Below, one piece after another: positions 1-46,551 of a stretch of 46,551 nucleotides of DNA. Both the position numbers and the translations under genes were made by a program. Below the pieces are notes generated by a model, which saw nothing but the letters and a program-made list of their open reading frames with translations, was not told the origin of the DNA and ran no database searches. How positions within the stretch are numbered: position 1 is the first letter of the stretch; every line of letters starts with the position of its first letter. The stretch covers positions 1 through 46,551 of the forward strand of contig JAFKKM010000047.1 in NCBI GenBank assembly GCA_017305555.1, given 5' to 3'. This DNA is from Hyphomicrobiales bacterium. Its GTDB lineage: Bacteria > Pseudomonadota > Alphaproteobacteria > Rhizobiales > Xanthobacteraceae.

Positions 1-32
1 TAGGTACTTTAGGAGCTTTAGGTGGGGTAGTC

Positions 33-356
33 GTGAAATCTCAGTTGAAGTATGGGGCGGGGGGGGACGGTAACCGATCGGACAAGCCCATGAACCAAGA
101 CGTCGTGAACCGAGTCGGGAACCTGCGATCCGCGCGGAGATGCGGGGCGCGGAATCGCGCCGGCCAACCCTGCCAGTGCCCAGCTGTGCGTGGCCGTATG
201 CGGTGTCGTCTCCATGGTGGGCTCAGTCCTGGAGCGCCGAAAGGTAAGGCTAACGGCAAATACACGGATGGATATTTCACCGCCGAGGCCGTCGCCGAGC
301 GTCGCTGGGCGAAGGCCCTGGTGGGCGACTTCGCGGAGATAAAGAAGGATGGCTGA
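33..356 (+). CDS. HGG-motif small accessory protein
   Basis: A short basic protein of about 107 residues with a cysteine-rich core (CGARN...PCQCPAV...RCRLHGG) followed by a Gly/Pro/Lys-rich stretch and an aromatic YFTAEA segment. The CxxR/HGG pattern is typical of small proteins found in islands and prophage-like regions of rhizobia. Their function is unknown, and the cysteines and histidine could bind a metal. The start at 33 is a GTG; an ATG at 90 (MNQDVV) is an equally good alternative and would remove an unconserved-looking leader. The frame stays open to base 1, so a start outside the window cannot be excluded. Its last codons overlap the next gene by 8 bases. Confidence is good that it is a gene, low for its start. 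Confidence 0.65.
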   Translation: MKSQLKYGAGGDGNRSDKPMNQDVVNRVGNLRSARRCGARNRAGQPCQCPAVRGRMRCRLHGGLSPGAPKGKANGKYTDGYFTAEAVAERRWAKALVGDFAEIKKDG

Positions 357-909
357 TCGCAAACTGCCAACGATAAGAGACCATAAGGATTCACCCGTGC
401 GGGTCCGTCTTCGTCGCATCAACGCCAATCTGGCAAAGCCCTATCCTCCTTCCGGTGATAGCGACCTATGGTGGTCTCGGCTTAAGACTGCGCTTGGTAC
501 GGCCTCTAGTGACTTCGTGAATGCAACTCTGCTTCAACTCCAGACCGCTGCGCGGCTGCCGAACGGAGGCATATCTGAAATCGCCGTCAACTCGGCGTTG
601 AGCATGATCGAATCGGCGAAACCCGAGGACGAGGTAGAGGCCGCCCTTATCATCCAGATGGCTTGCACTCACACCGCAGCGATGGCCGTACTCTCCCGGA
701 TCGGGGGTGCTCATGGCGGCGATCGCCATGTTGCAATGATGGCGGCGGCTGCGAACAAAATTCTCAGAGCGTTTGCCGTTCAGGTCGAGACATTACGCCG
801 GCTGCGCACAGGAAGCTCCCAATACATGCGGATCGAGCACGTCCATGTCGAATCTAATGCTCAAGCCGCTTTCGGTAATTTCCAGCAGTCAGGTAAGGAT
901 CCGACGTAG
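349..909 (+). CDS. Conserved protein of unknown function, coupled to the HGG gene
   Basis: 186 residues. The ATG lies inside the end of the HGG gene (8-base overlap) and is preceded by an AAGAAGG-type ribosome site, so the two are probably translated together. The middle is Ala-rich and predicted helical (residues about 50-150). The C-terminal part carries a distinctive RIEHVHV segment followed by a Gln/Asn/Ala stretch. No enzyme motif, signal peptide or membrane segment is visible. I recall similar proteins next to HGG proteins in alphaproteobacterial accessory regions but cannot name a family. The gene converges on drmB across about 100 bases. Confidence 0.7.
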   Translation: MADRKLPTIRDHKDSPVRVRLRRINANLAKPYPPSGDSDLWWSRLKTALGTASSDFVNATLLQLQTAARLPNGGISEIAVNSALSMIESAKPEDEVEAALIIQMACTHTAAMAVLSRIGGAHGGDRHVAMMAAAANKILRAFAVQVETLRRLRTGSSQYMRIEHVHVESNAQAAFGNFQQSGKDPT

Positions 910-934
910 TAGTGCAGACCTTTAGCCTTACTTT

Positions 935-949
935 GGCGCATTTTGCGCC
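935..949. terminator. Hairpin between convergent genes
   Basis: A perfect 6-base stem (GGCGCA / TGCGCC) with a TTT loop lies in the 102-base gap between the plus-strand accessory gene and the end of drmB. A T-rich stretch follows about 8 bases later on the plus strand. It is placed to stop transcription of the plus-strand pair, but it lacks an immediate T-run, so this is tentative. Confidence 0.4.
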
Positions 950-1011
950 GCGCATACTTTCTTTCTTATGCTAGGCGATGCTGGCCGAAGCAACCTTTGC
1001 CCATGGCCAGT

Positions 1012-2871
1012 CTAGCTTAGCAGTGGAGACCCATTGCCCAGAACCGTGCGGGTCAGAAGTCCGCGATCGAGCCGAGTGTTGCGCGCCTCGCATGAGGTCT
1101 CAGGGATTAGCAAGCACGCGTGGCAAGCTGCCCCTTGCAAAGGATATTCTTCACTTCCATCGCTGTGCTCCGCGCAAATGGGATCGTTGGAGCATAGCGC
1201 TAGGCGGTTGATTGCGCGGACAAGCAGTTCATTTATCCGTTCAGCCGTATTGCTCAGACCGCCAAGGGTGCCCTGCCCGCCAGCAGTTGTCGTATATATC
1301 AGGATTCCAAACCGGTCAGCTTGCGCGGGGCCACTGGAGTAAATCCGCTCTTTTAAGGACGAAAGCGGATAGCCACATTCCAGAGCGAGTTCGGCCATAA
1401 AGGCGTGCGACAGGGAGTGCAACGCCCAATAGGCGGTGCCGCGATGAGTAGGCTCACGATTGAAGCGCGCGGCGTCCCGGTTTTCTCGCTCCCGCAAGTC
1501 CCTCGCTTTGGCGACCGTCTGGTCAGCGTCGAGCCACGGCTTTATAAATTCTGGCGCTATGTGAAGGAAGATACCCTCGCCGAGTTGCTCGATCGCCGGC
1601 AGCCAATCGACATTGCGCGCGAGATCGGCGCCGCCAACCGCTAGCTGGATCTCGTCAAGCTCGCTCTCGGCGGGGGTCGGCGGCGGCTCCAGGCGGGTGA
1701 AGCCGTAGAGGCACGTCACCTCGCGTAGCCGGTGCACCCGCACCACGCCCTCTAGGAACTTGTCCCAAGGCGGCTGCAGCTTGAGCACCTCGCGCGGCAA
1801 CGTCTCACCGTAGAAAAACGATCCGGTGCCATCGCTGCCGATCACCGGCGCGCCAGTGGCCATCATGTCGAACTCGGCAATATGCGGATGCGCGCTCGGA
1901 TTGACTCCTGAGCCGTCGTCGCTGTCGAGCGCCTGCAAGATCTCTTCGCCGGAAAACTCCTTGAAGGCATCCTTCGTCCGCAAACCGGACTTTAGAAAGT
2001 CAACAAAACCCGGTAGCTGTCGAATGCTGTCGATGTCTGACCTGAACTCGGCGATCGTCTGCCGCAACTTGTCGTTCGACTTCGTTAGCGAAATGACCGT
2101 AACAGTTTGCGCGAAATAAGTATTGGTCGCCGAGCGCGGCAGAAGCCGCAGATCCTCGGCGCAAGTCTCGCCGGCGATGCGCCGCGGCGTCAGCCACGGG
2201 CTGTGACAATCACAGGTACCGAGGAATTTTGGCTTGTAGAGATCAGCCATACTGATCGAGGCGCCGCAGGTGCATTGCACCGAAATGTCCGAGGGATCAG
2301 AACTGACCCCTCGCTCGACCCAGTAGAGTGGCTTTCGGCAGGACTGTTCCCGGCCGCGATGGGTTAGATAGCGCCAAGAAATATCCTGCAGATGGCCTTT
2401 GGTGCAGGCGCCGACGAAGCGGATTGGGTTGACGCCAATCTTGCCGCCCGAGCCGGTGTAGGATAGCTTGCCACCGGCGGTGACGTTGAGCTCGGTAAAC
2501 TCAACCATGCGACGGCGCTTCTCATTGCCCGCCCCTGCCGGCGCCACCTCGGTCCCCTTGCCGGGTGCCTCGTTGATCAGGAACCACTCGGGAAACAGCC
2601 GCACACCGACGCCGGGCGCATTGATGTCGCGGCGTTCCTCGTCATACATCGGCGGAGAACGCAGGCCAGCAAATGTTGAGCTGAGCTTGTCACCGAGCTG
2701 CTGCTTGAGCAGTGCCACCAGCCTCTCTTCCTCGACCGGCTTCCAGCTCGAACCCTTGTAATCCCAGTCCTGCAGGCCAGCGACGACCACCGCATTGTCC
2801 GGCAGGTCCATCATGGCGCCCGGACCATAGGTCAGCAGCAATTGGCTGAAGTTCTGTGTGATGTCGGCCAT
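1012..2871 (-). CDS. drmB: DrmB, DUF1998-containing DISARM core protein
   Basis: 619 residues. The N-terminal start MADITQNFSQLL and the following GPGAMMDL segment are typical of DrmB. The middle holds several Cys/His clusters (CTKGH, CRKPLYW, CTCG, CDCHSPW), likely zinc sites. The C-terminal DUF1998 region has the ALHSLSHAF helix, the TTAGGQGTLGGL loop and a last Cys cluster (C..DPIC, GAACHACLL, SC). DrmB works with the helicase DrmA in DISARM, a multi-gene system acting on incoming phage DNA. It begins 10 bases after the drmA stop on the same strand, which supports co-transcription. It is the last gene of the operon: the drmC (phospholipase D-like) gene that usually follows is missing. Family assignment is confident; the molecular role of DUF1998 is not settled. 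Confidence 0.92.
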   Translation of the reverse strand: MADITQNFSQLLLTYGPGAMMDLPDNAVVVAGLQDWDYKGSSWKPVEEERLVALLKQQLGDKLSSTFAGLRSPPMYDEERRDINAPGVGVRLFPEWFLINEAPGKGTEVAPAGAGNEKRRRMVEFTELNVTAGGKLSYTGSGGKIGVNPIRFVGACTKGHLQDISWRYLTHRGREQSCRKPLYWVERGVSSDPSDISVQCTCGASISMADLYKPKFLGTCDCHSPWLTPRRIAGETCAEDLRLLPRSATNTYFAQTVTVISLTKSNDKLRQTIAEFRSDIDSIRQLPGFVDFLKSGLRTKDAFKEFSGEEILQALDSDDGSGVNPSAHPHIAEFDMMATGAPVIGSDGTGSFFYGETLPREVLKLQPPWDKFLEGVVRVHRLREVTCLYGFTRLEPPPTPAESELDEIQLAVGGADLARNVDWLPAIEQLGEGIFLHIAPEFIKPWLDADQTVAKARDLRERENRDAARFNREPTHRGTAYWALHSLSHAFMAELALECGYPLSSLKERIYSSGPAQADRFGILIYTTTAGGQGTLGGLSNTAERINELLVRAINRLALCSNDPICAEHSDGSEEYPLQGAACHACLLIPETSCEARNTRLDRGLLTRTVLGNGSPLLS

Positions 2872-2881
2872 CTGAAGTCCA

Positions 2882-5800
2882 CTATCCGAGAGGCGTACCG
2901 TTTGGTGCTCTGAGCTTCAGCAGCGAAACGGGCTCGGTGTCGCGCATCGAGCGGCCGGCGATGAACCACTCCCGCTCCTTGTCCATGTTGGGCTGCTGAT
3001 CAAATGGGTCTTGCAGCAACCGCCGCACCGGCTGCTGGCCGGCATAGGCGAACTCGTCGCCATTGCGAGTCTGCTTGTCGGCGATCCTGATCCAGGCCTG
3101 CTCCAACTCGTCGAGCCGAGCGAGGCAGCGCGCGATTGACGCACCGTCCTCCCCCGCCACCCGCATCTTGGTCTCGATCACATCGCGAACGCGCTGATAG
3201 GCGGTCGGCTCGTCCACTACCCTGCTGACCGAGGAATTTGGGGTCAGGCTCGGCGTAACATGGCGCTGCGCCGCCACGAGGGTCGCGGCCAGTGCCCGAT
3301 CTAGCGCGCGCGGCGCGAACGGCGTCACGCTTGTCGCCTCAACCGCGCGATAGAAGCTCTGGTGGAAGGCGCGGAACTGCTCGTAATGAGTGCGGTCACG
3401 CGGCTTGTGGATGTTGAGCAGCGTAACGACGAGGCCGGGCTTGTCGGCCTCGCGGCCAACGCGTGAGGTTGCCTGGATGTATTCCGCCGCCGTCTTGGGC
3501 TGGCCCTGCACCACCATCAGCCCCAGCCGGCCGATGTCAAGACCGACCGAGATCATGTTGGTTGCCATCGCGACGTCGACGGCGTTCTTGTCTGCGACCG
3601 CAAGCCCGAGCCGCTTACGCGCCTCTGAAACTTGATCGGTGGAATAACGAGAGGTCAGCTCTTGGATCTCGCGCAGCACCCGATCAGCGAATGGCTGGCC
3701 CGCAGGCTCGCGGCGGACGCGTAGCCGGCCGTAATTTGTCAGGTGCGCTCGGACCTCATCATCGACGATACGGCGGGCGCCGCCGAGTTCGCGCAGCGCG
3801 TTGAAATAGCACAAAGCAGTGAGATAGGGATCTGCTGGATCATCCTTGCCGCCGCTCGACAGTGCCTCTGCACCGGACAACAGCGTCTGCAGCGCGCGCA
3901 GGAAGACGAGTTTCGGGCCGCGGCCGGGCGAGGCGATACCGAGATAGAGTCTCGACGGCGTGGTGCGATCGACCTTCGCGAAAAAGGAATCGTCGCGGCC
4001 GACGCCCGGCGGCGGAAAGATCGCGGTGCGATCGCGGCCGAACAGGTTGCGGATCTGGGTCTCGGCGCGGCGCACAGTGGCGGTCGAGGCGACGATCTTC
4101 GGCCCGCGCCATTCTCCATTGATCTTGCGCGCGGCGAGCAGATCGAACGCGGTCTCATAGAGCCCGGCAACTGTACCGAGCGGCCCGGAAATGAGGTGCA
4201 GCTCATCCTGGATGATCAGGTCGATCGGCCGCAGCTCGGCCGGCAGCTTTGTGCCGCCGCGCACCGCCGCCCCGTAAAAACCGCTGGCATCGCTGCGGTC
4301 GACATGGCCGAAGAACGCACCGGCCCGCCCCTCCCATGGCACGTTGGCGAATTTGTCGACGGTCGCGATCATAAAGGCCGGTAGGCGGCGGTAGATCTCC
4401 TCGTCGACTACCACGATCGGCAGTCTGTCTTCGCTGGAGAAGGCGCAGTCGATCTCGTCGCAGCGCAAGTCGAGCCGCTGCGGGTTCGCCGCAGTCGGCT
4501 GCAGCGCGAATGCATTTTCCTTCAATTCAGTGCCGCACCATGGGCAGTTCTTCAGCGGCGCCGGCGCCGGACCTCTCCTGTTCCGGTACTGGCCGAGCCA
4601 ATAGACGGCAGTATTCTCCTTACGGTTCTGGGCGCTTCCGAGATTATTGGGGGTGGCGCCGCCGCCGACCCATAGGCCGATCTCGATCGGCCAGTCGCCG
4701 AGCCGCTTCCTCTCCTTGCGCTCCAGCTCCAGCGCACAGACGAGCCCCGCGGCGCGCTGTAACTGATCGAGCGTCAAGAGGCGCAGGGTGTAGCGCATCA
4801 CCACCGACAGCCCTGCCCCGGTCAGCCCCGGATTGCTGAGCCGGCGGCGCGCGATCGCCAGCGCCGCAAGGCCTAGATAAGCCTCGGTCTTGCCGCCGCC
4901 GGTCGGGAAGAACAGCAAATCGACGATCGGCCGATCCGCGTGAACGGGATCAACCAGACCGTCGAGGTTGAGCAGGATGAAGGCGAGTTGGAAAAGTCGC
5001 CATGTCGGCGCCCGCTGCTGCTCTGGCGGCTTGCCATTGTTGGCTGCGCCGCGCTGGCGGTTAGCGCGCTCCATCACCCGGTTCATGATGCCGAACGCCT
5101 CGCGGCTTAGCAGATCGGCCTTCAGCCGCGCTATCCCAGATTCGATGCGCCGACGCGCGGTCGCGATGTCCTCCAGACATTTCTCCGCGACCTCGCGGCG
5201 GCGCTTGCCCTCCAGACCAGCGACGAGCGCCAACTGCTCGCGCGCCCATGCCTCGTAGGCGACTGGAAGATCCGAGAGCGCCGCATCGAGCGTGCCGACA
5301 TCCTCCGCGGCCTTGGCCAGTGCCGCCATCGCGCGCTCGACGCCGGCAATGTCGATGTCAGCGCCGAGCTTCTCGACCTCCTGCATTGGCAACGGGTTGG
5401 TGAACACGGTCGTCACCCGTCGCTCGCCGTCCGGCGCAGCCCAATCGCCGGATGTGTTGTGGCCGACGGCGTAAGAACAGACATCCTGATAGTGCAGGTC
5501 GGCGAGCCGCTCGTCGAACTCATCGGACTCATAGGAGGCGCGGTCGTCGCGCCGCTCGAAGCCGCGAGCGAAATCGAGCTGCAGACGGGCTTGGAAGCAG
5601 AAAGCGACATCGCGAAAGCGGATGGTGTGCGGCCTCGCATTGACCAGGAACACCGAGACCGCCAACAGCTGCCGCTTGACGCCGTCGATACCCGCGGTGT
5701 CGATCGGTCGAGCCGAGACAACCAGTTCGAGCCCGCCGCCCACCGCCATCGGCGCCGCGCTGTTGGGAATGATGACGCGCTGAGGCTTGTCACCGAGCAA

Positions 5801-6415
5801 GATCGCGATCGGAAGGCTCTCCTCGCGCGGAATACGCCGCCAGTCCAGCGTGTCCCACTTCGGCGCTTTGGGCACCTCGCCGCGTTCCTCGGCCGCCGCG
5901 CGCGCCGTTTCTAGAAACACCGCGTCGTCGAGCCGAGGCTCGGTGACGTAGTCACCCCAACTCACACGCGCCTGCAACGCTTGCGCATCGCGCGGCAGCA
6001 GCACGGTGAGCCCGATCGACGACGGTTGGAACGAACGCGTCGGCGGAGATTCAGGCTGACCTTCATCGGGGGCCACGCCCTTGCTCTGCGTCACTTCCGA
6101 CAGGCTCTCGCTGCCGCGCTGCGTTTCGAGTAGGTCCTCGGCCGCCTGCTCCGCCGCGACCTCTGCGTTGCCTGCGCGCACCGTGCCGGCATCGCGCTTT
6201 GGCCCCAGAAAACCAGTGAGGTACCAGGTTGACGGCGCGACGCCGGCGATCACCTCGCGGGCAAGGTCGGGATCCAGGTCTGGGTGCGGGCCGACGAGAT
6301 CGCGTCGCAACAAGTCGACGAGGCGTTCGCGAACAGCGACGGGGGGCGTGGGCTTCGGGAGGGCAGCAAGCCTGTCGGTTGGCGCAGCAGTTGGCTGCGC
6401 AGGCGCCGTTGTCAT
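2882..6415 (-). CDS. drmA: DrmA, large SF2 helicase of DISARM
   Basis: 1177 residues, within the usual size for DrmA. Walker A is FFPTGGGKTEAY at about residue 503; the DEAH-box equivalent is QDELH at about 735; motif III is STAT; the C-terminal helicase lobe has GLDIG at about 957 and a QATSRVGR motif VI at about 987. A four-cysteine zinc knuckle (CPWC ... C ... C) lies between motifs I and II at about residues 620-660. In DISARM, DrmA and DrmB form the core that binds and processes foreign DNA. The ATG at 6415 is preceded by a strong GGGGGA ribosome site lying in an inverted repeat. It follows the glycosylase gene by 108 bases, a larger gap than elsewhere in the cluster. Very confident. Confidence 0.95.
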   Translation of the reverse strand: MTTAPAQPTAAPTDRLAALPKPTPPVAVRERLVDLLRRDLVGPHPDLDPDLAREVIAGVAPSTWYLTGFLGPKRDAGTVRAGNAEVAAEQAAEDLLETQRGSESLSEVTQSKGVAPDEGQPESPPTRSFQPSSIGLTVLLPRDAQALQARVSWGDYVTEPRLDDAVFLETARAAAEERGEVPKAPKWDTLDWRRIPREESLPIAILLGDKPQRVIIPNSAAPMAVGGGLELVVSARPIDTAGIDGVKRQLLAVSVFLVNARPHTIRFRDVAFCFQARLQLDFARGFERRDDRASYESDEFDERLADLHYQDVCSYAVGHNTSGDWAAPDGERRVTTVFTNPLPMQEVEKLGADIDIAGVERAMAALAKAAEDVGTLDAALSDLPVAYEAWAREQLALVAGLEGKRRREVAEKCLEDIATARRRIESGIARLKADLLSREAFGIMNRVMERANRQRGAANNGKPPEQQRAPTWRLFQLAFILLNLDGLVDPVHADRPIVDLLFFPTGGGKTEAYLGLAALAIARRRLSNPGLTGAGLSVVMRYTLRLLTLDQLQRAAGLVCALELERKERKRLGDWPIEIGLWVGGGATPNNLGSAQNRKENTAVYWLGQYRNRRGPAPAPLKNCPWCGTELKENAFALQPTAANPQRLDLRCDEIDCAFSSEDRLPIVVVDEEIYRRLPAFMIATVDKFANVPWEGRAGAFFGHVDRSDASGFYGAAVRGGTKLPAELRPIDLIIQDELHLISGPLGTVAGLYETAFDLLAARKINGEWRGPKIVASTATVRRAETQIRNLFGRDRTAIFPPPGVGRDDSFFAKVDRTTPSRLYLGIASPGRGPKLVFLRALQTLLSGAEALSSGGKDDPADPYLTALCYFNALRELGGARRIVDDEVRAHLTNYGRLRVRREPAGQPFADRVLREIQELTSRYSTDQVSEARKRLGLAVADKNAVDVAMATNMISVGLDIGRLGLMVVQGQPKTAAEYIQATSRVGREADKPGLVVTLLNIHKPRDRTHYEQFRAFHQSFYRAVEATSVTPFAPRALDRALAATLVAAQRHVTPSLTPNSSVSRVVDEPTAYQRVRDVIETKMRVAGEDGASIARCLARLDELEQAWIRIADKQTRNGDEFAYAGQQPVRRLLQDPFDQQPNMDKEREWFIAGRSMRDTEPVSLLKLRAPNGTPLG

Positions 6416-6444
6416 GATTCCCCCATGCGTCTTCCAAGGGAATC
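6416..6444 (-). promoter_or_regulatory. Inverted repeat over the drmA ribosome-binding site
   Basis: GATTCCC (in the message, upstream) and GGGAATC (downstream, directly against the drmA ATG) form a perfect 7-base inverted repeat with a 15-base spacer. The downstream arm contains the GGGGGA ribosome site. It could be a protein operator or an RNA hairpin that limits DrmA translation. The arms are seen directly; the function is inference. Confidence 0.4.
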
Positions 6445-6523
6445 AATACCACCTGCCTGACTGAAAGCAACCTTCGGTATACGGAAGCGCCATTCTTCAA
6501 TCGATATCGACGCATGCCCCGGG

Positions 6524-7243
6524 CTATGGTCGATCAGATTGGCCTCGGATCAGACCTCCGGACTCGCGCAGCAGACCTACAGCGTGCTCAAGGAGCCGCT
6601 GGCCTCGCGCCTGAAGGCGCTTATTCTTTTCCTCATTCAAGAAGCGGCTGCCTGGGGACGTGTGGGCCAAAAAGATGATGTAGCGATCGCCCCACTCCTC
6701 GACCGTCCCGACGACATCACCGAGAACGCGGATTGGGTAACCTCTGAGCCGATCGATCGCTTTGGCCGCCACCCCGCCCAAACACACGACGAGACGAGGG
6801 TCTACGATTTCAATCTGGTTTCTCAGGAAGCCTGAGCACATTTGAAGCATCTTGGGATCAGGCTGACGATCCTCCCAATGGCGGCCGTTTTGCTTGCGCC
6901 CAGGAAAACATTTCGCTGCCGAGGTCTGATAAACGACGCGGTCGAACTCGTCGAGGCGAACGCCGCATTCGGCGAACAAGCCTCGGATGCCGCTGCCGGC
7001 TGGGCCTTGAAAAGGAAGACCACTGTCGTACTCGGTCAGCCCTGGCGCCTGACCGATCAGCATGATCGATGCCGAAAACGGCGTCGACAGTATCGGGCGC
7101 GGGACGACGATCTCTGGCCGGCTCGGGGGATTAGCGGGATGTTCTGCCAGAATATTGGCACATCGCACGCAGCCACGGATTTCTGCGTCCAGGTGTTCGA
7201 GCTCTGTCGAAAATGATGGTTCGTCTCGCGGGTTTACTGTCAT
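6524..7243 (-). CDS. Uracil-DNA glycosylase superfamily protein (four-Cys, family-4-like) inside the DISARM operon
   Basis: 239 residues. Four cysteines sit as in iron-sulfur family 4-like enzymes: C25 and C28 (CVRC), C112 (AKCFPG) and C136 (MCSGFL), expected to hold a [4Fe-4S] cluster. The active-site segment is GQAPG (64-68) followed by GLPFQGPAG (75-83). The DNA-intercalation motif is HTSPGSRFLN (194-203), matching the COG1573 branch with HPS-SRWLN-type endings rather than classical family 4 (GEAPG, HP-A). These enzymes remove uracil or related damaged bases from DNA. The ATG overlaps the drmMI stop codon by 4 bases (ATGA), so translation is coupled to the methylase. A glycosylase is not part of the standard class 1 DISARM set. 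Enzyme family is confident; the substrate is unknown. Confidence 0.88.
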   Translation of the reverse strand: MTVNPRDEPSFSTELEHLDAEIRGCVRCANILAEHPANPPSRPEIVVPRPILSTPFSASIMLIGQAPGLTEYDSGLPFQGPAGSGIRGLFAECGVRLDEFDRVVYQTSAAKCFPGRKQNGRHWEDRQPDPKMLQMCSGFLRNQIEIVDPRLVVCLGGVAAKAIDRLRGYPIRVLGDVVGTVEEWGDRYIIFLAHTSPGSRFLNEEKNKRLQARGQRLLEHAVGLLRESGGLIRGQSDRP

Positions 7244-10200
7244 TCCAGATCGAGACTGTCCTGAGCATCATCGACTTCGCCGGCCGTCTTGCGGCTGACC
7301 TTCTCAGGCACCAGCCCCGCTGCGACTTCTTCGGCGTGACGCTCGGCGTTGAGGGCGAGCAGGCGCGCGAGAACGCGGTCGCGCTGCTCGGCCGGCCAGA
7401 AATAGCGGCCTTGATAGGTGTGGTCGTCCTCGGTCTCTTCGGTGAGGAAGACAGGGCGCAGTTCGTCGGCGAGATCATCCCAGCCATAGGCGCGCAGCAC
7501 GGCGCGGTCCATCTCGTCGTGTAGTTCGCGCAAACGTTGGATCGCGACGCCGGTTTGCTCCGGATCGTGGAAGCGATTGTAGGTCTTAGTCATACCTTCG
7601 TCGGCCGCAATCATCAGCGCGGCACGATGATCGTGATAGGTCTGGCCGACATCTTCGAGTTTCGCGTCGGATTCGTAGTCGGGCGGGAATGGGAAAGTTT
7701 CGAAGCAATCCGCAGGGCTATAAACAGGCGTCTCACCCTGACGAGATCCCCAATACAAAGCCCAAAGCATATGGACTCGGCTTTGCATAATCGAGAATGC
7801 AACAGGAATATTGTTAGCGACGACAACTATCAATTTCTGGCTATAGATATATTGCGCAGGGAGTAATGCAAAGCAGATATGTGCCGTGGTTTGTGAAATG
7901 GCGATGACAAAGTCCCGACCTTGGGCTGCCCTTCTCAGCGCCGGTGTATCTGTTCCATACTGCCACCAGAATTTCTTCCGACGCTCGGCGACACCATACC
8001 CGCCAAGTTTTTGTCGGTCACCGAAGACTCTTGAGCGCACGATATCCAGCAGGTCTGGCCACGCACCAGCCTCGGCCAAGGAGCGATTCTCAAAATTTAT
8101 CGCGTACCGCGAAAAAGCATGATTCGGGTGAGAAGTAATCTCATCTCCACCAATGTACGGTCGAATGATTTCCGCGTTACGTTTATTGATCGTGATGAGA
8201 TGGCGAGCTTGCTCAAGCGAACCAGCAAAACCTGCATCTGCTTCGTCAGAGAAGATGAATCCAAGCCCATATGTGTCGGCCCCGCGAAACGAGGCCGCTC
8301 CGCAATTTGTAAGTTGTTTGGGTGGAAACGCTTCAATTCCTGCCATCAACTTCGAATTGATATTACTGACCACCTTACCATCAATTAGACACCGCGCCGC
8401 GGGGGTTTTCTTAATTATGCAGATAGCAGACACCACTACGGACGCCGAGCCTGGCCAAGCAAAATTTCGCTTTGCGAAAAATATGTTAGCCCCGTGCGTG
8501 CAGAGGTAATGCAACCCTGCGATGCGAGTGTCGCCCTCAGCGACGGTCTTTGTTGCAACTAATCCAAAGGCTCCACTTAGTCGGAGCAGCATAAAGGCCC
8601 TTCGGAAGAAGTGAGCTATCAGATCGACAGCCTTTCCGCCGCTCTCGGCGTGAACGCTTCTCAGCCAATCTGGGTACGAATGGCCCAACGCCGCCCAAAT
8701 CTTTGCTCCTCCGAGAAACGGTGGGTTGCCGACAATTACATCGAAACCGGGATTGTCTCTCGCGAACACCTCCGGAAATTCGATTTGCCAGTGAAACGGC
8801 CGGTATCCCGCTGTCGCACGGAATGACGCGCCCTTGGCCTTGAGTTTCTCCCAATCCGGCGTCAGCCCACCAGCGATCAAGTTCTCGACTAACTGTCGTT
8901 CGGTCTCCCGCGCTTTCAACGTCTCGGCTGAAAAGAACGCCGCAATGACGGCGTCGCCGACAATGAGTGCCGGATCGCTCTCATCCTGCACACGCGTGTA
9001 ACGCGCCGCCTGCGCTTCAAGCCGCACGTCGTCGCTGGCATTGCGGATCGCTTCCCGCCCTTCGCGAGCGCGCTCGACCGCCTGTCGGATCGTCTCGCGA
9101 AACAGCGGCAGGCCCGGCTTGGATTGATCCCAATGGACTGCCTGGATCTGAGCTCGCGTCAATCCGACAAGGCTATCGCCAGCCTTGAGGGCGTGATCTA
9201 AGAACGTAAACTCGTGATCGCGAGCGAGCGTGGCGAGCCACAGCGACAACCGCGCGAGATCAACCGCCATCGGATTGCGGTCGACGCCGTACAAACATTT
9301 TTGCGCGACAAGCCGGCGCGCGTGCAGCGCTTCATCTTCGTCCGGCGGGATCTTCGGCTTCTCGGCGCCGTACATGTTCCAGGCCTGCTCCAGCCGCGCA
9401 CCGATCTGGCGGCAGGCTTCGACCAGGAAGGCGCCGGAGCCACAGGCAGGATCGAGCACCTTCAGCGACAGCACCGCCTCGGGCGAAGCCTTGTCGCCCA
9501 GACGCTGGAAGGCAGGCTCCAGCGCGTGACGTACGATCGGCTCGGTCAGCGAGCGCGGCGTGTAGTGCGAGCCGGATCGTCGGCGTTCCTCGGTCGGCTG
9601 CAGATAAGGCACGCCCGGACCGATCGGCGTCGCCTTGGGCGAGGCGCGCTCGTCGACCAGCGAGCCAAACGCCGCGATCAGCTCGGCGATCTCGCGCGCC
9701 TCCTTGACGCCCTTTGCCTGCTTGGCCGAGAGCTTAATGCCGCGCTCTTTCAGCCATTTCTGGCGCTCGCCCGGCTTCTGCGCGAAGAGCGTGTCCAGTC
9801 CAACGAAATTGGGGAGCTTCTTCTCATCGCGCAGCGCGATCATGCGCTCGGTGGCACGTGACGCGGTGAAGCCCATGACGGTTTCGTAGACCGAGCCGAT
9901 CGATTCGACGTCGAGCGAGCGATACGACAGGCGCTCGCGAATCTTCTCACCCGAGAGGCCCTTGCCGTCGATCGTCATCAGCCCGTGGAGAATGCGCAAA
10001 ATGGTGCCATCCGACACGGGCAGGATCTTACTGTCAGCGCGGGCGCTGCCATTCGCGCGCCCTTCCAGAAAGGCAAACAAGTCAGGATCGAACAGCTTGC
10101 CGCCGCGGCCGGTGACCCAGTCCGGGTGCCCGCCATGCACCAGCCGAAACACGGCCAAGAGCTGTCCCCAAGCGCCTCGCCGCTCATCCATCGTGTCGGG

Positions 10201-11208
10201 ATTAAGAGCCTCATCGACCAGCAGGCGCGCGTACAGCGTCTTGATCGAATAGCCGTTCTCCCACAGCTGCTTCAGATGCGGGTCGGACGACGACGGCAGC
10301 AGATCGCGATCCTCGGCATAGAGCAGGAACACGAGCCGCATCAGAACGGTAAGAAGCCCTTCATAGAGATGGTGCGGATCGCGCTCGGCGATCGCCTCGA
10401 TCTCCTGAGGCGCGGCGCGATGCAACCCGCGCAACAGCTCATACAGGGCGCCGAGCACCTGGCCGGACAGCTTTTCGGAGACGGCGTTCTGCGCTTCGCG
10501 CGAGGCCTCCAGCAGCTTCCGCAGCCGCGTCTCCGGCGCCCCGGTGAAGAACGCGTTGCGGCCTAGGCAGAGTTTGAGCCCGGCCAGCATTGGCCGGCCT
10601 TCCACCCGGCCAAGCGCCGCGAGCGGCCATGACAGCCAGCCCGCGGTTTCGCCGCGCGGCGCATAGACCAGCCGCAGCATGTTGCGAGCGATGAGAATGC
10701 CGACGCCGACATTGGTCTCGCGCAGCAGCCGCTCCATCCGCTGATGCGGTGTCGCCTCCCATTCGCCGGCGGCAAACTGGTTGCGACCATCGGCATCGAG
10801 ACCCGGATGCAGCATGACGAGCGCTTGCGCCGGCACGCCTTCGGGGGCTTCCCCGTTCCACAGCAGTGCAAGATCAGGCGCCAGCAAGGTCTCGTGTTCA
10901 GGGACCGTTACGGTCAGCGCTGGATCGACCGCCGGCCCGCCGGGACTGCCAGCCACCAGCTTCGACGGCCAGCCCAGTACCTGCTCGAAGAAAGCCCAAG
11001 CGTCCTGAAGCTCGAACAGGCGATCCTGATCGAGCGATGCGTCGGGATCGAGATGGAGCGCTGTCGCCGCAGCCTCGGTGTCGAGCGGGGTCTGGCGAAT
11101 GGGCGTGACGCCGGTCTCGCGAAGGACGTTGGCGCCGACGACCAAGCCTTCCGGCTGCAGATAGTTCAGCCACTCGGAGGTTTCGTCCTGTCGAGAATGA
11201 AAGGTCAT
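7240..11208 (-). CDS. drmMI: DrmMI, Eco57I-type adenine-specific DNA methyltransferase of class 1 DISARM
   Basis: 1322 residues from the ATG at 11208 (MTFHSRQDE), 8 bases after the drmD stop; a longer GTG start would run far into drmD and is unlikely. The long N-terminal region carries the FLLYAEDRDLL helix typical of large Eco57I-like methylases. S-adenosylmethionine motif I is DPACGSGAFLVE at about residue 589; catalytic motif IV is NPPF at about 828, pointing to N6-adenine methylation. The last third (about 900-1170) is the expected target-recognition part and has clearly lower G+C than the rest. DrmMI marks host DNA so that DISARM spares it. No nuclease motif is evident in the N-terminal part. 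Confident on family; the modified site is unknown. Confidence 0.92.
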   Translation of the reverse strand: MTFHSRQDETSEWLNYLQPEGLVVGANVLRETGVTPIRQTPLDTEAAATALHLDPDASLDQDRLFELQDAWAFFEQVLGWPSKLVAGSPGGPAVDPALTVTVPEHETLLAPDLALLWNGEAPEGVPAQALVMLHPGLDADGRNQFAAGEWEATPHQRMERLLRETNVGVGILIARNMLRLVYAPRGETAGWLSWPLAALGRVEGRPMLAGLKLCLGRNAFFTGAPETRLRKLLEASREAQNAVSEKLSGQVLGALYELLRGLHRAAPQEIEAIAERDPHHLYEGLLTVLMRLVFLLYAEDRDLLPSSSDPHLKQLWENGYSIKTLYARLLVDEALNPDTMDERRGAWGQLLAVFRLVHGGHPDWVTGRGGKLFDPDLFAFLEGRANGSARADSKILPVSDGTILRILHGLMTIDGKGLSGEKIRERLSYRSLDVESIGSVYETVMGFTASRATERMIALRDEKKLPNFVGLDTLFAQKPGERQKWLKERGIKLSAKQAKGVKEAREIAELIAAFGSLVDERASPKATPIGPGVPYLQPTEERRRSGSHYTPRSLTEPIVRHALEPAFQRLGDKASPEAVLSLKVLDPACGSGAFLVEACRQIGARLEQAWNMYGAEKPKIPPDEDEALHARRLVAQKCLYGVDRNPMAVDLARLSLWLATLARDHEFTFLDHALKAGDSLVGLTRAQIQAVHWDQSKPGLPLFRETIRQAVERAREGREAIRNASDDVRLEAQAARYTRVQDESDPALIVGDAVIAAFFSAETLKARETERQLVENLIAGGLTPDWEKLKAKGASFRATAGYRPFHWQIEFPEVFARDNPGFDVIVGNPPFLGGAKIWAALGHSYPDWLRSVHAESGGKAVDLIAHFFRRAFMLLRLSGAFGLVATKTVAEGDTRIAGLHYLCTHGANIFFAKRNFAWPGSASVVVSAICIIKKTPAARCLIDGKVVSNINSKLMAGIEAFPPKQLTNCGAASFRGADTYGLGFIFSDEADAGFAGSLEQARHLITINKRNAEIIRPYIGGDEITSHPNHAFSRYAINFENRSLAEAGAWPDLLDIVRSRVFGDRQKLGGYGVAERRKKFWWQYGTDTPALRRAAQGRDFVIAISQTTAHICFALLPAQYIYSQKLIVVVANNIPVAFSIMQSRVHMLWALYWGSRQGETPVYSPADCFETFPFPPDYESDAKLEDVGQTYHDHRAALMIAADEGMTKTYNRFHDPEQTGVAIQRLRELHDEMDRAVLRAYGWDDLADELRPVFLTEETEDDHTYQGRYFWPAEQRDRVLARLLALNAERHAEEVAAGLVPEKVSRKTAGEVDDAQDSLDLE

Positions 11209-11216
11209 GATCGCGC

Positions 11217-14200
11217 TCAGTTCGTCGCCGGCCAGAGATAGATCAGCCCGATCGGCTCCAGCCGCCGCGCCTGGACCTCGTAGCCCTGGCGGACCTTTTC
11301 GGGCTCGCTGTCCAACTCCTGCTGCAGACGCAGCAGCTTGCCGTCCCACGAGCGGCGGTCGGCCTCGAACTGGCGGAGTTCACGTTCGTGCTGCTTGCGG
11401 ATGTCGTCCTCGCTAGGGCCGAACAATTCGAATTGCTCCGGTGCTGCCGGAGGCTGCTTGGTGCGCATCGCGTCGCGAACCTTGTCGATTTGGCGTTGAA
11501 GCAGCGCGGCCAGAGCCTCCGCCTCGCGTCGGCCGTTTTCGGCAAGCTCGGTCACGGCCTCCTGCTCGGAGAGTTTCGCACGGGTTTCGATATGAGGGCG
11601 CAGCTCGGCGATGTCGCGCTCGACTGTCTGGGCTAGACGCTCAAGAATACCACTTCCGGGCGATACGCCGATGCGCAAAGCGTCATCCAGCTGCTGGATC
11701 GTGGTGGCTTCACCGGCCTCTGCGAAGGGGGCAAGCGGGCTCTCATCCCGCCGCATGTCACGCCATGCCGCCGTCACCGGAATGATCTCCTCGTGCAGAC
11801 GTCGCGCCCCTGGTCCGAACAGGCAGAGTCGCCCGAGCAGCACGACGCGCGGCTGCGCGCCGGAGCTGACAATGGCCGTAACCCGTCCGACGTTGGTCCG
11901 AAAACCCTGGCTGACGAACCGCGACAGCAAGCGCTTGACGAGACGGTGCTCAAGATGCAGCTGAACGACGTCTTGTGGCTCCGGATCGCCTTGGCGGACC
12001 ATCGGTGGCTCGAAGACGAGACCGCGTACCGGCGTCTTGCGCCGCCATTGCGCGCGCTCCTTCACGTTGGCCGGACGCCCAGGGCGCAGCTCGTCGAACA
12101 GCGACGCCCAGGTCGGATCTTTCGCAAAACTCGGGGTTTCAGGATCGAGCAGGACAGCATCGGGGACACTGAAGTGTCCAGGCTGAAGCGCAGCCGCATC
12201 GTCCTGCAATGCGATCTCCACCACGTTGCGGATGTCCTCGCCCTTCACGCCGACGCGTTTCTTAGCCGTGTCGAGCGCCCGCTGCAGGCGCTGCTGCTCT
12301 TCCTTCAACCGAGCGACCCGCTTGTCGGCCTCATCCCCCAATTCGCGTTCAGCAATGCTGACGCGCCCTGATTTCGCGTTGGTGATGGTCTCGGCCATCC
12401 GCTCCGCCTCACCGCGGCGAATACCCTCGCGCGCGAGCGTGGTTTCGATGGTCTGACGCAGTACCTCCCCGGAGGCGCCGAGCTGCTTTCGGATAACCTC
12501 CGTCTTGCGCACCAGAGCGTCCAGAACCCGATCCTCTTCCCTCTGCTCGTAAACGAAATAGCGGCAGGTGACGGTCTTCGACGGCTGCAGCTTACGATCG
12601 ATCCGGCCATTGCGCTGTTCGAGGCGCGACGGATTCCAAGGCAGGTCGACGTGGATGAGATCGTGGCATCTTGCTTGGAGATTGAGGCCTTCGCGGGCGG
12701 CGTCGGTGCAGACGAGGATACGAACCGGCTCTTGTTCAAACGGCGCGTTGAAGGCGATCTTGATACGATCGCGTTCGATGAGACTGGTTTGGCCGGTGAA
12801 ATTGAGGATGCGTCCCTCAAGATCGATGCGGCCGAGGCTGCGCTGAAGCAAGCCTTCCTTCAGTCGTTCGACCAACCAGCGGCGCGTGTCTTCCCACTCC
12901 GTGAACAGGATCAATCGGCGATCGCGCCAGGCGTGGCCGTCGTCGAGCATCTCATCTTCGATCCAGTCCAGGATTGCCTCGACTCGAGCATCGGCCAGAT
13001 CGCGCGCGCCGCCGCTGATCGCAAGCATGCGATCGACATGCGCGATCGCCGCCTTCAAGTCGCCGAGCTCGCCCTTGGCGTGATGGGTGGCGACCTCGAT
13101 GGAGTCGTTGTCTTCGATCAGATCAGGCGTCGTCTCGCCAACGTCCGGACCGATCTCTTCGCTCTTTCTGGCGAGGCTTCGTCGGTGCGTCGTGAGTGTC
13201 CGATGGAAAGCTGCAATCGATGAGAACAGGCGCTGCTGCAGATTTGCGAACAGGAAGCGCGCCCGCGAGCCGCCCGCCACCGACTGGCTGTACTCGTCGA
13301 GCATGATGGCAAGTCGCAGTTCCGGCGCGTCAGGTGGCAAGCCGGAGATGGAGATCGGATCGACGATGCGCTCGGGGAACGCATGGCCAAGCCGACGCAG
13401 GTCCTCCTTGAGCCGGCGCACCATCACGGGCTCTAGGTCTTTGGCCTCGACGTCGATGCCCCGGGTGAACCGCTGCGGATCGAGTATCTCCAGCAGCGTC
13501 GCAAACGAATTCGAATGGCCATTATGCGGCGTGGCCGAGAGGAAAAGACGATGTTCAAACAATCCCGCGATCTCGCGGACCGCTTTCGTCATCTGACTCT
13601 CGATGGCCCAGGTCGCCCCCGACGATGGCGCCGCGTGATGAGCCTCATCCAAAATGAACATCGAGCCTGGCCGGAAAGGTGCCAGGATGTCGCGCAGACC
13701 TCCCGTATAGGTTTCGTCGGAGAGGACGCTGTGAGAGACGATGAAGCGAGAACCGACGCTCCACGGGTTGGCCGAGAACCCGCGGGTACGCCGCGTCTCC
13801 AGCAGATGCTCGCGATCAACGATCGTGAAATCGAGGCCGAACTTCTGCGCCAGCTCGTCCTGCCATTGCAGCAGCATCGATGCGGGGGCTGCGACCACGA
13901 TGGTGTCGACTCGGCGCCGCAACAGCAGCTCGCGCACGATCAACCCAGCCTCGACAGTCTTGCCGAGCCCGACGTCGTCGCCGATCAGGAGATTGACGCG
14001 GGGCAGCTCCAGCGCCTTTTTGAGCGGCAGTAGCTGATAGGACTCGAGCCGGATCCCGGCGCGGAACGGTGCCTGGAAAAGCTTGCGGTCGGCCGCTGTA
14101 GCGGTGCGCCATTCCGTCGAGCGCAAATAAGCACCCAGGCGTTGCGGCTCCTCAAAGGTCTGGGAAAGTAGTGACGACCAGTCGCTTGGATCCAAAACTA

Positions 14201-14369
14201 CTGGCTCCAGCTCGACGGCGTAAACCAGGTCGACGGCTTCGCCCTGGGAATCGTCTTCGCAGGACATCAGAGTGAAAGCTTGAACGGTTCCCTTCTGTTC
14301 GCTGCTTTCGACGATCCAGGTCTTCCCTCTGACCTTAACGAAAGCTCCCACTTGCGGGATGTGAGGCAT
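11217..14369 (-). CDS. drmD: DrmD, SNF2/RapA-like helicase of class 1 DISARM
   Basis: 1050 residues. Walker A is GDDVGLGKT at 130-138, DEAH at 241-244, motif III SATPHNGH at 278-285; the C-terminal lobe has CTDAAREGLNLQ (motif V) and LEQRNGRIDR (motif VI), then a long charged coiled-coil-like region rich in Glu/Arg. DrmD is the signature helicase of class 1 DISARM and lies upstream of drmMI as expected. The start ATG has no strong ribosome site; an AAGGA lies about 18 bases upstream. It opens the DISARM part of the island, 216 bases after the RecD-like gene. Very similar in type to the helicase at 18328-21051, so the island has two RapA-like motors. Confidence 0.92.
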   Translation of the reverse strand: MPHIPQVGAFVKVRGKTWIVESSEQKGTVQAFTLMSCEDDSQGEAVDLVYAVELEPVVLDPSDWSSLLSQTFEEPQRLGAYLRSTEWRTATAADRKLFQAPFRAGIRLESYQLLPLKKALELPRVNLLIGDDVGLGKTVEAGLIVRELLLRRRVDTIVVAAPASMLLQWQDELAQKFGLDFTIVDREHLLETRRTRGFSANPWSVGSRFIVSHSVLSDETYTGGLRDILAPFRPGSMFILDEAHHAAPSSGATWAIESQMTKAVREIAGLFEHRLFLSATPHNGHSNSFATLLEILDPQRFTRGIDVEAKDLEPVMVRRLKEDLRRLGHAFPERIVDPISISGLPPDAPELRLAIMLDEYSQSVAGGSRARFLFANLQQRLFSSIAAFHRTLTTHRRSLARKSEEIGPDVGETTPDLIEDNDSIEVATHHAKGELGDLKAAIAHVDRMLAISGGARDLADARVEAILDWIEDEMLDDGHAWRDRRLILFTEWEDTRRWLVERLKEGLLQRSLGRIDLEGRILNFTGQTSLIERDRIKIAFNAPFEQEPVRILVCTDAAREGLNLQARCHDLIHVDLPWNPSRLEQRNGRIDRKLQPSKTVTCRYFVYEQREEDRVLDALVRKTEVIRKQLGASGEVLRQTIETTLAREGIRRGEAERMAETITNAKSGRVSIAERELGDEADKRVARLKEEQQRLQRALDTAKKRVGVKGEDIRNVVEIALQDDAAALQPGHFSVPDAVLLDPETPSFAKDPTWASLFDELRPGRPANVKERAQWRRKTPVRGLVFEPPMVRQGDPEPQDVVQLHLEHRLVKRLLSRFVSQGFRTNVGRVTAIVSSGAQPRVVLLGRLCLFGPGARRLHEEIIPVTAAWRDMRRDESPLAPFAEAGEATTIQQLDDALRIGVSPGSGILERLAQTVERDIAELRPHIETRAKLSEQEAVTELAENGRREAEALAALLQRQIDKVRDAMRTKQPPAAPEQFELFGPSEDDIRKQHERELRQFEADRRSWDGKLLRLQQELDSEPEKVRQGYEVQARRLEPIGLIYLWPATN

Positions 14370-14585
14370 TGACGTCCGGATGGCTATTATCCTTCATTAT
14401 TGGCTTTTCGTGTGCCACTGGATCGAGAGGGATCGAGAACATCGGGGTGTCCCCGCTCGAAGGCGGATATAAACTTCATGGTCCCGTAACGCTTTTTGGA
14501 GGTGACGCTCATCATAGACAAAATGCTCCAACAGTCTCCTCATCCGAACGTCAACTCAAGCGCTTAGCTTCCGGGAAGCGCCCTT
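14370..14585. promoter_or_regulatory. Intergenic region upstream of drmD
   Basis: The longest gap inside the island, so the most likely place for a separate DISARM promoter. It holds a 10-base near-tandem repeat (GATCGAGA twice, 14421-14438) and a short hairpin CGGGG-TGT-CCCCG (14443-14455), which could be operator elements. A small palindrome GCTTCC/GGAAGC lies just after the RecD-like gene stop. I see no convincing -35/-10 pair and no convincing gene in it. Confidence 0.35.
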
Positions 14586-17500
14586 TTAGAGCCGAGCACG
14601 TATAGCTTGCGCCGTCTTCTCGACGAAAGCGACATCACGTATCTCCTGCTCGGTACTTGTGAAAAGATTCTTTCCCTCCGTGAAACCGTTCTGGGCATAC
14701 CACCGCTGCTTCCATTCCCACCCCTCACGATATTTTGTCTGATCCAACATGCCGAGATGCTCCCAAATGAAGACTTCACCAGCATCGTCAATGAATGAAA
14801 AGTCCGGCCGCACGCGTCCTGACCTAATCGTTCCATCCAGGGGACGTTCATATTGATAGTTCATATCGAGCGAATTCAACTTTTCCGCAATTAGAAGTTC
14901 GGATTTGCTGCGGACTAGCTCGCCGCGACTCGTCCGATAGATGAGATGAGCCGCATAGCGGTCCTTCGAAGGCTTGCCGCTCCTTCGCTCGCGTAGGTCC
15001 TCCGAACGGATGCCAACCGCAAACAGATTTGTGCTTCGCCGCGCGGTTTCGGATGTTCGGATCAATTCATTGAGAAAGCTTGGGTTATCGCCCTCCATCA
15101 GCAACACTAAACGATCTTTCGAACGAGTGAGGGCGGTGTAGATCAGCTCGCGCGTCAATAGACGCGACCGCTGTGGAAGGACGACGAATACCTTCCGGAA
15201 ATCGCTGCCCTGCGCCTTGTGCACCGTCAAGGCATAAGCAAGCTCAAGCGGCGCGCCCTCGGGGCCGAAACTCTCTGGACCAAACCCAAACTCAATGTCC
15301 GGCCGTCCGACGAAAGCGACATTCAGCAGCTTGTTCTTGGCAATCCCTCGTCCAATCCCAGCAACGCCGATCTCACCGTTCGCGAGATATTCCTTGACCC
15401 TCTTCTTGTCCTTGCCATTCCAGCCGCCTCGACTACCATTGCGGGCAAGAATGACTTTGTCTCCCCAAACGATTTCCTCATCTCCAAGACTTAGCCCCCA
15501 TGGCTGCCGGGATCCTTTCAACTGCGATGCACGAAACCTACGCTGGATCCAACGATTGAGTTCATACACACCATGGATACTCTTTCGCACAGGACAGAGT
15601 ATTTGAAAATTCTCCGCACCATCGTGGTCCCCATAAGGGACCCAGCCTTCCTCTGTGAGACCGAGCGCGAGGTTGAAGGCCTTGACGTCGTCTCGGCCAT
15701 CGAGCCCCAAATGCCTTTGGAACAGATCGGAAAACTGCTCATGCAAATCTTTCGGCGTTTTCCAATAGTGAACCTCAAGGTCATTGAACGTCTCTCCCGC
15801 CTCAAGGTCGTTAAGGACTCTATCGGCATCGACCGGCTGAGGCTCCCGAGTGAACCAAGAAGCGAGGCGAAGGCTGTCTGAGGGGGCACCGGCACTGGTT
15901 CTCACTTCGACTGATAGCTTGGCAAGCGCGGCGCCGACTTCTTGCTGTTTATCGCCTGCATCGTCAAGATGTGCCACCAAGTCCGCGAATGGCCGGCCCA
16001 TTCCGATGGGCGGAAGCTGGTTCGGATCGCCCACGAGTATAATGCGTTGAACGTGCGCGAGATCGAGGCCGAGCAGGACGGCAAGTAAATCATCCATCGT
16101 GAGCATCGAGCATTCGTCGATGACAACGGTCTTTTCCTTCGCGTAGGGCTGATCGCCTTCGAACAATGGCCGCTGCCTCAAGGCATCGTACCTATCGCGC
16201 TGATACAGAAACTGGGCGACCGTCATTGAAGACTCGCCCGTTTTTTGCCCTAGACGCACGCGAGCTTTGCCAGTCGGCGCCAAAAAGAGAATGCCTTGCC
16301 TCGAAAGAACCTTGGACTTCTTTAGAGCTCCCAAAACGGTCGTTTTGCCTGTACCGGCACCGCCCACCAGCACGCTGAGTTTTCGGGTCGTAATCTTTTC
16401 AAGGATACTGCTCTGCTCGGAGAGCGCGTCGGCGTAGCGCTTTTCTGAGAAGTCAACCTTTACGCCCTGTTCACCGATGCTCTCCCGGAGAAGATTTCCC
16501 CAATTCTCGCGTAGGTTTTCCAATCTCGATTCGGCGCGCTTGACCAAAAGTTTGGATAAGCGTTGCTCCCGCTTCATAACATCGACAAGTTGCACACACC
16601 TGACAGGCCCGGAGCTCTTGTCCCGCACAAGATCAAAGTGAGCTACCTCACCTTCTATTTGCTTGAGATTTCCGTTGATCCAGTCCGAAGTGACATTGCA
16701 CGGCTGGCTCAAATCTAAGGTAGAAAAAGCTTCCAGCGCTTCATCTTCGGCCAAGAGCGAATCACCCTGCTGCCCCGCATTCCGAAGAACAGAGACAAGT
16801 GCTGCACGCACCCGCCTCCAGTCCAATGGAGACTCGATTATCGAAGGGGCAGGCATAGGATGCGCACCCGCGACTGTTGCATCAGGAAGCATTCCGCGAT
16901 CGACCATACCAAGTGCTACCGGGCGTTCGTCCGCGTCCCCTAGGTCCGCCTCCACGATGCGATAGGGATTAGCGATAATTGCGGCGTCGTCGACCTGACC
17001 TCGCGTCGCCGTGTTTCGTTCGCTCGGAATAAACCAGCGGCGCGCCTGAGCTGGACTAAGTTCAAACCTTGACAACAGCTTGAGTAGCGCCCGCCGCTGT
17101 TCTGTCAGTCCGTTCCATGTAGCCGCGACTGCTTCGACGTCGCCTTTGTAGGCTTTCTGCGGTGGCGGACGCTTGCCTCGGAAAATCGCGTCGAGAACCG
17201 GCCATGGGTCATCGCTTGGCTTGACGTCTCCCCGACCACTCAATTCAAGAACCATACTTGTACCAAGGCGCATTCCGAGCGCCTCAAGCGCAGCTCCAGC
17301 TCCTGGGAAAGCCCCACGGTCCTGCCATACACAGTGGATTTGCTCGTTGAGCCATTCCTCCCGCTGCTCCCATGGCCCAGCGACTACACCATGCGTCCGG
17401 ATCTTGCGAACCGCCTCCAAGCCCCGAACCAAAGAGGAGAGTGCCACATCGTTCGCCGCAAGCTCCCCGACATGCGTGAAAGACCTCAGTTGACTGCGCT

Positions 17501-18299
17501 CTGGAACGACGGCGATTTCTTCGAGGAGCTCGCGCCGTCGCTCATTCTCGCCAGCATCGCCCGTGTCTTCGAGGTAATCGTGGTACGGTAGTAACATTCC
17601 ATTCGATCCGTCCACACGAATTGAATGTGTCAGCAGCCGATCCCAGAGCGGATAGCGGGGCCCCTCTGATGCCTCATAGTGCTGTAGCCCACTGATCCAA
17701 TCAATCTTTCCGACTCCGACAATCAATCGATTGATCGATTCGTCTAAAGGATGTCCGCTCTTGGTGTAGAAAAAGATCAATGAGCGTTTGGGGACAATCC
17801 GATTAAAAAATAGTTCGCAAAGAGCTTCCTGGCGCTCCCGGGAGAATACCCAGGGGCTGGCGAAGGGTGGCTCCTCGTCCGGCGGCAATCCAGACGGCAG
17901 ACGGCCCTCGATTTCCTGCTGATTTTGGCGAAGCATCCAGAAGAAGGGTACCGCAAACGTCGAATAGGGCGGGACCTTTATAGGCGTGCGGGCGAGCTTA
18001 CCGTGCGTTTTCTGCGCCTTCTCAATGTTCTGATAGGGATGGCTGAAGAAACGCCACCACGGCTTATCGTTCATAAACGCACCGGAGTCCGCCTGGCAGG
18101 GCGGAAACTCTCCGTCCTTCAGCTCCGAAAAGTCTCGTCCGCTGAGCTCTTCTTCCTTGGCGTCATTCCTCTCAGCTCGAACGCGGTCAAGGTCGATACA
18201 GAATGCGTTCTTCGAGGGCGCGCTGCAAACCTTCCCGTTCCAGCGACTATCGTGCCAAGCAACGCGAAGATTGAGATGACTGATAGCCTTGAAATCCAT
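14586..18299 (-). CDS. SF1 RecD-like helicase with putative C-terminal nuclease domain
   Basis: 1237 residues from the ATG at 18299 (MDFKAISH), which has a GGGGA ribosome site; a TTG at 18338 is possible but would overlap the upstream gene. The N-terminal 600 residues are unassigned (HLNLRVAWHD opening). The helicase has Walker A GGAGTGKTT at about residue 650, DECSML (motif II), GDPNQLPPIG (motif III) and, near the end, a UvrD_C_2-type LTVHKAQGSDF and TALTRSKDRL. The last about 110 residues (from VRSKSELLIAEK at about 1129) carry E1134, a PDF at about 1165 and WEHLG at about 1179. This resembles a PD-(D/E)XK-type nuclease core with EH instead of ExK. The helicase is certain; the nuclease is inferred. 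It follows the SNF2-type gene by 28 bases. Confidence 0.88.
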   Translation of the reverse strand: MDFKAISHLNLRVAWHDSRWNGKVCSAPSKNAFCIDLDRVRAERNDAKEEELSGRDFSELKDGEFPPCQADSGAFMNDKPWWRFFSHPYQNIEKAQKTHGKLARTPIKVPPYSTFAVPFFWMLRQNQQEIEGRLPSGLPPDEEPPFASPWVFSRERQEALCELFFNRIVPKRSLIFFYTKSGHPLDESINRLIVGVGKIDWISGLQHYEASEGPRYPLWDRLLTHSIRVDGSNGMLLPYHDYLEDTGDAGENERRRELLEEIAVVPERSQLRSFTHVGELAANDVALSSLVRGLEAVRKIRTHGVVAGPWEQREEWLNEQIHCVWQDRGAFPGAGAALEALGMRLGTSMVLELSGRGDVKPSDDPWPVLDAIFRGKRPPPQKAYKGDVEAVAATWNGLTEQRRALLKLLSRFELSPAQARRWFIPSERNTATRGQVDDAAIIANPYRIVEADLGDADERPVALGMVDRGMLPDATVAGAHPMPAPSIIESPLDWRRVRAALVSVLRNAGQQGDSLLAEDEALEAFSTLDLSQPCNVTSDWINGNLKQIEGEVAHFDLVRDKSSGPVRCVQLVDVMKREQRLSKLLVKRAESRLENLRENWGNLLRESIGEQGVKVDFSEKRYADALSEQSSILEKITTRKLSVLVGGAGTGKTTVLGALKKSKVLSRQGILFLAPTGKARVRLGQKTGESSMTVAQFLYQRDRYDALRQRPLFEGDQPYAKEKTVVIDECSMLTMDDLLAVLLGLDLAHVQRIILVGDPNQLPPIGMGRPFADLVAHLDDAGDKQQEVGAALAKLSVEVRTSAGAPSDSLRLASWFTREPQPVDADRVLNDLEAGETFNDLEVHYWKTPKDLHEQFSDLFQRHLGLDGRDDVKAFNLALGLTEEGWVPYGDHDGAENFQILCPVRKSIHGVYELNRWIQRRFRASQLKGSRQPWGLSLGDEEIVWGDKVILARNGSRGGWNGKDKKRVKEYLANGEIGVAGIGRGIAKNKLLNVAFVGRPDIEFGFGPESFGPEGAPLELAYALTVHKAQGSDFRKVFVVLPQRSRLLTRELIYTALTRSKDRLVLLMEGDNPSFLNELIRTSETARRSTNLFAVGIRSEDLRERRSGKPSKDRYAAHLIYRTSRGELVRSKSELLIAEKLNSLDMNYQYERPLDGTIRSGRVRPDFSFIDDAGEVFIWEHLGMLDQTKYREGWEWKQRWYAQNGFTEGKNLFTSTEQEIRDVAFVEKTAQAIRARL

Positions 18300-18327
18300 T
18301 TCGTCCCCGACAACCTTATTGTTTCTT

Positions 18328-21051
18328 CTAGGTAACAATCAGGCTTGCGACGGGCCAAACCATGTGCCGCACCCGTTCTGCAATATCGGCATCAGAGGGC
18401 CGCTTTAGCTTATGACTCAGCTCCTGCTCGAGCCGGATCATCACGTCTTCGAGTTCAGACATTATAGGATTCTGAACCCGACTTGCGTCCACCAACCGCC
18501 TCAGCAGGTCCGCTTGTTCTCTTGGGCTAAGCTCAACCGTGTCAGTCAGCCGCACCACGTAAGAAGTGAGAGACAATCTCTCCTCGGCCGCTCGATCACT
18601 CTCGTAACGCACAGTCTGACGCAAAAAGCTCAGCACTCCAAAAGGATCTGTCCCGTACTGATCGAGGCCGCTGGGTCGGTTCAAATACCCACCACCGCAA
18701 ATTCGCTCAGCTTGGAATAGTCTCCTGATGGCGGTTGCCACCTCCGGCAAATTTAGACCGAGTTGTCGAACTGTCTTTCCTGCGACAACATCTGGCGCGA
18801 GCCCACCGGCGTCGCCGCAGATAAACAGCTCTCCATTCATCTGCAGCGTCGGAAGCAGCTCATCGACATCGATGATCTCATCGTCAACGAAGGTAAAACT
18901 AGTTAGATTCGCGCCTGGACCGTCCTCTGCTCCGCAATAGCGGCGGAGGAAATTACTCACGTCGCTCCAGCCGGCCTCTCCCGCCGAGACGGACTGTATT
19001 CGCTCGGCGTTAGCCTTGTATTCTTCGTCAAACGTTCTCCACGTCTCGTAACCCCGTTTGACCAACATGCCGATTTCGTCCGACACAGATGGTGGCACGA
19101 GGCCAGCTCGCATACTATCCATAACTCCCTCGAGCTCTTCGGGAGCTACTAAAGACATCACGCGGCTGAAAAGCTGCTCGAATTGGTCAGGATCAATTTG
19201 TCGAGCGATCAGGTGCAGCTTCTCACGCGCGATGCGATACATGTCGACTTCGCGGCTACCGGCTGCAACCACAGTGTCTACGATAATAGTTTTGCGAGAG
19301 CCAAACCGATGCACCCGGCCGATGCGCTGTTCGAGTTCCATCGGGTTCCACGGCACGTCGAGATGAACGAGTCGGCGCGCACGTTGCATATTAAGCCCTT
19401 CGCCGCCCGCCCGAGAGGAAACCAAAAACCTGGGCCCGTCGTCCGCCTGGAAGCGATTGACCTGCGCGCGACGTTCCTGCTAGCTTCGATTTCCGATGAT
19501 GATGCTCGGTCGCTGTCCATACCTCCGCTCCAGAAAATCAGCTACGACACCGACGGTCTCGACGGGCTGTGCGAAAAAGACGATGCGCTCGCCTTCAGAG
19601 GCGTCAATAATCGATGAGAGCGCCTCCCACTTTGCGTTGGCCGCCGGACTTTGAAGGAGGGAAATGCCCTGGCATAACAGCTCAGTGAGTGCATCCGGAT
19701 CGGGCACCCACTCGTCTTCCTCTGCATCCTCGTCATCCCCGAGAGCGCTTTCGTGCTGCAGGTGTGCACCGATCTGGCGTCGTAAGCGCTCGTATAGCTC
19801 GGGGATCGGCTCCACGGCGCTACCGCCCCGGTACGGACGAAGAACCGCTAGCGCCGCAGTCAAGGCCTCGTTCTGAGGCGTCCAGGCGAGCCGGCGAATG
19901 GCTAAGCGCGTAAGAAATCCTAACCCTGCCTGTACACTAGAAGCTGCCCATTGCAGAGCTTGACCTTTTGCCCAGCCGCTTGCTCTGCCCTTGGCACTTT
20001 CGTTGACAGATCCATCGTAAAGGTCACCGATGCGATTGTACCAAGCCTCATAAGCAGCACCCAGCTGAACAACCGTGGGCGGCCGTACATCACGGCGAGG
20101 AAAGAGCGGACGCCCCCGCCAATCTCGCACGCGGTCCTTCGTCCTAAAGATTACTCGACCGGCAGCAGTTTCTAGACGGTTATTGTCGCTGACAAGACGG
20201 AGCAGATTTTTGAACCTGGTCTCGCTCCCCTGGTGGGGCGTGCCGCTCATCAAGATCAGACGACCGTCCGGTGAGAGGCTTTGCGCGAGTTGATTGACCA
20301 GTCGATAGGACTGGTTTGGCTTCCCTGATCCTTCACCCCAATCTGAGAGGTGGTGACACTCGTCAACGACCAAAACGTCCCAGGGTCCACTCTCGACGAT
20401 CTCCTCCGCGTTCTTACCGAAGACTGCCTTGTGTATACTCGCAATAATAATCCTATCCGACGCAATCCGAGCGTCCTTTGAGGGGCCCGCGACCCAAATG
20501 CGCGCGTCCAAATCGAGCTTTTCACGGAACTCGTAGGCGACGTTGCTCACCAACCGCGCTGGGGCCAGGTAGAGAACCCTGAGTGAGGGATTGTCGTCGG
20601 TGAGCCTCTTGATGATGAACCCAGCTTCGAGCGTTTTGCCCAGCCCGACCTCGTCCGCAATGAGAAGTCGGCGTAAGTTGCCGCCTTGCAGAACATGCTG
20701 AACCAAGCTTGCCTGATGGCTCAGTGTTGCTGCTTTCCGCGCTTCGAGCCTGCGTTGCGGATCTTCAGCGATTAAGAAAGTGCCATAGAGACGCGCCAAA
20801 CTCCGCTGCGTCAGCCCAAGCCAGCTTTCATCTTGCGGACCCGATTTAAGCAGAGAAGCAGGAGTTGGCACCGGCTCAACACGTCGAAAATCGACACTCG
20901 CTTCAACTAACGGTGTGACACTTTCTGAAGCTGAAAGTCGGCGCGGCGGAGCGATGAGATCGTAAGTCGTCATTCCGAAGTCGTCGACCGCGCGAAGCAC
21001 CCCGCGGAACGAGCCATTGTAGCTGACCAGCAGGGGTGTGGACTTATCCAT
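18328..21051 (-). pseudogene. SNF2/RapA-type helicase gene interrupted by one in-frame TAG
   Basis: The full reading frame has 907 codons with a single internal amber (TAG, bases 19482-19480, codon 524). Upstream part: Walker A DEVGLGKT (133-140), DECHH (230-234), SGTPHQG (269-275). Directly after the TAG the same frame continues with QERRAQVNRF, motif V SSRAGGEGLN and motif VI QRIGRVHRFGS, then a long C-terminal domain. So no frameshift or deletion is needed: one codon separates two halves of an otherwise normal helicase. The first product (523 residues) would lack motifs V and VI. A second product could only start at an internal codon (for example near 19425). It overlaps the GTPase gene by 8 bases. 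Either a recent loss of function, amber readthrough, or a base-call error. Confidence 0.85.
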
Positions 21052-23494
21052 GAGCTTGCGCCGGTTCGGCAGCAGCCTTCACCACGCCTGCGTCCAAGAG
21101 CTGCTTTATGGTGGTGAGAATTCCCTCACGCTCGGCGTCCGATCGGTTTTCGATCTCATGCGAATTTTGCTGGAGTATCACTCCGGCCGTGCGCTCGAGC
21201 GGATCCCCCCATTGCTCATAAACATTTTTTATCTCGGATCGGACAACGTCGAACTTACTCTCTAGAATCTTGGTCGCCGGAGCCTGTGCCGCCTTGGTTG
21301 ACTGACGGGCCAGATCTCCGAACAGCTCGAGGATGCGCTGCTTAGTGCCGGGCCCGGAATGGCCTCCTTGAGCAACGAACTGATCGCAAGCCCTACGAAT
21401 GGGCTTCTTGATCGACTCCGAAATCTTGGTTTTGACTGTCTGACGCAACTCGCCGACGGCCTCTTTGCCGACCTGCTTCATTTGCTCAGCTAGGCGCTTT
21501 ATTCGCTTACGCTCTTCTTCGATGAGATCCGATTGCGAGTTGCTGTGGGTCTTGTCACGCGCCCAGTCACACAACTCCTCGACCATTGCGATGTGATCCG
21601 AGGCGAATTCACCGGTGCGCTTTCGAACGTCTACGAGCAGTTTTGTGCTCCAGATGCTCGCCATCGGCTCCTGAAAGCGCGTCGCAACATCATCGGGAAT
21701 GTTGATCTGCCGCTTACCGTAATAAGATCCTCCACGGGTAACGGCTGCCTTGAGCGTCGCCCAATGGGCGCCCTGAAGGTCCGTGAGATACTCTCTCACT
21801 TCATCTTCAGCGATCTCGCGAGCTTCGCTCACGAGCAGCTTTATTCTGTCTTGCGCGGTCGCGTCGAGAAATTCGCGAAAGGCTCCCCTCCGTGAATCTC
21901 GTTCTACTCTTTTCTCGGAGATAAATAGATCAAGCTCACGTTTGAGAGCTTCTTCAATTTCCTTCTCGCGAGCCCGAGTGCGCCAAAGAGTCTCAAGCCG
22001 CCTGAGTTCAGAACTAGCAGCCTCTCTAAGGCGGCCAGATACTTCGACGAGATCTCTCTCGAGCTTTCCAAGCTCCGCTTCAGCGATGTTCGCAAGCGCA
22101 ATTGAAAGCTCGGGAATTCCCGTCTCGGCGTCGTCCCGCAGGAACGGCTGGTCGTCGTCGTCGTCGAGCAATATCTTGCGGTACTCCGGCGCAGAGACTG
22201 GATGAACCTGCAGATCTTGAAGAATTGTTTCGCGCGCCTTGGCCCTCGAACTGACCAGTTCAGCGTTGGTAGAAACGCCAATGCTGCCGAGCTGATCCGC
22301 TATCTGCGACCGCATACGGGCTTTAAAGGCTGCTCGTGTATTGGCAAAAAAGTCGCGGCGTTTGGGCCTGCCCTCAGGAGGTAGGTTGCGCCACTCTTCG
22401 CTCGCGACGTCATCTACCTTCGTTATCGCAACGAAAAGGCTGCATGGATCGCTGCTCGGATCGTCCACGGCTCCCACGAGGCGGTCCCAATAGCCACTGT
22501 TGCGCAATAGCTCGATGGTTTCACTCGTCAGCCCCGCGCGGTCTACCGTGAGAATGACTGCCCGCGCGGCGCCGCGGATATAGGCTTGCGTCGCGCTGCG
22601 ATACGCATCGCCAGCAACACCGACGCCAGGAAGATCTACCAAATCGAGCCCTGCCTTGAGCAGTGACGAGGGCCAGCCGACATATATCTTGCGGATGATG
22701 GGGGCGAGGAACCCAGTTGTGTGCGCCTTCAGTTCAGTCGCGAACCGAGCCTGCCCGTCGCTTTCGAGTTCGAAATGAGCCTCCCTTTCAGCGAACCCGA
22801 GTGCTTGCCGAACCCGCTCTAGGCGAGCCCGATCCTCGGGCAGAATGTCGCTTCGGCTTTCATAGCCGCAGGCGAAGCGGAGCGCATCCACGAGGTAGCC
22901 AAGCGCGCGCTCCCCAAATTGATCGCCGGTGACGATCTGCTGAGCCTGTTTGCGATAGGAGGCAATGGGCGAGTTTTGCTCGCCGGCTTCGGAAGATCCT
23001 GCGGAAATCTCAGTCTCTACTTCCGCACGCTGCTCCGCGTCCAACTCTTGGAAAGATGCCTCACTTTCGTGGGATTGCCCGACCCTCTTTGCGGCTTGTT
23101 CTAACGCAAAGCCAACCCTCCAAAGCAGGGACCGCTTGTGATAGGAGGCGCGGAACCATGGCTTTTCGCGATATGAGACCTCTGTCGCGAGAGCCGTCAG
23201 CGGCCCCATCCCACCCGCGGGCAGGACGTGGTCCTTACCACCCGCGAGGGCATTCAACAGGGTACTTTTTCCCACCCCCGAATGGCCGAGAAAGCAAACG
23301 GTAACTCTCTCGGGCCGAACGAGAACGCGATCAAGACGTTCAGCATCATTATCGAGCGGAGGGAGCACCTCCGGTGCGTGCGCTTGAAGAAAAGGTCTCG
23401 CTTGATTTCTAAACCACTGAATCAACGAATGGGCTTCTGACCGTGCCCCCGCAAGCGATGCGGCAGACGCCGGACGAAGTAAGATTTCTTGCAT
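21044..23494 (-). CDS. Dynamin-like large GTPase
   Basis: 816 residues. G1 is GHSGVGKS (69-76), a possible G2 threonine lies in GPLTAL (97-102), G3 is DLPG (286-289) and G4 TKVD (357-360). About 200 residues between G1 and G3 form a large insert. The C-terminal half is long, charged and helical with coiled-coil character (the ELRRLETLWR region and onward), as in bacterial dynamin-family proteins. No transmembrane segment or signal peptide is visible. Dynamin-like proteins remodel or guard membranes in some phage defences; here the partners are DNA helicases, so the GTPase could instead act as a switch or motor regulator. First gene of the island next to tRNA-Glu; its end overlaps the helicase start by 8 bases (ATGGATAA). 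Fold confident; role inferred. Confidence 0.85.
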   Translation of the reverse strand: MQEILLRPASAASLAGARSEAHSLIQWFRNQARPFLQAHAPEVLPPLDNDAERLDRVLVRPERVTVCFLGHSGVGKSTLLNALAGGKDHVLPAGGMGPLTALATEVSYREKPWFRASYHKRSLLWRVGFALEQAAKRVGQSHESEASFQELDAEQRAEVETEISAGSSEAGEQNSPIASYRKQAQQIVTGDQFGERALGYLVDALRFACGYESRSDILPEDRARLERVRQALGFAEREAHFELESDGQARFATELKAHTTGFLAPIIRKIYVGWPSSLLKAGLDLVDLPGVGVAGDAYRSATQAYIRGAARAVILTVDRAGLTSETIELLRNSGYWDRLVGAVDDPSSDPCSLFVAITKVDDVASEEWRNLPPEGRPKRRDFFANTRAAFKARMRSQIADQLGSIGVSTNAELVSSRAKARETILQDLQVHPVSAPEYRKILLDDDDDQPFLRDDAETGIPELSIALANIAEAELGKLERDLVEVSGRLREAASSELRRLETLWRTRAREKEIEEALKRELDLFISEKRVERDSRRGAFREFLDATAQDRIKLLVSEAREIAEDEVREYLTDLQGAHWATLKAAVTRGGSYYGKRQINIPDDVATRFQEPMASIWSTKLLVDVRKRTGEFASDHIAMVEELCDWARDKTHSNSQSDLIEEERKRIKRLAEQMKQVGKEAVGELRQTVKTKISESIKKPIRRACDQFVAQGGHSGPGTKQRILELFGDLARQSTKAAQAPATKILESKFDVVRSEIKNVYEQWGDPLERTAGVILQQNSHEIENRSDAEREGILTTIKQLLDAGVVKAAAEPAQAHG

Positions 23495-23646
23495 TTTTTA
23501 TATGCCCCCCCGCCGTCACTACCATTGCGCGATTGTGCGCACTGCGCGAGCAGACACAATATTTTTTTCAGATTTGTTCGTTGGAGAAAAGTTGGAGAAG
23601 GGCCGCGCGAAACGCGGCGTGAAAGCAGACAAGTACTTGAAATTAT
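23495..23646 (-). promoter_or_regulatory. Region between tRNA-Glu and the island, likely island promoter
   Basis: This 152-base, partly A/T-rich stretch is the only space upstream of the GTPase gene. It holds two copies of TGCGCGA (23526-23532 and 23543-23549, 17 bases apart), an overlapping 5-1-5 palindrome GCGCA-C-TGCGC (23537-23547) and a doubled TTGGAGA (23581-23598). These could be operator half-sites. A weak TTGTGT/CACAAT pair on the minus strand is the best promoter I can propose. A G-run precedes the ATG by about 11 bases. A short open frame across this region and the tRNA is not believable as a gene. Confidence 0.4.
23602..23618 (-). terminator. Hairpin downstream of tRNA-Glu
   Basis: A perfect 6-base stem GCCGCG / CGCGGC with a 5-base loop lies 29 bases past the tRNA 3' end. 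On the minus strand it is followed by CCTTCTCC and TTTTCTCC rather than a clean T-run, so it is only a possible terminator of the tRNA transcript. Confidence 0.4.
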
Positions 23647-23721
23647 TGGCGCTCCCTAGGGGAATCGAACCCCTGTTTCAGCCTTGAGAGGGCCGCGTCC
23701 TAACCGCTAGACGAAGGGAGC
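23647..23721 (-). tRNA. tRNA-Glu (anticodon CUC)
   Basis: On the minus strand a full cloverleaf can be drawn: acceptor GCTCCCT / AGGGAGC, anticodon stem CGGCC / GGCTG with loop CTCTCAA (anticodon CTC), T-arm around CAGGGG-TTCGATT-CCCCTA, discriminator G and an encoded CCA at 23649-23647. The CTC anticodon reads GAG (Glu), and TCGTCTAG in the D region is typical of tRNA-Glu. Its 3' end points into the defence island, the usual geometry for an integration site. Confidence 0.95.
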
Positions 23722-23731
23722 ACTGGCGGAG

Positions 23732-23760
23732 GGAATAGCCGCGAAACGGCGGCTCTGCAA
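23732..23760 (-). promoter_or_regulatory. Promoter of tRNA-Glu
   Basis: On the minus strand TTGCAG (23760-23755) and TATTCC (23737-23732) are 17 bases apart, and the tRNA begins 10 bases after the -10 box. The position fits; the boxes match the consensus only partly. Confidence 0.5.
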
Positions 23761-23889
23761 GGCGGCAACGCGATATTCCCGATATGCGGGCCGAATATTG
23801 GAAAATCGGTGAGGGGCGTGAGGCTTCCAGGCGTCGACGGACGCACCGTTGCTCACGACCCTGATGCTTTTGGAAATGCGAACTGGACC

Positions 23890-24225
23890 TCAGGGCTCGT
23901 TAGCGAATTTGAGCCGGCCGGCGGGTTTCAGGGTGCGGGCGTCGAAAGTGAGGATTTCGGTGGCACCGCCAACGTCCAGCGTCACCACCAGATGATCGCC
24001 GGCGGTCGCGGTGGAGACGATCCGCGCGCCTTTCGGCAGCATCGTTGTGGTCTCGGTGGCGGCGGCTACCCTTCCCTCGGTGCGAAAAAGACGGTAGCCG
24101 ATGGCGACGAGCACGGCCGCGACCGCAAGCGCCGTGGTGAGGCCCGCGATCAGCATCATCCGCCGCACCCGTGAAAACAGCGCGGCCTGCTCGGGGGTCG
24201 GTTCGGGCGCAACGGCTTCAGTCAT
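23890..24225 (-). CDS. Small single-pass membrane protein (DUF6476-like)
   Basis: 111 residues from the ATG at 24225 (MTEAVAPEP); a TTG 15 bases upstream would overlap the divergent gene. A cytoplasmic N-terminus with RVRRM precedes one membrane helix (about residues 25-45, LIAGLTTALAVAAVLVAIGY). The outer part is short and beta-rich with GDHLVVTLDVGG. It resembles small inner-membrane proteins of unknown function found in Bradyrhizobium relatives; the DUF6476 label is from memory and uncertain. It is divergent from rluD-like with only 9 bases between starts, so each promoter must lie within the other gene. Confidence 0.75.
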   Translation of the reverse strand: MTEAVAPEPTPEQAALFSRVRRMMLIAGLTTALAVAAVLVAIGYRLFRTEGRVAAATETTTMLPKGARIVSTATAGDHLVVTLDVGGATEILTFDARTLKPAGRLKFANEP

Positions 24226-24234
24226 ATAACGCTC

Positions 24235-25263
24235 ATGCAAGGCTTATCGGTGGAACAAACGGCTTCAGGGTCAGATCAACTACAAACGATCACCGTCGCC
24301 GGTGACGAGGGCTCGGCGCGGCTCGACCGCGTGCTTGCGGTGCGGCTGCCGGAGCTGTCGCGTTCGCGGCTGAAAGCGCTGATCCTCGCGGGCCAGATCT
24401 CGCTGCGGGACACCCCGATCCTCGACCCCGCTTATCATGTCGCCCCCGGCGATACGATCACTATTCGCGTGCCGCCGCCGGTTTCCCCCGAGCCGGAACC
24501 GGAAAACATCCCGCTCGATATCATCTATGAGGACGACGACATCATCGTCATCGAGAAGCCGCGTGGGCTGGTGGTGCATCCCGCCGCCGGCCATGAAACG
24601 GGTACGCTGGTCAACGCGCTGATCGCCCATTGCGGCGAGAGCCTCTCCGGCATCGGCGGGGTGAAGCGGCCGGGCATCGTCCATCGGCTCGATAAGGACA
24701 CCACCGGCCTGATGGTGGCGGCGAAAAACGATCGCGCCCATGCTTCGCTGTCCGCTCAGTTCGCCGATCACGGTCGCACCGGAGCATTGCGGCGCGGCTA
24801 TATGGCGTTCGTCTGGGGTGTGCCAAACCGGCCCCATGGCACCGTCGACGCGCCGATCGACCGCCATCCCCACGCGCGGGAGAAAATGGCGGTGCGCCAG
24901 GGCGGCCGCGAAGCAATCACCCATTGGGAAGTGCTCGACACTTTCAGCGGCCGCGACGGCAAGCCGGTCGCCAGCCTGCTCGCCTGCCGGCTCGAGACCG
25001 GCCGGACCCATCAAATCCGCGTGCACCTCAGCCATATCGGCCACCCGCTCATGGGCGACGCCGTCTATGGCCCCGGCTTCAAGACCAAGGCCAATTCACT
25101 CCCACCCGCCGCCAAAGTCTCCTTGGAGGGTCTTGGCCGGCAGGCGCTGCACGCCTATCTGCTGACGCTGGAGCACCCGGGAACCGGCGAAATCCTTGAA
25201 TGGACAAGCGATCTTCCCGCCGATCTTGCTGCCTTGCGGCATCAGCTCCACGCGGCAGAATGA
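24235..25263 (+). CDS. rluD: RluA/RluD-family rRNA pseudouridine synthase
   Basis: 342 residues. An S4 RNA-binding domain (about 20-90; RLDRVLAVRLPELSRS, LKALILAGQI) is followed by the RluA catalytic domain. The catalytic aspartate lies in HRLDKDTTGL (about residue 150), with KPRGLVVHP before it and LETGRTHQIRVHL near residue 255. The family converts uridine to pseudouridine in 23S rRNA (RluD sites in helix 69) during ribosome assembly in the cytoplasm. The architecture fits RluD best, but RluA/RluC paralogues are hard to separate by eye. It lies just upstream of rpoH on the same strand with a weak hairpin between. Confidence 0.88.
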   Translation: MQGLSVEQTASGSDQLQTITVAGDEGSARLDRVLAVRLPELSRSRLKALILAGQISLRDTPILDPAYHVAPGDTITIRVPPPVSPEPEPENIPLDIIYEDDDIIVIEKPRGLVVHPAAGHETGTLVNALIAHCGESLSGIGGVKRPGIVHRLDKDTTGLMVAAKNDRAHASLSAQFADHGRTGALRRGYMAFVWGVPNRPHGTVDAPIDRHPHAREKMAVRQGGREAITHWEVLDTFSGRDGKPVASLLACRLETGRTHQIRVHLSHIGHPLMGDAVYGPGFKTKANSLPPAAKVSLEGLGRQALHAYLLTLEHPGTGEILEWTSDLPADLAALRHQLHAAE

Positions 25264-25312
25264 CGCAAATGCATGTATTAATACCTTTCCTTTCAATTAT
25301 TTAATCTTCTAC

Positions 25313-25340
25313 ACGGGATCGTGACCCCGTTTTGTTCTTT
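25313..25340 (+). terminator. Possible rluD terminator
   Basis: ACGGG (25313-25317) pairs with CCCGT (25326-25330) around an 8-base loop and is followed by a T-rich run (TTTTGTTCTTT). The stem is short, so termination would be modest. Confidence 0.4.
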
Positions 25341-25370
25341 CTTTTTCCGGCAGCTTTCGTGTATATTGCA

Positions 25371-25395
25371 CCTGCGCTGGATGTCCCAGCGCAGG
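25371..25395 (+). promoter_or_regulatory. Perfect hairpin in the rpoH leader
   Basis: CCTGCGCTGG, loop ATGTC, then CCAGCGCAGG form a perfect 10-base stem about 85 bases upstream of the rpoH ATG. It has no T-run, so it is not a standard terminator. It may be a protein site or a leader RNA structure. Confidence 0.5.
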
Positions 25396-25480
25396 AACAT
25401 CGCAGCCCGGTCGGCTTTAACACAGCGACCCCTGCCTGGCCCGCCGCTATCGGGGGCCTGAACTCTGGAGGGCGCTACAC

Positions 25481-26380
25481 ATGGCCCGTACAGCTACCTT
25501 GCCGGTCCTCAACGGAGAGTCCGGTCTGTCCCATTACCTCGCCGAGATTCGCAAATTCCCGATGCTGGAACCCCAGCAGGAATACATGTTCGCCAAGCGT
25601 TGGCGCGAACATGACGATCGCGATGCGGCGCACCACCTGGTCACCAGCCATCTGCGGCTCGTGGCGAAAATCGCCATGGGTTATCGCGGCTACGGCCTGC
25701 CCATCTCCGAGGTCGTCTCCGAAGGCAACGTCGGCCTGATGCAGGCGGTGAAGCGGTTCGAGCCCGAAAAGGGCTTCCGCCTCGCCACATACGCCATGTG
25801 GTGGATCAAGGCGTCGATTCAAGAGTACATTCTGCGTTCGTGGTCGCTCGTGAAGATGGGCACCACCGCGAACCAGAAGAAGCTGTTCTTCAATCTGCGC
25901 AAGGCGAAGAGCAAGATCAGCGCGCTGGACGAAGGCGATATGCGCCCCGACCAGGTCAAGCTGATCGCCAAGCGCCTCGGCGTCACGGAGCAGGACGTTG
26001 TCGACATGAATCGCCGCCTCGGTGGCGACGCGTCGCTCAACGCACCGATCCGCGACGACGGCGAGCCCGGCGAATGGCAGGACTGGCTGGTCGACACCTC
26101 GCCCAACCAGGAAGCCATCATGGCGGAGAGCGAGGAATACGATCATCGCCGCCAGGCGTTGTTGGGCGCGATGGGCGTGCTCAACCCGCGCGAGAAGCGC
26201 ATCTTCGAGGCGCGGCGTCTGGCCGACGAACCGATGACGCTGGAAGACCTCGCGAGCGAGTTCGGCGTGTCACGCGAGCGCGTACGCCAGATCGAGGTGC
26301 GCGCGTTCGAGAAGGTGCAGGCCGCGGTGAAGACCACCGTTGCCCGTCAGGAGCAGGCCGCGCTCGCAGCCGCCCACTGA
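25481..26380 (+). CDS. rpoH: RNA polymerase heat-shock sigma factor RpoH (sigma-32)
   Basis: 299 residues, normal for alphaproteobacterial RpoH. Region 2 includes LVTSHLRLVAKIA and the -10 recognition helix around TYAMWWIKASIQEYIL; the RpoH box QKKLFFNLR that marks the family follows at about residue 131. Region 4 (from about 225) has the NPREKRIF and EFGVSRERVRQIE helix-turn-helix. RpoH directs RNA polymerase to heat-shock promoters. A GGAGGG ribosome site lies 8 bases before the ATG. Alphaproteobacteria often carry two or three rpoH copies; which one this is cannot be told here. The gene ends in a strong terminator. Confidence 0.96.
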   Translation: MARTATLPVLNGESGLSHYLAEIRKFPMLEPQQEYMFAKRWREHDDRDAAHHLVTSHLRLVAKIAMGYRGYGLPISEVVSEGNVGLMQAVKRFEPEKGFRLATYAMWWIKASIQEYILRSWSLVKMGTTANQKKLFFNLRKAKSKISALDEGDMRPDQVKLIAKRLGVTEQDVVDMNRRLGGDASLNAPIRDDGEPGEWQDWLVDTSPNQEAIMAESEEYDHRRQALLGAMGVLNPREKRIFEARRLADEPMTLEDLASEFGVSRERVRQIEVRAFEKVQAAVKTTVARQEQAALAAAH

Positions 26381-26402
26381 TCGTGCTGACGTAATCGAGG
26401 AT

Positions 26403-26430
26403 AAAAGCCGGCGGCAACGCCGGCTTTTTT
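26403..26430 (+). terminator. Strong rho-independent terminator after rpoH
   Basis: AAAAGCCGGCG, loop GCAA, CGCCGGCTTTT and then further Ts: an 11-base stem with a T-run, 22 bases past the rpoH stop. Confidence 0.92.
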
Positions 26431-26596
26431 GTTGGTTTTATTGGGCTTTCCTATTCATTCGCGGCCTGGCTCCACTAAAGGAGCGAGATAGTTCGCTGTA
26501 TCAACGGCGGTCACACATCCGCACGCCCCTGTGGACAATGGGAATATCGGGCATAACCGATTTGCTGTCGAAACTCCGTCGTCCCCGAAGCGCTTG

Positions 26597-26854
26597 ATGA
26601 TGTCGAAGTACAACCCTGAACCGCGAGATACGGAGGCGTCCGTGCGTGACACCGTCCAGCATTGCCACGATCCGAGCGAGGATCGGTACGAGAGCGTGAT
26701 CGAGGAAACCATCGCCGCCAGCGACAACGACATTCACGGCGCCTTGCGCGCGCTGCTGATTGCCAACGAACTTCTCGAAGCGGAAGTCGCGAGGTTGCGC
26801 CGACAACAACAACGCACGCTGCGCGCACCGGATCGCAAGGCCAAGGCGGCGTGA
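26597..26854 (+). CDS. Small hypothetical helical protein
   Basis: 85 residues from the ATG at 26597 (MMSKYN); the frame opens upstream at 26531, but that stretch has no ribosome site and looks unlike coding sequence. An acidic N-terminal half (EDRYESVIEETIAASDND) leads into an amphipathic helix (GALRALLIANELLEAEVARL) and a basic tail (RRQQQRTLRAP..KAKAA). No known domain. It stands alone between the rpoH terminator and the convergent membrane-protein gene. Moderately confident it is real. Confidence 0.55.
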   Translation: MMSKYNPEPRDTEASVRDTVQHCHDPSEDRYESVIEETIAASDNDIHGALRALLIANELLEAEVARLRRQQQRTLRAPDRKAKAA

Positions 26855-26903
26855 AAGGCGAAGACGGCGCGATACTATCGACCAACGACCAGCGCTAAAT
26901 CCT

Positions 26904-26978
26904 CGTCATTGCAAGGAGCGCAAGCGACAAAGCAATCCAGCTCTTGAAGAAGACTGGATTGTTTCGCTCGCAATGACG
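26904..26978. repeat. Palindromic intergenic repeat (Bradyrhizobium type)
   Basis: Two long arms, CGTCATTGCAAGGAGCG... and its imperfect inverse ...CGCTCGCAATGACG, surround a short centre (CTCTTGAAGAAGA). The CGTCATTGC / GCAATGACG ends, with CAATCCAG / CTGGATTG inside, are a familiar dispersed repeat of this bacterial group. It lies between convergent genes. Confidence 0.8.
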
Positions 26979-27060
26979 GAATTCAAATTCGCCAGGCTAT
27001 CCGCTCAGAATAGCAGCTTCGAACGCCGCGCGATCCGAAGTTGCTCGACGCGGTCCGCGG

Positions 27061-28662
27061 CTACTCGCCCCACGCCATAAAGGCCGCGTTAAAGGCGCGT
27101 TCGCCCGGCGCGCCCTTTTCGATGGCGATGATGGCGCGGCGCTGGTTGGAATAGACCAGCGGCACATCGAACCACGAGCGTTCCTTGAGCAATTGCAGGT
27201 TGCGCGCGCGGTCGGCCTCGACATTGGACAGGCCGATCAGGAAGAAGCCGTCGGTGACCTTGACCGCGAGCCCGGCCAGCGGCGTGCCGCGCGCCTGCTC
27301 ATTGGACTTCATCAGGATGCCCGGCACGTTGGCGACGGTGCCGTTGTCGAAGTCCGGCGGCAGCACGAAGGTGAGTTCGGCGGTGTGGCTCGCCGGGAGC
27401 GAGGTGTCGGTGTTGCGGCGGAACGACATCGTCATCTTGAACTTGCGTTCCGGAATGTCGATGTCGGCGCGCACGGCAATGTCGTCCGGCTTGCCGTCGT
27501 TGCTCTTCACCGGTTCGGTGCGCCAGACCACGCTGCCGACATACTGCTTGCCCTTGGGATCGCTCGGATCCTCATCATAGAGCACGACACGCTGCGCCAC
27601 GGGCGCGACCGCGTCCGACGATCCCGGTTGTCCGACCCGGTCGGCAATCTTCGGTGGCGGCGCGTTGGATGTATTTTTCGGCGCCGGCGTCGTGACCGCT
27701 GCCTGCTTGTTCAGCAAACCGCGAACATAGGTCAGCCCCTTCTGGCCCCACAGAATCCCGGCGCCGGCAAGGATCAGCACCAGGCCGAGAATGATCGCGG
27801 CCTTGAACGGGAAGCCACCGCCGGTCTTGACCCGGCGCTCTTTACCGCCGCGGCGCTGCGGCCGGGACGGCGGCGGTTCGTAAGCCTCCTCGATCCCCTC
27901 ATCATAGTCGTAGGACACCGGCGCGCCGACGCCACGGTCTTCCATGCTCGGCTCGAGCCGATCGAATTCCGGCGACGGCGACGGCACATTGGCGTAGGTG
28001 CGGCGCGCGGCGCGGTTGGCCTTCGCGGTGGCGCGGCCGAGATCGTCGGCATCAGCCACGACGTCGCGGAAGCCCCGGACGCCTTGACCACCTTGGCCAC
28101 CGCCGTGGGCGGACGGCTCGGCGCCCCCTTGAGACGCACGGTCGGCATCGAAGCCGCGGCGCGGACTCCCGCTTCGCTCGCGTGGAGCCGGCGGCGATGG
28201 CTCGTAAGACGGCGGTGGCTCATGCGGCTCGGAGCGCGGTGTGCGCAGCGGCGGCTCGTCTGCGTGCGGCGCTTCCGGCGCGGGAGCCGCGCGATTTTCC
28301 AGGAAAGACGGACGCTGCGGCGGCGTGCCGGTCGGTTTGGCAGCGTCGCGCTCGGCCTGGCGGGCGGCGGCGGCACGGCTGCCGGCGCGGAACGCATCGC
28401 CCGGACGCGGCCTGCCCTTGGAATCGGTACGCGCGACTTCGCGCGCCCGTTGCGCCGCCTCGGATTCCACCTTGCGGATGGCTTCTTCCAGCGACAGCCG
28501 CTCCCGGGTGATCTCGGATTCGGTCAGCGGCGGCTGCACGCTGCGCAACTGCGCGATCAGCGCCGAGCGCGCGCGTTCGTACAGGGCGCGCCGGCTTTCT
28601 CCGGGCGCGCTGGCATCGAGGCCGGAAATGGCGCGGGCGATCAGCGGATAGTAATCAGCCAT
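27061..28662 (-). CDS. Large single-pass membrane protein of unknown function
   Basis: 533 residues in three parts. Residues 1-75 are helical and folded-looking (ADYYPLIARAISGL, YERARSALIAQLR). About 75-280 is low-complexity, rich in Pro, Arg and Ala, probably disordered. One membrane helix follows near 290-312 (AAIILGLVLILAGAGILW), and the last about 190 residues are a beta-rich domain outside the membrane (VVLYDEDP, GSVVWRTEP, TAELTFVLPPDF). I recognise the layout from Bradyrhizobium relatives but know no function. It lies 78 bases downstream of purA on the same strand and is probably co-transcribed. A very long open frame on the opposite strand is a codon-bias shadow. Confidence 0.8.
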   Translation of the reverse strand: MADYYPLIARAISGLDASAPGESRRALYERARSALIAQLRSVQPPLTESEITRERLSLEEAIRKVESEAAQRAREVARTDSKGRPRPGDAFRAGSRAAAARQAERDAAKPTGTPPQRPSFLENRAAPAPEAPHADEPPLRTPRSEPHEPPPSYEPSPPAPRERSGSPRRGFDADRASQGGAEPSAHGGGQGGQGVRGFRDVVADADDLGRATAKANRAARRTYANVPSPSPEFDRLEPSMEDRGVGAPVSYDYDEGIEEAYEPPPSRPQRRGGKERRVKTGGGFPFKAAIILGLVLILAGAGILWGQKGLTYVRGLLNKQAAVTTPAPKNTSNAPPPKIADRVGQPGSSDAVAPVAQRVVLYDEDPSDPKGKQYVGSVVWRTEPVKSNDGKPDDIAVRADIDIPERKFKMTMSFRRNTDTSLPASHTAELTFVLPPDFDNGTVANVPGILMKSNEQARGTPLAGLAVKVTDGFFLIGLSNVEADRARNLQLLKERSWFDVPLVYSNQRRAIIAIEKGAPGERAFNAAFMAWGE

Positions 28663-28740
28663 GTCTCGTCAATGTTGCAGGTCCTGCTCGCTAGCGAGGA
28701 TGCTTTGCAAGGACTTTGCCGATATTCTGGTAATAGTCCA

Positions 28741-30033
28741 TTAAGCCTCGAATGGATTTTGCACCAGAATGGTGTCTTCTCGCTCCGGGCTCGTCGAGAG
28801 CAACGCGATGGGGCAGCCCACCAGTTCCTCAACCCGGCGAACGTATTTGATGGCCTGCGCCGGCAGGTCGGCCCAAGAGCGGGCGTTGGCGGTGGGTTCC
28901 TTCCAGCCTTCGATGGTCTCGTAGATCGGTTCGATCCGGGCTTGGGCGCCTTCGCCCGCCGGCAGGTGATCGATCACCTCGCCGTCCAGCTTGTAGCCGA
29001 CGCAAACCTCGATGGTGTCGAAGCCGTCGAGGATGTCGAGTTTGGTCAGCGCCAGGCCGTGGATGCCGCAGGTCCGTGCCGTCTGGCGCACCAGCACGGC
29101 GTCGAACCAGCCGCAGCGCCGCTTGCGCCCGGTGTTGACGCCGAATTCCTTGCCGCGCCGGCCAATCTCCTCGCCGATCTCGTTGGTGAGTTCGGTCGGG
29201 AACGGCCCCATGCCGACCCGGGTGGTGTAGGCCTTGCAGATGCCCAGCACATAGCCCAGCGAACTCGGGCCCATGCCGGTGCCGCTGGCCGCCTGCGCCG
29301 CCACCGTGTTCGAAGAGGTGACGTAGGGATAGGTGCCGTGATCGACGTCGAGCAGTGCGCCTTGCGCGCCTTCGAACAGGATACGTTTGCCTTCGCGGCG
29401 CTTGTGATCGAGCAGATTCCACACGCTGTCAGCATAGGGCAGCACTCGCGGCGCAATTGCGGCGAGATCGCTCAGCAATGCCGCACTATCGACTTCCGCG
29501 ATGCCGAGACCGCGCCGCAGGGCATTGTGATGCGCGAGCAGCCGCTCGATCTTGTGCGGCAGGGTTTGCAGGTCGGCGAGGTCCATCAGCCGGATGGCGC
29601 GGCGGCCGACCTTGTCCTCATAGGCCGGGCCGATACCGCGCTGGGTGGTGCCGATGGCTGTGGCCTTGCTAGCGTTCTCGCGCAGCGCATCGAGTTCCCG
29701 GTGCAGCGGCAGGATCAGCGTGACGTTCTCGGCAACGCGGAGATTCTCCGGCGTCACGGCGATGCCCTGGCTGGTGAGTTTGTCGACCTCGGTGAGGAAC
29801 GCCTGCGGATCGAACACCACGCCGTTGCCGATCACCGACAGCTTCGAGGGCCGCACCACGCCCGACGGCAGCAGCGCCAGCTTGTAGGTGTTGCCGTTGA
29901 TGACCAGGGTATGGCCGGCATTGTGGCCGCCCTGGAAGCGCACGACGATATCCGCCTGCTCCGACAGCCAGTCGACAATCTTGCCTTTTCCCTCGTCGCC
30001 CCATTGGGCGCCGACGACGACAACGTTGGTCAT
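28741..30033 (-). CDS. purA: Adenylosuccinate synthetase
   Basis: 430 residues from the ATG at 30033 ([10 protein letters not shown]), the start that matches PurA; a start 30 bases upstream adds an unconserved leader. The GTP-binding loop is [11 protein letters not shown] with the catalytic Asp; [42 protein letters not shown] and GWFDAVLVR are all present. It joins IMP and aspartate using GTP to make adenylosuccinate, the first step from IMP to AMP, in the cytoplasm. Full length. The next gene is downstream on the same strand. Confidence 0.97.
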
Positions 30034-30461
30034 ATCGAGATAAATCCCCGTGGTACTCGCCACCGGGCGCTCAGGCGGCCCGGCTGCCCGGATTCGGGTC
30101 GTCCCTTCGGATAAAGGATGCCGCTATCCGACGCAAGCAAAACGGCGGCATAACGATGTTTCGTGATCGGCCCAAACCATTGATATCCCCGAAAAATCCG
30201 TCTGGAACACAGTGACTTGCGGCCCCGGTGGCGAACGACCTCGGCCCGCGTGCCGATCTGATCAGAACGATGTGAGGAACGCAGCCAACCAACCGCAACG
30301 CAATTGATGCGCTCGCCGCAACGGGGCATAATTTGCCCAATCATGCTGATCGAACCGAAATTTCTTCCCTCACATGCCAGTCTTCGCCAAGCGACAGCGC
30401 GCAGCTGCGAGCGCGCCCCGGCGCGCGCAGGCGTGAGGCCTATTGACGCGGATAGGATATC
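30034..30461. promoter_or_regulatory. 428-base divergent intergenic region
   Basis: This gap separates divergent purA and the amidotransferase-like gene, so it must carry both promoters. I see no clear -35/-10 pair, hairpin or repeat. An open frame crossing it on the minus strand is a shadow of the plus-strand gene. Confidence 0.4.
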
Positions 30462-31223
30462 ATGACCAAGCCGGTGGTCGGCGTAATCGGCAACATGTAC
30501 ATGATCGAGAACCGCTTCGCGGTGCAGGCGGTCGGTGAGCGCAACATGCGCGCGATCGCCGAAGTGACCGGCGCGCTGCCGCTGATGTTCGCCAGCGTCC
30601 CCGATATCACCGACCTCGATGCACTGCTGGACGTCGTTGACGGCGTACTGTTGACCGGCGCGCGCGCCAACGTCCATCCGACACGTTTCCACACTGAACC
30701 CGATCCCCGCCACGAGCCTTACGATCCCAATCGCGACGACGTCGCGCTGACCTTGATCGACCTGTGCGTGAAGCGTGGTGTGCCGCTGTTCGGCATCTGT
30801 CGCGGCTTGCAGGAAATGAACGTCGCTTTCGGCGGCTCGCTGCATCCGGAAATCCGCGAATTGCCTGGCCGCATCAACCACCGGATGCCGCGTCTCGCCA
30901 ACGGCGAAATCCATCCCGATCCGGAAGTGATCTTCGCCGACCGTCACAATGTGCAGCTGACGCCCGACGGCGTCTTCGCCAGACTGTACGGCCGCGACAC
31001 CATCCGGGTGAATTCGCTGCATGGCCAGGGCATCCTCGAGCCGGGCGCGCGCGTGGTGATCGAGGGCACCGCCGACGACGGCACCATCGAGGCGATCCGC
31101 ATCAAGGACGCACCGAACTTCGCGCTCGGCGTCCAGTGGCACGCCGAATACGATCCGCAGCGCAACCCGATCAACCGCGCGCTATTCCAGGCGTTCGGCG
31201 AGGCACTGGCGGCAAGGCGCTGA
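30462..31223 (+). CDS. Peptidase C26 / gamma-glutamyl-GABA hydrolase-like protein
   Basis: 253 residues of the class I glutamine-amidotransferase-like fold. The nucleophile cysteine lies in FGICRGLQEMNVAFGG (about residue 111), the catalytic His in GVQWHAEY (about 228) with its partner Glu two residues on. LLTGARANVHPTRF near residue 65 is the usual substrate-side loop of PuuD-type enzymes. The family cleaves gamma-glutamyl amide bonds, for example gamma-glutamyl-GABA in putrescine breakdown. No putrescine genes are nearby, so the substrate is open. The next gene starts 18 bases later and is likely co-transcribed. Confidence 0.87.
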   Translation: MTKPVVGVIGNMYMIENRFAVQAVGERNMRAIAEVTGALPLMFASVPDITDLDALLDVVDGVLLTGARANVHPTRFHTEPDPRHEPYDPNRDDVALTLIDLCVKRGVPLFGICRGLQEMNVAFGGSLHPEIRELPGRINHRMPRLANGEIHPDPEVIFADRHNVQLTPDGVFARLYGRDTIRVNSLHGQGILEPGARVVIEGTADDGTIEAIRIKDAPNFALGVQWHAEYDPQRNPINRALFQAFGEALAARR

Positions 31224-31240
31224 GCGCCGGATAACGCATC

Positions 31241-31714
31241 ATGTCGAAAACCACGCGCGCCACGCAGGCGCTGAAGCAACTCGGCGTCAGCTTCACGCTA
31301 CACGAATACAACTACGATCCCGATGCCGACAGCATCGGCTTGCAGGCCGCCGCCGCCATCGGCGCGGAGCCACGCCGCGTGCTCAAGACGCTGATGGCCG
31401 AACTTGACGGCAAACCGGTCTGCGTCGTGGTGCCCTCCGATCACGAAGTCAGCATGAAGAAGCTGGCGCAGGCATTCGGCGGCAAGTCGGCCAAGATGAT
31501 GAAGCCCGCCGACGCCGAGCGGCTGACCGGCTATCATGTCGGCGGCATCAGCCCGTTCGGCCAGAAGAAGCGCGTACCGACGGCGATCGAACAAGCGGCG
31601 CTGCAAGAACAGGCCGTCTTCATCAACGGTGGCCAGCGCGGCTTGCAGGTGCAGCTCAATCCGAACGATGCCCGCAAGGCGCTCGGCGCCATCGCTGCGC
31701 CGCTGATCGCGTAG
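31241..31714 (+). CDS. ybaK: YbaK-type Cys-tRNA(Pro)/Cys-tRNA(Cys) deacylase
   Basis: 157 residues, the full size of the YbaK family. KTTRATQALKQLGVSFTLHEY opens the fold; VLKTLMAELDGKPVCVVVP, the lysine-containing DHEVSMKKLA segment, and GYHVGGISPFGQKKR are the conserved family blocks, the last being the GISPFG signature. The enzyme removes cysteine wrongly attached to tRNA-Pro, a proofreading step in translation. It follows the amidotransferase-like gene by 18 bases. Confidence 0.92.
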   Translation: MSKTTRATQALKQLGVSFTLHEYNYDPDADSIGLQAAAAIGAEPRRVLKTLMAELDGKPVCVVVPSDHEVSMKKLAQAFGGKSAKMMKPADAERLTGYHVGGISPFGQKKRVPTAIEQAALQEQAVFINGGQRGLQVQLNPNDARKALGAIAAPLIA

Positions 31715-31827
31715 GACCTAGCAAGCAGACCGTCTGGATCGCGGCGGGGCGATGCGGTAGCTTCCATCGCAGCGGTCCGAAGACGTCCGCCGGAACAATC
31801 CGCCGCGTTCTGCGGCCGGGAGGACAT

Positions 31828-33003
31828 ATGCAGCTAGCGCCGCTCGACGAAGCGATCACGATCGCGGAACTGACACGCGACCCCTATCCGATCTATCGGC
31901 GGCTTCGTGGCGAAGCGCCGGTGCTGCGGGTCAAATCGGTCGGCCGTACGCTGTTGACGAAAGCGGCGCATACCAAGCTCGTCAAGGACAACGCCGCGCT
32001 GTTCAGCTCCGACGATCCGAACACGCCGATGAAGCGTGCCTTTCTCGCGCATACCTTAATGCGCAAGGACCACGACGAGCATCGGGCCGAACGCATGGCG
32101 ATGATGCCGGCCCTGATGCCGAAGACGATCGATGCAACCTGGGCACCGCTCTACACCGAGCTCGCACGCAACTATCTCGATCGTTTGCCGCGCGGTGAGA
32201 TCGTCGATCTGTTTCCCGCGCTCGCCGGCCCGCTTGCCGCGCGGATGCTGGCCCATGCGATGGGCGTGCCGGACGCCAGCGACGCGGACATGCAGCGCTG
32301 GTCGCAAACCTTGATCGACGGCGCCGGCAACTTCGGCTGGCATCCCGGCCCGTTCGAGGCGAGCGACCGCGCCAATGTGGAAATGGATACCTGCATCCGT
32401 GCCAACATCGCGCGCGTGCAGGCAGAGCCCGACTCCTCCGCCATTTCCTTCATGTGTCGCGCGAAAAATCAGATTCCCGAAAGCCAGATGATCTCCAACG
32501 TGAAGATCGCGATCGGCGGCGGCATCAACGAACCGCGCGACGCGCTGCTCACGATTATCTTCGGCCTGCTGACGAACCCCGATCAGCTCGCGGAGGTGCA
32601 CGCGAAAAATCTGTGGCGCGCGGCTTTCGAGGAGGGCGTGCGCTGGGTGGCGCCGATCCAGGCCAGTTCGCGTCTGGTGATGGAAGATACCGAAATCGGC
32701 GGCTGCCATATTCCGAAGGGCGATACCGTCATGACGATCCAAGCGTCGGCGAACCGCGACGAAGATGTGTTCGAGGACGGCGAGAATTTCAACGCGCTGC
32801 GGACAGACAATCCGCATCAGGCGTTTGGCAACGGTCCGCACCATTGCGCCGGCGCGCACCTGTCGCGGCGGACGGTCGGCGACATCCTGCTGCCGATGCT
32901 GTTCGAGCGTTTCCCGAACATGAGCCTTCCGGAACCGGACAGCGTACGCTGGCACGGGTTCGGCTTCCGCGGGCCGCTCAATCTGCCAGTGCTTTTACAA
33001 TAG
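31828..33003 (+). CDS. Cytochrome P450
   Basis: 391 residues, a normal soluble bacterial P450. The heme loop is FGNGPHHCAGAHL with the ligand Cys at about residue 340; the K-helix ExxR is EGVR in AAFEEGVRWVAP; the ETR-side loop FNALRTDNPHQAFG is also typical. The I-helix reads IAIGGGINEPRDALL (about residue 229): the position after the acidic residue, usually Thr and used in oxygen activation, is Pro. No ferredoxin or reductase gene is adjacent. Substrate unknown. The 113 bases before it hold no clear site. Confidence 0.93.
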   Translation: MQLAPLDEAITIAELTRDPYPIYRRLRGEAPVLRVKSVGRTLLTKAAHTKLVKDNAALFSSDDPNTPMKRAFLAHTLMRKDHDEHRAERMAMMPALMPKTIDATWAPLYTELARNYLDRLPRGEIVDLFPALAGPLAARMLAHAMGVPDASDADMQRWSQTLIDGAGNFGWHPGPFEASDRANVEMDTCIRANIARVQAEPDSSAISFMCRAKNQIPESQMISNVKIAIGGGINEPRDALLTIIFGLLTNPDQLAEVHAKNLWRAAFEEGVRWVAPIQASSRLVMEDTEIGGCHIPKGDTVMTIQASANRDEDVFEDGENFNALRTDNPHQAFGNGPHHCAGAHLSRRTVGDILLPMLFERFPNMSLPEPDSVRWHGFGFRGPLNLPVLLQ

Positions 33004-33059
33004 CCGCGGCATGGTTTCGCCGATGTGCTATCATCTGAGAGACATCAGGAGCGGCGATC

Positions 33060-33638
33060 ATGAACCGGTTGCATGACAAGCTCGTCGGGATCGTCACGGC
33101 CTTCGGCCTCGCGGCGCTCACATTCACCGCCGCGCAGGCGCAAACCATGACGCTGACCAGTCCCGACATCAAGGACGGCGGCACCATCGCCAACCAGCAG
33201 GTGTTCAAGGGCTTCGGCTGCACCGGTGACAATATCTCGCCCGCGCTGTCATGGAGCGGCGCACCGGCCAATACCAAGAGCTTCGCGGTCAGCATCTACG
33301 ATCCCGATGCACCGACCGGCAGCGGCTGGTGGCATTGGGTGGTCTACAATATTCCGGCCGGCACCACGTCGCTGCCGAAGGATGCCGGCGATCCCAGCAA
33401 GGGCCTGATGCCCAAGGGCGCGGTGCAGAGCCGCACCGATTTCGGCAGCACCGGTTACGGCGGTCCCTGCCCGCCGCCGGGCGACAAGCCGCATCACTAC
33501 CGGATCACGGTGTTCGCGCTCGATGTCGATCAACTTCCAAACGCCAAGGGGGATGCGGCCTCCGCCGCGCTGGTCGGCTTCGACATCAATTTCCATACGC
33601 TGGCGAAAGCGACGTTGACAGGGCTGTATGGGCGGTAG
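33060..33638 (+). CDS. Secreted YbhB/YbcL-type PEBP protein
   Basis: 192 residues with a signal peptide (hydrophobic VGIVTAFGLAALTF, cleavage probably after AQA at about 28), so periplasmic. The PEBP core shows FKGFGCTGDNISPALSW, the ligand-site motif DPDAPTGSGWWHWVVYNIP and GGPCPPPGDKPHHYRITVFALD. Bacterial members are of unclear role; they bind phosphate-bearing or small ligands. A bidirectional terminator follows. Confidence 0.9.
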   Translation: MNRLHDKLVGIVTAFGLAALTFTAAQAQTMTLTSPDIKDGGTIANQQVFKGFGCTGDNISPALSWSGAPANTKSFAVSIYDPDAPTGSGWWHWVVYNIPAGTTSLPKDAGDPSKGLMPKGAVQSRTDFGSTGYGGPCPPPGDKPHHYRITVFALDVDQLPNAKGDAASAALVGFDINFHTLAKATLTGLYGR

Positions 33639-33695
33639 GCCTTACTCGTTATGGCCAAATTTATTCCGGCCATGACGGAAGAGGTTTCCGAAAAC

Positions 33696-33730
33696 AAATC
33701 CGGCTCTGACAAAGTCAGGGCCGGATTTTT
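33696..33730. terminator. Bidirectional terminator between PEBP and chemotaxis genes
   Basis: AAATCCGGCTCTGAC and GTCAGGGCCGGATTT pair over 15 bases (one G-U) around an AAA loop. A T-run follows on the plus strand and TTTGTTTTC follows on the minus strand, suiting the convergent genes on both sides. Confidence 0.9.
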
Positions 33731-33775
33731 CATTCATGCGCGCAGGATCTCACCTGCGCGATTGTTCGCGAAGCA

Positions 33776-35464
33776 TCAAGCCGCGCGCACCTTGGTGAGG
33801 AATTCGTTCACCGCCGAGCGCAGCATCCCGGCCTGCCCGTCGAGTTCCTGCGCATTGACCAGAACATCCGACGCCGCCGAGCCGGTGGCTTCCGCCGCCG
33901 AACTGACACCACCGATGTGATGGCTGATCTCGTCCGAGCCGGCCGCAGCCGACTGGATGTTGCGGGCGATTTCACGCGTCGCCGCGCCCTGCTCCTCGAC
34001 GGCGCTCGAAATGCTGAGCGCGATCTCGTTCATCTGGGCAATGGTGCGGGTGATGTTGCTGATGGCATCCACCGCTTCATGGGTGGTGGACTGCATCGTC
34101 GACACCTGCGCGGAGATTTCCTCGGTCGCCTTCGCAGTCTGGTTGGCCAGAGCCTTCACTTCCGACGCAACCACCGCGAAGCCGCGACCCGCTTCGCCGG
34201 CGCGCGCTGCCTCGATGGTGGCATTGAGCGCCAGCAGGTTGGTCTGCGCCGCAATGGTGTGGATCAGTTGCACCACTTCGCCGATCTTCTCCGCGCCGCT
34301 CGACAGCACCTGTACCGTCGCGTTGGTGCGCTCGGCATCGTCAACCGCCCGGTTGGCAATTTCAGTGGACTGGGTCACCTGGCGCGATATCTCTGCAACC
34401 GAACTGGCAAGTTCTTCTGCAGCAGCCGCAACGGTGCCAGCATTGCCCGAGGCCTTCTGCGAGGCTTCGCTCACCGTCATGGCTCGCGAACTTGCATCGC
34501 GGGCGAGGCCGGTCATGCTTTCCGCCGTCGCCTGCATTCCGGCAGCCGACGACGTCACCGACTGCACGACGCCGTTAACGCTGCGCTCGAAATCATCGGC
34601 GAGGCCCTGCATGGCGGTGCGGCGCTCGTCGGCCGCACGCTGCTGCGCCGCCGCTTCCGCCTGCTCGAGATCGCGGACGCGGAGCGCGTTTTCCTTGAAG
34701 ACCTTGACCGTCGCCGCCATGGTGCCGATCTCGTCCTTGCGCCCGACACCGGGAATCTCGGTATCCAGTTCACCTTTGGCCAGTGACTGCATCCGCGCGC
34801 CAAGCTGGCCGAGCGGGCCGGTGATGCTGTGGCCGATCAGCCAGGCGGCAAGACCCGCACCCAGGGCGATAGCAACGGTGGCGATGGCCAGACCAAGAAT
34901 GACCGGCCAGAGCTTCGCATTGATATCGTCAAGATAGGCGCCGGTGCCGACGAACATATTCCAACCCGGAATTGCAACCGCGTAGGACATCTTGCGGATC
35001 AGCTGCTCAGTGCCGGGCTTCATGTATTCGTATTTCAGATTGACGCTGCCTTTGGCCGCGACGCCGTCGCGCAATTCGCGCGCCAGCTTGCGACCGCCGG
35101 TTTCGACGTCGAGCTGATTGCTGCCGATCTTCGAGGCATCCGGCGTCGCCACCGTGACCCCGTCCATGGTGTAGGCGAACACATAGCCGCTGCCGTTATC
35201 GTAGGTCATCGACCGGATGCGATGAGCGTACTCGGCGATCGCCTGCTCCTTGGTCAGCTTGCCGGCCTGAACCTGCTTCTGGAATTCCAATGCCATGCTT
35301 CGCGCGGTCTCGACGATGGCATGGGTCTGTTCGGTACGCGCGTCATACATCTCCCGCTGCATCATGGTCGCGGCGTACACGCCGGCGCCGATCAGCCCCA
35401 GCAGGGTGACACCGACAAGAATGACAAGCTTCATGGCAATGGGAAGGTTATTCAACAACTTCAC
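33776..35464 (-). CDS. Methyl-accepting chemotaxis protein with Cache sensor
   Basis: 562 residues. A first membrane helix (about 12-33) and a second (about 188-212) enclose a periplasmic single-Cache-like domain with [18 protein letters not shown] and [20 protein letters not shown] region (about 213-265) and a signalling domain follow, whose hairpin tip is around [30 protein letters not shown]. It senses a small ligand, probably an organic acid, and controls CheA. The C-terminus (TKVRAA) has no pentapeptide tether for methylation enzymes. Single gene, with terminator downstream and its own upstream gap of about 170 bases. Confidence 0.95.
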
Positions 35465-35636
35465 GTTCTGTGCTCCGGGCAGTTGCGCAATTCACGCAAG
35501 AGGGGGACGTCGGCGGCACCATAGGATACCGACCGTTGATCCTTGGTTACCACGCCGCTTCCCGGAGCAATTTTGCGCGCATGACGACCTTCCCAAAACG
35601 AATGGCCCAGCGCTCTTGATATCGGGATACGGCCGG

Positions 35637-36362
35637 TCAGCCGTCTTGCCGGGCGGCTTTCCCACGCGGCTGCTCCAGGACATTCCGGCCCGCATCGGCT
35701 TTCGATCGGGCCTCCATCCAGTCCTGCGCTCGAGCAAAGGCGAAGCGGATCTGCCGCAAGGCCCGCGCGTCATCCTGCGAAAACATTCGGTGTACGGCCG
35801 CGCCGCGCACCGTCGCCAGCAGCGCCCCACGCATGGTGTCGACCTCCTGATCGGTCAGCGGATAATCGGCCAGCAGCTCGCGCCAGTAGTCGTTGCGCTT
35901 CTCGGTGATCTGCTTCATCAGGGTTTCGATCTTGGCGCGGAATCCGTCATTGCTGCGCGAGCCCATCCAGATCTCGATCAAGGCGAAGTAGTCCGCGCCG
36001 CCATAGACCTGCCAATAGCGGTCGGCGATCGCGCCGATCCGCTGGTCCAGCGTATCGCGCTGGGAAATTTCCGCCTCGATTTCCCCGACCAACTCCTGCG
36101 ACACGTAGCGAACCACCTCCAACAGTAAATCCTGGATGGTGCCGAAGTGATGCTGCAAGGCGCCTCTAGTCACATTGGCGCGTGTCGCGATGGCCGCGGC
36201 TGTCGCCCCTGCGTAACCACGTTCGCTGACGGTATCGATCGCGGCGCGGATCAGTGCCGCCCGCGTCGCCTCGCTGCGATCCGCCTGGCGGCGGCGCGGC
36301 TTCGTCGCGGGCGGGCGCGGCGTGGTATCAGGCCGTTTGGCGACGCGCGGCATCGGCGGCAT
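35637..36362 (-). CDS. TetR-family transcription regulator
   Basis: 241 residues. A basic Pro/Arg-rich tail of about 30 residues precedes the helix-turn-helix (AALIRAAIDTVSERGYAGATAAAIATRANVTRGALQHHFG, written here as the span at about residues 34-72). The C-terminal half is the ligand-binding helical domain. ATGs at 36362 and 36353 are both possible. The start lies inside the isochorismatase-like gene (26-35 base overlap), so both are in one message. The perfect palindrome at 38378-38397, upstream of the first gene in this operon, is the obvious operator candidate, giving autoregulation. Confidence 0.9.
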   Translation of the reverse strand: MPPMPRVAKRPDTTPRPPATKPRRRQADRSEATRAALIRAAIDTVSERGYAGATAAAIATRANVTRGALQHHFGTIQDLLLEVVRYVSQELVGEIEAEISQRDTLDQRIGAIADRYWQVYGGADYFALIEIWMGSRSNDGFRAKIETLMKQITEKRNDYWRELLADYPLTDQEVDTMRGALLATVRGAAVHRMFSQDDARALRQIRFAFARAQDWMEARSKADAGRNVLEQPRGKAARQDG

Positions 36363-37059
36363 CCAGCTTTGCCGGCGCGGCCTGATCGATCAGCGCCACA
36401 ACCTCATCGGCGGTCCGCACATCGGCGAACCATAACAGCATGTTGGCGAGCGTCGCGTTGTGCTCGGCATCGGTGCGTGCCGCCGTGCCGTCGGACACGA
36501 AGTGAACCTTGTAGTTCAGCATCATGGCGTCGCGCGCGGTGCTCTCGCAGCAGACATTGGTGACTGTGCCGGTGACGATCACCGTGTCGATCCCCTGCGC
36601 CGTAAGCCGCTCATGCAGATCGGACGAGCCCTGAATCATGGCGCTGAAGCGCGTCTTCATTACCACGTCGTCGGCGGGATCGATCGAAAGCCCATCATAC
36701 AATTCGTGACCGGGATGGCTCGGCGACAACGCCCGCGTCAGCGCCTCGCCCCAATCGCTGTGACAGAACTCGACGAAGCGTGGCCAGCGCGCGGTCGGCG
36801 AAGTCTCATCACGGGTATCCTTGATCCAGACCACACGGCCGCCGGCGGCCCGCAACGCACCCGCGAGCCGGTTGACGTTACCGACGATGCCGCGCGCCGA
36901 CGGCACCGCGGTGGTGTCGGCGACATAGGCGCGTTGCAGGTCGATCACCAGCAGCGCGGTGCGCCGCGGATCGATGGCGTCGAACACATGCCGCTTGCCG
37001 CGACGCATAATGGCGCGGTCGATCACCTCCTGCGGAATATCGATGCGATGCGTGCTCAT
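36328..37059 (-). CDS. Isochorismatase-family cysteine hydrolase
   Basis: 243 residues from the ATG at 37059, chosen because GGAGG lies 4 bases upstream; a longer frame start has no such site. The catalytic triad is visible: Asp in LVIDLQRAY, Lys in VMKTRFSA, and Cys in TGTVTNVCCEST (with the usual cis-peptide before Val). The family hydrolyses isochorismate, nicotinamide, carbamates or N-substituted amides. Its place between a substrate-binding protein and a TetR regulator suggests a catabolic enzyme for an imported nitrogen- or amide-containing compound. Substrate unknown. Confidence 0.9.
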   Translation of the reverse strand: MSTHRIDIPQEVIDRAIMRRGKRHVFDAIDPRRTALLVIDLQRAYVADTTAVPSARGIVGNVNRLAGALRAAGGRVVWIKDTRDETSPTARWPRFVEFCHSDWGEALTRALSPSHPGHELYDGLSIDPADDVVMKTRFSAMIQGSSDLHERLTAQGIDTVIVTGTVTNVCCESTARDAMMLNYKVHFVSDGTAARTDAEHNATLANMLLWFADVRTADEVVALIDQAAPAKLDAADAARRQTA

Positions 37060-37122
37060 GTTGCCTCCGGTAATCTTGGCCGAGACTCTCCCGCGCATGG
37101 CAGAAGAGTCTCAGCCATCGTC

Positions 37123-38325
37123 TTACTTGACCAGCGGACAGCCGCCGTCCTTGAGCGGGCGAAACGCCTCCTCCGCCGGAATCGTCGCCACCAGTTTATA
37201 AAGATCCCATTCCGATTTGGATTCTTCCGGCTTCTTGGCCTGGAACAGGTACATGTCGCGCATCACACGTCCGTCGATGCGCAGATGGCCGTTCTTGGTC
37301 ATGAAGTCGTTGATCGGCAGTTCGCGCATCTTCGCCATCACTGCGTCCGCATCGCGGGTGCCGGCAGCCTGCACCGCCTTGAGATAATGCAGCGTGCCGC
37401 TATAGGCGCCGGCCTGCGTCATGCTCGGCATCCGCTTCATCTTCTCATAGAAACGCTTCGACCAGGCGCGGGTCTCGTCGTTGAGGTCCCAATAGAAGGC
37501 TTCGGTCAGCATCAGACCCTGCGCATCCTTCAGACCCAGGCTATGAATGTCGCTGATGAAGGCGATCAACGCCACCAGTTGGGTGCCGTCGCGCTGAAGC
37601 CCGAACTCGATCGACTGCTTCACCGCATTGGTCATGTCGGTGCCGCCGTTGGCGAGCCCGATGATCTTGGCTTTTGACGCCTGCGCCTGAAGCAGGAACG
37701 AGGAGAAATCCACCGTGCCGAGCGGATGCCGGACCGAGCCGAGCACCTTGCCGCCGTTCGCCTCGACGATGGCCGCCGTATCGCGCTCCAAGGTCTTGCC
37801 GAACACATAGTCGGCGGTGAGGAAGAACCAGTCCTTGCCGCCGCGCTTGACGATGGTTTTGCCGGTACCGGCGGACATCGCATAGGTGTCCCAGGTCCAA
37901 TGCGTCGAATAGGCGGTGCAGGATTTTCCGGTGATGTCCGAACTACCGGCGCTGGTGATCTGCGCGATCTTCTTCTTTTCTTTGGCGAGCTGCATCACCG
38001 CCAGCGCCATGCCCGACGACGGCACGTCAGTGATGATATCGACGCCGGAATCGTACCACTGCCGCGCGATGTTGGTGGCGATATCCGGCTTGTTCTGACC
38101 GTCGGCGGAGACCACCTCGATCGGCTTGCCCAAAACCTTGCCGCCAAAATCGGCGATCGCCATCTTCACCGCTTCGACCGAGCCCTGCCCGCCGATATCG
38201 GCATAGACGCCGCTCATGTCGGCCAGCACGCCAATCTTGACGCCGCCTTCCCCTGCCATCGCGGTTTGCGTGATACCCGCAATCATCGCGGCAAGCGCCG
38301 CGCGCCGAACGAATTTCAACGTCAT
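37123..38325 (-). CDS. ABC transporter substrate-binding protein (branched-chain amino acid / amide type)
   Basis: 400 residues from the ATG at 38325, preceded by GGGAGGA; the frame extends 57 bases upstream without a ribosome site. A signal peptide (FVRRAALAAMIAGITQTAMA) ends at AMA, so the mature protein is periplasmic. VKIGVLADMSGVYADIGGQG and the DGQNKPDIATNIAR block are typical of Peripla_BP_6 (LivJ/UrtA-like) receptors. Likely ligands are amino acids, amides or aromatic acids. No permease or ATPase genes are next to it, so it either shares a transporter or is an orphan receptor. First gene of the operon with isochorismatase-like and TetR genes. Confidence 0.92.
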   Translation of the reverse strand: MTLKFVRRAALAAMIAGITQTAMAGEGGVKIGVLADMSGVYADIGGQGSVEAVKMAIADFGGKVLGKPIEVVSADGQNKPDIATNIARQWYDSGVDIITDVPSSGMALAVMQLAKEKKKIAQITSAGSSDITGKSCTAYSTHWTWDTYAMSAGTGKTIVKRGGKDWFFLTADYVFGKTLERDTAAIVEANGGKVLGSVRHPLGTVDFSSFLLQAQASKAKIIGLANGGTDMTNAVKQSIEFGLQRDGTQLVALIAFISDIHSLGLKDAQGLMLTEAFYWDLNDETRAWSKRFYEKMKRMPSMTQAGAYSGTLHYLKAVQAAGTRDADAVMAKMRELPINDFMTKNGHLRIDGRVMRDMYLFQAKKPEESKSEWDLYKLVATIPAEEAFRPLKDGGCPLVK

Positions 38326-38377
38326 CCAAATCCTCCCTGAATATTCCGCCCAATCACGGGTCTCGCTGAATAATACA

Positions 38378-38397
38378 TACATTCAGTAATGAATGTA
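38378..38397. promoter_or_regulatory. Palindromic operator, probable TetR site
   Basis: TACATTC and GAATGTA form a perfect 7-base inverted repeat around AGTAAT, 53 bases upstream of the substrate-binding-protein ATG. Size and symmetry suit a TetR dimer, and a TetR gene is the last gene of this operon. Confidence 0.65.
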
Positions 38398-38499
38398 AAT
38401 GAAGAACAGGAGGATCGCGGTGTGCCGGCGCGGCGAAGGCAAGGATCGACGGCAGAGGCCAGCAGCCATCTGTGGACGTTAGCAGCGGCTCAAACGCAA

Positions 38500-38527
38500 A
38501 TGCCCGGGCCAGCCAGAGCCCGGGCAT
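38500..38527 (-). terminator. Hairpin downstream of serA
   Basis: ATGCCCGGG and CCCGGGCAT form a perfect 9-base stem with a 10-base loop, about 60 bases past the serA stop. On the minus strand it is followed by TTTGCGTTTG, a weak T-tract. Likely the serA terminator. Confidence 0.65.
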
Positions 38528-38589
38528 CGCGTTTCAAAAGCGCGAGCGATACGTCGCTCGCTTCCTCAGTCACTGAGAAGGTCAGCGCC

Positions 38590-40179
<1,590 letters not shown>

Positions 40180-40200
40180 GGGATGTGATCCTTTCGGAAT

Positions 40201-40320
40201 CGTCATCCTGAGGAGCGAGCGAAGCGAGCCTCGAAGGATGGTGGGAAATGAAAATGGGGAATCCGACTATGTCGCCGCCTATCCTTCGAGGGCCGCTGAC
40301 GCGGCCACCTCAGGATGACG
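40201..40320. repeat. Palindromic intergenic repeat between serC and serA
   Basis: The ends are CGTCATCCTGAGG and CCTCAGGATGACG, with CCTCGAAGGATG and its partner ATCCTTCGAGG inside: a large nested palindrome over 120 bases. This repeat family is common in the Bradyrhizobium/Rhodopseudomonas group. It fills most of the gap between two genes of one pathway and may form a stable RNA structure in the serC-serA message. Confidence 0.85.
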
Positions 40321-40352
40321 GCCCTCTCCCGCAAGGGGAGAGGAAAAGACAA

Positions 40353-41525
<1,173 letters not shown>

Positions 41526-41528
41526 CGT

Positions 41529-41575
41529 CTATCCTTCCAGATAGTAAGCCTCCCGTTGGGGGGAGGTGTCCCGCC
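41529..41575 (-). ncRNA. Structured serC leader, candidate serC RNA motif
   Basis: In the message two small hairpins come before the serC ATG. The first is CCTCCC / GGGAGG with loop CCCAAC (41566-41549). The second is CTATC / GATAG (41544-41529), whose loop and 3' side hold the GGAAGG ribosome site, ending 3 bases before the ATG. Two hairpins with the last covering the ribosome site match what is known of the serC motif, a predicted cis-regulatory RNA of Rhizobiales. The match is by layout, not by model. Confidence 0.55.
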
Positions 41576-41579
41576 GCGG

Positions 41580-41608
41580 GAGATACGCCAAGCTGCCATG
41601 CCGGTCAA
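41580..41608 (-). promoter_or_regulatory. Promoter of serC-serA
   Basis: TTGACC (41608-41603) and TATCTC (41585-41580) on the minus strand are 17 bases apart, a good housekeeping-type promoter. Transcription would start near 41573, just before the structured leader. Confidence 0.65.
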
Positions 41609-41692
41609 GGGATAGTCCCCGCCCCTCCGACAAAGTAATGAGAGCCATGCATCGCCGCCGCCTCTTCCGCCCGCGACGGGCCGGATAATCCC

Positions 41693-42523
41693 ATGCCGAC
41701 CCATGTCATGCTGCTGGTCCTGCTCGGTGCATTACTGCACGCAAGCTGGAACGCCATGGTCAAATCCGGTGGCGACAAACTCGGCGAAACCGGACTGATT
41801 GCCGGCGGCGCTGCGGCGGTCGCATTGCTCGCGCTGCCGTTCGTTCCGCTGCCCGCAGCCGCGAGCATCCCGTGGCTCGTCGCATCGATCGCGATCCATC
41901 AGCTTTACTACGCACTGGTCGCAGCGGCCTATCGCGCCGGCGACATGGGCCACACCTATCCGCTGATGCGCGGCACCGCGCCGCTCTTGGTGGCGCTGGT
42001 CAGCGCACCACTGCTTGGCGAAACACTCTCGCCTCATGCCTGGATCGGCGTGATGCTGATCTGCGGCGGCATCCTGCTGCTGGCGCTGCATCGCCATGCC
42101 GCACCGCGCGCCACGGTGATGGCGCTCTGCAATGCGCTGGTGATCGCGATCTATACGCTGATCGACGGCACCGGTACGCGGCTCTCCGGCAACGCCGTCT
42201 CCTACGTGCTCTGGCTCACCTTGCTGGAAGCCTTTCCGCTGCTGACGTGGCTATCGCTGCGCGATGGCAAACGATTCCTGCGTCAACTGCGCGGGCGCGT
42301 CGGAATCGCGCTGATCGGCGGCACCTGCGCGATCGGGTCATACGGCTTCGCGCTGTGGGCGATGACACAAGCGCCGGTCGCAACTGTCGCGGCATTGCGC
42401 GAGACCTCCGTGCTGTTCGCGGTGGCGATCGCAACGTTCGCCCTGCGCGAAGTCACCGGCCCGCGACGGATCATCGCCGGCATCCTTGTCGTCGCTGGCG
42501 CGGCGACGCTGCGGCTGGCGTGA
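41693..42523 (+). CDS. EamA/DMT-family transporter
   Basis: 276 residues with about ten hydrophobic helices arranged as two EamA repeats (each about 130 residues), the typical drug/metabolite transporter size. GALLHASWNAMVKSG in the first helix and YPLMRGTAPLLVAL and LGETLSPHAWIGV in the first repeat are family blocks; ALRETSVLFAVAI marks the second. An inner-membrane exporter or uptake carrier of small metabolites; substrate unknown. It is divergent from serC, and converges on the GST gene with 9 bases between stops. Confidence 0.9.
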   Translation: MPTHVMLLVLLGALLHASWNAMVKSGGDKLGETGLIAGGAAAVALLALPFVPLPAAASIPWLVASIAIHQLYYALVAAAYRAGDMGHTYPLMRGTAPLLVALVSAPLLGETLSPHAWIGVMLICGGILLLALHRHAAPRATVMALCNALVIAIYTLIDGTGTRLSGNAVSYVLWLTLLEAFPLLTWLSLRDGKRFLRQLRGRVGIALIGGTCAIGSYGFALWAMTQAPVATVAALRETSVLFAVAIATFALREVTGPRRIIAGILVVAGAATLRLA

Positions 42524-42532
42524 CGCCGTTCA

Positions 42533-43114
42533 TCACGACAGGCCGAGTACGCTCTCGCAATCACCGATCCAGCGCCGCACGGCACCGTAACCGGCCAGAT
42601 CGAAACCGCCCTCATGCGCGACGCGCGTGTAGGCCAGGAGCGCAATGTCCGCAACCGTGAACGCCTCTCCAACAAGGAAGCGGCTGGTGGAAAGTTGGGC
42701 CTCCATGCACGCCAACGCTGCATGACCGCGCGTCACCTTGTCCGGATCGAGATCGGATGCCGACTTCCCGAGATAGACCATCAGGAAACGACACACCGCG
42801 ATGTAAGGCTCGTGGCTGTATTGTTCCCAAAACAGCCACTCATCCATCTTGGCCGCGAGAAAATCATCGGCTGGAATGAGATCGCTGCCGCGCGCCAGAT
42901 AACGAATGATGGCGTTGGACTGCGCCAGCGCGCGGCCGTCACCAAATACGACGACCGGCACCTGACCGGCAGCATTCAGCTTGAGAAACGCCGGCGTGCG
43001 GGTTTCACCCTGCAGCGTGTCGACGGCAATCCACTGATAGGGAATGCGAAGCCGATCGCAGACCCATTTCACCTTCAGACAATTGCCGGAATTGAGATCG
43101 CCGTAGATCTTCAT
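42533..43114 (-). CDS. Glutathione S-transferase
   Basis: 193 residues from the ATG at 43114 (MKIYGDLNSGN); an extra 18 bases upstream look unconserved. The thioredoxin-like N-terminal half shows MKIYGDLNSGNCLKV (catalytic Ser/Cys region), GQVPVVVFGDG with the cis-Pro, and LAQSNAIIRYLA (the glutathione-binding SNAI). The C-terminal helical half includes LVGEAFTVADIALLAYTRVA, the conserved N-capping motif. A cytoplasmic detoxification or thiol-transfer enzyme, substrate unknown. Confidence 0.92.
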   Translation of the reverse strand: MKIYGDLNSGNCLKVKWVCDRLRIPYQWIAVDTLQGETRTPAFLKLNAAGQVPVVVFGDGRALAQSNAIIRYLARGSDLIPADDFLAAKMDEWLFWEQYSHEPYIAVCRFLMVYLGKSASDLDPDKVTRGHAALACMEAQLSTSRFLVGEAFTVADIALLAYTRVAHEGGFDLAGYGAVRRWIGDCESVLGLS

Positions 43115-43173
43115 GCGTTGCCGCCACCACAAATTCAGACGACAGAGCAGGAATGCGACGCGACTTTGTCAAC

Positions 43174-43193
43174 GACGCGGATCGCTCCGCGTC
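43174..43193 (-). terminator. Hairpin downstream of the outer-membrane gene
   Basis: GACGCGGA and TCCGCGTC form a perfect 8-base stem with a TCGC loop, 15 bases past the stop of the barrel gene. No T-run follows, so termination is only likely. Confidence 0.45.
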
Positions 43194-43207
43194 ACGACGG
43201 AAGGCGC

Positions 43208-44026
43208 TCAGAACTTGTAGCCCAGACCGGCGCGTACCGTGTTGATGGATACGTCAACCGGCGAGGTGAAGCGCAGATATTCCCACTCCGCGCGCAGGAA
43301 CAGGTTCTGCACCAGCATCATGTCGATGCCGAGACCCGCGGAATAGCCGAACACGAAATGCGATTTCAGATCGGCCGATCTGGAGTCGCTGAAGCCCGGC
43401 CGAGCCGGAGGCGGCGGGTTGTTCGATCCGATATAGGTGTAGTCCACATTAACGCCGGCCGATCGCTGAATGTCGGCCTGCCCCAAGGCGACGCCACCGA
43501 ACATATAGGGCAGCAACGAGCCAGCGGCGTAACCGGCGCGGGCGCGAAACGATCCGTAGTCCGAAATCTGCATCGCGGCCGTTTGACCCACCGTCACGGT
43601 GGTCCTGTAGTCGCTGGATTCGTAATAACGGCTTTGCCAGTCGCCGGACTGGCCGTTGAACTTGCCGTGGACGTAATTCAGCTCGACGCCGAGAATGGTG
43701 TCTTCCCACTGCATGTTGTAGCCGGCGAAGCCGCCGACGCCGCTATTGCTCTGCGACGACTTGCCGAGCAGCGGCCATTGCGAGACACTGTACTGGCTTT
43801 CGATGTCGGTGTTGTTCAGCAGGTTCTTCATCAGACTCCGGTTGGAATTGACGAAGTTCATGTCGGCGGTGCCGTAGCTCGCCTGGCCGCCGACATAGAA
43901 GCCTTCCCAGTTGACCACACGCGGCCCGTAGCTATCGGGCACCGCGCCGCGAAGAATCGGCAGGTCGGCGGCTTGCGCACCCTGCACGGCCCCAAGCATC
44001 ATTCCCGCCACCAGCAACTTACGCAT
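43208..44026 (-). CDS. Outer-membrane beta-barrel protein (Omp25/RopB-like)
   Basis: 272 residues. A signal peptide (LLVAGMMLGAVQGAQA) ends at AQA-ADLP, a common start of the mature Rhizobiales porin-like proteins. NWEGFYVGGQASYG begins the barrel; alternating hydrophobic strands continue to the C-terminal LGYKF, whose final Phe is the outer-membrane assembly signal. A Pro-rich loop (NNPPPPARPGF) lies near residue 210. An 8-strand barrel in the outer membrane, role probably structural. A second barrel gene lies upstream on the same strand. Confidence 0.9.
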   Translation of the reverse strand: MRKLLVAGMMLGAVQGAQAADLPILRGAVPDSYGPRVVNWEGFYVGGQASYGTADMNFVNSNRSLMKNLLNNTDIESQYSVSQWPLLGKSSQSNSGVGGFAGYNMQWEDTILGVELNYVHGKFNGQSGDWQSRYYESSDYRTTVTVGQTAAMQISDYGSFRARAGYAAGSLLPYMFGGVALGQADIQRSAGVNVDYTYIGSNNPPPPARPGFSDSRSADLKSHFVFGYSAGLGIDMMLVQNLFLRAEWEYLRFTSPVDVSINTVRAGLGYKF

Positions 44027-44192
44027 CGCAATTCCCCCAGAACAAAAATCGAGGCGTCACCGCGAGATCGTCACGCGAACCCGACTCCCGACCTCATGCG
44101 ATCATCGCCTGTTAACCTTAACCAATCGTTGTCGGGACGCGGTTTCAGTTAAAATCCGATGCGCCTCGTTCACCTTTTTCGAAAGCAGTCGC

Positions 44193-44226
44193 AAAACAGA
44201 ACGGCGCGGGATGATCCCGCGCCGTT
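44193..44226 (-). terminator. Rho-independent terminator of the second barrel gene
   Basis: AACGGCGCGGG and CCCGCGCCGTT form a perfect 11-base stem with an ATGAT-type loop (44200-44226), followed on the minus strand by CTGTTTT. It lies 29 bases past the stop. Confidence 0.85.
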
Positions 44227-44254
44227 GAGGAAGACGAAGCCGAAAGCTGTCCGA

Positions 44255-45106
44255 TCAGCCCTTGGTGATGAGCGGCGGCGGCGGCGGAGGCGCCACGTCG
44301 CAGCAGGTCCAGCGCACGCCGAGACGGATGTCGTGCGAGGTCAGATCGTGGAGCTGGAACGGACGACCGTTGGTCACCGAACCATCGAAGGATGCACCGG
44401 AGCCGGTCACGCCGGTGCCGAGGTTGAGGTAGCGATAAGCCAGTTCGATCGTCATGTTCTGATTGACGCGATAGGCAAGACCGGCGTGCAGCGCCCAGGC
44501 CAAATCGAGCTTGCTGGCGGTCTGCGCTTGATAGAGACCGGATGTGGTGCCGCCGCCAAGGTTGATCGTGGTGACGTCCGAGAAACCGCTGAAGGTGTTG
44601 TAAGCACCGCCGACACCGACACCGACGAACGGCGTGATGCACCACCAGGTACCGAGATCGGCGTAGGCGTTGATCATGCCGACCCAGCTTGTATAGCCGG
44701 CGCGATAGCTATCGCCGATGTTGAACGGACCACCGCCACCAACGTACACCGATGCGAAGTCGGTGCCGCTGAACTGCGCCCGCGAACGATATTCGCCGGT
44801 CACATCCATGCGGAACCAGTCGTTGAACTGATAGCCGACGCCCAGTCCGTAAGTCATGCCGCCGGTGAATTCGTGGCCGATCTGATTGACCGAAACCGTG
44901 CTGGCATCATTGTAGGCCGGTGCGAACAGTTTGCCCCGCGTGTTTGTCATGCCGATGTCGCCGCGCAGATACCAGCCGCCGAAATCCTCGACTGGCGGCG
45001 GCGCGTAATACTGCGGCGGCGGGGCGACGGGGATATCCGCGGCAAACGCCGCACCGGACAGCAAAGACGCCGCCCCCGCGGCGACCAGGATCATAACGCT
45101 ACGCAT
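44255..45106 (-). CDS. Outer-membrane beta-barrel protein (Omp25-like, proline-rich ends)
   Basis: 283 residues from the ATG at 45106 (MRSVMILV), which has GAGGA upstream and begins a clear signal peptide ending in AFA-ADIP; the frame runs upstream without sense. After a Pro/Tyr-rich linker (APPPQYYAPPP) comes a barrel with GGWYLRGDIGMTNT, YGLGVGYQFNDWFRMD, TPFVGVGVGGAYN and DIRLGVRWTCCD. The C-terminus does not end in the usual aromatic residue but in a Pro-rich tail (PPPPPPLITKG). Common in Bradyrhizobium relatives; function unknown beyond the envelope. Confidence 0.88.
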   Translation of the reverse strand: MRSVMILVAAGAASLLSGAAFAADIPVAPPPQYYAPPPVEDFGGWYLRGDIGMTNTRGKLFAPAYNDASTVSVNQIGHEFTGGMTYGLGVGYQFNDWFRMDVTGEYRSRAQFSGTDFASVYVGGGGPFNIGDSYRAGYTSWVGMINAYADLGTWWCITPFVGVGVGGAYNTFSGFSDVTTINLGGGTTSGLYQAQTASKLDLAWALHAGLAYRVNQNMTIELAYRYLNLGTGVTGSGASFDGSVTNGRPFQLHDLTSHDIRLGVRWTCCDVAPPPPPPLITKG

Positions 45107-45296
45107 TGGCTTCGTCCTCTGATGCGGTGAGGCAGACGAGGCCTCACATCGGAAACTCACGGAGGGACGATGCCAGCAAATACTTAAGCGTCGCTTAACC
45201 CTAATTTTTAAGGTTGATATTTGGTGCACAAACGCAACAGCGACAGCCCCTGCATGGAACCGCCGCCACAAATCTTAACGATGCGTTGATAACGAC

Positions 45297-45326
45297 ATGA
45301 GGCGGCCTACCCCGCCGCCGCCTCAT
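45297..45326 (-). terminator. Perfect hairpin downstream of the MFS gene
   Basis: ATGAGGCGGC and GCCGCCTCAT form a perfect 10-base stem with a 10-base loop, 27 bases past the MFS stop. There is no T-run. The rest of the 247-base gap up to the barrel gene holds no clear site. Confidence 0.45.
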
Positions 45327-45353
45327 ATCCTCGCGCTATGCGCTGTCGTACGA

Positions 45354-46551
45354 CTACGCCGCCGATTTCGGCATCTTCGGCAGGAACATCGCGAGCAGCC
45401 CGATCGCTGGCAAGAACGCGCAAACCGTGTAGACGAAGTCGATCCCCTTGGCATCTGCCACCACGCCCAGCATCGCCGCGCCAATACCGCCGGCGCCGAA
45501 GGCGAAGCCGAAGAACAGGCCGGAGATCATGCCAAAGCGATGCGGCACCAGCTCCTGCGCGTAGACGATGATCGCCGGCATCGCGGAAGAGATGATCAGG
45601 CCGATGACGACACTCAGGATCACCGTCCATTCGAGATTGACATACGGCAACAGTAGCGTGAACGGCAACGCACCGAGGATCGAAAACCAAATCACGTAGC
45701 GCCGGCCGAAACGGTCGCCCAGCGGACCACCGAAATAGACACCGATCGCCACGGCGCCGAGGAACACGAACAGCAGCAGTTGCGACGTCTGCGTCGTCAC
45801 CGCGAACTTATGCATCAGATAGAACGTGTAGTAACTGGTGAGGCTCGAGAGGTAGATATACTTCGAGAACACCAGCATGATCAGGATTCCGATCGCCAGC
45901 GCGACGCGGGAACCCGACGGGGCGCCGGCGAGCCGCTTCGGCGCAGCCTTGCCGCGCGTCATGATGCGCGGCTTGTACCAACTGCCGATGCGCCACAGGA
46001 TAACCATGGCGACGAACGCAATCGAGGAAAACCAGGCGATGCTCGGCTGCCCGAACGGCACCACGATTAACGCCGCCAGCACCGGCCCGATCGCCGAACC
46101 GAGATTGCCGCCGACCTGAAACACCGATTGCGCGAAACCGTAACGGCCACCCGACGCCAGCCGCGCGATGCGCGACGATTCCGGATGGAAGATCGCCGAA
46201 CCAAGCCCGATCATCGCCGCCGACAGCACCAGCATCGCAAAATTGTGCGCACCGCTGAGCATCAACAGACCGACGAAAGTGAAGCCCATCCCGACCGCCA
46301 GCGAGAACGGCTGCGGCTTGCGATCGGTGACACTGCCGACCACCGGCTGCAATAGCGATGCGGTGATCTGGAACGCCAGCGTGATCAATCCGATCTGCGC
46401 GAACGACAGCGAATAATTTTCCTTGAGGATCGGATAGACCGACGGAATCAACGACTGCATGGTGTCGTTGAGGAAATGCGAAAGGCTGATGCCGCCCAAC
46501 ACCAGGTAAACGGGACCGGGGGCCGGCTTCGCGGCCGCATCGACGCCAGCC
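45354..46551 (-). CDS. MFS transporter, fosmidomycin-resistance (Fsr) type, partial
   Basis: At least 398 residues; the frame runs to the right edge without a convincing start, so the N-terminus is outside the window. It has about 12 membrane helices. LSHFLNDTMQSLIPSVYPILKENY in the first helix is the signature of the Fsr branch, and GSAIFHPESSRIARLASGGR in the first half and GDRFGRRYVIW in the central loop are family blocks. Such proteins export fosmidomycin and other small molecules; here the natural substrate is unknown. Inner membrane. Confidence 0.9.
   Translation of the reverse strand, partial: AGVDAAAKPAPGPVYLVLGGISLSHFLNDTMQSLIPSVYPILKENYSLSFAQIGLITLAFQITASLLQPVVGSVTDRKPQPFSLAVGMGFTFVGLLMLSGAHNFAMLVLSAAMIGLGSAIFHPESSRIARLASGGRYGFAQSVFQVGGNLGSAIGPVLAALIVVPFGQPSIAWFSSIAFVAMVILWRIGSWYKPRIMTRGKAAPKRLAGAPSGSRVALAIGILIMLVFSKYIYLSSLTSYYTFYLMHKFAVTTQTSQLLLFVFLGAVAIGVYFGGPLGDRFGRRYVIWFSILGALPFTLLLPYVNLEWTVILSVVIGLIISSAMPAIIVYAQELVPHRFGMISGLFFGFAFGAGGIGAAMLGVVADAKGIDFVYTVCAFLPAIGLLAMFLPKMPKSAA

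Follow-up and report, generated by a model that had tools for sequence, protein, structure and literature searches.

An optional uracil-DNA-glycosylase-superfamily gene between drmMI and drmA of a class 1 DISARM operon that lacks drmC

Class 1 DISARM, as described, comprises drmD, drmMI, drmA, drmB and drmC. The last of these, according to the part of the relevant study available (Bravo et al., PMC9142583), is dispensable and often missing, and the means by which DISARM without it stops or destroys phage DNA are there called a mystery. Among alphaproteobacterial plasmids there are loci of just this kind, in Paracoccus marcusii (pMARC5, L093), Sulfitobacter (L126) and Sphingomonas (L096), with drmD-drmMI-drmA-drmB, no drmC, and a drmMI-drmA gap of 36–135 nt that is empty of genes. 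From a different quarter, members of the uracil-DNA glycosylase (UDG) superfamily are shown anti-phage proteins: Brig1 (PMC11078745) and Brig3 (PMC13160076) are found among defence genes and, in the portions of the two texts at hand, have as their substrates the hydroxymethylcytosine forms found in T-even phages, with the word DISARM absent from those portions. One review (PMC10273834) covers both DISARM and uracil-DNA glycosylase, though apart in the sections available, and the available text of a preprint on YprA helicases (PMC12458937) has neither the word uracil nor the word glycosylase. A literature search pairing DISARM with uracil-DNA glycosylase or UDG, which reached part of the literature, found no link between the two in one system. 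The likeness of the present enzyme to Brig1 and Brig3 is one of description only. Class 1 DISARM and drmC-less loci are already known, and the extra glycosylase considered here is best read as an optional addition to a known system.

The window, by which is meant the whole 46,551-nucleotide stretch analysed (contig JAFKKM010000047.1 of a Hyphomicrobiales bacterium, assembly GCA_017305555.1), carries on its minus strand, from 14369 to 1012, a class 1 DISARM operon that profile searches resolve as drmD-drmMI-UDG-drmA-drmB. It shares with the described system the four signature genes and their class 1 order; it differs from it in having no drmC and in the UDG-superfamily gene added between drmMI and drmA, the place which in the plasmid loci just mentioned is empty. 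A preliminary description made from the sequence had recognised the four genes in this order, and PADLOC and NCBIfam confirm it, with DrmA, DrmB and DrmD above cut-offs and DrmMI being the best PADLOC match. drmD (11217..14369) encodes a SNF2-like helicase of 1050 aa (PADLOC PDLC02621, 928 bits; NCBIfam NF038317, 964 bits, cut-off 610), and drmMI (7240..11208) an MmeI-like adenine methyltransferase (PADLOC PDLC02643, 1172 bits; Pfam MmeI_Mtase, Eco57I and MmeI_TRD). Downstream of these two, drmA (2882..6415), for a helicase of 1177 aa (NCBIfam NF038325, 1089 bits, cut-off 950; PADLOC DrmA, 837 bits), adjoins drmB (1012..2871), for a DUF1998/MZB protein of 619 aa (NCBIfam NF038324, 484 bits, cut-off 240; PADLOC DrmB, 257 bits). 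The longest open reading frame of drmMI begins at 11349 and its PADLOC match starts at residue 51; the gene more probably starts at the ATG of residue 48, position 11208, just past the drmD stop. The UDG-superfamily gene (6524..7243, minus strand, 239 aa), which the preliminary description had also placed between drmMI and drmA, matches Pfam PF03167 (80.6 bits, cut-off 24.3; E 1.5e-22). With drmMI, on the same strand, it shares an ATGA junction in which its start codon overlaps the stop of drmMI, and 108 nt (6416..6523) separate it from drmA. A consensus scan of 500–14800 gave no promoter-like sites, and terminator-like sites at chance number, a result neutral for the operon reading.

The usual PLD-like member, drmC, is absent after drmB, as had been claimed: the 1011 bases past drmB hold instead a convergent gene pair on the plus strand (33–356 and 349–909, together 33..909), homologues of which, 57% and 77% identical, flank the same DISARM operon in Afipia (L072). 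The preliminary description had allowed that a drmC might lie just outside the window in the same operon. None was seen as far as the contig reaches, its base 1 being where the window starts; a coupled drmC, if present, would have had its start right at the stop of drmB. A search with drmC at an E limit of 0.01, which recovered the gene in all three genomes used as positive controls, found no match in the window's own genome, in the Afipia genome (G248) or in G211, and a single marginal one (E 0.009) in G140. At drmC's place elsewhere, directly at the drmB stop, G211 has the start of a T5orf172 (GIY-YIG-like)/PDC-S57 gene (L073, 14381–15172).

What kind of enzyme is the inserted product? A structure predicted from a 30-row alignment (29 relatives) has a mean pLDDT of 91, that of the single-sequence fold being 42, and its best PDB match is the Thermus thermophilus UDG 1ui1 (E 5.4e-14), with 4zbx and 6ail also within the first five. 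UDG fold and PF03167 match together place the protein in the UDG superfamily. With family 4 UDG (UDGa) and UdgX it shares the fold represented by these three structures, the motif 2 His, the pocket Glu and Phe, and four Cys (25, 28, 112 and 136), which we take to match the usual iron-sulphur positions. It differs from them in falling below the cut-offs of the NCBIfam family models (NF040953, 66.2 bits against 250; TIGR00758, 63.7 against 125.3; TIGR03914, 64.6 against 189.95), in having motif A as GQAPG where family 4 has GEAPG, and in having Ser for the pocket Asn and Asp for a second Asn. In the alignment with relatives, Thermus UDGa E41, G42, E47, F54, N80, N89 and H155 correspond to Q65, A66, E71, F78, S108, D125 and H194, the N80 and N89 assignments being our own mapping onto the family 4 pattern with the Thermus sequence itself outside the alignment. 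Of the six Thermus UDGa residues compared (E41, E47, F54, N80, N89 and H155), three are thus kept. Nor is motif A that of UdgX, GEQPG (PMC10359453, from the part available).

In Thermus UDGa, as far as the available part of PMC5387724 (the source of the residue roles) goes, E41 and N80 line the uracil pocket, E41Q alone costs 888-fold in efficiency and changes of N80 cost more than 40-fold. With Gln and Ser in these places, the present enzyme cannot be assumed to excise uracil. At the position proposed to be that of the pocket Asn, Brig1 has a Glu that matters for defence (PMC11078745, portion available). The pocket changes may mean that a base other than uracil is removed. Among 57 aligned rows (the window counted twice) Q is present in 55, S or A in 55 and D in 43, with the caveat that IMLIGQAP was one of the search patterns, so that the constancy of IMLIGQAPG, and of Q65 and A66 with it, is partly built in. 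Being common to most relatives, the changed pocket residues give no sign of a DISARM-made specificity.

An intact glycosylase gene, its product 70% identical to the window's, occupies the same drmMI-drmA slot in G140, where 32 nt separate it from drmMI in place of the ATGA overlap seen in the window. Between window and G140 the dN/dS ratio is 0.17 for the glycosylase, 0.16 for drmMI and 0.07–0.08 for drmA, drmB and drmD, values that are rough at a dS above 1. On these ratios, the overlapping start and the shared slot, the glycosylase is judged a real, kept gene under purifying selection. In Afipia G248 (L008 and L072 being the same 806,544-base contig) the same block is present, with the PDC-S68 helicase gene, DISARM and the flanking pair. 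Its S68 gene is 87–89% and its DrmA 96% identical to the window's, and of the glycosylase there is only a 3′ remnant, about codons 157–239, with an internal stop. G211, whose DrmA is 88% identical to the window's, has a 129-nt drmMI-drmA gap and no glycosylase. Intact in the window and G140, decayed in Afipia and absent in G211, the gene has therefore been kept in some lineages and is dispensable in others. Uniqueness to the window's genome, the outcome that the preliminary description had set against its own reading, is ruled out by the intact copy in the same place in G140 and the Afipia remnant. The two intact copies known here are both from one bacterial family.

Close relatives of the gene are scarce. 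At E 1e-25 the eight genomes of the window's genus gave a glycosylase match in the window's own genome only, and at E 1e-30 the 18 of G140's genus gave one in G140 only. There was no match at E 1e-25 in 265 genomes of G211's genus, a search with at most ten candidates scored per genome and no positive control within the genus. Of 29 genomes in Afipia's genus, 26 have a match at 1e-10, the G248 remnant at 2.6e-34 and all others no better than 4e-13, with 30–43% identity, which is what other UDG genes would be expected to give. A scan of 84,980 species genomes with six short peptide patterns (which may leave out the window's own or near genomes) yielded 58 relatives' loci, with drm genes in the fetched flank of the Afipia one (L008) only, so that a glycosylase family made for DISARM is unsupported. 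Of seven of these loci, inspected by eye without annotation, most have neighbours that look like housekeeping genes; in Botryobacter (L007) type I RM-like genes lie, again by eye, some 6 kb from the glycosylase relative. Spread by viruses was considered and rejected, the scan of viral contigs giving no relative and phage records giving 15 weak matches. Plasmid records gave 240 matches, every one below 60% identity. The host genome itself has two further UDG genes elsewhere, one (L002) with family 4 motifs and the other (L003) UdgX-like, and ordinary uracil repair should therefore not need the glycosylase in the DISARM slot.

Is the lack of drmC tied to the glycosylase? The comparison drew DrmA neighbourhoods from 27 of 391 family genomes, 15 of 397 order genomes, 8 of 385 class genomes and 3 of 398 phylum genomes (E limits of 1e-50, 1e-100, 1e-100 and 1e-180, respectively), all listed matches being fetched, along with 16 of 53 matching plasmid records; the window's own genome sits in each of the four genome samples and some genomes recur. 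The 63 loci came down to 43 of class 1 on dropping 20 with no drmMI match of 200 bits in the stretch. Two of the 43 lie at contig ends, L077 downstream of drmB and L079 inside drmMI, and a drmC running off the end of L077 would escape. drmC is present in 12 of the fetched loci and missing from 31, and within the latter an intact glycosylase gene was found in L074 (G140) and a remnant in L072 (G248). Such a count of DrmA neighbourhoods had been proposed in the preliminary description, and with the window included it gives 44 loci, 32 of them drmC-less; in these 32 the glycosylase is intact twice, a broken remnant once and wholly absent 29 times. The glycosylase figures refer to a family 4-like profile and open reading frames of at least 80 aa; more distant glycosylases would escape. 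In a DrmA tree of 43 rows (the window, 41 class 1 loci and L135) a single clade with support 99 takes in 28 of the 30 drmC-less rows, L109 and L125 being unplaced, and the rows with drmC split into a remote group of seven and a group of six from cyanobacteria (support 89). The absence of drmC follows the DrmA tree. Since most relatives examined lack the nuclease gene as well, the extra glycosylase has probably been added to the operon without standing in for drmC.

The glycosylase sits in a variable slot that holds different genes in relatives. Over the 43 fetched loci the drmMI-drmA gap, taken between BLAST match ends, runs from 36 to 5586 nt, and it is longer than 500 nt in 22 of the 31 that lack drmC. 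An XRE-M78 regulator is present in 18 of those 31 stretches (L075, L077–L079, L081, L082, L084–L086, L092, L094, L095, L097–L101 and L140), 17 times placed inside the gap, L140 being the remaining one; the L081 example matches PADLOC's RmrA model and, more weakly, those for CapP and CapH. Eight loci carry, by eye, a small PIN-looking gene as well (that of L081 without a Pfam match). Other gap genes are a PLD-annotated protein in L094 (no Pfam match), DuOB in L079, DUF488 in L086 and a weak GIY-YIG match in L099. Two genes of L076, both on the minus strand, one in the slot (9983–10861) and one after drmB (3866–4597), have by eye a distant UDG-superfamily look; they were left out of the counts and gave no match in Pfam, NCBIfam, PADLOC or PDB sequences. 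In L101 (9923–16011, G751) the drmA match spans about 6.1 kb as against 3.5 kb, and the gene may be interrupted. Just before the slot, the drmMI stretch that includes the target-recognition domain (7600..8900, minus strand; Pfam MmeI_TRD at residues 1046–1222 of the longest open reading frame) has been exchanged between otherwise close relatives. In 250-nt blocks from 8850 to 7601 it is 44–57% identical to Afipia G248 and 47–62% to G140, as against 87–93% to G248 before 9100.

The reading we prefer, to which a probability of about one half may be given, is that a class 1 DISARM lineage normally without drmC gained an optional glycosylase in the variable drmMI-drmA slot, its base excision being an add-on that widens the defence. 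It starts from the gene order and gene identities, the overlapping start, conservation under purifying selection in a second genome, decay in a third, and the lineage-wide lack of drmC. The genes from drmD to drmB, glycosylase included, would be expressed as one transcript. DrmMI would mark host DNA, while DrmD and DrmAB, as described for DISARM, would load onto unmarked invading DNA and block or unwind it. The glycosylase would remove a uracil-like or altered base from the phage DNA, probably most in single-stranded intermediates, and the resulting abasic sites would block replication and be cut by host AP endonucleases. The glycosylase may in this manner supplement DISARM, and would widen the defence while remaining dispensable to it. 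Its likeliest role, making abasic sites in invading DNA, would be a matter apart from the lack of drmC. The weakest link is the substrate, given the Gln and Ser at the E41 and N80 positions. DISARM persists in Afipia and G211 without the gene, whose benefit may therefore be small.

That the glycosylase is an independent anti-phage cargo gene of the Brig kind, merely sitting in the DISARM slot and working without DISARM, is a tentative alternative with some appeal, as the slot carries many unrelated genes in relatives, the glycosylase has been lost in Afipia while DISARM stays, and UDG-superfamily proteins are reported, in the parts of the two sources available, to defend alone or with one partner (PMC11078745; PMC13160076). 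Against it stand the same-strand overlap of its start with the stop of drmMI (though in G140 the two are 32 nt apart) and the neighbours at most of the seven relatives' loci, which look, by eye, like housekeeping and not defence genes. Such neighbours, to the same eye, would fit a repair enzyme equally well. With the family 4-like fold and the kept His194, Glu71 and Phe78, they lend something to the idea of host-side repair or maintenance, in which the enzyme would remove deaminated bases where the DISARM helicases leave host DNA single-stranded, or around methylation, and lower the cost of DISARM. That idea is nevertheless unlikely, the host already having two other UDG-superfamily genes and 29 of the 32 drmC-less DISARM loci managing without a glycosylase. 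A bolder view, doubtful enough to be called speculation, has the drmC-less lineage using the drmMI-drmA space as a place where accessory genes can be plugged in and exchanged (the glycosylase, the PLD-annotated and PIN-looking genes, the RmrA/CapP-like XRE-M78 regulator), the plug-in here being a base-excision effector of changed specificity that would make abasic sites out of altered phage bases for DISARM to act on. The suggestion of the preliminary description that base excision takes over the step of the DrmC nuclease draws on both intact copies lying in drmC-less loci and is rejected as very improbable on the locus counts and the DrmA tree, since those 29 loci, G211 among them, have no such gene, 28 drmC-less rows of the 43 cluster together with support, and DrmC is reported to be dispensable and in many cases lacking (PMC9142583, part available).

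In preference to these, an add-on glycosylase in a drmC-less DISARM is the reading carried forward. The window operon with its intact glycosylase and the nearly identical Afipia operon with a broken one are a natural pair that makes the question of drmC-less DISARM testable, and from the varied drmMI-drmA slot comes a shortlist of genes that may be DISARM add-ons.

Upstream, on the same strand as DISARM, there is a second defence-like cluster (14586–23494, minus strand). It has a dynamin-like GTPase gene (21044–23494), a SNF2 helicase in two open reading frames split by an in-frame stop (19480–21051 and 18328–19425), and the PDC-S68 helicase gene (14586–18338; PADLOC, 1373 bits), which precedes DISARM in Afipia too. 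A tRNA-Glu (ctc) gene at 23647–23721 stands at the edge of this defence region of lower G+C and is a possible insertion site.
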